From positions 7,643,122 to 7,707,121 of the forward strand of contig NC_087377.1 in NCBI RefSeq assembly GCF_963675165.1: 64,000 nt of DNA, in the 5' to 3' direction. Positions 1-64,000 of this stretch are shown here, one piece after another. The translations under genes and the position numbers were made by a program. The stretch comes from Halichondria panicea. Its lineage: Eukaryota; Porifera; Demospongiae; Suberitida; Halichondriidae. Under the pieces are notes generated by a model. It was not told the DNA's origin, did no database searches, and was given only the letters and a program-made list of their open reading frames with translations. Every line of letters begins with the position of its first letter. Position 1 is the first letter of the stretch.

Positions 1-59
1 CAGTGAACCAGTTAGCTAGCTGGAAGCGCCTTTTTTTCGGGACTCTCGTACATCATTAG

Positions 60-935
60 CCACTTTTAGTCCTGTATCCGTCTTCTTCTTTCTTTCATTT
101 TTTTCTTTGTGTTGATTTGGTGTAGGAGAACTTCGTATGGGTAGTTTTTGTTTTGCGATGCTATTAAGTCAACAAGGGGTTTTGTCACCTGTTGTGATGC
201 TTTATATTGATCTTCTGCCAACGACGCAGGATTTCCTATATTTAAACCTCCTAGGCGAGCAGGGAGGGCAAATAGACTCCTCTCAAGATCGTTGGGTGCC
301 TCTCTGCCTATTAGTTTTGGCAGCAAGGTGGTTCGAATAGAATTCTCCAGGGGAAGCAGTAGTTGGTCAATGCCTGGGGTAGTTCTTGAAAGGTAAGACC
401 ATTTACTTACAAGGCCGTAAGTGATAGCACCGTAGGCTGCATGTGGTTGGCTGTCTGCCATTTTCGACAGTTTTCAATCTCCGGTATCCACTTTTCCTGT
501 GACAAAATCAGATATGAACTCCTGCTTGCCAATCGGGGAACCTATATATAGCACTGGTCTTCTTTCTGTGGTGATGTTGACCTCAAAATCCCCAAATATC
601 TGAGAGGCGGTGGAGAGGGAGCCCATCTTTAGTGACTAGCCAAGTTTTCTTGGGGGTTAACAAAGTAACCAAAAGGTGGACCCAGTTTTGCCAAGTTGTC
701 CCACCATTAATTTTCTTCAGGTCAGAAATTTTACCTGCAGCAGTGGCGTCATCAGCGCACCAGATTTGTTTTAGGTCATGTGTTTCCGTCGTCAATCTGG
801 GGTTTTGTTGCTAAGGTATAGAAGGGCATTGCCAAAGGATCTCCTTGTGTGGTGCCCTCTTGAGAAACCAGGGTGTTGGCGCCTAAAAGAGATCTGTGCT
901 TTCTCTGTAGATGTTAATTAGAGCAGTGGAGAAGG
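60..935 (-). pseudogene. Degenerate non-LTR-type reverse transcriptase fragment
   Basis: Read on the minus strand, this stretch gives consecutive pieces of a reverse transcriptase. First comes a segment with EGTTQGDPLAM (about 870-840). Next is a palm-domain box with the catalytic-type ADD of QIWCADDATAAG (about 765-735). Then comes a thumb-like stretch and a C-terminal 131-residue open frame (461-66) with PHAAYGA, a skW.y.sRT pattern and LPARLGGLNIGNP. These motifs in this order are typical of RT proteins carried by LINE-like elements in cnidarians, sponges and other invertebrates. The pieces lie in different frames: there is a stop near 583 and another break near 795, so no continuous enzyme can be made. 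A run of ten G lies just upstream at 937-946. I see no endonuclease domain; the element is truncated by the window or by decay. The family assignment within LINEs is uncertain. Confidence 0.8.
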
Positions 936-1072
936 GGGGGGGGGGCAAAGAGTTTAAATGTTCCACCAAAAACAGAACAAACTACCAAATTTTTTTTCTT
1001 TTCATAATTATATATACGCAGAAGTGGTTTCTATGCTGGTTTCTATATGCAGCAAATGGTTTTCAAGGCAAC

Positions 1073-1987
1073 TAGTTATTACATGGCAATTCGTGCCACA
1101 AACAGTTTATTGGCCCTTGTAGTAGATACTGATCTCGGGCCTAAAGGCCCTGCTTGACCACAATCTACTACCGGGCCAATCAGAGGAGGTACGACACGGT
1201 CACATGACCAGCCAAAAGGATTATGAATATCATTAACTTGTGATGAAATCATTCAAGACTGTGTACATGTACTTTGATAGTGGATTGGTTTGGCGTGTAT
1301 CTTTCAAGAAATACCGTGACTTGACGTTTCTAAGGTTGATTGTTGGGCTTATGCTGATGTGAAACAGCTTTTCAACCAACCAACACTTAGATTTTGAGCA
1401 GGGTCATACAGGGGGAAAGGGGGGATATCCCCCCTAACCCCCCCCCCCTTTGAAGTACTAGTTGTATGACTAAGTGTCCATAGCTGGGTATTGAGTTGAA
1501 CTTTTTTTTAGCAAAATTGTCTGGTTACTTTCTCATTTCCCCCTCTACTTCAAAATCTTGTATGACACCCTGTTGAGATATTATTGTGTTTTAGTTGTAG
1601 CTTGAGTGTTTAATAAGTTTCGTGCCTGCATTCAGGAATCACTGCCAACATCTGAGCCTTGATTCTTACAATAAATCTAACTGGTTGATTGTTGGCCTTA
1701 TGCTGATGTGAAATAGCTTTTCAACCAACCATGCACCACTTAGATTTTGAGATATTATTGTTTTAGTGCAGACCTAATTCTGTTTTAGAGTGTTTAATAA
1801 GTTCCGTGCCTGCATTCAGGATATAGGATCACTGCCAACATCTGAGCCTTGATACTTACAACAAATCTATACTTGTAAAATTCTAGCTACTAGCCAGCAA
1901 CAAATTGCAGCCACGTGAGCTTAACCGAGTGTTGTACCTCCTCTGCGGGCCAATAAACAGCTTGTGGCACTCATAGCCATGTAATAA
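1073..1987. repeat. Palindromic MITE split by a later insertion
   Basis: The left arm (1073-1115) and right arm (1946-1987) are near-perfect reverse complements, containing GTGCCACAA-type and TTATTGGCCC-type blocks. Without the inner element at 1181-1945 they would form one compact hairpin with ends near TTATTACATGGC. This reads as an old palindromic element later used as a target by the inner element. Confidence 0.75.
1181..1945. mobile_element. Inverted-repeat element with 9-bp target duplication
   Basis: The element starts CAGAGGAGGTACGACAC and ends with the reverse complement (GTTGTACCTCCTCTG). It is flanked on both sides by the same 9 bases, CGGGCCAAT (1172-1180 and 1946-1954). Nine-base duplications are typical of Mutator-like transposons, but no transposase is present, so it is non-autonomous. 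Inside are two direct copies of a sequence of about 65 bp (1334-1398 and 1682-1755) and a polypurine/polyC patch at 1410-1450. A 223-bp relative with the same ends lies at 51821-52043. Confidence 0.8.
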
Positions 1988-1999
1988 CTATTACATATA

Positions 2000-2730
2000 G
2001 TGTAAGCTTGCTTGTGCATTCAGTGTTTAGGATACATTATATTTTGTGTGCATGCACAGAGTGTTTCGAAATTCTTATCCAACTTATTCCCAGGCGCCCA
2101 TCCAATCACGACTATACCCGGGCTCCACTATATAGTATGCTATAAAAGGTGTACGTGTCAATGCACTATTATTGCTTATATGCTGTATTTACTCTCGTAT
2201 GCATGCATCCATGGCAGGTTCGTATATAATATTTTTTTATCTGTACAATGTAAGTCACGTTTGTGAACTGTATGAAAGTAAATTTTGGCACTTGACACTA
2301 CAAACTAGGCTAGAAGTAGTCTGCAAGAATTTAATTAGCTAAAGGTCAATATGGCAAGTGGTTTCAACATTATCTTATTCACAGCCACCTTAACATATTC
2401 GAGGCTAAGCTGCTGCCACCAACTAGGCTAAGCTGCCGCCACTTTTGAGGTTAAGCCACCACTACCAACTAAACACCGCCATGCATGCACCTCTACATTT
2501 TGGCACTATTCACCTCTCAGACACAGTTGTATGATTGTGTACAATGTATCGATTTGAAAAATGAAAGTTATAGTGTCGTATATTATTTTGATCTTTACCA
2601 GTCCCTACACCATGCATAATCATTGTTCATAATTATATGTATTATTATGCTGCATTGTAGCTGTACTAGAGTCTATACATCATACTATAACTAGACTGTA
2701 TTTTCTTAGATCTATATACTATATGCTTTG
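2000..2730. other. Upstream region of B1, no gene seen
   Basis: No convincing coding exon. A fragment at 2296-2365 matches the arm of the long palindrome at 26312-26757 (shared AGTAGTCTGCAAGA and ACCTT/AATTAGCTAA blocks), so it is a decayed copy of that element. The last 150 bp are shared with the regions just upstream of the B3 and B6 signal exons and may hold the family's promoter. Confidence 0.5.
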
Positions 2731-2925
2731 ATGGATGATTACACTAGTTTGACATTCCTTCTGCTTGCAATTGCATGCAGGGACATTCACTGTAGCTGTA
2801 AAAGGTAAGTTAGCTATATGCATGGTCTCTAGGCATTATTTTGCTATTCTGCAATTAGGTCCCAACATCACCTTGTGTTTGTAATGTTACCATAATTATT
2901 CAGAGATTGTGGCTGTAATGATAGT

Positions 2926-3062
2926 ACCGTAAAAACTCGATTTAAAGCGACACTTTTAAATAATTATGTTTTGGCAAAAGTAAAGTTTTAATGTACACAA
3001 AAAATTATATGGTGCTATATGGGCGAAATGTCCAAGGGTCGCCTTAAATCGAGGATTTACGG
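2926..3062. repeat. Short palindromic MITE (ACCGTAAAAACTCG type)
   Basis: The ends ACCGTAAAAACTCGATTTAA and TTAAATCGAGGATTTACGGT form terminal inverted repeats of about 20 bp around a core of about 90 bp. It directly abuts the next MITE at 3063. A related, more decayed copy spans about 13713-14106 in the first intron of B3. Confidence 0.75.
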
Positions 3063-3306
3063 TACCGTATAGCGGGAAATTTTCATGGGGTGCAAAAATT
3101 TCCTGTATAAGTTTACGCGAAAATAAACTGGGAGACTTGATCTCCCACGCACCGGTATTTCACATGCAAAGCTCTTGGTGGGTGCATGCATGGGTTTCCT
3201 GGATTGAAACGCGAATATTAGAACCCATGAACATTAATTTCTGCTGAGGTCTCTAGGGCCAAAATAATAGCAAAAGTTTACACCAGCAAAATTTTCCCGC
3301 TATACG
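3063..3306. repeat. MITE, TACCGTATAGCGGGAAA family
   Basis: The ends TACCGTATAGCGGGAAATTT and AAATTTTCCCGCTATACG are inverted repeats. The interior holds a conserved GGTGGGTGCATG/TTTCCTGG block. It lies in intron 1 of pseudogene B1. Other copies are at 6511-6721, 17665-17815 (truncated), 30360-30574, 32401-32641, 58388-58510 and 63387-63610, which makes this the most common short element in the window. Confidence 0.85.
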
Positions 3307-6300
3307 ACAATGGCTCACAATTTGTGGCCAGTGTATATAGATACGTTACAATACCGTCTTTCTTCTAATTACAGTACCACCCTAATTAAGAAGCGCGCCA
3401 GCCACCAATTGAGCGGCAATGGAATTATATTTTTCTGGGGCTTATATAATATGTAATTATTAGAAAGAAATAAAACGGCCTAAAATCAATAATCCCTAAA
3501 TTATAATTCATACATTTAACTCATTATAACCTTGTTGCACGGCTACTATCACTCTACATTCTAACGTCTAATTACACTAGCATCACTCCAATAAGTATAA
3601 GTGCCAAACTAGCTATTTGTGTGCGCGCCATGCACTGTAAAACCACAATTGTGTCGCTGCAATTAGAAGAAAGACGATAGATCGTATAATATCAAAATAG
3701 ATCGTATAATATCAAAATAGATCTATTGTGCCTAAATGGACAACTGAAAGTAACACAGAAATTTGTTTATAATTATCATTTTTACACTTAATAAGAAGAC
3801 TATATTTACCCCTATCTAAGGTAGTGATCATGATGTACAGTATAATTATAGGCACTTTCTGTCTGCCTAATACCTTATAGTCTATAGTGTGTATATACTG
3901 ATCACACAGCCCAACAGTTTACAATTGAGCCTGAGTCAGTGGTACGAGCCGAGGGATTATTGGCAGAGTTTAAGTGCCTGTCTCCTGGAGCACTAGCTCA
4001 CCCTTGGTTTGTGGATGGCATTGAGTCTACAAGCCCTAACAGTTCATCTGAAATCAGAGTAGCTGGAGGTATTTCAGGTCGTCCCTCATGATCAGTGCTG
4101 ACCATCCCAGCCAGTTTACAGTTCAACAACAGTGTCAATCAGTGTGCAGCAATTTCAGTGAGTAGTGTAGTGTTCTCAAGGAATGCAACATTGATAGTAG
4201 TTGGTGAGTTGATTATAATTATTTGTAGAGAGTACACCTATAGACACGGTTGCCTTAATTTAATGAGGCCTTTTTTCAGAGCGTGTATCTATTGAAGTGG
4301 TGAATAGTGAAACCCACCTTGCTGTCTCTGTGACGAATAACTTCACTCTGAATAATGTTACCTATCGTGTGGACATCTCGCTTACTGCTCTGGGCACCAA
4401 TGAGATGGTTGCACTTCCTCCTCTAAATGGACGAACAAATCAAGCACAGCTTAATTTCGGATACCCTAACCACACTGTCTGTGATATATTCACCTTCATT
4501 ATGACTCCAATTAGTGAGTCAGGAATAGAAGAAAGAGATCCAGTGAACCTGCAGTCCCTGCATGGGTTTTTCCTACGAGTATAACAGGTATACTGCAGTA
4601 CATTTTGTATATTGATATTTTGCACTCAGCTCTGCATGTGTTTTTCCACGTACAGGTGATAGATAGCATTGCCCCACTCATCAGCCAGAATGAAGATGTG
4701 TTGATGAAAATAGTGACTCTCATTGATGTGGTAACTGGAACTTCACCATTATAGTATTAATGCTCCATTTTGCAGGTGCCTAACTGCCGCAACTTCACTC
4801 ATTACCGAATATACTCAGCTGCTCTGCCAGGTCCCATCACCGAGATCATACAATACCCGTTGACTGTGCTGAGTTTCCCTCTTCCCTCTGACATAATAAC
4901 CAACATCACTGTCACACTTACTGCACTGGGGGGTGTTAAACTGATATTCCAAAACATAGCAATATACGTACGCTATAATAAGTATTGTATTGTAACAATA
5001 ATTATAATGGCTAATTGTGTACATGTTTTATCCTTGTAGAAACAACTGATGTTCAAAATTTGACAGTGAACATTTGCCCTGAAGGAAACTGTATTAGTGT
5101 GAGCATTGAGTATGTGAAGGTACCCTCTCTCCCGGAGCTCTTGTCTGTGTGATACGTATCACTGATGGAGAGTTGGATTTTGGTAGCATAAAAGTAATTA
5201 CCATACCTCATAGCAGGAGTGAAAATTTCACAATATTAGCTGTTCCCAGTGGAAACTACAGAGTGATTACGTTTGATCTTGAACGCAATTTTCTGCCGAG
5301 AATGCCCATCTCAATAGCAGCTGACAGCAGGGACATATCTATTACGGTGTCCTCCGAAGATGGAGGTATTTCTGTACATGCATGCGTATAGTGTCACTTG
5401 TTCTATTCATTTTGTAGGACAACCGGCCAGTAGTGAGGGTGTTTCTGCCACAAAGCTGCCCAACGGAGATGGTGTCCTCAGGAGATGGAGGTATTTCTGA
5501 TCATGTGTATATATAGTGTCATTAATTTTGTATATAGGACAACCTCCCAGTTGTGAGGGCATTTCTGTCACAAAGTTGCCAAATGGAGATGCATAAGTGA
5601 CTTGTGCTGACCCTGATGTCGTTTGTCTTGTTTTGTTTCAGTCTACCATCAATCTCGACAGAATTTTAGTTGCTCTCATTGACTCATTTGCAAGTTCAAC
5701 GACCTTCTCTGTCAGTGATACCTTTGCTAATGGCCATGTGATAGTCTACTCTTGGAATAGCTCACAATCCATCTTCGACGGGAAGGTATCAATCATTAGG
5801 CAACTCAATCCACCAACAAGTGAGTGTATTTGGTAGCTCATTCATACTGTTTACTGTGTTGTGTATATACAGGTGCACCTTCTACTTTGTTTCCTACCGA
5901 TCCCACACCTGTTACTGGGTCCCAATTTCCATTGCCCAGAGTAATAGCTGGTAAAGCGAATAGTATTAAATGTGTAGCTAAAATACACCTATATAATTTA
6001 TAATAGGGATAACTGTGGTGGTGATTCTGCTATTGCTTGTAGTCATTGTTGTTGGTGTAATTTGTCTAAAAAAAAGAAAAAAGAAGGTAAATAATAATTT
6101 AAGTCATGTACGTTGCTAGATACAAATACATTGACCTTGATGCGCAGTAACTGTTCAAGCTCCTGAGTCAGACGGACAAGTGGATTGATGCTCAACGTTT
6201 CCAGGAATTGAGCAGACCAACGAAGCTTATGCTCCAGTACTCAAGAAAAACATTGCTTATGAGCAAACAAAGAAACCGCGGAGACAGAGGATTGATAACT

Positions 6301-6510
6301 CACAAGCCCCGGTAACAATAGAGGGAGAGTATGAGAGCATTGAGCCAGCTCATGAGTACGAGGATGTGCTCCCGAAAACTAATTAATTATATCTCAACAT
6401 TTTTGACTTTACAAAACTAAATTTAAATGGGCATGGCCTGTCCTCCATTATTAAACTGCCTTATTTATTATTTTGTGGTCACAATCTTTTGTAGACAATT
6501 GCAAACCAGG

Positions 6511-6721
6511 TACCGTATAGCGGGAAATTTTTGCCAGGGGAAAGTTTTTTGGCTCCAGAGCCTCAGTATTCATGGGATCTAATTTCGCGGTTCATTGCCA
6601 GGAGACCACACCCACCAATAAGCTTTGCATGTGAAATACCGGTGCGTGGGAGTTTATCCTAATTTTAATTTCCTGCCCTCGAAAAACGAAAACCTTCCAC
6701 CTCACGAAAATTTCTCGCATA
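6511..6721. repeat. MITE, TACCGTATAGCGGGAAA family
   Basis: It begins TACCGTATAGCGGGAAAT and ends with a decayed reverse complement (GAAAATTTCTCGCATA), just downstream of the B1 tail. Confidence 0.75.
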
Positions 6722-9412
6722 TGCATGAATAACTAGATAATACACTAATGAATAATTATAGTTTGAACAGATTCGTAGATCGAGGCTAGAAGAAAATATT
6801 CAGCTTTGACTTCCTATAATTATTTATACTTAATTCACCATGAACACATAATTATATGCATGTACTAGCTATTAATTAATAATTATTACACACAATACTC
6901 CAGCAAAACGAGTGTTGCAAGCGTGCGCTTGCTTAATGCCTCTCACCATGTTTTTGCTTTCACTCTGGCATTTGCTGAGCAGCAGTCGATCGTTGTTGTG
7001 AAGTAACTTTCCTCTCGCCATGTTTTTGCTTTTACTCTGGCATTTGCTGAGTAGCTGTCATTTGTTGTGAAGTAACTTTTTAAGTGCTGCCTTATAGGGA
7101 AGTGGGAGGTGTTCATGCTTATTTAAGTACATGTACTCAAATGGGAATACATGCACTTTGTTGACACAAGGGTATAGTAAATTAAAGCTAACATTGTTGT
7201 TATACTTGCAATAATTATTATTGCATGCTAAAGTGTGGTACAGGAATGACCTCATAAGAATAAGTGCGGCCTGGGATAGAGGCTATAGTTAATATGCTTT
7301 AACTGCATCCCATTAATCACAACAATAAAATCACAAAACCTGCTGCACACGATCCTTGCCAGAACGCAAATAGTTAGATCGCAAAAGATCAATTTTTCTG
7401 CTGATTTGGCTCATTTGCAATTAAGGTTTTTCACCAGCAAATATTTTGGTATAATTAGCTAATATGACCACTGCTTGTCTTTTCATTAGTTGATATGGCT
7501 ATTTCTGTATCAATTCCTTTTTTAGTAACGGCAATAAATTAAGCTGTTGTGTACGATGTTTGTTTTTAGTCGTCCAAACTGAAGATGAATGTTCATACAC
7601 ATTCTCTATTGAGTGCACTTTTTCCATACATGGTTGTGGTTGGGGTTGTCATAGTAGCATTCCGTAAACTGGTCAGCTAGAATGCATTCTTGTATTTGAT
7701 GATACTGTCAATGACAACGTGCAATTACTGGACCGGATGTGATACGGGATTAATTGCTGCATGTACACTCTCCAGTTGTTAATAACACATCATAAAAATG
7801 ATTATAGTAATAATGGATCAGTATACAGACAATTTTTACAATAATCGCATGTTCTCCTATTATTCACTGTGATTCGTACAGTAATTAATCGCGTATTCAG
7901 TAATTGCACGTCATCAAGGCAGTAATTGCACGTCGTCATTAACGACGTGCAATTACTGCCTTGACGACCGCACGTTCGAATAACGGCTGCGGTAAATTTT
8001 TTTACTGAAACTGCAGCTAAAAATGTCCTTAAAACTGCATCACAAACGATTTACAATCAATAGTATGGCTACTCGTGCAATAAGGGATTATCATAACAAG
8101 CACTGGCACACGCTCTTTATAATAATTATGATTAGAAACCTGATATAAAGTTCAATGCATGCAATCAACGTAGCTATATAGACCAACCACTATATAGCTA
8201 CTGATCGACACATGCAATTAGTCACCCAAATCAAACTCAAGGAAGAGGAAAAATAGCAAAAATCAGAAACAGGACATGAGCCAGATAGTCACTGTAAATA
8301 ATAGATTTGTCCTCTGATGTCTCACACTATAAGCAAAACATTGCAAACCTGTTCCTGATCAAAATATCCTGTGTTTACATCGTTATTATTATAGTTGCAT
8401 AATTAAATGTCTATACAATTAAGTGCACTAGCTATAGTGGACACCCATTCATACAGTGCACTTTTTATGTTCTTAGCTATAGACTATAACATGACAGGGT
8501 TCATGACGACTTCATATACTGAAACTGTATACAACTATAAACACTGCTCTGACAAAGTACTACGCATGATATTTGGTTTCAGCATATACAAGCCTGGAGG
8601 GACCTTGCAGACCAATTATATAATTATAATAGGCTAACTGCAGTGTCAGCAATAATTATCGAGCACTGTGCTGCACAATAATTATACACGACTGTGTAGC
8701 TCAAGGCTCTTTATCTATTTTAGCCAGACACCTCAGTGTGTTTTCATAACTATGACCAGGATGACAATTCTCCCTACTATCACTGCAACAAACAGATCTT
8801 CCCTAGAATAATTATTGCTACACACCTTATGCAGATATCACTATCCAAACTGTACACTGCATCTGCCGTGATAAGAGTCTGGCCTGCAGACACTTCGCCC
8901 ATGTATAGTGAATGGTAGTAAGTTGCTACATAGACAAACACATTGCATGAACAATCCAAGAGCGGAGAGGTACAAAATGTAGCAATGCAATGTGAGCTAA
9001 GAGATAAATAAAAAGATGGCATATGCATCAAAACAACTTGCATGTGCTAAAGACGACTGCCTTGGAAACACAAACATGCCTTTTTACAAGAGCCAGAAAA
9101 TTAGCAAATAGGTTGTTCAGTCTGAGTTTCATGCCCGGATGGTGGGGCTGTAATGATTTAATCGACAAAATATATATGTATCACCTCAAGTCAGTTCCAT
9201 CCGTGAGAAAATGAGGAGAGTCAGGTCTGAGCTGGGATAGGGTAACACGTACACCTACGTACTCAGTCTTGAATTGTATCCAAAAGATAATACTATACAG
9301 TGCACCTGGGATATGATGGAGGGTAATAGTTAATTAACATTAATTTTGTATACATTACTCATGTTACTTGAACAGGTGAAGAGCTAGAGATAGATGGCCT
9401 TGTAGATATACG

Positions 9413-9492
9413 ATTGGTAAAGATCACACTAGATCTAGAGCTATTAGTCAAGATCTAGTCACTAGATCTAGACTAGTGTGATCTTTACCAAT
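9413..9492. repeat. Hairpin with GATCTAG-rich core, copy 1
   Basis: ATTGGTAAAGATCACACTAG at the left end is answered by CTAGTGTGATCTTTACCAAT at the right end, around a core of repeated AGATCTAG. The duplicate spacer keeps it at 21879-21950 with a changed loop. Confidence 0.8.
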
Positions 9493-9697
9493 CCTATAAC
9501 TCTAGTATGCTGTCATGTCTTGTACACTAAACAGTGAAGTAAAGGTGAGACTCAGAGTGATCTGAAGGGAGTATGGGTGTAGATTGTGTTGTAGCTTGTG
9601 TTGCCATTCATAGATATGGCTAGTAGATCTAGTAGCTATAATTATAGATCTATTATGTAGATCTACAGTGACACAGCTTCATGCCGCACGCTCTGAC

Positions 9698-12600
9698 ATG
9701 ATGGACAAGAGTTTGACAATGTTGACATCTTTCACTTTTCTTTTTATGGCAGGGTCATTCATCATAGCTGTAAAAGGTAAGGCTGTTATGTTACATTGGT
9801 AGTAAATACTGCTGCATACAAAATAATGTTGCCACAATAGAATCTACTATTCTACATGTAGATCGTATACTGAGTTTCGAGTGCCTAATTACTCAATTGC
9901 GAACGACATTGTATAAGCCTGGATACTATTGGGAATTGCACGTGAAGCATACTAATTGTATGCTCCTTGCGAGTCAGATCACTCTTTCATTTGCAACCGC
10001 TATACATAACTATAATTATATGCAGCCAGAGATTGTGACTCATAATTATAGTCCAGCATGTGATGCTCCTCTGCATGCATCAGTACCACCACTATTGGCA
10101 CACTTTTGATCCATTTACAGTTAGTTTCTGCTAGGGTACCTCAGCTTATAGTTTTTGTCGGTGTGTGTGCGAGCCTATACTGAATTATTATCTCCCCAGA
10201 ATCTCTGTACACAAATCAAATTGTGTGCTACCAAATTACTGGTGTGCATTGTACTTTTAAATTACCAATAAACTGCTGAACTACAATAGACCAGTTGCGC
10301 ATAAGGCATGAGGAATTTAATTTACCGTGACGTCACGATTGGCCTGCTCCGGAAAATTCACTTTACTGGCAAATCAATGTAAAAATTGCACTGCATGCAC
10401 TTTTACCAGAGTTCATTGCATCGTAAAGATCTGTTTATCTATTTAAACAACGTACAGCTAGAGAGTAAGAATTTCTACTGCATGTGGAGTTTGAAGTAGC
10501 TCTAGAAAGCAAGTTGAACTGGAGATATAAGCGGAATGAGCTAAATTCTGGAGTAAAGAGATGCCTGTAAAGAGATGCCTGGCAAGACCTGCTGCCTCCG
10601 TTTATAAGATGGGTCCCCAGATCTCTTTGTACTGCTTCTCAGGGAAGAGTAGAAAGTAGTTGGAAGTGTTAGAACGTCCAAGATTCGACTGGGTAGGTTT
10701 CTTTCATCACCAGAAGAAAGTGTCTTTAAAGACTCTCAAAGATGGTTTTACTTTATGTTCTTGAAGTTCTAACACTTCCAACCACTCTATTACATGACTG
10801 TATTATTTTGTTGCTAATTTAGACAGTGATGTCTGATTGACCTGACTTATAATAATGATTATACTCTTGATTTAGTACAGTAACCCATAACGATGTCCTT
10901 CCAATATTTTCTCACAGCTCAGTTCACAGTGCAGCCATTGTCAGTGGAGAGAGCTGAGGGACTGGAGGCAGTGTTCAGGTGTCAGTATCAAGCGGAGGGA
11001 TTGACTGTTACTTATGATTGGGCAATAAACAATACCATACTCGGAGCAGATACAGAAACTGTTAGAGCACGTCCACCTTCATCTCCTGGTGGACCAACCA
11101 CACTGATAGTCTTGGCCACTTCACAGCACAACAACTCTGTTGTTCTGTGCCGTGCTACAATTAGTAATGGTATTGTTTTTGTAAGGTCTGAATTATCGAT
11201 CACAGCCACTCTAACTAATCATGGTGAGTTAGTAACTATATAATGATGTGTATAAGATTTTGTAGGCATTTCCCTGTAGGAACGGACATCACTGACGTTC
11301 TGAATGCTCCAAACACCATTACCGTGATGTGGAATGCTCTACCTCTCACTGAGTACTGTGTGGACATCACCAGGACAACTCTGGACTCGACTGAAACAGC
11401 TGTTCTTGATTCTGTGTGTGGATTCACTAATGAGTACACCTTCACGTACTCCAACTCCATCAGTGTGTGTGACAGATTCTCCTTCACTGTGACTCCTACT
11501 GAAGGAGAGATGAGGGGAACAACCAGTGAACCAGATACTGGGTTCTTTACGAGGGCAGAAGGTGTGTTGTATTGTTACATCCACACTTGTTATTCTTCTA
11601 TTCACAATGTACATGTATATTGCAGGTAGTGGAGAACAACGTCGTATTCGTGAAAATGGAGGGAATAAGTTAGTCGAGTTTGAGAGTCATTGTATAGTAT
11701 AAGAGATGCACATGTAACAAAGCTAACGTTCTCCAGGTACCAAGTTGCACAAGGTTCACTCGGTATCATGTGGACTCTGACTTATTGACTCCCTCCATCA
11801 GCCGTTCAATCACGGACCCTTTGTTTGATGGCTCACTCAGTTTCTCCCTCCCCACTGACAAGATGACAGAATACAGTGTCACACTGACAGATGAGAATAG
11901 AATAGACCTCGTGTTTGAAAATATTCCAATCAGTGAGTCAATCACGTTCATTTGAACAGATAAAAAGGTGTCTCTATCAGGTACATTTGACGTTCAAGAC
12001 CTCCTAGTGTCTGAATGTCCTGGTGGTGGTGGTATTTGTGTGAACATTGTGTATGTTGAAGGTACTGTCTCTCCCGGAGCTCTCGTCTGTGCAGTTCGTA
12101 TTATTGGTGGAGTGTTTGATTTTGCTAAAATGAAACTAGTTACCATCCCTCGGAATTCTATTGAGAATTTCACCATTCCTGTTCCTAGTGGAGAATACCG
12201 AGTGATTACCTTTGATCTGGAGAGCAACCGTTTACCAAACATGCCCATCTCTATGGTAGCTCTCAGTCAAGACATTATGACAGTGAACTCTGGTGGTGAA
12301 GGTACGTGCTCCGTGTGTTATTGCTGTGCTATAATCATAGTCATTTACTATAGACATTACCAGTCCACCACCCAGAGAGGGCATTAGTGCTACCAAGCTA
12401 ACAAATGGGGAGGTTAGTGTGACCTGCTCTGATTCCGCTCGGAATTGTCTAGTCTTGTTTAAATCCACCAGTATTTTGGACAGAGTACTAGTTGGTTTCA
12501 TCAACGCTTCTTCAACCTCAACTGTCCTCTCTTTAAATGACACCTTTGGTGATGGCTATGTGGTGGTGTACTCTTGGAATAGTTCACAGTCCATCTTTAA

Positions 12601-13394
12601 AGGAGAGGTATCGCTCATTATGCAACTGGATCCACCCACCAGTAAGTACCTCTGTAGATTTTCAGAACTAACATAATTATTATTCAATGTTTTTCTATTG
12701 CAGCTGCTCCCACTACATCTCCAACATCTGATCCACAAACAGACCCACCTCCTCCTGATATGGAGTCCCTGCCAACACCAGTTATCGTTGGTAGGTTTCT
12801 AGCGCTGTAAAAGTGTATCATAATGATTCTATCCATTCACTGTCACAGCAGCAGTTATAGCTGGTAAGTCAATACCTACAGAGCACTGACTTTGTATAGC
12901 ATGAGAAACCATCAGTTTTGTAAATATCTATGCCGTTTACTTTGAATGGATTCAGGTTAAGGTACACTCTAAAAGAATGGTTATCATGCACATTTTTAGG
13001 TTTGGTGATTCTGCTATTGCTTGTGGTCACCGCTGTTGGAACTGTCGTTGTGATTTTAAGGAAACGGAAACGAAATGAAGGTACCAAAATCATTTGTCAA
13101 CTTGTCTTGAACAATTGACATGCAGTTGAGGTTCCAGAGTCAGATGGAAGAGTGGATTGGTCATCAACATTTGCAGGGATTGAGCAGCCCAACGAAGCTT
13201 ATGCTTCAGTACTCAAGAGGAACATTGCCTATGAGCAGACAAAGAAACCATGGAGACAGAGGATCGATGACTCACAAGCTCCGGCAGCAACAGAGGGAGT
13301 GTATGAAAGCATTGAGCCAGTTCATGAGTACGAGGATGTGTTGCCTCAGGGAAAAGCAAGTCGTGAAATTATGTTAACATTAACTGAAACTTAG
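9698..13394 (+). CDS. A2: Ig/FN3-like receptor with ITAM-like tail
   Basis: Exons by GT-AG and phase: 9698-9776, 10918-11223, 11280-11561, 11626-11696, 11737-11932, 11981-12301, 12354-12641, 12704-12790, 13000-13080, 13126-13394. They join without a stop to 659 residues. The signal peptide (1-26) has hydrophobic core FTFLFMAGSFIIAV. The Ig domain (27-128) has the C...YDWA...C pattern. The first FN3-like domain (129-222) carries MWNALPLTEYC, and the second is at 223-311. Two related unknown domains follow at 312-418 (EGTVSPGALVC, VTIPRNS) and 419-514 (VTCSDSARNC, YVVVYSWNSS). Next are a Pro/Thr stalk (515-543), a membrane helix (544-565) and RKRKRNE. The tail has YASV, YEQT, then YESI-x5-YEDV, resembling an ITAM but one residue short. 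The fourth exon lacks the donor used in A4 and A8 (9-bp deletion), so 11696 is my in-frame guess. The ligand is unknown; by architecture it is a surface receptor, possibly immune or self-recognition. Confidence 0.78.
12849..12863 (+). other. Possible 15-base cassette micro-exon of A2
   Basis: CAGCAGTTATAGCTG is preceded by CACTGTCACAG and followed by GTAAGT, so it has plausible acceptor and donor sites. Its length is a multiple of three and both ends are phase 1. Including it would add AAVIA between stalk and membrane helix without shifting the frame. A4 keeps the same arrangement at 29580-29594. Whether it is used cannot be told from DNA. Confidence 0.4.
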
Positions 13395-13627
13395 TTTTAC
13401 CCTACCAGATTTTATACCGCTTTTAATTTTATCCCACAGTTACATGCAATTGTACAATGTATCACTACGATTATACATCATAGATCTAACATGTAATTAT
13501 TACTATTGTGATCTTTACCAGTCCCTTTAATGTACTAGATAACAGTCCCTGGCCCTATAGTCATACTATAGATCTATGATTCATTTTCTACTACATAGCT
13601 ATAGCTTGGCACACCTACTATGCTTTG

Positions 13628-16600
13628 ATGGATGACACTAGTTTGACATTCCTTCTGTTTGTGGGGACATTCACCATAGCTGTAAAAGGTATGTAAGTAA
13701 GTAGACTAGCTACCGTAAGACCACCTCGCTCCAAATATAGCGACACCCTCAGCCTCGAGCTCAGGCAATTTTCTGACCTCTAAAAGTCAGTCTCGCTCAG
13801 CCAGCCCCATTATTTGAACGCTGAGGTCGATAACAATTTTAATTGTGGCTGGTGCAAGACTATCTAAAAGTAGCAATTACAAAAAAATAATGTCACATCC
13901 TAAACGGAGGTAGATTATTAGAGCCACACACGTACCCTAGCCTCGATTATAGCCCACTAGAAAATACATGTTTTTTATGCGGCCTGAAATCGAGATTAAG
14001 ATGTCCCTCTAAATATGCGACACCAGGATACCAACATAATTTTTCAACGCGACCTGTGGAATCGTAATTATTTAAAAGTGTCCCCTTAAATCGTGGTATT
14101 ACGGTATGCATGGTCTTGGGATTATTTTGCTATTCAGAAATTCTTATCGCAATTGGGCCCAATATTATTAATTTATTATTGGTATATACTCTTGCTATTT
14201 ATAGACTAATGCTACCACAATTGAGATTGTGGATGTAATTAAAAGAATGTGGCAGACTGATGGCCCATAGTGTAGTTTTCTTCTAATTACAGCGCCACCA
14301 TAATAAAACGCTCCAGTGGCAAGTAAAGTCTGGAATTATTTTTATTGGTGGGTTATTAGAACACAGCCTAAAATCGTTCAACGCTATCTATACGTACACA
14401 ACGCGTACAGTTGATCCATTTATAGCCCAGCTACTATCATGTACTTTTACATTAACTCTAAGTCCCACTCCAATAAGCGCCAAACTAGATTTTTCCCCTT
14501 GTTCTATTTGTGCGTTGCTGTATATAATTAGAAGAAGACGATAGTTATAGATGTAACATTTACTGTATTATCAAATTATTAGGTCTGTTGTGCAATAATA
14601 GGAGTACTATTTCGAAACATACACAAGAAGAGTACTATTAATTTTTTGTTCGTATCATAATTATAGGTATAATTATAGTGATGTACATAATTATATTCAA
14701 TTGGCCTTTCCATCTTCCTAGTACTATACATTATCGTGCATGTACACAGCCCAGCAGTTTACAATTGAGCCTGAGTCAGTGGTACAAGCCGAGGGATTAT
14801 TGGCAGAATTTGAGTGCCTGTCTCCTGGAGCACTAGGTCATATTTGGTTTGTGAATGGTATAGGGTCTACAAGCCTTACATCTGAAATCAGAGTAGTTGA
14901 AGGAAGTGAAGGTCGTCCCTCAGTGCTGACCATTCCAGCTAGCTCACAGTTCAACAACAGTGTCATTCAGTGTGCAGCAGCTTCAGTGAGTGGTGTAGTG
15001 TTCTCAAAGAATGCAACCTTGATATTTGGTGAGTGATGTATTTGTAGAAAGTATGCCTTGAGTTGCTGTACTTATTTTCTCAGAGCGTGTAATTCTTGAG
15101 GTGTTGAATGGTGAAACCAAAATTACCGTCTCCGTAATGAATAATTTCACTATGAATAACCTCGCCTATCGTGTGGACATCTCCCTGGTGCCTCTTGTCA
15201 CCAATGAGATGGTTGCGCTTTCTCCTCTAAATGGGATTCAAAATCAAGTGCAATTTAATTATCAACAACTTAAGAACCACACTGTCTGTGATATATTCAC
15301 CTTCACTGTAACTCCAATTACTAGTGAGTCAGGAATGGAAGGAAGGTCCAGTGAACCAGTCACTGGGTTCTTTACACGAGTAACAGGTACTGTGTGAATT
15401 TATTAAATGTGTTTTAAGGTTGACGATTACCACAGATAATAACAATGTCGCTCCCCTCATCAGTCAGGGAAGAAATGTGTTGAGGAAAATAGTACATCTC
15501 GGTGGTATGGTAAGAGACGTATTGACTGTAAGACACACTTATTCAGCTCACCTCACAGGTACCCAACTGTACCAGCTTCACCTCCTACCAAGTGACCTCT
15601 GACATATCACCACCCATCAATAAGACCATCGAAGATCCCCAAATGATAAATGTCTCTCTTCCCACTGACCGGATAATCAACATATCTGTGACATTTACTT
15701 CGATCATGGGTGTGCGCCTCATATTCAAGGACATGCTAATCAGTAAGTCATGTTATTCAGTAGTAGTTACAGTAGAACCTCAATTATCCGGCCCTCTATT
15801 ATCTGAAACCTCGATTATCCGGCTTGGCAATTTTTTCTGAAAATGGGCGTGTTCCTTAATGCGCATGTACAATTACCTGCTGTTACCGTGGACACAGGCA
15901 TGTTTATTTTTTGCCAGAGTTTCATCTAGTGGGGGGGGGTTAACCTTCCCCCCCCCCCCCAAATACTCATCTTCTCCCCCAAAATGTGTGTATATAATAA
16001 TGACATCATCACATTAGTACTGTCTATGATGTGCAATATGTAACTAGATCTACTGTAATGCACTAGTATGTAATAATGGGTGTGATCAACACATGTGGGA
16101 GTAGCCAAACATTTTGCGGCGTGCGTAAACCTTCCCCCCCCCCCCAAACTTTTAATCCTAGATGAAACCCTGTTTGCGCCACAGACACTGCTGTTTATTA
16201 TCAAGACATGGTGGTTTATCCATTCGATTATCTAGCATATTAAGTTATCTGGTCTGCCTCTGGAACCAAAGTGTCCGGATAATTGAAATTCTACTGTATT
16301 TAATATTTACAACATTTTCCATAGGAACAACTGATGTTCAAGATTTGAGTGTGGACGTTTGCCCTGAAGGAAACTGTGCGAGCATTGAGTATGTTGAAGG
16401 TACCATCTCTCCCGGAGCTCTTGTCTGTGTGATAGGTGTATTGTCTGACAACTCATTGGACTTAGAAAGCATAAGGCTGCTGCCAATTCGACGGAATATA
16501 AGTGACCATTTTACCATCCCGGTGGCTGTTAGTGGAAATTACAGTGTGGTTGCATTTGACCTTGAGAACAACAATATGAGTGTACCAAGAATTCCCATGT

Positions 16601-17364
16601 CTGTGGCGGCTGACGATGAAACTATGTTTTTGAGTAATGGTGAGTCGACCAGTGTGTCAATCTTGTACATGTACCTTCTTTTGTAGTAATTTATTTTTGG
16701 TTACCATTTCCTCAGAATCTTCCAGTGAACCAAATTCTCCACCTAATTCTGAGGGCATCACTGTCACTAAACTATCAAATGGAAGTGCTGAAGTGACCTG
16801 CACTACCACTGGCCAGAGTTGTCTAGCGTTGTTTCAATCTAAAACCTCTCCAACCTCTCTTGATCCGATGGTGATGATTGGTTTTATTGAATCACCTAAT
16901 GACAGAACCACTGTCACTCTTAATGCCACTTCCGATGTTTATGTGGTAGTGTACACTTGGAACAGTGATTCTGGTGAGACCATCTTTGATGGGAAGGTAT
17001 CCTTCATTAGTCAAGTGGAGCTACCAACTAGTAAGCCCAGAGTTAGTTTCAGTTCAGAATTGTATGCACTCTAGCTTTTGCAGCTCCTCCCCCTACACAA
17101 TCACCTCCTGATACTACTGGATCTCCAGTTCCATCGCCCATGATAGTACTAATAGCAGGTGAATGGTGGCAATTTATGGCTGGCTGCATGTGTACATTGT
17201 ATTTTGTCTGTTATAAAGGTATCATAACCGTGGTCGTGGTACTGCTTCTCCTGATAGTCACCGTAGCTATTGTTGCATGTAGCCGTGGTTATTGTGAAGA
17301 GAAAACAAAGAGGTGATATCAATTAGTTAAATTTTTTCATGTCACTTCTTCTCAACACAGTTGA
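13628..17364 (+). CDS. B3: Ig/FN3-like receptor, frameshifted in membrane exon
   Basis: Exons: 13628-13688 (signal, MDDTSLTFLLFVGTFTIAV), 14750-15028 (Ig, FECLSPGAL ... IWFV ... IQCAA), 15084-15386 (first FN3-like), 15436-15509 and 15559-15742 (second FN3-like), 16325-16639 and 16716-17030 (two unknown domains, EGTISPGALVC and VVVYTWNSD), 17084-17158 (Pro-rich stalk), 17219-17312 (membrane helix), tail from 17361. The ectodomain is intact. The membrane exon is 94 bases, not a multiple of three. Compared with B6 it holds 7 extra bases (GTTGCAT near 17271), so after the helix the frame runs into a TGA at 17362-17364, giving about 567 residues. The proper tail frame continues intact to 17623 with YAPV, YESI-x5-YEDV and a terminal YVNV, but is out of reach unless splicing or the sequence differs. 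It is either a recent tail-less variant or a recent pseudogene. A pogo-type element sits in the intron before 16325. Confidence 0.7.
15770..16296. mobile_element. pogo/Tigger-type MITE in an intron of B3
   Basis: The ends CAGTAGAACCTCAATTATCC and GGATAATTGAAATTCTACTG are terminal inverted repeats of the pogo pattern, flanked by TA on both sides (15768-15769 and 16297-16298). No transposase. A smaller element with TTTCATCTA ends and poly-C/G runs is nested at about 15918-16170. Confidence 0.8.
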
Positions 17365-17623
17365 GGTTCCAGAGTCAGATGGAATAGTGGATTGGTCATC
17401 AACATTTGCAGGAATTGAGCAGCCTAACGAAGCTTATGCTCCAGTACTCAAGAGGAAAATTGCTCATGAGCAGACAAAGAAACCACGGGGACAAAGGGTC
17501 GATGACTCACAAGCCCCGGCAACAACAGAGGGAGAGTATGAAAGCATTGAGCCAGTTCATGAGTATGAGGATGTGTTGCCTCAGGGAAAAGCAAGTCGTG
17601 CAAATTATGTTAACGTTAACTGA
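17361..17623 (+). pseudogene. B3 tail exon, open but out of frame
   Basis: The exon follows a good acceptor (CTCAACACAG). It encodes VPESDGIVDWSST, PNEAYAPVLKR, EYESIEPVHEYEDV and a terminal NYVNVN before TGA. It differs from the A2 tail by only about 20 of 265 bases by eye. It has no lesion of its own, so loss of the frame upstream must be recent, or it is avoided by alternative splicing. The YVNV terminus matches the YxN pattern known to bind Grb2-type SH2 domains. Confidence 0.6.
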
Positions 17624-18571
17624 CAGATTTCTACATTTATTTTTATCCCACACATTAATTTGTATACCGTATAGCGGGAAATATTCGCTGGTGCACATTT
17701 TCACTATTTGCATGTGCTACAGAGCCCTCAGCAGAAATGTTCGTGGGTTTAACTTTTAGTATTCGCGTTTCAATGGCAGGAAACCACACCCACTAACAGC
17801 TTTGCATGTGAAATTCATTAATTGTTAGTGGCCCTGTAATTAGAAGTAACTGTAACTGTGTATGATCAAATGTGCTTAGTTTGATCTACACGTATTGTGC
17901 ACTTCACCAGAATGGACAACTGAAACACACACACAATAATATTTACACCTTAATGATAGAGGAGTACTATTTTTGCTATCAAAGGTATACCCCTCCGGTA
18001 GTGATGTCAATTAATAATAATGTGTACTAGACGTATTAGAGATGTGCGGTCTGGGATATATACGCTTCAACTGCATCCCAATCAATCAATCGCAATTCAC
18101 ATGCTAGAATATTTTGCAAGCATCAAACATAATATTATGCGAACATTGCGAGCTAGGATTGATCACAACAATAAAATAGCAAAACCAAATTAGTGCTGCA
18201 CACGATCCTTGTCAGAAAGCAATAATTAGATCAATTTTTCTGCTGATTTGGCTTATCAGTTTTTCACCAGCAATATTTTAGTAATACAATTTATACGGCT
18301 TGTCTTTTCATTATTTGACATTTCTTTTTTAGTCACGGTTTAATAATAAAAGCTGTTGTGTAAGATGTTTGTTTTAGTTTGACTTTATTTATAGTTGTCC
18401 AAACTGAAGATGAATGTTTATACACATTCTCCATTGAGTGCACTTTTCTATACTACATGGTTGTGGGGTTGTGGTTAATTGTCATGGTAGCATTCCGTAA
18501 ACTGGTCAGCTTAGAATGCATTCTTGTATTTGATGATACTTTCCAGAGACAATCATTTTCTCCAAATGTGC

Positions 18572-19619
18572 TTATATATGGAACGCCGTTTGCGACAAAA
18601 TTCAGGCAGAATCTGATAGGCATGTGCATCCAATATAAAATCGATTTTTGAAGATCGATTTTTAATAATCGATTTTTTACAGTTGATTTTCGATTTACAC
18701 GTGAACGATCTTTGACAATCGATCTGATAATCGATTTTTGAAATTCGATTTTTGATAATCGATTTTTGAAATTCGATTTTTGATAATCGATTATTGAAAT
18801 TTGATTTTTGATAATCGATTTTTGAAATTCGATTTTTGATAATCGATTTTTAAAAATCGATTACAAAAATCGCAATTGATTGATATACTAGCCTCGAATC
18901 CAGGCCGATTAAAATGGATTCAAGGCTACAGTTAGGCCGCCCTTGAAACTCAGAACATGCACAAACTCCTTCTCCGCGGCCTGGAATCAAAGCTTGGCTT
19001 GGTTAGCTATCTCACATGATAGACTATAACGCAAAAGCGAAACATTATTGTTTTTTGGAACCATTAAAAAGGAGGGCTATAAGTCACAGTAAAAATCATT
19101 AATTTTAGAACTGCTCAGTTGGTGCTATCTTATTTAGTTTCTTCATGCACCCATTTTTGTATGCTTTCTCGCCAGCACTGTTTTATTTGGCCATCTTGTG
19201 TGTGCTTAGAGAAAGAGCTGAGAAAGAGTTTGGTGATTCCAGATAGAATAGAAGTCATGAATAGTGGCTTCTTCAATGGATAGTATCACGTGATACAGCT
19301 TTAGACAGGGGCCCCCCCAGCCCACCTTCAGAGCAGTTCTAAAATCGATTATCAAAAATCGAATTTCAATAATGATTATCAAAAATCCATTATCAAAAAT
19401 TGAATTTCAATAATCGATTATCAAAAATCGATTATCAAAAATCGAATTTCAAAAATCGATTATCAGATCGATTGTCAAAGATCGTTCACGTGTAAATCGA
19501 AAATCAACTGTAAAAAATCGATTATTAAAAATCGATCTTCAAAAATCGATTTTATATTGGATGCACACGCCTATCACATTCTGCCTGAATTTTGTCGCAA
19601 ACGGCGTTCCATACTTATA
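18572..19619. mobile_element. Foldback element with ATCGATT-rich arms
   Basis: The outer arms are long inverted repeats: about 18572-18860 and about 19339-19619. Each starts with a unique terminal block (TATGGAACGCCGTTTGCGAC and its complement). A satellite of about 28 bp follows, built from CGATTTTTGATAATCGATTT repeated about four times. The central 450 bp is unique and has no long reading frame. The matching position in the older spacer, near 7706, lacks it, so it arrived after the spacer duplication. Terminal repeats made of short internal repeats are the signature of Foldback-type transposons; the exact superfamily is unknown. Confidence 0.75.
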
Positions 19620-21634
19620 ATCTTGCTGTACATTGTTTAGTATACTCTTCTCACACTTAAAAATTGGTTACGGCTCACCGATCATGCTTGTCATCTCAGC
19701 AGAAACTGACACAAATAGTCTGTTATTCAGTGATGGAGCAGTCTTGTGATAATAGACTAGGATAATTAATAGAATGGCTAAGAGTGCAATATGGGATTAA
19801 TAAGCACAAGTAACAAGCAATGGCAAGGCTACTAATTGCACGAATAACCACACTATTCGTGTATGATGAAGTTCTCTGCAGTTTTTATTAACAATTTCGT
19901 CCGCAGCTGTTATTCGAAAACAATCCGTTGTCATTGACAGCGTGCAATTACTTGACAGGTAATTGCATGCTGTCAATGACAATGTGCAATTACTGGACCG
20001 GATGTGACACGGGATTAATTGCTGTATACTCTCCAGCCACTAATTGAGAATTTGGTGTCTACAGATCATCTTTTAGGAAACTATATATACGTAGACCTAC
20101 GTAGTCATAGACCTAATTAATACCTTGATTTTCAAGTTCAGCAAAAGTTCAGAACAGTTTCAATAATGTTGAATACTCAAAGCTGAGAGGGTATCCAGAG
20201 TCTGGAAGCAGGATGAAGTCTTCGAGATCAATGCCACACATTCTCGAAGAGGTAAAACCTGTACAGAACAAGCAAAACAAGGGTTGTAAAAATCACTGAC
20301 CCGGCAATGCACAGTTGAGTTTAACTCACCATAATTGCCCGAACTACATAAAGTATGAATGACATAGATAAGTTTTTATAGTGTGTTATAATACTTCTTA
20401 TGCATGTGCGATTTATTGATTTATTGATCAGAAACCTAGCTGACATAATAATGCAATAATAGACCACACAATTAGTCACCCAAATCAAACTCAAGGAAGA
20501 GGAAACAGGATATGAGCCAGACAGTCACTGTAAATAATAGATTTGTCCTCTGATGTCTCACACTATAAACAAAACATTGCAAACCTGTTCCTGATCAAAA
20601 TATCCTGTGTTTACATTATAGTTGCATAGTCTCTATAATTAAGTGCACTAGCTAGTGGACACCCATATACAGTGCAACCATTCATACAGTGCACTTTTTA
20701 TGTTCTTAGACTATAACATGACAGGGTTCATGACGACTTCATATACTGTAACAACAGAAACATGAAACTGTATATACAACTATAGACTAGCTAGTGGACA
20801 CCCATTCATACAGTACACTTTTTATGTTCTTAGACTATAACATGTCAAGGTTCATGACGACCTCATATACTGAAATATGAACACTATAGACACGTACTGC
20901 TCTGACAAAGTACTACGCATGACTATTTGGTTTCAGTATACGTGAATTAAAGAACATGCATATATACGAGCCTGAGGTACCTTGCAGACCAATTATATAA
21001 TTATAATAGGCTAACTGCAGTGTCAGCAATAATTATCGTGCACTGTGCTGCACAATAATTATATACACGACTGCATGTATAGCTCCTTTATCTATTTTAG
21101 CCAGACACCTCAAGTGTGTTTTCATAACTATGACCAGAAGTGCATGACAATTCTCCTACTATCACTGCAACAAACAGATCTTCCCTAGAATAATTATATT
21201 GCTACACACCTTATGCAGATATATATCACTATCCAAACTGTACACTGCACCTGCCGTGATAAGAGGCCGGCCTGCAGACACTTTGCCCATGTATAGTGAA
21301 TGGTAGTAGCTTACCACACGGACAAACACATTGAACAAACACAGAGTCACAAAATGTAGCATTACCTCATTACCTTGTGACCATTGTGAGCTTAAAAAGA
21401 TGGCATATGCATCAAAACAATGCATGTGCATACAATTAAAGACGACTGCCTTGGAATCACAAACACGCCTTTTTACAAGAGCCAGAATATTAATTACGTA
21501 TAATTATGTTGTTCAGTCTGAGTTTCATGCCCGGATGGTGGCGCTGTAATGATTTAATCGACACAATTATATATCACCTCAAGTCAGTTCCATCCGTGAG
21601 AAATGAGGAGAGACAGGTCTAGTCTGGGATAGGG

Positions 21635-21730
21635 TACCCCGCCGCGCCTAGACTCGCAAGCCGTCACTGTTGCAGGCGAACAGTTCGCCTGCAACAGTGA
21701 CGGCTTGCGAGTCTATGCCGCGCCGGGGTA
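21635..21730. repeat. GC-rich near-perfect palindrome
   Basis: A 33-base perfect stem (TAGACTCGCAAGCCGTCACT and onward) meets its complement across a single-base loop at 21682, with a further imperfect GC-rich extension to TACCCC/GGGGTA. It is absent at the matching site in the older spacer (near 9240) and its base composition is unlike its surroundings. Confidence 0.85.
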
Positions 21731-22573
21731 GATCTAGATCGGCATGCACACAATCTTGAATTGTATCCAAAGATAATACTAGACAGTGCACCTGGGATAT
21801 GATGGAGGGTAATACTTAATACATTAAAGGGTGAAGAGGTGGCCTTGTTAGCTTCTTTAATAGTTCTGCAAGACTACGATTGGTAAAGATCACACTAGAT
21901 CTAGAGCCTTAATAGTAGTTCACTAGACATCTAGTGTGATCTTTACCAATCCTATAATTGGCTGTGGCTAGCTGTATTAAATATAAAAGTACTACTGTCG
22001 TACAGTATAGTAAAGGTGAGTGATCTGAAGGGGGGTATGTGGGTGTAGATTGTGTCTAGCTGTTGCCATGCATAGATATGCATATGGCTAGATCTAGTCT
22101 AGTCTAGACTGATCTATCAGGTATTAAGGTACCGTAATTAAACTATGTACCGTATATCTTCTAATTTATCGGACAGTAAAAAATAATTATTTTGGAAATT
22201 GTCCGGGTATAATTGGAACAGATTTTTATAGAGCGTGTCCGGAATAATTAGAACAAGCAAGCAGCTGCATGCGAGCTCAGTGGCGTATCCAGCTAGGGGC
22301 TCAGGGTGCTCAAGCACCCCCCTAAGCTTAACATTAATTACTGCAACTTACTGGATAGCTGGGAGCTGAGCCTGAGCTTGCACTACAGAGCTTAGTCTGG
22401 CCACGCCCTCCCATACTTCGTATATGGTCGGGTGAACTTGCAATGAACAGTTCGTGCAGACACCCCAAGATTTTCTTGGGGTGTGAAACCGCTTGTCAAG
22501 TGCCTTGTGGGCCGTTGTGGCCTGTTGTGTAAACTGTTACGTAAGCTATTGCATCACGAAAAAGTAGCTAGAT

Positions 22574-22882
22574 ATGGGCCTCTACTGCTGTTTGTGTGCG
22601 AATGAGTCTCTGGACAACCGAAGGCGAAAGAAGCTCAATGGTCATAGCTGTTCTGAAGCAAGAGAAGTACTTGTGCAGCTCCTTCCAGTACCTCTGCATT
22701 GCATCCCTGAAACGAGTGCTAGTGACAGTATATTGTGTCACCAGTGCGAGAAACAACTGAAGAATGTCCATGCTCAACAAGAAAAGCTATGCAAGGTAAA
22801 GAAGGAAGCAACAGAGCTAATAAATGGTCTGCTTTCAAGACATGCAGAAGATAACTTAACCACCACCGCCAAAAAGAAGTAG
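22574..22882 (+). CDS. Small cysteine-rich zinc-finger-like protein, element-borne
   Basis: A 102-residue frame starts MGLYCCLCANE. It shows CxxC, then an Arg/Lys-rich DNRRRKKLNGHSC, then a second CHQCEKQL pair and a Lys-rich helical C-terminus (KKEATELINGLL). Two Cys pairs about 50 residues apart would fit a single zinc-binding domain of a nuclear, possibly DNA-binding, protein. A relative with the same DRRRRRKIHGESC pattern lies in another inverted-repeat element at 49545-49970. It may be the first exon of a longer gene; no clear donor or continuation is seen. The family is not identified. Confidence 0.5.
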   Translation: MGLYCCLCANESLDNRRRKKLNGHSCSEAREVLVQLLPVPLHCIPETSASDSILCHQCEKQLKNVHAQQEKLCKVKKEATELINGLLSRHAEDNLTTTAKKK

Positions 22883-23084
22883 AGTTATGCAGGAACCCCC
22901 ACACCACCCATTCCATTATCTGTTTCAGTACCAACCATTCCACCAGTGTCAGCAGCAACCATTCCACCGGTGTACGTGTCAGCAGCAACCATTAAAATAA
23001 GAACCATAAGAAATATTGTCTCGGAAAGGAGGGGAGGCAATTAAAGTAGGATCGTCTATACATAACCTTCTACTGACAATGTAA

Positions 23085-23705
23085 AATGTTTCTGTTGTAG
23101 AGGTAGCAGTAAGTGCGTGAACACCGACATTGTCTGGAATGAGGCTCCTTAAATCTCCAATCTCGCGACTCGAAAATCATCTCCCCAGGTTTTAACACAA
23201 TGGGCTTCATCAACTACTACTGCAACGAGATTCTTTATATACGGTGGTGACAGAAGCATATTTCGAAAAATACCCTTCGCTAATATGCTCTCTGGGGAGA
23301 TGAACACCAACTGAGCTTCTCCTTTCAGTACTCTGTTAATAGCACTACGGTCTGTCTGAGCTTCTCCAACGTATTCCACTGTCAATCCTCCAGCTGCATA
23401 CTTTTTTTGTTGATCCATCATCAGCGAAGTGAGAGGACTAATACAAAGTACAATGCTTCCAGATGTTCCTGCAAAACAGAAAAAGGCGTATATATAGGTA
23501 CACTCATACAGCAATTTTAGTTCACCTTTCAATTGGTCAAAGGCCATAGGTAATGCAGCAAAGATTACTGACTTTCCATAGCCGGTTGGCAGTGACACAA
23601 ATGTGTCCTTTCCTCCAATGATTGAGCTTTCATTTGCTCTGGCTTTAAATAATGGATCCCAATTGCTCTAGCACTCTCAATTATCACGTCTTGCATCTTT
23701 ATGTG
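23085..23705 (-). pseudogene. RecQ-like DNA helicase fragment
   Basis: On the minus strand the frames contain LPTGYGKSVIF (Walker A / motif I), CISPLTSLMMDQ (motif Ia), VFISPESI and VVVDEAHCVKTWGDDFR (motif II with the DEAHC typical of RecQ, then the W.DFR block). An intron of about 60 bp (near 23470-23528, ending TTTTGCAG) splits motif I from Ia. Frameshifts occur before motif I (near 23645) and just after WGDDFR (near 23160). Motifs III-VI are missing. It is therefore a broken N-terminal half. RecQ-like genes of this sort are multicopy in sponges and cnidarians and often lie in mobile elements; here it is clearly inside one. Confidence 0.8.
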
Positions 23706-26311
23706 TCTTTCCATAGTCTTGCACTATAATTATGTACTAAATCTTGAAAGTCATAAACTAAATGTTCCACACTGATTTTTGGCCACACCTGTACCCATTC
23801 AGTGATTGCATGAATTTCACCACACAGTGGGTAACACCCACCACTACACCTACACTATTTGGTTAACACCCAATTATCACTACTAGGTTATCTAACCGCG
23901 GCACTTAGGGCCTGACACGAGTGGTGATAGTGAAGTTCACCAGACTCTTGCAAAGAGGCTGGAAATCGAGACTATACAGAGCTAGCTAGAGCTCGCAGAA
24001 GAGTTTTATACTGTTGGAGACCACACCCTTCAGATATCCAAGTTTCCTGAGCATGCGTACTGTGACTTATTAGTACAAGCCAAAAGTCTGCATCAGGAGG
24101 TTGTTCCCTGTCAGTGTCTATATAATTCAGAAAGCACCAGCAGAGGACTAGAAACTAGACTACGAGGTAGAGGACAAAGAATCTTAAACAATGGTTTTGA
24201 TACAGATTTTCTTGGTGATATACATGTAGTATAATTATTGTGCACTCTGCCTGTCAGCTGCTCAGCAGAGAGGCCGTCTTTCAGTGGTCTGAAGAGAATA
24301 AAGACAGCAGTACAATCACACACAGAACGATCGACTAACTGGACTAACTTCTACACATACACCATAACATACCTGTAGATAGTGATAATAGCTATAGAGA
24401 TGAGTCAATTGTAGCATATAATACTCTATCTATGGTTGTAGGCAATGCATGGTAGATGTTCTTTATCAAGGTGTATCCCCTGTCATGCGCAGTAGAGGTG
24501 GGTGTGGCTTCCGGTGCGTGAGCGGACCTCAAAAAATTTCGCGCTGTCGCACAACCTGAGCACCCTCCTACTGATATTCCTAGAAACGCCACTGGTCAGC
24601 TAGCTAAGTTTAATAGAACAGTGTGCGACTGAATAGTTGCACTAGCTATCTAAAACTAGCTACTCAAAGCTATCTAACTGCAGCACTCTAAGTCTTACTT
24701 GCCCTCTGTGAATGCATAGATTAAGAAGGGAGAGGGATTGGAAACGCAATAGAACAGGATGAAACCATCCGTGTTACGGCCTCGAAAAACCAGGCCACCC
24801 GGCTTGAATCGAGGCTATACCAAAGGTGGCTGGCTATGAGTAGCAAAAAGACAGAAGACAGGGCTGATGAGCAGCAAATGTGATCGTTCCTGCATACATG
24901 CTGTAGGGGAGAGCTTGTAGCATCAGCCAGATTGAGCAAAACTCTCCTCTGGATCTCACCTAAGACACTATAGGCTCTATAAAGACAAAATTATATATTA
25001 TTATGCCTGTTGGCCATTTGGAAATAACAACTGTCTATTGGCCATTATTATTGTGATATTTATGACATTTTTGTGAAATATAAACTGAAATGAAGCTTGT
25101 ATGGAAAAGTTACAAAAACAAAAAAACTACGAAAAAAACTTTCTTGTTCTTTTATGACTTTTTAACTTATATAGGGATCCCATAATCTTTCTGAAGTTAT
25201 TTCTTTCTTGTATTTGCCTGATGATGTTGGAATTTGGGTCTTCAAGGCATATCTGCATACACAAACAGTCGACATGTTAAACGTTTACCTACTAAATTGA
25301 GCAAGGTGTAACTTCTCACAAGAATGCATTCAGGTCATAGAAATAAGCCATTACGATGAACCTATTCCTATGCTTGGCCTATAACTAAAAATTGTGAAAT
25401 TATAACCTCTTCACCTCTGCATAGAGGTACAAATAAACACATAAATTAATTAGCGTAGTTGATACTTGAAATCAGCAACAGATGTTTTTCAATCAACACC
25501 ATTGTGGCTCATTACAATCACTAATGGAATACTTTGAAACACTATATACTTTTTCTAGGTTAAAGATTATTTAAACTCTGGTTCTAGGGAGAAAAAGCAT
25601 ATAAAAACTCACAAAAGTGTTGTAGGGTCGTCTTGAAACTCAAACTTGGACAAATTTACAACTAATGTGGTTCCAAATGATGAACACTAGAGATTTATAG
25701 GCTGGGTTGTACTCAGCCTAACTTTAGAAGCTGGAGAAGAGGAGTTTTAGCATGGTTTTAGTTGCTGCTGGAGGTTAACGCCCACTGCCTATTGCACTCT
25801 GAACCGTAACACGGATGGTTTCAAGAGGCAACGTTGGAGTCATTGTCGCACGTGATCCCGTTTCGTTAACTACTAGTCTCGAGGCCAGACTCCTCCCGGG
25901 AGAGAGTCTGGCAAACAGAGTCACTTTTCTTGGTTTTCAGACAGTCAAAAGTGGGCGTGTCGGAAATGGGCGTGGTTACGATGCTAAAACTGGCTGGCTA
26001 TTATCTCTACTCCTATACAGATTTAGTGAGATTTGAAAGATTCTCTGTACTTGAAATAAAATTTTCTAGTTGATGTATACAGGAATTTAAGTTAGCCATT
26101 GCCTACTGGAATAGTTTTAAAAATGACAAAGGTCAAGTACTATCAACCTCCTCTGTGAAGTGGAATCATGTGACAGTTTAATTGCATTCTTGCGAATCTG
26201 ATTGGAGATGTCAAATTTTGACATCTGAACCAAGAAAAGTGACTCTAAATGCCAGACCCTCTCCCTGGCACATGTCAGATCACGTGCAAGGGAGTGGTCT
26301 GGGGCCAGACT

Positions 26312-26757
26312 AGTTAACTCAGAGGAGGCTGGAACCACTTGACCTTAGCTAATTAAGGTCACTAATTGGATTTATCCAAACTTCTCTTGCAGACTACTTC
26401 AAGCCTAGTTTTTAGTGTCTATCAGTTTAAAACCTTATTTTTCAGGGGGGGTCAAATTTTATTTTCGCCAATTTTGCTCAGAAGCAGAGATACAAGTCTC
26501 AAAGCCAGTATGCAGTGACCTCGAGAACAAGCCGCTCATGATATCGAGGCTAGTGCAAGAGCAAGACTTTTGATTGTATCTCTGCTTCTGAGCAAAATTG
26601 GCGAAAACAAAATTTGACCCCCCCTAAAAAATAACGTTTTAAACTGATAGACACTAAAAACTAGGCTTGAAGTAGTCTGCAAGAGAGGTTTGGATAAATC
26701 CAATTAGTGACCTTAATTAGCTAAGGTCAAGTGGTTCCAGCCTCCTCTGAGTTAACT
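26312..26757. repeat. Long palindrome with arms of about 200 bp
   Basis: The left arm, starting AGTTAACTCAGAGGAGGCTG, and the right arm, ending with its complement, match almost base for base over about 190 bp, including a GGGGGGTCAAATTTT / AAAATTTGACCCCCC pair. The loop is about 60 bp. It lies at the inner right side of the 4.8-kb transposon. A decayed part of an arm occurs at 2296-2365. Confidence 0.85.
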
Positions 26758-26979
26758 ACTCAATCTATGGTGAATGTAAACTCCACTTTTCAAAGTATTG
26801 TCCGGATATTTAGAACAATTAATGTAGAGTATCCGTTGTATTAGAACAACGAAAATTGCCCAAAAGAGTGTCTGGGGTAATTAGAAGTGTCCGATAAATT
26901 AGAAGATATACGGTATTAGAAATCATATCTATCATAAATCATATCTATGATTAAATCTTCCACACAGCTTCATGCTCTG

Positions 26980-29900
26980 ATGGACAAGGGTTTGACATCT
27001 TTCACTTTTCTTTTTATGGCAGGGTCATTCATCATAGCTGTAAAAGGTAAGGCTATTGTGTTACATTGGCAGTACACATTAATTTCAGAATACTGCTGCA
27101 TACAAACTGAACAATGTTGCCACAAGAATACTATTCTACATGTAGATCGTATACAGAGTTGAATTGCACGTGAAGCATGCTAATTGTATGCTCCTTGCGA
27201 GTCAGATCACTCTTTCATTTGCATCCGCTATAAATAACTAGTATAATATGCAGCCGGAGATTGTATAGTCCAGCACGTGATGCTCCTCTGCATGAGTACC
27301 ACCACTATTGGCACACTTTTGGGTCCATTTTCAGTTACTTGCTGCTAGGGTACCTCAGCTTACAGTTTTTGTCAGTGTGTGTGCGAGCCTATACTATTAT
27401 CTCCCCAGAATCTTAACCCTGCATATGGAATATAATATACACAATGTATGTAGATCTGCACATATAAATTGGTGTGCATTGTACTTTTAAATTACCAATA
27501 AACTGCTGAAATACAATTTCATGACTGGTTGCTAATTTAGACAGTGATGTCTGATTGACCCGACTAATAATAATGATTATACTCTTGATTAAGTACAGTA
27601 ACCCATAACGACGTCTTTCCAATATTTTCTCGCAGCTCAGTTCACAGTACAGCCATTGTCAGTGGAGAGAGCTGAGGGACTGGAGGCAGTGTTCAGTTGT
27701 CAGTATCAAGCGGAGGGATTGACTGTTACTTATGACTGGGCAATAAACAATTCCATAGTCGGAGTAGATACAGAAACTGTTAGAGCACGTCCACCTTCAT
27801 CTCCTGGTGGACCATCAAGACTGACAATCTTGGCCACTCCACAGCACAACAACTCTATTGTTCAGTGTGTGGCTACAATCAGAAATGGCTTTGATATTAT
27901 ACAGTCTGAAGTATCGACCACAGCAAATTTATTTGTTTATGGTGAGTTAGTAACTATCATTATGTAAGGTTTGTTAAGCATTTCACTGTAGCAACGGACA
28001 TCACTAACGTTCTGACTGCTCCAAACACCATCACTGTGATGTGGAATGCTCTACCCCTCACTGAGTACTGTGTGGACATCACCAAGACAACTCTGGACTC
28101 AACTGAAACAGTTGTTCTTGATTGTGTGTGTGGACTGGCTAATGAGTACATCTTAACGTACTCCAACCCCATCAGTGTGTGTGACAGATTCTCCTTCACC
28201 GTGACTCCTACTGAAGGAGAGATGAGGGGAACAACCAGTGAACCAGTTACTGGGTTCTTTACAAAGATAGAAGGTGTGTTGTATTGTTATATCCACACTT
28301 GTTATTCTTCTATTCACAATGTACATGTATACTGCAGGTAGTAGAGAACGACGTCGTATTCGTGAAAATGGAGGGAATAAGTTAGTTGAGTTTGAGGCCA
28401 CTGTGAGTCATTGTATAGTGTAAGAGATGCACATGTAACAATTAAGCTAACCTTCTCCAGATACCAAGTTGCACAAGGTTCACTCGGTATCGTGTGAACT
28501 CTGACCTATTGACTCCCTCAATCAGTCGTTCAATCACGGACCCTCTTCTGTTTAATGGCTCACTCAGTTTCTCCCTCCCCACTGACAAGATGACAGAATA
28601 CAGTGTCACACTGACTGATGAGAATGGAATAGACCTCGTGTTTGAGAATATTTCAATCAGTGAGTTCAATGAGGCGTGTTCTGATGTTTATTACGATTCC
28701 CTTCTTAGGTACATTTGACGTTCAAGACCTGCTAGTGTCTGAATGTCCTGGTGGTGGTGGTATTTGTGTGAGCATTGTGTATGTTGAAGGTACTGTCTCT
28801 CCCGGAGCTCTCGTCTGTGCAGTTGGTATCATTAATGGAGTGCTTGATTTTGCTAACGTGAAACTGGTCACCATCCCTCGGAATTCTATCGAGAATTTCA
28901 TCATTCCTGTTCGTAGCGGAGAATACAAAGTGATTGCTTTTGATCTGGAGAATACCAAGTTACCAAGAATGCCCATCTCCATGGTAGCACTGAGTCTGGA
29001 CGTTATAGTGAATTCTGGTGCTAAAGGTATGTGCTCTGTGTGTAAATATGATTTTCTAGTGGCTATAGAATCTTCTTTGTAGGAACCAGTCCACCACCCA
29101 GTAGTGAAGTCGTTAGTGCAACCAACTTATCAAATGGAGATCTTGAGGTGACTTTCTCTGACTCTGCTCGGAATTGTCTAGTTCTGTTTAAACCCATTTT
29201 GGACAGAGTACTACGTGTAGTTGATTTTATCAACACATCTGAAAGCTCTACTGTCGTTGTTTTTCGGAAGGACACCTTTGGTGATGGCTATGTGGTGGTG
29301 TATTCTTGGAATAGTTCACAGTCCATCTTTGAAGGAGAAGTATCGCTCATTATACAACTGGATCCACCCACCTGTAAGTGCCTCTGTGGATCAGAGCTAA
29401 CATCATTCATTGATTTTTCTTTTTTCTATTGCAGCTGCTCCCACTACACCTCCAACGTCTGATCCACAAACAGACCCACCTCCTCCTCGTATGGAGTCCC
29501 TGCCAACATCAGTTATCGCTGGTAGGTTTCTAGTGCTGCAAAAGTGTATCATAATGATTCTCTCCATTCACTGTCACAGCAGCAGTTATAGCTGGTAAGT
29601 CAATGTACCTACAGAGCACTCACTAAGTCTGTTTGTGTTGAGTTTGACCTTCATAAAGTTGTCATAACTTATGAAGCCATGATTGACCACATAACTTCCG
29701 GGGTCGAACTCAACGCTTTTTATATGAGAATATAAGCATGGACACCTCTTAAAAAGGACAACCTCCGTATACAATGTTTTAAGGCAGCACTCAGTACAAT
29801 AACACATTATTCACCGCAATAGACTTTAGTTTGTAAAATAGCATATTATGACGCAGTTTGTGAATATCTACAGTTTACTTTGAATAGGATTCGTACACTC

Positions 29901-30005
29901 CAATAGTATGGATGCACATTTTTAGGTTTGGTGATTCTGCTATTGCTTGTGGTCACCGCTGTTGGAACTGTCGTTGTGATTTTAAGAAAACGGAGACAAA
30001 AATAA
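26980..30005 (+). CDS. A4: Ig/FN3-like receptor without cytoplasmic tail
   Basis: Exons: 26980-27046 (signal, LTSFTFLFMAGSFIIAV), 27636-27941 (Ig), 27992-28273 (first FN3-like), 28338-28402 and 28461-28659 (second FN3-like), 28709-29026 and 29083-29373 (two unknown domains), 29435-29521 (Pro-rich stalk), 29926-30005 (membrane helix). They join in frame to 564 residues. The membrane exon reads GLVILLLLVVTAVGTVVVIL-RKRRQK and then TAA at 30003-30005, because the exon end is 4 bases longer than in A2. The product would be anchored but have no tyrosine tail: a decoy, an adaptor-dependent form, or the start of decay. In the second unknown domain the conserved Cys of VTCSDS is Phe (VTFSDS), removing one partner of a likely disulfide. 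A 15-base micro-exon candidate sits at 29580-29594. It is very close to A2 throughout. Confidence 0.75.
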
Positions 30006-30055
30006 TGAAGGTACCTAAATTATTCGTTAACTTGTCTTGAACAATTGACATGCAG

Positions 30056-30320
30056 TTGAGGTTCCAGAGTCAGATGGAAGAGTGGATTGGTCATCAACAT
30101 TTGCAGGAATTGAGCAGCCCAACGAAGCTTATGCTCCAGTACTGACGAGGAACATTGCCTATGAGCAGACAAAGAAACCACGGAGACAGAGGATCGATGA
30201 CTCACAAGCCCCGGCAACAACAGAGGGACAGTATGAAAGCATTGCAATAGCCAGTTCATGAGTACGAGGATGTGTTGCCTCAGGGAAAAGCAAGTCGTGC
30301 AAATTATGTTAACGTTAACT
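30056..30320 (+). pseudogene. A4 tail exon, unreachable and frameshifted
   Basis: The exon is homologous to the A2 and B3 tails, with PNEAYAPVL and YEQTKKPRRQR, then a net +4 insertion at about 30246 (CAATA). This turns YESI-EPVHE-YEDV into YESIAIASS and a stop at 30259-30261. The bases encoding the YEDV and YVNV motifs survive out of frame up to 30320. Two independent lesions (this one and the stop in the membrane exon) suggest the tail is no longer under selection in A4. Confidence 0.7.
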
Positions 30321-30359
30321 GACAAATTTACCCATTTATTTTTATCCCACACATTTCTA

Positions 30360-30574
30360 TACCGTGTAGCGGGAAATTTTTGTGGTGCACATTTTCACTA
30401 TTTGGCTATAGAGCCCTCAGCAAAAATGTTCATGTGTTCTAGTATTTTGCGTTTCAATGCCAGGAAACCACACCCACCAATAGCTTTGCATGTGAAATAC
30501 CGATGCGTGGGAGTTTATCCCATTTTCGCGTCTTCTTTTTGCCCTCACCTCACGAAAATTTCCCGCTGTACGGT
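30360..30574. repeat. MITE, TACCGTATAGCGGGAAA family
   Basis: The ends ACCGTGTAGCGGGAAATTT and AAATTTCCCGCTGTACGGT are inverted repeats. It lies just after the A4 tail. Confidence 0.8.
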
Positions 30575-30740
30575 ATGCGATTGTACAATGTACCATTCTA
30601 TCAATTTTTACAAAACTTACATTTACATATGTATTCTTAGTGTGGATTGTGTTATTATATGTAATATTTACCAGTCCCTCTGATTATAGATGAGTGCATT
30701 GTTAGCTGTTACTAATTTACTTCTACATAGCTTGGCACAC

Positions 30741-31932
30741 CTATTCTTTGATAGGTAATTACACTAGTTTCCTCTGCATGAGTACAACTATTGGCACACC
30801 GTTACTGCCATGCTAGGGTACCGGCTTACAGTTTTAATTTGTCAGTATGTGTGTGAGCCTATACTGAATTATTATCTCCCCAGAATCTCGACCCCGGAAA
30901 ATGTGCCCATGTAAATCTGTACATAATAAATTGTGTGCTGTCAAATTACTGTACCTTTAAATTACCCTTACATTATATCTGAATGAACTGCTGAAACACA
31001 ATTTACATGTTGCTTAATTTATAGACATAGGGATATCTAGTAAAAAAGATAGGCTCGTACTCTTGATTAAGTACAGTAACCCATAACGACGACTGGTGCT
31101 AATATTTCTCACAGCTCAGTTCACAGTACAGCCAGTGTCAGTAGAGAGAACCGAGTGACTGGAGGCAGTATTCAGGTGTCTGTATCAAGGGGAGGGATTG
31201 ACTGTCACTTATGATTGGGCAATAAACAATTCCTTAGTCGGAGCAGATACTGAAACTGTTAGAGCTCGTCGACCTTCATCTCCTGGTGAACCAGCCACAC
31301 TGACAATCTTGGACACTTCACAGCACAACAACTCTGTTGTTCAGTGCCGTGCTACAATTAGTAATGGCTTTGATACTGTAAGGCCAGAAGACTAGTATCG
31401 ATCACAGAAACTCTAACTGTTCGTGGTGAGTCAATAATTATATTGATTGTCTTGGTATAATTAGTTTCTTTTAGAGACGGTCCTCACTCATCTTATTGTT
31501 GCACCGAATACCATTACCGTGATGTGGAATGCTCTACCTCTCACTGAGTACTGTGTGGAGATCAACACTGGTGTGGGAACTGTCGTTGTGATTTTAAGAA
31601 AACAGAGACAAAATGGAGGTACCTAAATCATTTGTCAACTTTTCATAAACAATTGGCATGCAGTTGAGGTTCCAGAGTCAGATGGAAGAGTGGATTGATC
31701 ATCAACATTTGCAGGAATTGAGCAGCCCAACGAAGCTTATGCTCCAGTACTCAAGCTCAAGAAGAACATTGCCTATGAGCAAACAAAGAAACCACAGGGA
31801 CAGAGGATCGATGGCTCACAAGTCCCGGTAACAACGGAGGGAGAGTATGCGATCATTGAGCCAGTTCATGTGTACGAGGATGTGTTGCCTGAGGGAAAAG
31901 CAAGTCGTGCAAATTATGTTAACATTAACTGA
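30741..31932 (+). pseudogene. A5: chimeric, deleted receptor pseudogene
   Basis: The 5' flank starts like a B-type promoter and signal exon (CACACCTATTCTTTGATAG, TTACACTAGTTT). It then jumps at about 30769 into A-type intron 1 (CCTCTGCATGAGTAC). The Ig exon is 31115-31425, with a TGA at 31156-31158 and a later frameshift near 31390. The first FN3-like exon starts at 31475 but after about 100 bases (EYCVEINTG) is fused to the second half of a membrane exon (VGTVVVILRKQRQN, about 31573-31618). All other ectodomain modules are deleted. The tail exon (31664-31932) has TGG to TGA at DW(stop)SST yet keeps YAII, YEDV and the YVNI-type end. It looks like a product of unequal recombination between A and B genes. 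Confidence 0.8.
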
Positions 31933-32138
31933 AACTTTCCCACACAGTTGTTTGACGGTACAATGTATCTACCCATATTTGTACAAAACTGAAAATGAAA
32001 GTTATAATTGTACACAGGAGTGCATCATAACATGATTCTAGTGTCTTACTATTGTGATCTTTAATTAAAATTTAATACTAAATCTAGAATGTGATTCATT
32101 TTTCTACTACATAGCTAGCTTGGCACACCTATGCTTTG

Positions 32139-35100
32139 ATGGATGATTACACTAGTTTGACATTTCTTCTATTTGTGGGGACGTTCACCATAGCTGTAAA
32201 AGGTACGTAAGTAGCTATGCATGGTCTAGGCATAATTATTTTGCTATTCCTGGTCCAGAAATGCATGGTGATACTCTTGCTATTTTATAGGCTAATCTCT
32301 GGATAATTATCGTTACCACAATTATCCAGAGATTGGCTGTATATATAAAATAATGTGTTTGACCGTATTATCTAATGGCCCACATTTGTGGTTAGTGTAG
32401 ATACTGTATAGCGGGAAATTTTCGTAGGTGCACTTTTTGAGGGCAGAGCAGTTACGCAAAAATTAAAACTGGGCTAAATTCCCACATGCAAAGTTCTTGG
32501 TGGGTGCATATGGTTTCCTGGCATTGAAATTATATTAGAACCCACGAAAATTTCTGCTGAGGGCTCTGGAGCCAAATAGCAAAAAGGGTGCTAATAATTA
32601 TTTCCCCGAAAATTTCCCCGCTATATATAATTTATACGGTACTGAATGGGGGCTCATATAGTTGTATTTTTCCACCCACACCACACCACACCACACCACA
32701 CACTTCACACACACACCCACATGTTACACTCACCGCCACTATACGGTAATACCGGTACCGGTTTTCTTCTGATTACAGTGAGAAAGTGCTCCAATTGAGC
32801 GGCAAGTAAAGTCTAATGGCGCGCTATTAGAAACTAGTGTTCAAGCTGGCGCTGTGCTAATGCCTCTCGCCATGTTTTTGCTTTCGCTCAAAAGTATTAG
32901 AGTGTTATCTATTATGAATTTTATATTAAAGTTAGCTTATCTATATAAAGTCACTGAGAAGAAAAGACTTATTTACATGCATCTATTGTTGTTGTATTAT
33001 ATATGTGGCTTACCAGGACCTCCAGAAAGAAGAAAATTGATTCTTGTTCAGCCTCGATAACAGACCGCCAGTGAATGTACTTATACTCGAGGCCGGTAAT
33101 ATTTTGTGCAGTAATAGCAGAGATACAAAAGAAAGGGGATTGGAAACGAAATTTTTACGAAATTTTTGCGTGAAGCATTCCGTGTTATAGGGCGTGACTA
33201 AAACTACAAAGGAGGATTATATTTATAGTCAGCATGCTCATTACCTGTCTTGACTGCTCTACAATGTGCTGTACATAGAAACAGTGAAATTGATAATCTT
33301 TAATGTTGATTTTTCTAAAAAGTAAAGAGAATTTAGCTCTAAAAAGTCGACTAAGCCATGCAGCCACTATTACTAGACAAATAAATGCTATGCAAGAAGA
33401 AATAGCCTTTACTATGAAGTCGTAGGAGGGACAGGCCCGTGGTGTGTCTAAAAGTATACTAAAGCAGTTTGAAGGACTATACTGCAAACGTTTATGAACA
33501 GTACAGCTTATTTACAGCATAAAGCCATTCTATGTAGCACTTAGATACATAATAACCAAGTCAAGCAATGTCCTTTGCTGTTTTGACTTCACAGGAGGGA
33601 CAGAGAAAAGTTGACACAGAGTAATTCAAGCTAAACTCAAAAAAATTGGAAACAGAGTAAAGACAACGGACTTAGAGCTTGTCAGTGGTATAAGCTTACT
33701 TCTCTCAAGTATCTCCCAGGCCCTGAGTGATCTCTAGTGGATAGGAGAGCTAGAAACCAGGGATACAAAACCGTAGCGCAGTCCTCCATGTAATTATTTG
33801 CGAGCGCAATGATTACACGGAGTGCTTCACCCCTTTTACATAGGGCGTGGGCGGTCGTTTCCAATCCCCTTTCTTTTGTATCTCTGGTAATAGTTAGCGT
33901 GTGGGCGGTGGAACATGAATATTTGTGACGTTTACATTCTTGTGGCAGCGTGACATTCCTCACGCACTGGGACAACTCTCAACACGGCAGCTTGCCAGTC
34001 CCTTTCTCCCGAGAGAAGGGGAGTGGTTTCCAGTCTAACACACACACACAGTCAGCTTTACCGTATCCATGACATCATTATAAATGAAACGGATATCAAT
34101 GTCTTACAACTAAATGCAAAATAAGAATACTGATAAATATACTACAATTTACGATTACCAAGATTCTTGGTAATTCTGGCGCATGCGTAAACAGTGTATA
34201 CCAGGCCGCCTTTCTCAGCGGCCTGGAATCGAGGCTAGCTTTACTATATCCCTCGTGCGGCTACGCCTCGAGGCATAATAACAGCCTAAAATCAATCAAC
34301 GCTATTATCGATCCATTGCTACTATGCACTTTACGTTAATTCTTCCTAATGCTATAACCCTTTCCTTGGCAATCTGTTGTAGAAATTACAACAATGGGTA
34401 AGGAATCTTTATGATGAATTAGATGAAGTTGTATGTGAGCTCCTCCCTGACAAACAAACTGTAGTCTAGGTAACGGCCTTATCAGTCAAGTAGGCTAAAA
34501 ATCTGTGTCCTTTGATGTAAGCTTTGATGTCTCTTTGTGCATATGTAGTTATAAAAAAAAAAAAAAAAAAAAAGAAACCTTTGACTAGCTAGGAAGAGTA
34601 GCAGCAGTAGTAGTAGGAAGAGTAGCAGTAGTAGTAGTAGCAGTGCAAACAGGACTAGACTAGATTAAAAAGTTGGTGGAAAGAATAACTGACCGTTTGG
34701 ACGTCACCTGGCTGCCAGACTTTCATCTGGACTCTTCCCCCTGAGTAGCTGGCCTTTCTCTAAGCCACAAAACTGAGCAAGAAGCTGAAGAAGCAGCTAG
34801 ACAGAGACATGTACCTAGCCTTGAGAATTGGGAGGCGTGGCTCAACTAGTTAGCCCAGCCCAGAGGAATTGTTACCATGGGTACTGAACAACCGTAGAAG
34901 TAGGGCTACCCCTGGCTTTACTGAATTAACTAGCTGTGTCTGCTGTCTAGTTGGACCAGATTTAGCTAGATAATGGGGTAGAGAATAGTTGAGCGGTGCT
35001 GTGTGTAGCTTGAACTGTACTGGCTGGCAAGAATCTAGTAAGCACCCTATGCACTGATAACTTGTCAGAATGGAGGGTATGTTCTAGGGATCTGGACAGC

Positions 35101-38100
35101 TGTACATCTAAAGGAGCCAGGGAGTGCCAATCATCTTCTCCCAGTCTCTGACACGCTAAAAAAAAAGGAGCTAGAACTGGGAGTCCCAGCTAGAATTGCT
35201 AGCCTGATCTAGAATGACATGGAGGCGTGGTGAGGCGGGATCCACACTAATCGACCTAAAGACGCTCCTGTTCCAGATTTCACGAATGGCAAGGAAAGGG
35301 ATAAGCGCCTGTTCTATTAGTGATTAGAAGAAACGATAGTTAGATGCATGTGCAAATTTACCTGAATGGACGATAAAACATACACAATTAATGTAGAAGA
35401 GTACTATTAATTTTTTGTTCCTATCAAATTAAGGTATATATAGTGATGTATATAATTATTATACATAATTATATTCAAATTGGCCTTCCTCTCTTCCTAT
35501 AGTACCATACATTTATCATGTACACAGCCCAGCAGTTTACAATTGAGCCCGAGTCAGTGGTACAAGCCGAGGGATTATTGGCAGAGTTTGAGTGCCTGTC
35601 TCCTGGAGCACTAACTCATCCTTGGTTTGTGAATGGCATTGAGTCTACAAGCCCTGACTTCTCATCTGAAATCAAAGTAGCTGGAGGCACTTCAGGTCTT
35701 CCCTCAGTGTTAACTATCCCAGCTAGCTTACAGTTCAACAGCAGTGTCGTTCAGTGTGCAGCCGTTTCAGTGACTGGTGGAGTCTTATCAAGGAATGCAA
35801 CGTTGAAAGTTGGTGAGTAGTGTAATTACTTGCAGAGTGTACATCTTGACACACAGTTGCTTTCAATGAGGTCTTTTTTCTCAGAGCGTGTATCTATTGA
35901 AGTGCTGAATGATGAAACCATTACCGTCTCTGTGACCAATAACTTCACAATAAATATCCTCTCCTATCATGTGGACATCTTTCTCACTACTCTGGGCTCT
36001 AATAAGATGGTTACACTCCCTCCTCTATATGGGATTCAAAATCAAACACAGTTTAATTACGGGCAACCTGATAACCACACTGTCTGTGATATATTCACCT
36101 TCACTGTGACTCCAATTAGCGAGTCAGGAATGGAAGGAAGATCCAGTGAACCAGTAATTTACTTCTTTACAGCAATTAGAGGTTCTGTGAATGTTTTATT
36201 GAACGTTTATGCTTGACAATTACCACAGATAATAACAATGTCACTTCCCTCATCAGTCAGGGAGGAAATGTGTTGACGAAAATAGTACATCTCAGTGGTA
36301 TGGTAAGAGACGTATTGACTGTAGTAAGATACATTTATTCAGTACACCTCTATAGGTACCCAACTGTACCAACTTCACCTCCTACCAAGTGACCTCTGAC
36401 ATATTGGCACCCATCAATAAGACCATCGAAGACCCCCACATGATAAGTTTCTCTCTTCCCACTGACCAGATAATCAACATCTCTGTGACACTTACTTCGA
36501 TCACGGGTGTACGTCTCATATTCAAGGACATGCTAATCAGTAAGTCGTGTTATTCAGTAGTAAGTATTACATGCTGATTTTAACACAGGAACAACTGATG
36601 TTCAAAATTTGATTGTAGACGTTTGCCCTAAAGAAAACTGTGCAAGTATTGAGTATGTTGAAGGTACCCTCTCTCCCGGAGCTCTTCTCTGTGTGATACG
36701 TATCATTGATGGAGAGTTGGATTTTCCAAGCACAAGACTAGTGCCAATTCGACGGAATATGAGTGACAATTTTACCATCCCGGTGACTGTTAGTGGAAAT
36801 TACAGTGTGGTTGCATTTGACCTTGAGAACAACAATTTGAGTGTACCAAGAATCCCCATTTCTATAGCGGCCAACGATGAAACTATATTTTTGCTCAATA
36901 GTAAGTCGGCTATTATATGTCAGTGTTGTACATATATTTTTTTGTGTGCTGTGCCATATCCTCCCAAAAAATTGTACTCGCAGATAATTGGCATTAAAAC
37001 CGCTTGCGAGTAATTGAAAAATTTAATTTCACAACTTGAGCAAGAATTTAATTTAATTAATTTTTAAGCTAAATAGTGAAATCGCAAACAAATCAGGCTA
37101 CCTGTGAAAATATGTCACCTTAAGGTAATTATAAGTAGACAAAAGCAACCTCTCACGAGCGGACCTTCTGGATTCCGGACAGCGGACAATCTTTGTGCAA
37201 AACTTCCTCTTATAACGGACAAACAGAAAATTACACATGTATATTTTATGTCCATATGGTATTATGTTATTGCTATAAATCGTACTGCCATACTGCAAAG
37301 CATGAAAGAATTATGCTTTATATCTTTGATTTTAGCAAGTTTCTTACTTATCGTACTTTTTGAACTAGAATTAGGGTCTAATTATAATTATACATGAATA
37401 CTATCTTGATATGGCAATTTGAATGAACCTTCAAAAAGAGACTAGGACAAACACTCTGCCTCCAAAGTGTCCTTTATTCGGAGGTTCCATATAGTGCTTT
37501 CGCAGGTTGACCTCAAACCTCAAAAATTCTGTCATTTGAATTTCTATCGTCATATAATTATAACAACGCAATTTGTGAACATAATTATTTTTGCTAGATA
37601 GTACTGTGTTAATAAAGTTGTTGGGTTCCCTTTTCCTCAGAATCTTCCACTGAACCAAATTTTCCACCTAATACTAAGGACATCACTGTCACTAAACTAT
37701 CGAATGGGAGTGCTGAAGTAACCTGCACTATCACTGGCCAGAGTTGTCTAGCATTGTTTCAATCTACAAACTCTCCAACCTCTCTTGATCCAATGGTGAT
37801 GATTGGTTTTATTGAACCACCTAATGACAGAACCACTGTCACTCTTGATGCCACTTCCGATATTCATGTGGTAGTGTACACTTGGAACAGTGATTCTAGT
37901 GAGACAATCTTTGATGGGAAGGTATCCTTCATCAGTAAGCCAAGAGTTAGTTTCAGTTTCAAAATTGTATGCGTTCTGTTCTTCCTCTTGCAGGTCCTCT
38001 CCCTACACGAGTACCTGACAGTACAGAGTTTGGATCTCTGCCCATACTAATAGCAGGTGAATGATGCAATTCACGGCTGTCTGTGTATATTTTTGTCTTT

Positions 38101-38447
38101 TAAAAGGTATCATCACTGTGGCTGTGGTACTGCTTCTCCTGGTAGTCATTGTAACTATAGTAGCCGTAGTTATTGTGAAGAGAAAACGAAGCCGTTTTAC
38201 AGAATCAAATGGGAGAGTAGATTGGTCATCAACATTTGCAGGAATTGAGCAGCCCAACGAAGCTTATGCTCCAGTACTTAAGAGGAACATTGCCTATGAG
38301 CAAACAAAGAAACCATGGGGACAGAGGATCGATGACTCACAAGCCCCGGCAACAACAGAGGGAGAGTATGCCAGCATTGAGCCAGTTCATGTGTACGAAG
38401 ATGTGTTGCCTCAGAGAAAAGCAAGTCGTATTAACATTAACTTATAG
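32139..38447 (+). CDS. B6: intact Ig/FN3-like receptor with ITAM-like tail
   Basis: Exons: 32139-32202, 35528-35812, 35885-36181, 36229-36302, 36356-36539, 36589-36900, 37641-37934, 37994-38056, 38107-38447. They join to 637 residues with no lesion, which makes B6 the best type-B model. Signal peptide 1-21; Ig 22-116 (FECLSPGALTHPWFV, VQCAAV); first FN3-like 117-215; second 216-301; unknown domain 1 at 302-405 (EGTLSPGALLC, VPIRRNMS); unknown domain 2 at 406-503 (VTCTITGQSC, VVVYTWNSD); short Pro-rich stalk; helix IITVAVVLLLLVVIVTIVAV; then RKRSR and the tail with YAPV, YEQT, YASI-x5-YEDV. Unlike all its relatives, the membrane helix and tail are in one exon: the intron between them is gone and its place is taken by FTESNG. 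Intron 1 (3.3 kb) and the intron 36901-37640 are swollen by repeats. The ligand and signalling partners are unknown. Confidence 0.85.
32401..32641. repeat. MITE, TACCGTATAGCGGGAAA family
   Basis: TACTGTATAGCGGGAAATTT at the left and AAATTTCCCCGCTATA at the right. It lies in B6 intron 1. A CCACA-type microsatellite follows at 32676-32715. Confidence 0.75.
33116..33897. mobile_element. Inverted-repeat element in B6 intron 1
   Basis: AGAGATACAAAAGAAAGGGG (33120-33139) is matched by CCCCTTTCTTTTGTATCTCT near 33861-33880, and the GATTGGAAACGA / TCGTTTCCAATC block is part of the same pair. No transposase. Related GATTGGAAACG ends occur at about 24730, 40140 and 40600. Confidence 0.65.
34554..34643. 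repeat. Poly-A run and AGT/AGC microsatellite
   Basis: A run of about 20 A (34554-34573) is followed by repeated AGTAGTAGT/AGCAGT (34596-34643). It lies in B6 intron 1. A poly-A followed by trinucleotides may mark the end of an old retroposed sequence, but no body is recognised. Confidence 0.6.
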
Positions 38448-38525
38448 TTTTGTACCAGATTTTACCCCTTATAACTATTAATTAACTTATAATTTTGTCC
38501 CACACAGTTGTGTAATTGTACAATG

Positions 38526-38716
38526 TCAAGGGGATATGAAGAGAAGAGGGCATGCAAATCACTATTATAGTCTAACGTGCGAGCAAGAACTGGATTCAAT
38601 CTATCTGCACATGTACTTTACACAAAATCAAATAGATATTACTGTACTTTTCCAGTAAATTCCACCGCCCACAACAGTTTTTGCTCGCAAGCCCTCTTCT
38701 CTTCATACGCCCTTGA
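38526..38716. repeat. MITE, TCAAGGGCGTATGAAGAGAAG family
   Basis: The left end TCAAGGGGATATGAAGAGAA is complementary to the right end TTCTCTTCATACGCCCTTGA. A second copy is at 41396-41630. Confidence 0.8.
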
Positions 38717-39299
38717 CAATGTACGATTCTATCAATTTTGTACGCCAAACTATTTCTTTTTCTATTTGTCCGCCACTGGCTATAAGACAGTATATATAGT
38801 TAGATGATCACTGGACTGGACTACACTGCATGGACTCACCTTTGACCTTATGTAAATAAGAAAATGATTATGTACTTGGAGATGGAAGCATTAGATGGTA
38901 TTTAGCAAAGTAGTGCTGGAAAATCTACCTTTAGTTAGTACATCAGTCATGCATACGGTCTGTTTGAAAATTAATGGTTGCACAAAAATTAATGGATCAT
39001 TCGTACAAGAATTTGCACCAACAAAAATTACCCGCTATATAATTATACTGTATAATAATTATAATTATAATAGACCACTCTTAAAATCTAAGACTTATTT
39101 TTAGACTTGAACTTTTGGCATCGATCGTTTTTAACAATAATCATGGTTGATCATTACCCACTATTCGCATGCAGCAAAATTCATCACAATAATTATAATC
39201 AATGTGTGTATAAAAGCTAGCTATTAGTAGTTTTATGTTATGTAGCTTTGGCACCTCCACCGAGGCATCAGCACCTGCGGTGCTTTCATTATTATAATT

Positions 39300-39760
39300 A
39301 TGGAATGGCATGAAAATGGCATACATAAATGAATATTGTTCGTTGTTAACATTATTGTCTCAAACGCTTAAATTATAGTCAAACACTTAATACTACCGAA
39401 GACAACTTATGGAGCACCTCGCCACCTGCATGCATGAATACAGCAAACAATGTATTATAATTCTGTACACTTAATACTTTGACATTCATTATAATTCTGT
39501 ACACTTACTGCTTGACATTCATTATACCTCGGTGTGCATGTAACTTCCAGTATATCATACAGTCATGCAATGGTAAATTTAGCACACATGTTGTATAAAT
39601 TATAGTTAGAAACATATAGTACTAATTGACTTCAAGTAGTATAATTTATACACGTATATACCGTATACCGTGTTGTTTTCAAGAGTCCTCCACAAACATT
39701 GCTAACAGCGGATGCAACGTGCATTGACATAAGGTATAGCGTGAAATTTATGTTTTATAT
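39300..39760 (-). repeat. Inverted copy of the A8 3' flank
   Basis: The reverse complement matches about 59950-60300. Shared blocks include GTTTGTGGAGGACTCTTGAAAA-like sequence, TATAAATTATACTACTTGAA, the GCATGCAGGTGGCGAGGTGC-like block and AAATGGCAT. Together with 40890-41290 it shows that the segment after B7 is an inverted duplicate of the DNA at the end of A8. Confidence 0.75.
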
Positions 39761-40889
39761 ATAGGTAATTCTATTGAAAGTTAAGTGCCTTGAAAATTTC
39801 GTGCATAAGAAGAGAAGAGTATCAAACTACTGATTCTTGCCCAAGGTTGGCTTGCTTATGCTTCGCAGCAGCTTCTTTGTATGAAGCGTTTACCATTAGT
39901 AATGCATGCATAATGGTTATCCAAATGCGTTGAGCAAAGTGCAGTTCTTTGCTGCCTCCAAGTTCATCACCTGACTGGACTTCTGCAATCTGATTGGTCA
40001 AGACGGAATTCCGTCTTGGCACATAAAACGATGACAAGAGTGCTCAGACGGTGTTCCAAAGGAACGGCGGCTGATTCATGAGACTAACCTGTACCATGGA
40101 TATCTGCGTGTGTACTGTTATTGTACCATAGATAGAGTAGAAGGGGATTGGTAACGGAAGTGGTTCACGTGATGTTTTACAATGAAGTCTATGTAGAGTT
40201 CAGAAACAATCCGTGTTTCAACTGAGTCTATGCATGCGTCTCAAAGACCCCTCTAGCACTTAAACAAATGCCCCCTGATGGTGAGTATCATTTGGAAACG
40301 AAGAAAATACAATCTTGATTGTCATGAAGTAGCTAGTCTAACACAGAGCGATTTTTCATGCTTGTGTCAGTTTAGCTACTACGATATAGCTAAGGTTGTG
40401 TCACTAAGTAGTGTGCTGTGTCCCAAATGGCCACAAGTATTTAATGAAGTTGATGTTTAGAAGCAAAACTGCTCGTGGACTTTTTACAGACAGCAAAAAC
40501 AATTCTCATGAATTATTATTCATGTTTAGACCCCACGTTGGAAATAAGCCTCGATTAAAACCGCGGGGAAACACGGATGGTACTTCGAGGGTACCTCGTT
40601 TCCAATCCCTCTCTACTCAATCTATGATTGTACTACCTCGTGCAGTTGTACATGTATGTATTCCCTCGAGGAATACATAGAACTGCCCTCGGCAGTACAA
40701 ATCCAATACACCCTTGATATCCATGGTACAACTATTACATGTATAGCCTGTTATTGAGACAATAATTATATCTGTATGTGTTTTGCCAATCATAATTTCC
40801 TAGAGTAATAAGTTCAATATGAAAGCACCGCGGGTGCTGATACCTCAGTGGAGGTGCCAAAGCTACATAACATAAAGCTACTAATAGCA

Positions 40890-41290
40890 GGGCATAACAC
40901 GTACATGTGTAAGTTATTGAGATATCTAGCCTCTCATGATGAAATGGAAAGTAGTCCAACTAGTTACGAAAACTACCAACAAAGATTTTGAAGTTACACT
41001 ACATATGTACACACATGCAACTGTCAACAGACTCCACTTGGGGAATTAGCTGACACGTATACAGTGACACATATAAATGTATGTACTTCAAACAAACTAC
41101 TATAAAGTAAGCACTATCCCTAAAATTTACTCCCACAGTGACATAATTATAGTAGTGCACATAATTTTATACTACTTGACACCTTTGCCAAAATGTCTGC
41201 ATGAAGAATTGAACAGGTTATAGAGGTTATCATTCAGGGGCTCCACTGTATACTGTCCCACAAATAAGTTTGTTTCAGAGTATTCACACT
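40890..41290 (-). repeat. Inverted copy of an A8 intron
   Basis: The reverse complement matches A8 intron 57340-57660. Shared blocks are GGACTACTTTC..CATCATGAGAGG, CAATAACTT..ACATGT..GTTATGCC, GGCAAAGGTGTCAAGTAGTA-like sequence and CATAACCTGTTCAATT. The match stops at GTTATGCC, just before where A8 has its next exon (57669). In this copy that exon is replaced by a repeat. Confidence 0.75.
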
Positions 41291-42129
41291 ATATAGTAGC
41301 TAACAGATAACACAAGTTTACAACGTACCTATCACCCCTGAGTAGTATTTGTACCATTGTGAATTCATGGTAATTACTGCTCAGTCATAATTATACCAAG
41401 GGCGTATGAAGAGAAGAGGGCATGCAACTCACAATGTATACTGTGTATGCGTCATATTATTGATGAGTCAGCAGGATATACTATATTTAGTCATGATTTA
41501 GCCAACCGTCCACTAGGGAATAAAGGCTAGCCAGAGTATAAAGTGCACATGCAATACATTCTTTAGACATAAACCTCCGCCCATTTGATAGATTGTAGTT
41601 GCATGCCCTCTTCTCTTCATACGCCCTTGATTATATCTAAAGACACACAAATTATATAGCCAGCCGGTAAAATAGTTCAAGTGATACATGTATGTACCGT
41701 ATACTGTTACTATAGAATGTTTTTTGAGCATCAAACATGAAAAACTTTGCAAGGGTTTATCAATAAAATCGCACACCTAAAATTAGTATGGTAAATTAAT
41801 ACACATAATCCTTGCCAGAGCACAATAGGGTCAATTTTTCCTGATTTGGCTCATTTGTAAAGGTTATTCACCAGCAAACTAGAGCACTAAAGTGCAAACC
41901 CTCGGCTGGTGACATGATTACAAAGAAACCAGAAGTTAAGAACTAGGTAGTTACTGAGCTGTCTAGCCCAGCAACTCAGAACTAAACCAGAGCGAGACAT
42001 GCTGAAACATTTGAGAACAGAGTTTTATGGTACATAGATATATGCACCGTGGACTAGGATCACAGTAAAGAAGCCTGGAGTCTCAGAGAAGTATGGCTCC
42101 TGGAGTAGGATTCCAGAGTCTCAGTCAGC

Positions 42130-42352
42130 TACCGTATTACTAGAATGTTTTGCGAGAATCAAACATTTGCGAATTTTGCGAGGGTTGATCAATATTGTCG
42201 CAACAATAAAATCCGCAAAACCTATTTTATTACTAGTAAATACACACGATCCTTGCCAGAACGCAATAGTTAGATCGCAAAGGGTCAAATTTTCTGCTGA
42301 TTTGGCTCATTCGCAAAGGTTTTTCACCTGCAAAATATTCTAGTAATATGGT
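42130..42352. repeat. MITE, ACCGTATTACTAGAATGTTT family
   Basis: The ends ACCGTATTACTAGAATGTTT and ATATTCTAGTAATATGGT are inverted repeats, with CACACGATCCTTGCCAGA in the core. Decayed or partial relatives: 7318-7465, 18119-18290, 41697-41884, 62591-62680. Confidence 0.8.
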
Positions 42353-42919
42353 ATTACAGAGACAACATCCAGTCACAATTCTAGCTTTCTATTGTAGTGA
42401 ACCTTTTCCATTGTTCCTGGTACGGGATCACTTCATCTGCAAGTAATAAAGGCCATAGTGTAGCTAGCTCAACGTGCAAGTTCAAGCTTTTATTCGACAA
42501 TGAAGCTTTAACATCAAAATCTGCCACTATTAAAAACTAATAACTTGTTATGTGAAGGCTATCCACGCTGTAAACGCAGCGCTATGATATCCAGGTGAGT
42601 AGATTCAGAATACACAAACAAACCAACAGACTACTATACCTGTGGCCGCCCACGCGCGCCTCGGGTAAATATTCTAGTAATACGTTCAGTAGTGCGAAAT
42701 TGATGGGCTTAATTTCTCCACGAAAATTAGGTCCATGAAATGCTTAGAGCTAACATAAGACGCAACTTCATTAAATGACGTTGCGTCTTATTTTAGCTAT
42801 TTGGTCAAATTTTGACCAAATAGCGCAAAATTTCGCGCTATTGTTAAAACCATGGCACCACTTTTGTTGTAGAGCTGCTTTTCAACCATTTAAGCTACTA
42901 TGTGGTGAACGTAATCGAA

Positions 42920-45900
42920 TCATGAGATCAATACATTCCATACATTACCTAATTCATGAATGTAGCTGGAATGCAACACCTTGTTGCCTCGTTTGCCTTT
43001 CTTCACTCGATACAGAATAACAATAACGATGACAATTATCGCAATGACCAGAATCAGAGTAACAACAATGACTGCAGAGAGAGAGGTCACGACTATTAAT
43101 GCTAGCATGTAAAATAGGCAATGGAACGCAATCATATACCACACGTACTTGCTTACCTATTATTATTACTATGGGCGGTGGAGGTTGAGGTGAAGACAAT
43201 GATGGAGATTCCGTACTGTCAGGAGGTGATTGTGTACGGGGAGGACCTGCAACATTAAGAATAGAGCACATTATAATTCTGAAACGGAAACTAACTCTTG
43301 GCTTACTGGTTCGTAGCTCCAATTGATCAATGAAGGATACCTTCCCATCAAAGATGGTCTCACCAGAATCACTGTTCCAAGTGTACACTACCACATAAAC
43401 ATCAGAAGTGGCATCAAGAGAGACAACAGTTCTGTCATTAGGTGGTTCAATAAAACCAACCACCACCATCAAATCAAGAGAGGTTTTAGATTGAAACAAT
43501 GCTAGACAACTCTGGCCAGAGGTAGTGCAGGTTACTTCAGCACTTCCATTTGATAGTTTAGTGACAGTGATGCCCTCAGAATTAGGTGGAGAACTTGGTT
43601 CAGTGGAAGATTCTGAGGAAATGGGAACCCAACAACAAGTAAAATAGTTCGAGCTCGATCATACGGTCAAGGTGTGTGCACACGAGATCAACTTTCATGA
43701 GATCAACTCCCAAATTTCAGTGTAACGTACCCTATATTTAATATAACAAACACGTTCAGAGGAAATTTCAGGCCATTATACAAAGGCAGCCTTTGTGTTG
43801 AGGGATTGCTTTTGTACTAACGATCACTTTTTTCATTATTAAAATATCGTTGTTAGTTCTTGGCTGATGTGATTGAAAGTGAATGATCCAAGTTAATTTG
43901 TACTACATGTAAGTGCATGAAATAGTCCACTAGCTCGTCAATGTCAAGCCAGGCTATTAACAAATGTCAATGGACAAAATGCCACAGATACCATAAAAAT
44001 ATACGTCTCTTATTTTCGTGTAGATACACCCCTCGAAGTCTTTCCTATAGCTCTTCAACTGTTCCTGAATTCTTGATGATTGAGCCATTGAGAATGAGTG
44101 TGCATTGTGCTAAATCTATAGGGGTTTGTTACTCAATACCTGTCAACCTTTGGCATGGGCGCATAGCTAAGAAAGTGAGGCCAACACCTTTAAAAAGTTA
44201 ATTTCTGGATAACAAGATTAGAGTTGATTTGAGTTGATTTCAGGAGTTGAGTTGATCTTATGAAAAGTTGATTCTGTGAGAGTTGATCTATTGACAGTCG
44301 ACCTCATGCAAAGTTGCTCTGGTAGGAATTATCTCTTTGGAGTTGATCTCATGAAAGCTGATCTCGTGTGAGGCAATCTATAAAACGCACACCACAAACG
44401 AATGTACATGTACATGTACAAGACTGAGAGCCGACTCACCATTGCTCAAAACCGTAGTTTCATCGTCGGCCACTATAGAAATGGGCATTCTTGGTACACT
44501 CATATTGTTGTTCTCAAGGTCAAATGCAACCACACTGTACTTTCCACTAACAGCCACCGGGATGGTAAAATTGTCACTCATGTGCCGTCGAATTGGCACT
44601 AGCCTTGTGCTTTGAAAATCCAACTCTCCATCAATGATACGTATCACACAGAGAAGAGCTCCGGGAGAGAGGGTACTTTCAACATATTCAATACTCGCAC
44701 AGTTTTCTTGAGGGCAAACGTGCACAATCAAGTTTTGAACATCAGTTGTTCCTGTGGAAATCATTGTAAATCAAATCAGCATTGTAAAGCCCCGTTTACA
44801 CAAGGCCTTTAATCTTGGTTGGAATCCAGATTAAACCTATCCGCGTTTGTGTAAACAGGCTCCGGATTAGCCAACCTACCTCTAAAGCAGAGGAGGTACC
44901 ACACTTTCTTGGCTTCATGTATTGCTCAAGGTCTCTATGGCTAGCTACGTATATTGTTTCTCCAGCTGAGGTCCTCGTCAATATATTTATGAAGGGTGCA
45001 GCTAGTGCTCTCACCTCTTGTAGCAAGCATATCTCGTAACTGAATAGGGGTTCACTGGTGTTCAGCAAAGGAAACAGTTTGATCTAGGTCTAATCTATAT
45101 ACTACCCTTGACTTTGAAAAGCCTCAGTCACAGAATAATGAAAGCACCGCGGGTGCTGATGCCTTGGTGGAGGTGCCAAAGCTACATAACATAAAACTAC
45201 TAATAGCTAGCTTTTATACACACATTGTTATTGCTGCATGCCAAATATAAATCTAGTGGGTAATGATCAACCATGATTGTTGTTAAAAACGATCGATGCC
45301 AAAAGTTCAAGTCTAAAATTAATGGCTGCAAGTCAGCAGAGCCTTGCAGCTCTCTGCTCACTCTTGCAGCTACCAATAGCTAGCGTTCTAGTACAGAGCT
45401 AACTACTAAGTTGAGTAGTAACACTCGGTGAGCAAGTTTTGCTACGGACTCTTCTGAAAAGGCTGCAATGGCATTCCAAGTAAGCAAAACTAGGCATAAC
45501 TCGAGAACGAAGCATTATTTTGCAAATCCACGAATTAAAATCCAAGTAAACATGACTAGAAGCCTATAGAAACTCTTACTTGCACTTGATTCATCCTTGA
45601 GCAGCTGTAGCAGTCTACATAGACACACACACAAACACACTACCGTATACCTCGCTTGCGCATGCGCACCGAGGCATAATTAACGAGTTATTATGAAGAA
45701 CACACTAAAACTAAGATTGGAATACAATTAAAAGAGATATCACGAGATGTTGTCGTACCGCTTAGCTGTGAGTAAACACAAAGGGCTAATTCTGAGGTGT
45801 TGTTTATGTTTTTGCGCAAATGCAAGTAGTGGTCGTTTTACTATTTTACTATGCCCACTATACTCAGACAAATCAGACCCGGATTTGACCCAGATTAGGC

Positions 45901-47131
45901 GTCGTGTAAACAGGGCTTTATACTACTACCAGGAGTGCTACTGAATAACATGACTTACTGATTAGCATGTCCTTGAATATGAGGCGCACACCCGTGATCG
46001 AAGTAAGCGTCACAGAGATGTTGATTATCTGGTCAGTGGGAAGAGAGAAATTTATCATTTGGGGGTCTTCAATGGTCTTATTGATGGGTACCAATATGTC
46101 AGTGGTAACTTGGTAAGAGGTGAAGTTGGTACAGTTTGGTACCTGAGAGGTGAGCTGAATAAGTGTGTCTTACAGTCAATACGTTTCTTACCATACCACC
46201 GAGATGTACTATTTTCTTCAACACATTACCTCCCTGACTGATGAGAGGAATGACATTACTATCTGTGGTTTTTTTGTCAAGCATAATTATATAAACACAT
46301 TAAAGATAATATTCACAGTACCTGTTACTTGTGTAAAGAACCCAGTGACTGGTTCACTCTGATTTCCTTCCATTCCTGACTCAGAAGTAATCGGAGTCAC
46401 AGTGAAGGTGAATGTATCACAGACAGTGTGGTTCTTAAGTTGTTGATAATTAAACTGCACTTGATTTTGAATCCCATTTAGAGGAGGAAGTGCAACCATC
46501 TCATTGGTGACCAGAGGCACCAGGGAGATGTCCACACGATAGGCGAGGTTATTCATAGTGAAATTATTCATTACGGAGACAGTAATTTTGGTTTCACCAT
46601 TCAACACCACAAGAATTACACGCTCTGAGAAAATAAGCACAGCAACTCAAGGTATACTTTCTACAATACACCACTCACCAACTGTCAATATTGCAATCCT
46701 TGAGAACAACACTGCACCACTCAGTGAAAATGCTGCACACTGAATGACACTGTTGTTGAACTGTGAGCTAGCTGGGATGGTCAGCACTGAGGGACGACCT
46801 GAAGTACCTCCAGCTACTTTGATTTCAGATGAAAAGTCAGGGCTTACAGACGGTGTGCCGTCCACGAACCAAGGATAACCTGATGCTCCAGGAGACAGGC
46901 ACTCAAACTTTGCCAATAATCCCTCGGCTTGTATCACTGACTCGGGCTCAATTGTAAACTTTTGGGCTGTATTATTATGACGTACATGGCGGCGGTTTGT
47001 CATTGCATGTAAAATATTTATAGTGACACATGTATATGTATCATACCTTCAATAACTGTGATTGTAAGAAATAGCCCAACTACAATGCACAAGGCAGTTG
47101 TCTGACTTGCTATAGCTGCCACCAACTCCAT
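42920..47131 (-). CDS. B7: Ig/FN3-like receptor with short tail
   Basis: Minus-strand exons from 5' to 3': 47131-47047 (signal, TTALCIVVGLFLTITVI), 46966-46679 (Ig, FECLSPGA ... PWFV ... IQCAAF), 46624-46322 (first FN3-like), 46262-46192 and 46142-45959 (second), 44751-44440 and 43612-43307 (two unknown domains), 43246-43157 (Pro-rich stalk), 43101-42920 (membrane helix and end). They join to 606 residues. The signal peptide differs from the B1/B3/B6 type. The helix VIVVTLILVIAIIVIVIVIL and KKGKRGNKVLHSS resemble A8, not the other B genes. In A8 the next bases are the donor GTACAA; here they are CTACAT, so the donor is lost and translation runs on through YIHELGNVWNVLIS to a stop. The tail has no ITAM-like pair. 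A 1.1-kb element sits in the intron 45958-44752. It is divergent to A8, with about 4.5 kb between start codons. Confidence 0.8.
43675..44370. repeat. Degenerate GAGTTGATCTCATGAAA repeats in a B7 intron
   Basis: About eight imperfect copies of a 16-18 bp unit (GAGTTGATCTCATGAAA) lie at 44220-44370. An inverted copy pair lies at 43681-43712, so the intron insert has inverted ends. No coding content. Confidence 0.6.
44785..45920. mobile_element. Inverted-repeat element in a B7 intron
   Basis: The left end TAAAGCCCCGTTTACACAAG is complementary to the right end CGTGTAAACAGGGCTTTA, with CCGGATTAG / GATTTGACCCAGATTAG sub-ends. It also contains a nested copy of the CACCGCGGGTGCTGATGCC repeat (45135-45320). 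No transposase is seen. Confidence 0.75.
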
Positions 47132-49033
47132 CTACAAGAGCTACAATAAAAATAGTTTGACTCTAACTATGGGTTATAAAATTCATTACTAGCTTGTCGT
47201 CTGATATCGGCTGTGGTCCTTGTAGATTCACGATCAGCTATAGCGCTAAATGTATAATAGCTAAATTAAGTCTTGCTATTCATAAAATAGTTAGCGTAGT
47301 CTACTTTCTTAAACCTGCTAGAAATGAATTTAATATTTCCTGAGAAAGGGTTATTAGGATAAAACACGTGATGATCCAATTACTCGTCCAAAGCATGAAG
47401 CTGAAGCTATGCATAATAATTTATAAGTGAATATAATTATCACTTGGTACCTATAAAGGAGGATTCAACACACCTCATCACAACAAAAGAACTCTTCACA
47501 ACCTCCAACTTGACTGAAGTCTTTAATTTATTGCCTCCATTTCCAAGAATGAGATATCGAATGAGATATCGTATAATTCATCTCTGCTGGTAAGTGAGTA
47601 TAATTATAGAGACAGACAAAATTATTAGAAACACATTGTTGTTATGCCTCGAGGCGTAGCCGCACGAGGGATACGGTAAAGCTGACTGTGTGTGTGTGTG
47701 TGTGTCTGTTCCAGCTGTAACTGCTCAACGGTTGCAATGCGACGAAAACTAACAGCTTCTATAGGCTTCTAGCCACGTTCTCTTGGATTTTGATTCATGG
47801 ATTAGCAAACTAAAGTTTCTTTCTCGAGTTATGGCTAGTTTGACTCACATTGAAGGCTGTTGCAGTCTCTTCAGAATCTTTCATTTACATGTAGCGCCTT
47901 AACATTACTATACCAGTGCTGTTGTGTATAGTGTGATTGACCACTCTTTAGTAGCAGCATAATTATAATTATTATGTTCTTTTGTGTGCTTCGATCAACT
48001 CCTTGTACAAAATACGTATTATTACCTGAGGCCGTGCCGCGGCCAGCGGGTATAGTAGTCCGTTGGTTTGTTTGTTAGTGTATTTTGAGTCTACTCACCT
48101 GGATGCCATAGCGCTGCATTTACAGCATGGATAGCCTTCACACAACAAGTTATTAGTTTTAAAAGTCGCAGATTTCGATGTTAAAGCTTCGTTGTCGTAT
48201 AAAAGCGAGCAAAAGCTAAGAAGCTAAGAAGCTTGAACTTGCGTTGCCTAGACATGACCTTTATTTGAGGTACATTGTAGATCTATTATTTGCAGCTGAA
48301 GTGAGCCGGCCTTTATCGGTCTCTATTAAAAGTACGTTGTTGCTTCTTTACTCCGCTGGTTTTTATAGATTTATTTATTGCACTTCAGTGCTCTAGTAAT
48401 TATAGAGATGCTAGGCAAATTTGACAAGATACTACCAACTACTGGACCTACTCGATATAATTATACATCAAGTTTAAATTACCCCATATCTAACTATAGA
48501 CTACAACTATAAGTAAGCTCAACATTACCTTTGGACTACTCTATGATATCTTTGGCTTGTATAGCTAGCTCGATACTCACAATTTTGATGGGGAGTGGAC
48601 GCCGTGGCCAAAAAAAAACTTATTTGTGAAAATGGAGAATAAGGTGGTGACTTACTGACAGCAATCAGCCTGCACGGTGACTCTTCTCAACTGCATGTCC
48701 TATTCAGTCTAGCGTACGTTTCAGTGGAGCAGTTTATATAAATAGAGCATCAGTGATAACCATCGCCACAGGTACGTGTTGTAACTGCTGCGTCCAAGGA
48801 GGTAATTTAGTTAATCACTGTCTCCAGTCTGTAGCCTTTGAACCTGCTGCAGGAAAAATAAACATATAACCACCCAATTCTTTGAGTGACCATAATTATT
48901 GATCTACAGAAAATGCTGAATTTTAAAACACCCTGACAAACTTATATTTTGTACTTTATTGATAATAGTTTAGTCAGAATCCAGTTAAGACATCTTGGAC
49001 CTGAGTACGTATAGATCTAAGTCAATGTCTTAT

Positions 49034-49398
49034 GTTTAGATCTATGATCTGTAGGCTCACCTTACAAGAAATCATAATCAAGAGAAGAAGACATAGATAC
49101 CGGTGTAGAAGCGATATGGGGCTCCCCCCCATTTCACCCGGGCCCTAAAACGCTAGCGATTTGTTTAGATCTATGATCTGTAGTTTCACCTTACAAGAAA
49201 TCATAATCAAGAGAAGAAGACATAGATACCGGTGTAGAAGCGATATGGGGCTCCCCCCCATTTCAGGGCTAGATCTATGATCTGTAGGCTCACCTTACAA
49301 GAAATCATAATCAAGAGAAGAAGACATAGATACCGGTGTAGAAGCGATATGGGGCTCCCCCCCATTTCAGGGCCCCCGGGCCCTAAAACGCTAGCGAT
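49034..49398. repeat. Three tandem copies of a unit of about 105-130 bp
   Basis: Starts at about 49034, 49163 and 49269. Each has AGATCTATGATCTGTAG, CACCTTACAAGAAATCATAA and CGATATGGGGCTCCCCCCCA. Copies 1 and 3 end with GGGCCCTAAAACGCTAGCGAT; copy 2 lacks it. The near identity points to very recent duplication. Confidence 0.85.
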
Positions 49399-49526
49399 AC
49401 ATGTAGATGCTGGTATTATAAAGGCAATAATTATATTCAGGGGGCCAGACAGAATATCTCAGGGGGGCTACATTTAAATGTCAATCAATAGCATAGCTAG
49501 CTAGCTGAATATATCTAGGTAGATAG

Positions 49527-50136
49527 TAGTCTCGAATACCCGCCTCAACCTAAAAGCTTGAGTCTGGTCAAACTCACATATGAACTTTGTTCTGCACAGT
49601 CAGCAAAGTCAAGTGGGCTACACGCCCACAAGCATAGTGATAAAGCCACAAGCCACCGCATGTTAGGGACAGAACATACACAGAGGGCTATATCAGACAG
49701 TGTATCAATTAAGGCTAGGAGTTGAAAGCCTACGAGAAAAACACTGAGCTTGAAGCCATCATAGCACAGAGCTAGAGGGCCATGAAACCATGGTCGACGG
49801 TCACATTCACATAAATGAGCATTTAGGCTGTTAATTTCGACAAGGTGTTCCAAAGGTCCTGTTGCTAGTCTGGAGAGTTCTAGTATCACATCCTTACAAC
49901 TCTCTCCATGAATTTTCCTACGTCGCCTTCTGTCAGGAGCTGATTCGTAACAATCCATGCATGCTGCCATGGCGGTTAGCTATAATGATATTCATGTAGA
50001 CTATAATTTTATTCATGTTCCACACCCACTTGTGGTCAATTAAATGTCCAAGAAATTCCTGGACACACTTGAACCAAACCTCAATGTGAGTTTGACCAGA
50101 CTCAAGCTTTTAGGTTGAAGCGGGTATTCGAGACTA
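49527..50136. mobile_element. Mini-element with 50-bp terminal repeats and target duplication
   Basis: The ends TAGTCTCGAATACCCGCCTC and its complement extend for about 50 bp with one or two mismatches. Both sides carry GGTAGATAG (49518-49526 and 50137-50145); the repeat can be read as 9-11 bp. It carries a minus-strand frame with a zinc-finger-like N-terminus. Confidence 0.8.
49545..49970 (-). pseudogene. Zinc-finger-like frame inside the mini-element
   Basis: The 141-codon frame begins MAACMDCYES, with DRRRRRKIHGESCKDV and LCEC. It matches in pattern the N-terminus of the frame at 22574-22882 (CxxC, basic DNRRRKKLNGHSC, LCHQC). After LCECDRR the similarity ends, the second Cys pair is imperfect and the rest reads like unrelated sequence. 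It is therefore probably a captured or residual first exon of an autonomous relative. The function is unknown. Confidence 0.5.
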
Positions 50137-51673
50137 GGTAGATAGTCCAAAACTGAACAAAAACATTGAGTGTGTGTATTATCTGTATCTGTTATAGGCT
50201 GAGAGCTGAGGCTAAGAATTCACTACTAGACCAAGGTGAGCTACAATAGATCTAGAGATTTTAAGGTAGAGGGAAGTCACCAGAAAATGTTGCTAAAAAA
50301 AGATACCTTTACTAGTATGGTGGTCTTATCAACTGGCACCTATTACATGTGTGTGACCCTCACAATGATTAATGTGATTATTGATCATAATTTTGGTACA
50401 TGTACAGTGTACGTACGTAATTAAGGTTAGGGTAGTTTCACCCCTGCAAAATGTATAGAGTACCTATGAATATCATTATCGCTACCCTCTGGAAGGTACT
50501 TAGCTATAATACATAATTATAGATACCAATAAAGCTTGCTTGAAGTATTTACTGCTCTTATAAATTGACGCAAAAAATAATCTATTATTTTACTGCAGTT
50601 TTGATGCCCTAAAAAGCATGAATCTCTATGTTGAGAGTTTTATCTAGAAATAGTTGCCAGTGGCCTCTGCTGTGTCATCTTTCAGCCTGTAAAATCGCTC
50701 TAAGCGTTCGTATCAGCACACAACCGAAATTCACTTAAATAGAGGGCGTTTTACATAGAATCATTGTAAAATCCATCGGAAATGGTTGTCACTGTCTGTT
50801 TATTGCCGTGCATAAGTGATGTTTGATGCTTATTTTCTCCAACAAAAATATCTCTATGTCATGCATTATTTTGTGAAGTGAAGTACAAAAGTTAGCTAAC
50901 TGCTAATACCCTCCAGTGCTCTATTAATTATATGTACGTTCTGAATTGAATTTCCTGCAAGTTTGTATCAACGAAATCAGTTTTTGTTAATACCGTAAAC
51001 GATGTCATTACATGCAGCGCCATGATAATTATTATAAGCTCCAATTAATTCAGCATCAGCATAATTTTTGAGGCCCTAAAAGAAGCGCTTACCGTTGCTG
51101 AAATTTTTTTTCTGGCGCTTATAAAAAGGCTTGTTTGAGAAATCAAGATAATTATAGGCATCTTTGACTTCCTTCACACTTTGAACAGTTGTCTGACCAT
51201 AGCTACAGTCCATGAATGTTGTTCACAAGTCAGCTCTCAACGTTGCAGCTTGCTAGCTACTATAGCTAGCAAGTAAAACGGACTAGACCACACCTATTTT
51301 CTCTAAAATGTCTATACTAGCTGTACAACATAAACGCCACCGTAATTTAGGCGCCAGCTAGGCTGAACGCACTTTTTTGTGTTCTAAAAGATGCGCCCCT
51401 CAGAAGTGGAATCATTTTTTTCTGCCACGTAATTACATCAATTACAGTAGCCATATTCCGAGCGCACGTCAAGCCTTTAAAAACCGATTCAGCATTATAA
51501 TTATCAAGCGATGTATACTGATAATTTTACTTCACTGACAAAGGATCGATTCAATTTAAGTGGATGCTTATCTCAAAACCAGGATATAATAATTATTATG
51601 AGCTATTTTGTACACTGCGTAAGTCCTGTCCTGTGGTACTTTACTTCTGTAGGTTTGTGTGCCTGGCATCACA

Positions 51674-54600
51674 ATGGAGGCCCTACAAGTGTTGACTGTC
51701 ATTATCATAGTGCTCACATATCTGATTGTTTCTGGAGAAGGTTTGCAAATACATTTACATAAGGCCATCATTTCCCGCTTGGTAAAAGTGTAAAAGTATG
51801 CCTCTTTGTCTGTCATTATTCAGAGGAGGTACGACACGAGTACCTCGATTAGGCTTGGTCACATGAACAATTACCATATCTACATGTACAAATCATGTAT
51901 GATAACGCTTTCAATCTAAACAGAAGTTATGGCACACAAAGTTAGCCTAGCTTTCAATCCATTCAACAGTGAAGTCTTGTTGCATACATGTGACATTAAC
52001 TCAATTTTAGCCTAATTGAGGTACTCGTGTCGGGCCTCCTCTGGTCATTATTGCTGTAAAGCATTGACACACCCCTTAATTTCTTAATCATAGTTTCTTA
52101 GTCATAATTATGTACGTGCTCTTTTTTGGTTAAGAATTTCAATAACTTAATATTCATTGTTCCCCCCCCCCCCTCATGTCCTTTCCATTTTAATGAGCTA
52201 ATGAATAATGACCAAAGGAATGTACTTTGTCTGGCTTATTAAACATGGGGTTGTTACGGTAAACAGTTTGCTCATGAATATGTTTGAAGTACATACATGA
52301 TAAATATATCATTCTGTATGAGAAGTACAGTGTATCAATCTTCAAAACATCTTTCAGTGGAAGCTCTGAGCGATCATCAAGTTACTAGAAACAACACAAA
52401 CTAGTAGTCATTTTTAACTTCCAAAAACACTTCTAGCTCTGTGTTCTTACTCTTATACGATGCTTTTTACCATTTTGGAGGGCAGCTCGAAGTGTTTTTT
52501 TCTTTCCAAGCCAAGAAACTCTCACAAAAATTAATATGTAGACTAAAATGGTGGTCACAGCCAAGGAAAACATGAGCTTTCAGCAAAATATCTCTTCGAG
52601 CCGCCCTGCATATAGTGAAGCTACAGTAGAACATCTAGTAAAAGTGTCTATTGGAGCAACTACTGCGTTTCAGCTGGACTTTCAGCTCATTCTAGCTGCT
52701 CACGATCACTAGATCTAGCTCAGACATGAATAATTAATGAGCAAACAGTTTACCGTAGCAGGTACTTGAAGTTATAAAGTATTTGTTGCGTGCAGTAATA
52801 ATTATGTGCACACTGGTCACTATTTATGTAGTATTGCAATGATCAACTGTTTGTGTGTTTGTTCTTATTTCTCACAGCTCAGTTCATAGTACAGCCAGTG
52901 TCAGTGGAGAGAGCCGAGGGACTGGAGGCAGTGTTCAGTTGTCAGTATCAAGCTGAGGGATTGACTGTTACTTATGATTGGGCAATAAACAATACCATAC
53001 TCGGAGCAGATACAGCCACTGTTAGAGTACGTCGACCTTCATCTCTTGGTGGACCATCAAGACTGACAATCTTGACCACTCCACAGCACAACAACTCTAT
53101 TGTGTATTGTGAGGCTATAATCAGAAATGGCTCTGATCGTACATTTGTGATTTCATCCACAGCATCTCTAGTTGTTCGTGGTGAGTCAGTAATTATATCT
53201 TGATTGTCTTGGCATAATTTGTCCTTCTTTTATTACAATAGAGACGGTCCTCACTCCGTTTATTGTTGTACCGAATGCCATCACCATGATGTGGAATGCT
53301 CTACCTCTCACTGAGTACTGTGTGGACATCAACACGACAACTCTGGACTTCACTGAAATAGTGGCCCTTGATTCTCTGTGTGGATTCACTAATGAGTACA
53401 TCTTCATGTACTCTGATAACAGTGTGTGTGCCAGATTCACTGTGACTCCTACTGATGGAGAGATGAGGGGAACAACCAGTGAATTATGTACCGGGTTATT
53501 TACGAGAACAGAAGGTGTGTTTATGATATTAATAGTATTACACTTCTATAATATTATTATGCAGGTAGTGGAGAACAACATCGTATTCTTGAAACTAAAA
53601 GGAATAAATTAGTCAAATTTAGGGCAACTGTGAGTGATTCAATTTTAGGGTTAGTGTTAGGGTTAGGGTTAGCTGTTTGTTACGTTGGTAAGAATGCATT
53701 TTTAGTTTGTTGAGTTCTCTCTAACATTTTAGGTTCCAAGTTGTAGAAACTTCACTCGGTATCGTGTGGACTCTGACCTATTGACTCCCTCCATCGATCG
53801 TTCAATCACGACCTCTCTTCTGTTTGATGGCTCACTCAGTTTCTCCCTCCCCACTGACAAGTTGACAGAATACAGTGTCACACTGACTGATGAGAATGAA
53901 ATAGATCTCGTGTTTGAGAACATTTCAATCAGTAAGTCCATCACGTTTATTTTGAGCTGATAAAAATAGTGTCCGTGATAAATATCTCTATCAGGTACTT
54001 TTGACGTTCAAGACGTCCTAGTGTCTGAATGTCCTGGTGGTGGTGGTATTTGTGTGAGCATTGAGTATGTTGAAGGTACTGTCTCTCCCGGAGCTCTCGT
54101 CTGTGTGATACGTGTCGTTAATGAAGTGCTTGGAGAGCTTGACTTTGCTAACATGAAACTGGTTACCATCCCTCGGAATTCAAGTGAAAATTTCACCATT
54201 CCTGTTCCTAGTGGAGAATACCGAGTGATTGCTTTTGATCTGGAGAACAACCATTTACCAAACATGCCCGTCTCTATGGTAGCACTCAGTCAAGACAATA
54301 TGACAGTGAACTCGACTGGTGAAGGTAAGTGCTCCATGTGTTTTTGCTCTGCATTATAGAGACTATAATAAGAATTGTCATTTACTTCACCGTAGACATT
54401 ACCAGTCCACCACCCAGTGAGGGAATTAGTGTATCCAATTTAACGAATGGAGATGTTAGTGTGACCTGTTCTGACTCTGCCCTGAATTGTCTAGTCTTGT
54501 TCCAATCCACCATCTTGGACAGAGTGATTGTCGGTTTCATTAACTCTTCTGAAGTCTCAACTATCCTCTCTTTAAATGACACCTTTGGCTATGTGGTGGT

Positions 54601-54926
54601 GTATTCTTGGAATAGTTCACTGTCCATCTTTGAAGGGAAGGTATCGCTCATTATGCAACTGGATCTACCCACCAGTAAGTGCCTCTGTAGATTATCAGAC
54701 ACTTGGTGATCACTTATTCCGCTTCCTCCTCATTCCTATTGCAGCTGCTCCCACTACACCTCCAACGTCTGATCCACAAACAGGCCCACCTCCTCCTCCT
54801 GATATGGAGTCCCTGCCAACATCAGTTATCGTTGGTAGGTTAAAATGTGTTAGTGCTTTAATATTATCTTTATCCCTTATACCGCCTATATCTTTACCAT
54901 GATATACAGTAGATAATTCAGCTCTT

Positions 54927-54960
<34 letters not shown>

Positions 54961-57900
54961 ATTCAGGCATTATTGTTCCCTTGGTTTTGATAATGATACT
55001 AATGATGGTGATCATTATTATTGTTCTGGGGAAGAAAGTCAAACGAGGCGGCAAGGTGTTTCATTCCAGGTACAATCATTACCAGCAGTATGTGAGAATT
55101 AATGTGGTTGTCATGTGCTGCATCATCTAATTTAAAAGTGTTCAAACCATTTGCTAGCATTCATGCTAATTATGATCTACAAGCAATCTAATTAGAGACA
55201 TTACTGAGTGGGTGCATGGTCACATTAGCGTGATTGAAACTGAAGTAATTAGGGCTGTTTTACAACAATATCTGTTTAACAAGAATCGTGTGTTTACATT
55301 CGTAACTTATAATAATTCTCTTGATTTACAGTAACTCTGAAGGCGGCAGTGTGGTGAGTATTACACTTTATGTTGCAATGATAAACTCTCTGCACGTGTT
55401 TGTGCTGATAATGCACTAATGTGTTTTGATAGCCCCCACACGTAAGAATACTTTCCCAGTTCATAGTGTAGCTTCCTTGTTTAGGAAACGTTTTTATGTT
55501 CACTCATGAGCTAATGCTATATGGTTTCGTATTAGCAACGTCCTGTGTTCATGTTTCAATATCCCCCTCAGTGACAACTATATTTGCCAACATGTAGATA
55601 CTGATTTGTATTAATTTACCGCGTGTGATTTATAGGTACATGTATAGAATCAAGGAGTGTCTACTCTTGATAGATTATGATGTGTGTTTCAAGCCAAAGC
55701 CCTTTCACATGTTGTTGTTTCCACTATCAGGTCCCTGAGGGCCTTGCTTGAATGAGTATGTTTAATGTGTATTGTCTACAGGATGTGGGTGCCTCAATAA
55801 CATCTAAAGTAGCATTTTACGATGTCGCCCGCCCTGAGCACATGTCTCTGGAACGCAACACGGCTGACACTGACGATACACCTCCACCAGGTTATGATGT
55901 CGTGCGTAAAGAGAATTTGCCAAGTCCTGAATATGAAACTGTACCATCGGCTAAGGCAGGCAAGCCTACACCCACCACCAGTGAGAACCCTCCACCCCTT
56001 CCCCCTACCATGCTACGAGGAGACAGTGATGCACCTGATCTACCACCTGCCTACAATCCTGCCGTGGATAACAAGAGTGTTGTTGTTATGTCAGTGGAGA
56101 ACTCTATCAGCCACGGTGTGGAAAATCAGTCAGTAGATGAGGAGGTTGATGAGTCATTGAAGATAGATCTATCAGTCAGCGACACAGAATATGATGGTAC
56201 TACAGAAGAGGCCATTGGTAGTACTGAAGTTCAACCAGATGTTGACCGTGTAGACACAGTTCAATGTGCAGAGAGTGGAGCTGGTAACAATGTTGACCAT
56301 GGTGGACAAGAGGCAATGATCGCTGCGCAGGTGAGGGTACAAGTAAATGTTTTCTGTGACGCTTTCTCCTTTGTCTCTTTTACATGATTGTGGTTTTTTG
56401 TAGCGCGTTTGTATACGTGTATACACACTACAATAATTCAGTACAATCAGTGTTTCATGCAAACATTTGCTAAATGAAATCGTGCGTGACAATATGTGCA
56501 TGCATGGTTACAGCCCATTGAGCAGGATACAGCTGCATGTGTATTATAATACCCTTGTTGAGTTGTTGGCCATGTGTGTTTATGTGTGTTGTGTGTCTTC
56601 ACACAGCATCTGGTGATCCCTAAGTGTGTAAGGAAAAGCACCTGTGGTACATTATTGTACATTATTATAGTGTGTCCAAATAAGCTCATTGGCAGACAAA
56701 TGGACACAAAGCGCTCATTGTTACTTAATGCCAAATATAGTTCTGTCCCGGCCTACCGTACACTGTAGCTCCGTTGCTTCATGCACGTACAATGCTACTT
56801 ACATTGTACTGATTATTACCATTTTTGTGAAGTGCCAGTGGTCTCCTCTGTAAGCACCACAGCATTTTCTAAACCTTCATCTCCTTGTATCATGGGAGGG
56901 GGAAGGAGTAGAGGGTTCTCACTAACGGTGAATGTAGGTTCGCCTGCCTTAGCTAATGGTATAGTTCCAGGGAAGGAAGCTCTACATGTCGGAAGCCTCC
57001 GTGCTTGAATACAATGACATCTTTTATAGTAATAGTAATAATATTAGTGGGAAAGTACATATTACTTGTCTCAGTCTGTGTCCCAATGTCCTCAGGACTG
57101 CGTAATTATAGTAGACAGGAAGTATTTTTACAGTAATTATTAGCACCCCACCCACTCCCACGCAGCACCAGTACACGCTGGTGGTTCCCAAGCCAGCCAG
57201 CAGTGATGCCAAGGTGAAGGACTTATGTACCGTCATTTATTCTGTGGTAGACAAGGAAAAACTCAAACCAGTCATCCCAACACCAGGTACTAGTGCATGT
57301 GTATACAATGAATGCCTTAATTGTGGGACGGTATATATATATACATGCAGTGGAGTCATAACCTGTTCAATTAATAGTGTTTCAGGCAGACATTATTTTT
57401 GGCAAAGGTATCAAGTAGTATACATGTATACTGTAGATACACACTATTATTATTATGGGAGAATAAATTTTGGGGATAGTGCTTACTAGTACTTGACATA
57501 TACGTGTCAGCTAATTCCCTAAGTGGAGACGGTTGACAGTTTCATGTGTGTACATGTAGTGTAAACTCCAAAACTTTGCTGGTAGTTTTCAAAACTAGTT
57601 GGACTACTTTCATCATGAGAGGCCAGATATGTCAATAACTTGTACATGTGTTATGCCTTGTCTTGTAGTTGCCAAAGCACAAGGGCAGTACATTCCGGTA
57701 GAGACCAGGCCAGCCAGCAGTGATACCGAGGTGATGGACTCGACCAAGGTCGTCTATGTCGTGGTGGACAAGGACAAACTGAAACCACTAGATCCGAACG
57801 ACCCACCAGGTAGGTCACTCTTATCCACTCTGAATATACCCTCTGACCTAATTTCTACCTACCTACTTATTCTTTGAAAGTGTTTGTTGTTTTTTAGAGC

Positions 57901-59214
57901 GTCTTTATCACAATGCTCATTCCCTTAATCCCACTTGCCGACTAAACGGAAAATGAATCTCAAAGCCAATCAAGTTTATTGCCTCTCATGCAACAATTAC
58001 TTGAAATTGTTGTTTTGGGTGTTTATAATGTTATTATATCAATATTCCCTACCGCATTCAAGTGTCATCCTTTCAGGGGTGAGAATTTACCTCCACATAT
58101 ACATGTATATAAATTAGGTTTTCTATGCAATATTAGAGGAAATGTTTCTCTTATTCCGTACTTGATTGGCTGTTTACTGTTATAATTGTATTTGTGCATG
58201 TTTTCTTAGAGGACATTTTTCCCTTATTTGGTGCTTTATAGATTCACTGTTGTTCAATTGTAGTATGACCGGTAGTTGTAGTCAATGAAACAACTTTCAT
58301 TGTCTCCCCTCTCCAGCTCTTCCACCACGACGCCCTGTCACTAATACTGAGCTGCACACAGAGAAGACACTAGGTGGGTGGTTAGTATACTTATAGCGGG
58401 TAATTTTCGTGTGGAAAAATATTCGTGGTTGAAGGTCTGCATGACCACGAATATTTTACCCACAAATGAAGCATTTTACCCCTTGAAAATTACCCGCTAC
58501 ATGTATATGGTACTTACACGAAGTAGTTTTTAGAGTGGACACCCCATAAATTATTGTCTTGTTTTCTAATTATGTATTGTACAATGTAAGTCACTTTAAA
58601 CTGTGGGAAATTAAATGTTGGCACTGTCGTTCGTCAAGTGGTAGTTAATACAATGTCATGATTGGTTCCACATTACACTAATTCCCAAGAGTTCATGCAA
58701 TGCAGGTGTATCATGATTGTGTGTACAAGTGTAATATTGACTTGTGACTCTAAGAAACACATGTATACAGATAGCAGATTTCTGAATAACTGGCTATACA
58801 TAATAAATCTGTATAGTGCCAAAATACATGGGCTTGTTTCCATCAATATGCCAATAATTATGTCCATTGGAATTCATTCTCCCTCCAGCCCTTCCACCAC
58901 GACAACGCCCCCCACCACCACCGCCCACCCACGAGACGCTCATGGATCTGTTACACCCCGTTGTTAAAAAGTGGGAGGATATCGCCAAAGCACTGAACAT
59001 TGACGAGGACAGAGTGGATGAAATCTTCACTAATAATGAGAATGAATATCTCCGGCTATACGAACTAATGGAGTATTATTTTACAAACGTCCATTGCAGT
59101 CACTCTTGGGAGGAGATGGTGCGAGTGCTGACAGAGATAGGGGAGCATGGTTTGGCTGAGAGAATAAAAGCAGATAAAATACAAGGTGTGTGTGTTTGGT
59201 ACTCGTTAGAATGA
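51674..59214 (+). CDS. A8: Ig/FN3-like receptor with Pro-rich tyrosine tail and Death domain
   Basis: Exons: 51674-51740, 52878-53180, 53242-53514, 53565-53629, 53733-53931, 53995-54324, 54396-54674, 54745-54834, 54967-55069, 55332-55353, 55782-56330, 57166-57286, 57669-57809, 58317-58373, 58889-59214. They join in frame to 974 residues. Signal peptide 1-22; Ig 23-123; FN3-like 124-302; two unknown domains 303-505; Pro-rich stalk to 535; membrane helix about 536-559; KKVKRGGK. The tail has a YDVV-x9-YETV pair (Tyr about 615 and 628), PPPLPP, a PPAY motif, then two repeat exons with VIYSVVDKEKLKP and VVYVVVDKDKLKP (ITIM-like V-x-Y-x-x-V). Two LPPR exons follow, then a Death domain (about 884-960) with WEDIAKALNI and SWEEMVRVL. 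It should couple ligand binding to kinase/phosphatase SH2 partners and to Death-domain adaptors at the plasma membrane. The last exon could end at 59185 (AAG/GTGTGT) and splice on. Confidence 0.82.
51821..52043. mobile_element. MITE with 9-bp target duplication, CAGAGGAGGT family
   Basis: The ends CAGAGGAGGTACGACACGAG and CTCGTGTCGGGCCTCCTCTG are inverted repeats of about 35 bp. GTCATTATT lies on both sides (51812-51820 and 52044-52052). It lies in intron 1 of A8 and is a short relative of 1181-1945. Confidence 0.85.
53646..53676. repeat. Interstitial telomere-like TTAGGG repeats
   Basis: Four near-perfect TTAGGG units in a short A8 intron. TTAGGG is the usual metazoan telomere unit, so this supports an animal source. 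Confidence 0.75.
54930..54958. repeat. CT microsatellite next to the A8 membrane exon acceptor
   Basis: About thirteen CT units end in CCCTATTCAG, directly before the membrane exon at 54967. It doubles as the polypyrimidine tract, so its length could influence inclusion of the membrane exon. Confidence 0.7.
56850..56980 (-). pseudogene. Antisense partial copy of the A8 Pro-rich tail exon
   Basis: The reverse complement of this intron segment matches A8 exon bases of about 55930-56030. It encodes an open stretch TIPLAKAGEPTFTVSENP, then LLLPPPM, parallel to TVPSAKAGKPTPTTSENP, then PPLPPTM. It lies between the exons ending at 56330 and starting at 57166, on the opposite strand. No good splice sites in the minus direction were confirmed. 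It is probably a relic of an inverted duplication; it could also pair with the sense exon in the same pre-mRNA. Confidence 0.65.
58388..58510. repeat. MITE related to the TATAGCGGGAAA family
   Basis: TATAGCGGGTAATTTTCGTG and GAAAATTACCCGCTACA are inverted repeats around ATATTCGTGG / CCACGAATAT. It lies in the A8 intron before the Death exon. Confidence 0.8.
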
Positions 59215-62200
59215 GTGGCATTGCATTCTTGTCAATGATTGCTCATAACTTGCCCCATTTACACCCAGCACCAATGTATTTAAGGGGTGAATCCCTTTAA
59301 CCTTCAGTGTAAATTCTCCCAAGTGATACGAATTGTAGCTTGCGTGCAGTTGTAAGAGTTCTGTTTTCGTTGTGTGGTAAACACGTGTCTATACTACCCC
59401 ACAATGCAAGCATTCCAGTTTACACAAAAACAACGTACAGCTTACACAAGAACCAAGAACACCGTACAGCTAAAATAATAATCAAGTGTATATCATACAG
59501 CTTACACAAGAACAACGCACAGCTAAAATAATGTGCATTGATATACATGTAGCCTGAGAACGAGTGTTGTACATGTATGAAGTATACATGCAGGCACAGG
59601 CCCCGAGGGCAAGCTGCCTGTATTAATAGCACAAGGATTCGCATGCTATATATACATGGGACTGTGTGACTTTTTTTACACACTTGTTGATGTATGGTTA
59701 TTTGATGATACGATGCACTGCAATATCGCATGTGGTCTCGTGTAATAATTATTGGTGATGTAATGTCCGAGGGCTAATTATTGTACTCGTGCCAATAACT
59801 AATACTAGCAGTGTGTCAAGAAGAGCTCCACCATTGAATTGAGCCATTGCATTCGTATTTGTATTCTGTATTCTACCTATACTACCATATTGTGCGAGGT
59901 ACTTAACTTTCATGGAATTATCTACAAAACATACATTTCGCTCTATACGTTATGTCAATGCACGTTGCATGCGTCAGTGTTTGTGGAGGACCCTTGAAAA
60001 CAACACGCTATATGGTATACGTGTATAAATTATACTACTTGAAGTCAATTACTATCAAGAGTTCATTAGGAATCCTAATGACCTAATGAACTCTTAATAC
60101 TATGTCTCTACAATATGTGTGCTAAATTTGCCATTGCGTGACTGTATGGAGTGTACAGATTTATAATACATTGTTTGCTGTATTCATGCATGCAGGTGGT
60201 GAGGTGCTCCACCCGGTGTCTTCAGTAGTATAAGTGTTTGACTATAAATAATGTTAACAACTTCATTTATGCCATTTTCCTGCCATTATAATTATTATCA
60301 TAATAATATAATTAATAATCATAATGTAAGCACCTTATCCTAGATTAGTATTCTTTTTGTGATTTACTGAACATAGCGTGCACTCCTCTTGATAACGTAT
60401 TGATTGCTACATTGAAATTTTTATCAATAGTTTTCTGACTCTTTGTGTTGTATTGAAAACTGTATAGTGTATGCTCATAAATCGATTCGGTATAATCGTT
60501 AATTATTTAAAGAATTTTCACGCCCAGTAAACAATGTTAATATAATTATTCACTATGTAAGAATTATAGTACCACACCCAGTATGCGAATGCATTAATTA
60601 TTACATTACGCAGCAGTCATATTTATTGGGCTGTGGCTGATGTACATCTTAAAACCATTAATTGAACAGAAATTCTCTGCACAAGATCGATGTTTGCTGT
60701 ATCACAAGGATTGTGATACCCTCCCTCCCATGAAAATGCGAAAACCTATTTTGGCTTTATTGCACACAAATGCAGGACACCCGCCTGGCAATTAATTATA
60801 TACACGACTTCATGAACGGGACTAACCAACCACGCCCATTCACCTGGTTGTTGAACGGTTAAATATGTTGACACAATAATATTATGGCAACAAATATACT
60901 TAAGTTAATGGAGCGTTGTTTTCCCACAGAATGATGTCTATAGCCTCCTACGTAGTATGTCTTAAATCAGAAGCTAAAGTGGGCATGGAGATAATTAACA
61001 AGTAGCTAGCATGACAATAATTATTGTGTATATAGCATATATATAGTCATACACATGCAGTCCCTTCGGTGTTATTGATTAAGCTATAGGGTAACGTTGT
61101 TGTGACATAAAACAATTAATATTATCATATACAGTGCATGGAACCCCTCTACGTATAATGGACACCTTTGGGGAACAATGTTTTGGCCTTTATACAGAGG
61201 TGGCCTTTGTTAAGAGGTTGTTTTGTACATAAACTATTCATTTGGGACCTGGGTGCCTGGCCGTTATACAGTATAGCAACTGGCCTTTATTCAGAGGTGG
61301 TTGTTAACAGAGGTTCCACTGTACATATACATGCAGTGCATATCCAGATTAATTTGTGAGTTGTACTGAATGTATCTCTCATAGTAGGTGAATGAATTAT
61401 AAGCTAACAACAATAATTATACAAAAGTTGTTATATTGGGAAACCATTTAATTAGGTGAATGGGCCGGGGACGGTGATGAGTCACTTCAGGCAACAGATT
61501 GCGAACAGTTTGCCGTAGAGATCAAAGAATTTTTTAAAGATTTATCATTTCTTTGTTATTCTAAACCACACTACACTGGCAGCTGAGTTTAGTGAACTGA
61601 TCAGACATGCAGTCACCCTGCTTTTACAATAAAGTCCAAGAACGTATCCATTTTAATTTCCAAATGACTCTATTTCGATGATTTCCCCTCCTTTTCCTAG
61701 TGTCGTAACCAGTAAACAGTAAAACAGAGCTAATAGCAAACAGTATTAATTGTATGCAACGAAGGTGATGTTCAGAGGGGTCGAACCACACTGAACATCT
61801 GTGTAGAACACCTCATGATCGATCAGTTGCTTGCAGGCAATTTGTTTTGTATAATTATAAGGCGACAAATTGCCTGAAAGTTCCCTGGTCTATGGTGTAT
61901 TAGTCATTATGCAACTAGCTATATAGGCTCTGATAAATTATGCTCGAAAAATTTTTTAGCATAATAGGTGTCTAAAGAATAATTGGGCATTAATGTTCAT
62001 TTTTGGTAAAGATCATTACATTAAGTTTTGCATAACATGGCAAAAAATGCATATCATATGCATGGATCAGTTCAGGTCAAGTCAGCAAGATAACACTGAG
62101 AATCATAAATTATTATTAATGTCTTGTGTCAGTTGTGTGCTGTGTTTATAATTATAATTATGTCTATATAATTATACGTCTTAATTTCGTCTATAATGTT

Positions 62201-62590
62201 GTTGCATGCTAATATTAAGCCTCCCACTCACTTATGTCTCAGGGGTGAACCCAAAGAACCCTCTCTGGATCTGCCGTGTAAGGCTATAGTTATATTGTGC
62301 GAGGAATAATAGGCGATTTGATGGACTTGAGCATAAAACATAAATAAATTGGTATAAACATCAGGAGCACATGAAATAAATTGCTATAACACCCTTAGCA
62401 TAGAGTATAGCTGCATGGCCATGCATATTGTATTTGGAACACTTGTGACTAATTGGCCAGGTTCTCCAGACATTAATTCACACAAGCAGTGTCCATGCAC
62501 ACTCGCAGAGAACTGAAGAGGGTGCTGGGTGGGGGGAAAACCAAATGAACGACTTGGCATAATAATTATATTGCTGAAAAATTCTACTAC
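59215..62590. other. 3' flank of A8, no gene seen
   Basis: No exon recognised. There are short tandem units with CAGCTTACACAAGAAC at 59415-59540. The source of the inverted copy in 39300-39760 lies at about 59950-60300. A small palindrome around ATTAGGAATCCTAAT lies at 60055-60100. A pogo-like MITE is at 61131-61323. The rest is AT-rich with many ATAATTAT octamers. Confidence 0.6.
61131..61323. repeat. MITE with TACAGTGGAACC-type ends
   Basis: The left end TACAGTGCATGGAACCCCTC and right end AGAGGTTCCACTGTA are imperfect inverted repeats of the pogo-like CAGTGGAACCTCTGTTA class. The interior has repeated TGGCCTTTATACAGAGGTGG-type blocks. Confidence 0.7.
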
Positions 62591-62684
62591 CGTATTACTA
62601 GAATGTGTTGCGAGTATCAAACATTTGCGAACTTTGCGATGGTTGATCAATTCGCAACAATAAAATCCGCAAAACCATAGTAGT

Positions 62685-63246
62685 ACAAGTGCAAAAAACA
62701 TTTTTGAAAAAATAGGGAAGAGTAGGGCTGGAAGAGCATGTGCATGCATTGAAGTAACAAAAAGTTCGAAAACAAGATCGTGGGTTTGTAGTCTTTGCAT
62801 GCTCCAACTAGTTGGGAGTGGGGCTCAATCTTTACGATCTTTACCAGTTGGGTCCAGCACTACTTCTCGTTCACCTTTTTCTTTATGCGAGGCGTTCGAT
62901 CCCCATTTGACCATCAACTTGCATGTGTTTCGATACAGGAGACTTTTCTTTCCACCAGGGAGGACCAGCACCGAAACACATAGTGTATAATTACAAGAGT
63001 GCCGCATGAATAGCACTCCTGAATTTGAGACTCTACAGATGAGCCCTGCCCACCAAAACTCAAAGTAGTGCTGGACCCAACTGTTAAAGATCGTAAAGAT
63101 TGAGCCCCACTCCCAACTAGTTGGAGCATGCAAAGACTATATACCAACCCACAATCTTGTTTTCGAACTTTTTGTTACTTCAATGCACATGCTCTTCCAA
63201 CCCTATACTCTTCCCCATTTTTTCAAAAATGTTTTTTGCACTTGTT
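62685..63246. repeat. Long foldback with arms of about 185 bp
   Basis: The left arm 62685-62870 and right arm 63058-63246 are near-complementary, including TTGCATGCTCCAACTAGTTG and its partner, and GCAAAAAACATTTTTGAAAA and its partner. The loop of about 190 bp has a second small inverted pair around TGTGTTTCG/CGAAACACA. No protein is encoded. It abuts a partial TACTAGAATG MITE on its left. Confidence 0.85.
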
Positions 63247-63386
63247 TGCAAACTTTTTTCACTGCATGCATGCATAGAGTGGTCCTGGGAGGCCACGTAA
63301 CTTGTTAATGGGTGGTTTTTTTAGGGTTACCAATCTTGTGCACTCCCTTTTTGGTTTGAACAGCTTATCCAACATGCAACCATAGA

Positions 63387-63610
63387 TACCGTATAGCGCG
63401 AAATTTTCGAGGCACTTATATTTCGTGGATTGGCCTCTAAAGCATTTCGTTGCACAATGTTCGCGGAATGACTGCTTACCGGAAGCCACGCCTTTGCACG
63501 TTATAGCAGGTATTTCTAATTAAAGAACAATTTTTATGGACTTAATTTTCGTGTATGATTGCTAACCCACGAAATCTGTGAGCCCCTCGAAAATTTCGCG
63601 CTATACGGTA
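63387..63610. repeat. MITE, TACCGTATAGCGCGAAA variant
   Basis: The ends TACCGTATAGCGCGAAATTT and AAATTTCGCGCTATACGGTA are perfect inverted repeats, so this is the best preserved copy of the family in the window. The remaining sequence to 64000 shows no gene. Confidence 0.85.
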
Positions 63611-64000
63611 GTCTACTTCTCACCATTATTTTTTTCACAAATACACTTGTTTGTACACTTTTTTCTTATAGGTACCAGCACATAGATTCTATGGTGCTAC
63701 CTAGATCAAATATCTTCAGTATATAGGTGGCATTACCATAGTACTATGATAAAAAAGAAAGCTGCTCAGATAAGAGCTTGTGTCAACTTAACTTGCATGC
63801 ATGCGAGGAGCTAGCCTAGCCTCCTTCACCGGTGCGGCCGTCTAAGAGTGATTAAGTGCGGCCTAGGATCGAGGCTAGCAAGGAGCATTAACTGGAGCGG
63901 TAAGAATCGACAGTGCAAAACACTACTGTTGCTATAGATCTCAAGTGGTTGCTAAGATGCGACAGAGAACAGTACGGTGCCATTAGTTTGTCCAGTGGAC

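Follow-up and report, generated by a model that had tools for sequence, protein, structure and literature searches.

The A8 gene of the sponge Halichondria panicea appears to encode a type I surface receptor for recognition, made as a single chain, whose Death-domain output would be tuned by phosphotyrosine motifs and SH2 proteins, a reading to which we assign a probability of roughly 0.6. At the level of sequence, the evidence pointing to it comprises a gene model, tail motifs, a predicted Death fold, conservation, and siblings that lack the Death domain. A8 lies in a 64,000-nucleotide stretch of contig NC_087377.1 (the window). Outside the cell the predicted protein has an Ig domain and four further modules; a single membrane-spanning helix leads from these to an extended docking tail that ends in the Death domain.

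Gene structure and paralogs

The rebuilt gene has 15 exons on the forward strand (window positions 51674-60233), all with GT-AG splice sites, and a complete reading frame of 956 amino acids (Table 1). The first-pass annotation had placed the receptor tail at 54967-59214; the membrane exon does start at 54967, but the gene begins well upstream of it, and the most probable end of the Death exon is a donor after 59185 that is spliced to the last exon, 59214 being reached by read-through into the intron. We rejected 59214 as the end of A8 because the donor is kept in paralogs L016 and L015, L016 has a later in-frame counterpart of the last exon (GGEVLHKLSSVV), and the read-through past the donor is not conserved (L016 would read VFGTR and then a stop). 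No counterpart of exon 15 was found in L015 or L018.

Table 1. Predicted exons of A8, in window positions.
Feature	Position	Strand	Basis
Exon 1, signal peptide MEALQVLTVIIIVLTYLIVSGE	51674..51740	+	hydrophobic ATG exon, phase-1 donor, joins in frame
Exon 2, Ig domain	52878..53180	+	Ig_3 match below cut-off; predicted fold
Exon 3, ectodomain module F1	53242..53516	+	homologous exons in L016, L017, L018, L019, L020, L022
Exon 4, ectodomain module F2	53733..53931	+	gene model, paralog exons
Exon 5, ectodomain module F3	53995..54324	+	gene model, paralog exons
Exon 6, ectodomain module F4	54396..54674	+	gene model, paralog exons
Exon 7, Pro/Thr stalk	54745..54834	+	gene model
Exon 8, transmembrane helix and basic stop-transfer	54967..55069	+	homologous exons in L016, L017, L018, L019, L020
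Exon 9, 22-base micro-exon	55332..55353	+	motif common to L016, L017, L019
Exon 10 (T1): YDVA, PPGYDVV-x9-YETV, PPPLPP, PPAY	55782..56330	+	gene model, alignment, motif scan
Exon 11 (T2): YTLV and ITIM-like VIYSVV	57166..57286	+	VxYxxV in 6/6 aligned rows
Exon 12 (T3): YIPV and ITIM-like VVYVVV; phase 1-1	57669..57809	+	VxYxxV in 6/6 aligned rows
Exon 13 (T4): PPALPPRRP, possible SH3 ligand; phase 1-1	58317..58373	+	gene model, alignment
Exon 14, predicted Death domain; 297 bases, phase 1-1	58889..59185	+	PF00531, fold alignment, dN/dS
Exon 15, C terminus GGEVLHPVSSVV and stop; possible PDZ ligand	60196..60233	+	gene model

An exon resembling exon 1 is present in L017, L019, and L018 and was not found in L016, L020, or L022 by the same scan; the micro-exon motif was not found in L018 by its exact pattern. 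The donor of exon 3 (GGT/gtgttt) is weak. Searched against Pfam, the 956-residue model also matches TMEM154 (E 0.0018, 18.6 bits), below the cut-off of 30.3, and an NCBIfam profile search of five exons gave no match.

The link from membrane exon to Death exon, which the first-pass annotation had assumed, recurs in the paralogs. From its Ig exon through to its final one, L016 matches A8 in exon order, splice sites, and phases and has a single additional T1-like exon. L018 (on contig C8) carries Ig, F1-F4, transmembrane, T1, T3, and Death exons in the A8 order at 36-51% identity. The diverged L022 runs in phase from its transmembrane exon through tail exons of its own (YENV, PPSY, YDVA, VVYADL, and VVYALI) to a Death domain of 36-38% identity.

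A8 belongs to a cluster of Ig-type receptors with tyrosine-motif tails: there are 93 matches to the Ig exon and 73 to the short tail, 51 of the latter in C1:6.91-7.75 Mb. Five siblings in this ~0.8 Mb cluster have an A8-type tail that stops before the Death domain (ending ...SLITV and a stop), yet keep the acceptor of the Death exon and 17 aligned codons (14/17 residues identical), which shows that this exon is read as part of the tail. This survey of sibling 3' ends set aside the long-tail matches C1:7236478, C1:9272555-9272810, and C8:4509008 and 4523328 (two of them with stops). Further Death exons are damaged in L021, L029, and L030, which suggests that Death output is easily lost; the Death survey set aside the match at C1:7747856 (four stops) and three weak matches.

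Ectodomain and Death domain

Exon 2 is predicted to fold as an Ig beta-sandwich with both core cysteines and the tryptophan, in the best of five AlphaFold models (pLDDT 93, the other four 53-63). In Foldseek this model matches PD-1, CRIg, and NCAM (E 4.7e-5 to 9.5e-5); the core residues C22, W35, and C78 are invariant in 12 rows, and the Pfam match to Ig_3 (18.8 bits) lies below its cut-off of 30. The A8 Ig exon is 71% identical to the exon at 10884 and 76% to that at 27602, bearing out the earlier proposal that A8 shares its ectodomain with the other A genes. Pfam searches up to E 10 assign no family to modules F1, F2, and F4, the only match of F3 is DUF1091 (E 0.2, below its cut-off), and the 956-residue model shows no TNFR cysteine-rich repeats at E up to 1.

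We assign exon 14 as a Death domain, as first proposed from its sequence, on a profile score above the curated cut-off and a predicted helical bundle of the Death fold. Against PF00531, positions 58888-59214 score 31.6 bits (E 1.8e-7, cut-off 22.6), the full 956-residue model 26.1 bits, and the paralogous domains of L018 and L022 28.6 and 24.7 bits. The Pfam and structure-prediction check that had been suggested for this exon yields five helices of middling confidence (pLDDT 68), closest to the FADD Death domain (VIA-align Z 12.7, rmsd 1.9 over 89 residues), with FADD, RIPK1, and TNFR1 Death domains aligning at Z 11-13; the best Foldseek E was 0.015. When the Death alignment was searched against PDB sequences, all 11 matches were weak; the best two were to proteins with knots, one a chimera and one designed (E 0.004 and 0.009), followed by THO1, RIPK1, and ankyrin-2 Death-domain chains (E 0.014-0.84) and FapF (0.43).

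By its substitution pattern the Death exon is under purifying selection, with dN/dS of 0.15-0.24 in all four pairs that include A8 and 0.28-0.54 in pairs without it (every pair has A8 or L016 as first member, and stop codons were skipped). The Ig exon appears less constrained, at 0.64-1.07 in four A8 pairs within the cluster and lower, 0.54-0.63, in L016-based ones; the contrast with the Death exon is borderline (replacement to silent changes, A8 against L016, Fisher P 0.051 with silent changes rounded to whole numbers). T1 gives 0.46-0.97 in the nine pairs within the cluster, and values above 1 occur in two pairs of T3 (1.82 and 1.71, where there are 1-2 silent changes); much of the tail is therefore weakly constrained. 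dS is saturated for T1 against L018 and for the A8-L018 pair in T3.

Tyrosine motifs of the tail

The motifs listed by the first-pass annotation are all in the 956-residue model: the pair YDVV-x9-YETV (Tyr 594 and 607), PPAY (Tyr 647), and two copies of V-x-Y-x-x-V, namely VIYSVV (Tyr 764) and VVYVVV (Tyr 809). The YDVV tyrosine also lies inside a second PPxY motif (PPGY), and YDVA, YTLV, and YIPV occur in addition. The ITAM consensus is YxxI/L-x(6-12)-YxxI/L; we rejected an ITAM reading of the pair because V, not I or L, stands at +3, and the pair may be called ITAM-like in outline only.

In 100,000 shuffles of the 321-residue tail, the six YxxV motifs (1.09 expected, P 0.00016), two VxYxxV motifs (P 0.0065), and two PPxY motifs (P 0.008) exceed chance. 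The two cytoplasmic sites that fit the ITIM pattern [S/I/V/L]-x-Y-x-x-[I/V/L] are not significant under this wider definition (P 0.08), nor is the single YxxV/I/L pair at spacing 6-12 (P 0.054), and PxxPx[RK] is not above chance (P 0.39). It is conservation that makes the case for the motifs. YDVV and YETV are kept in 7/7 rows of the T1 alignment and PPxY in 6/7, and the 6/6 aligned T2 rows that keep VxYxxV leave out the partial T2 of L021 (VSYSEL, with L at +3) and L018, in which a T2 exon was not found. Between A8 and L018, YxxX positions of T1 are identical at 14/20 and other positions at 39/111 (Fisher P 0.0056); the L018 tail also has YDVI and YDVL further upstream.

Comparison with known receptors

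PECAM-1 and CEACAM1 are Ig receptors with two tail motifs of the V/I-x-Y-x-x-V/L type and, to our knowledge, no Death domain; they share with A8 the Ig ectodomain and the paired tail motifs. The TRAIL decoy receptor DcR2, a sibling of a Death receptor with a TNFR-type ectodomain and a truncated Death domain, resembles in this respect the five Death-less siblings described here, although we know of no ITIM-like motifs in it. The UNC5 netrin receptors of animals carry a UPA domain. They also combine Ig domains with a Death domain in a single chain that has one membrane helix, as A8 does, and according to the portion of PMC6080411 drawn on here they are tyrosine-phosphorylated and recruit SHP2, so that the first-pass view of such coupling as unusual, vertebrates mostly separating these functions, needs narrowing. 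The same source gives UNC5 TSP1 and ZU5 domains (PMC6080411). The A8 model has no ZU5, UPA, or TSP1 domain at E up to 1, for which reason we rejected orthology with UNC5; in their place A8 has a docking tail in which YxxV and ITIM-like motifs recur, and it belongs to a large tandem family. What appears new in A8 is that an ITIM-like pair and a Death domain share a tail, and that siblings lacking Death lie in the same cluster.

Compared by description, the clustered receptors of Botryllus (the fester co-receptors, FcoR, which are Ig-type and carry ITIMs, hemITAMs, and Y-x-x-I/L/V core motifs) and Hydractinia (Alr receptors of the alr locus, where such tyrosine motifs are also reported) resemble A8, with a Death domain not mentioned for either in the part of PMC12065747 used here. 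In grouping Ig-type receptors that have tyrosine-motif tails, the A8 cluster shares a feature of allorecognition receptor complexes of the FcoR and Alr type. Sponge Ig-TIR receptors (PMC6208332; PMC12909245) and a Dysidea avara gene with Ig and CARD (PMC6208332) likewise place Ig and a domain for immune signalling in the same chain, with TIR or CARD where A8 has Death, and the portions of these papers used here describe no tyrosine-motif tail. Among the literature matches listed, judged by titles and abstract openings, none concerned a single-chain receptor that combines Ig, ITIM-like motifs, and a Death domain.

Alternative explanations

The Death domain could instead serve as a scaffold in signalling for adhesion or guidance, in the manner of UNC5, ankyrin, or p75NTR, and be unrelated to cell death or immunity, with the tyrosines regulating adhesion as in PECAM-1 or CEACAM1, whose tails have very similar YSEV motifs. 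The A8 Death model also aligns with the Death domains of ankyrin, p75NTR, and UNC5H2 (Z from 11.9 down to 8.2), and UNC5 is itself an Ig and Death receptor regulated by SHP2 (by the part of PMC6080411 used here). A large tandem family whose Ig exon is less constrained suits recognition better than guidance, and the domains that accompany Death in UNC5 are missing from the model at E up to 1; we regard this explanation as possible but doubtful.

That the Death exon is a separate downstream gene, or an alternative exon of a receptor that normally ends elsewhere, seems very unlikely. Five siblings do end before it, and its 297 bases in phase 1-1 could be skipped in frame; yet the exon order and phases repeat in L016, the membrane-to-Death join is in phase in L022, and the Death-less siblings share its acceptor and the codons that follow. 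We rejected a separate gene on the exon phases and on the siblings with the same exon start. It is harder still to credit that the tyrosine motifs arose by chance in a disordered tail rich in valine and proline: the wider ITIM pattern and the YxxV pair taken alone fit such an origin, but the YxxV count and the VxYxxV motifs kept in every aligned T2 and T3 row do not, and ITIM-like motifs appear again in the diverged paralogs (one in L018, VVYAQV, and two in L022).

A proposed mechanism and its implications

If A8 is a recognition receptor with a tunable Death output, ligand contact would cluster it, and a Src-family kinase may then phosphorylate its YxxV and V-x-Y-x-x-V sites, to which tandem-SH2 proteins (SHP2-like and others) would bind. 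The PPxY motifs may recruit WW-domain ubiquitin ligases and so promote turnover, and the Death domain could nucleate a Death adaptor (FADD-like or of the MyD88/IRAK type) leading to caspase or NF-kB output, with the threshold for that output being set by the phosphotyrosine part of the same chain. Siblings that share the tail but lack Death might compete or inhibit, like truncated decoy receptors. Candidate effectors are present in the genome: an SHP2-like SH2-SH2-PTP gene (C3:8404573-8406287), a DED adjoining a Death domain (C7:1623085-1623814), and DED-DED-caspase genes at two C10 loci.

More speculatively, and we think it rather unlikely, the cluster may be a self/non-self recognition complex in which an ITIM-like brake and a Death effector share one chain, Death-less siblings act as tuned decoys, and tolerance or cell death is decided within one protein family. 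If this is true, and the animal is early-branching, such immune-receptor logic would predate separate ITIM and Death receptors or be independent of them. A8 is a concrete, testable fusion of ITIM-like phosphotyrosine motifs and a Death domain with Death-less natural controls adjoining it, and together with these siblings it makes it possible to test directly how a recognition cluster of the invertebrate type might convert contact into tolerance or cell death.

The receptor and its Death domain

The window gene, an Ig receptor gene with a Death-domain tail, forms a single open frame of 956 amino acids from 15 exons, whose inner junctions all have AG acceptors and GT donors; the one weak donor, at ectodomain module exon F1 (GGT/gtgttt), is the choice that its paralog L016 also requires. 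It opens with a signal peptide, Ig, F1-F4 and a Pro/Thr stalk; the membrane helix follows, and then come a micro-exon of 22 bases, the tail exons T1-T4, Death and a final exon encoding the C-terminal SSVV. The first-pass annotation had run from the membrane exon as far as the Death exon and missed the start and end of the gene, its end at 59214 being a read-through past the donor after 59185. The exon scan found signal-peptide counterparts in paralogs L017, L019 and L018 and none in L016, L020 or L022. The Ig exon scores under the Pfam cut-off; its predicted fold is that of an Ig domain (pLDDT 93 for the best model, 53-63 for the remaining four) and matches PD-1, CRIg and NCAM in Foldseek, and its core Cys and Trp are invariant across 12 rows. 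None of F1-F4 reaches the cut-off of any Pfam family.

The proposed Death domain is borne out by a Pfam match of the exon to PF00531 (1.8e-7; 9.8e-6 for the whole 956-aa model) and by an AlphaFold prediction from seven paralog rows with five helices and a mean pLDDT of 68. With this model, the first 31 Foldseek rows are all Death domains, at weak E (best 0.015), and VIA-align gives Z of 12.7 for FADD, 11.7 for RIPK1, 11.4 for TNFR1 and 8.5 for UNC5H2, where helical bundles may attain Z of about 13 through common arrangement. Despite that caveat, profile match and predicted fold combined make the Death assignment of the last large exon safe. The genome holds at least 148 Death-exon matches, so the domain by itself is unremarkable here.

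The coupling of Ig receptor and Death domain on one chain, also claimed in the first pass, appears supported by exon order and phases in paralogs. In L016 the reading frame stays open from Ig through to ...GGEVLHKLSSVV in the phases of the window gene, with one extra T1-like exon. L018, at 36-51% identity, preserves the order Ig, F1-F4, membrane exon, T1, T3, Death, with additional YDVI and YDVL in its tail; neither T2 nor T4 was found in L018. In L022, whose Death is 36-38% identical, seven exons join in phase to give membrane helix, YDVD, YENV, PPSY, YDVA, VVYADL, VVYALI and Death. Siblings with the same tail that end before the Death domain retain the Death-exon acceptor and 17 aligned codons, with 14/17 residues identical, and the Death exon is therefore read as part of the tail.

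Tail motifs, endings and selection

The YDVV/YETV, PPxY and two VxYxxV motifs reported for the tail are present and kept across paralogs. Six of its nine tyrosines have Val at +3 (shuffles P 0.00016), and VxYxxV and PPxY each occur twice (P 0.0065 and 0.008); the wider ITIM pattern, a YxxV/I/L pair at set spacing and PxxPx[RK] were not significant in shuffles. ITIM and ITAM are used here as the familiar consensus patterns, and we take the tail motifs to include putative SH3, WW and PDZ ligands. In the paralog alignment YDVV and YETV are kept in 7/7 T1 rows, the YDVA tyrosine in 6/7 and PPxY in 6/7 (PAPY in L018), and VxYxxV in 6/6 T2 and 6/6 T3 rows.

We surveyed the 3' ends of 13 genes with T1-type long tails, 11 on C1 and two (L018, L030) on C8, a count that leaves out L022, several long-tail fragments (two of them with stops), a Death match with four stops and three weak ones. 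The Death frame is open in four (window, L015, L016, L018); the exon is present and damaged in three, by a stop inside T4 with no normal donor in L021 and by frame breaks in L029 and L030. In five of the 13 (L017, L019, L026, L027 and L025, the last counted together with L020) Death is replaced by ...HETSLITV or ...HQTSLITV, with a stop codon directly after it in every case, and in L028 no last exon was found. L015 keeps tail and Death with a degenerate T2; its T3, T4 and last exon were not found. The next Ig exon upstream, beyond the L015 piece analysed, is only 42% identical, so L015 may have a different type of ectodomain. T4 exons (PPRRP motif) number two each in the five Death-less genes and L028 and one each in the window gene, L016, L021 and L029; T4 copy number goes with type of ending.

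Against the window gene, Death dN/dS is 0.15 for L016, 0.20 for L015, 0.18 for L021 and 0.24 for L018 (L016 against others, 0.35, 0.54 and 0.28). Ig values are 0.64, 0.90, 1.07 and 0.99 inside the cluster and 0.40 for L018; against L016 they are 0.62, 0.54 and 0.63, and 0.30 for L018. The window-L016 contrast of Ig with Death in replacement-to-silent changes is borderline (Fisher P 0.051). F3 gives 0.13-0.69, T1 0.46-0.80 against the window gene and 0.69-0.97 against L016 (pairs with L018 saturated), T2 0.14-0.78, and T3 0.26-0.74 except window-L017 (1.82) and window-L021 (1.71), both on 1-2 silent changes. Silent change between the window gene and L016 is greater in Death (about 20/64 sites) than in T1 (11/127; Fisher P 0.00013), and the window T1 is nearer to Death-less L017 (91%) than to L016 (87%). 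This pattern suggests homogenisation of tail exons throughout the cluster, in genes with and without Death alike, with the ends remaining separate.

Genomic setting and candidate partners

Genome searches gave 93 Ig-exon, 73 short-tail (three outside the two tabulated blocks; some split or with stops) and 26 long-tail T1 matches. Short tails, which carry YESI/YEDV-type motifs of their own, are thus the norm among the members, and receptors with a Death tail are in the minority.

Coordinates of the receptor loci, their neighbours and candidate partner genes
Feature	Position	Strand	Content
Window	C1:7643122-7707121		genome 131 Mb, 39 contigs
Window gene	window 51674-60233
L016	C1:7297600-7307200
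L018	C8:4529600-4539200
L022	C1:6341500-6348500
Short-tail block	C1:6.91-7.75 Mb		51 matches
Short-tail block	C1:3.44-3.70 Mb		19 matches
Sibling short-tail exons	window 13119-13391, 17327-17620, 38061-38444		close pair YESI-x5-YEDV or variants (e.g. YASI-x5-YEDV), further tyrosine motifs
Open frame, possibly of a further duplicated family between receptors	window 22568-22879	+	start RRR-K-HG-SC, similar by eye to next
Open frame, possibly of the same family	window 49548-49979	-	similar start
Helicase-like frame, presumably RecQ-like	window 23152-23667	-	PLTSLMMDQ, DEAHC
Minisatellite-like frame immediately downstream of Death-tailed paralog	L015:7599-8858		420 aa, near-identical tandem repeats
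Fragments outside the 13	C1:7236478, C1:9272555-9272810, C8:4509008, C8:4523328
Death match outside the 13	C1:7747856		four stops
Predicted SHP2-type gene	C3:8404573-8406287		SH2, SH2, tyrosine phosphatase in order
Putative FADD-like gene	C7:1623085-1623814		partial DED match about 0.45 kb before partial Death match
DED-caspase locus	C10:859830-862894		two DED matches, then caspase match
DED-caspase locus	C10:2921362-2923384		two DED matches, then caspase match
Predicted very large phosphatase array	C4:0.04-2.6 Mb		roughly a hundred PF00102 exon matches among 176 listed (rough count)

PECAM-1, CEACAM1 and DcR2 are receptors for comparison. Published accounts cover UNC5 phosphorylation and SHP2 (PMC6080411), tyrosine motifs in Botryllus FcoR and Hydractinia (PMC12065747), sponge Ig-TIR genes and an Ig-CARD gene (PMC6208332), Dysidea Ig-TIR (PMC12909245) and the IgSF in review (PMC11999971).

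Putative partner genes exist in this genome, and their binding to the receptor is a candidate interaction. On the likeliest reading, signalling would proceed through ligand recognition, phosphorylation, SH2 binding and adaptor recruitment to an outcome; architecture, conservation, fold and partner genes are its demonstrated parts. The Ig receptor with an ITIM-like Death tail is real, conserved and somewhat surprising.
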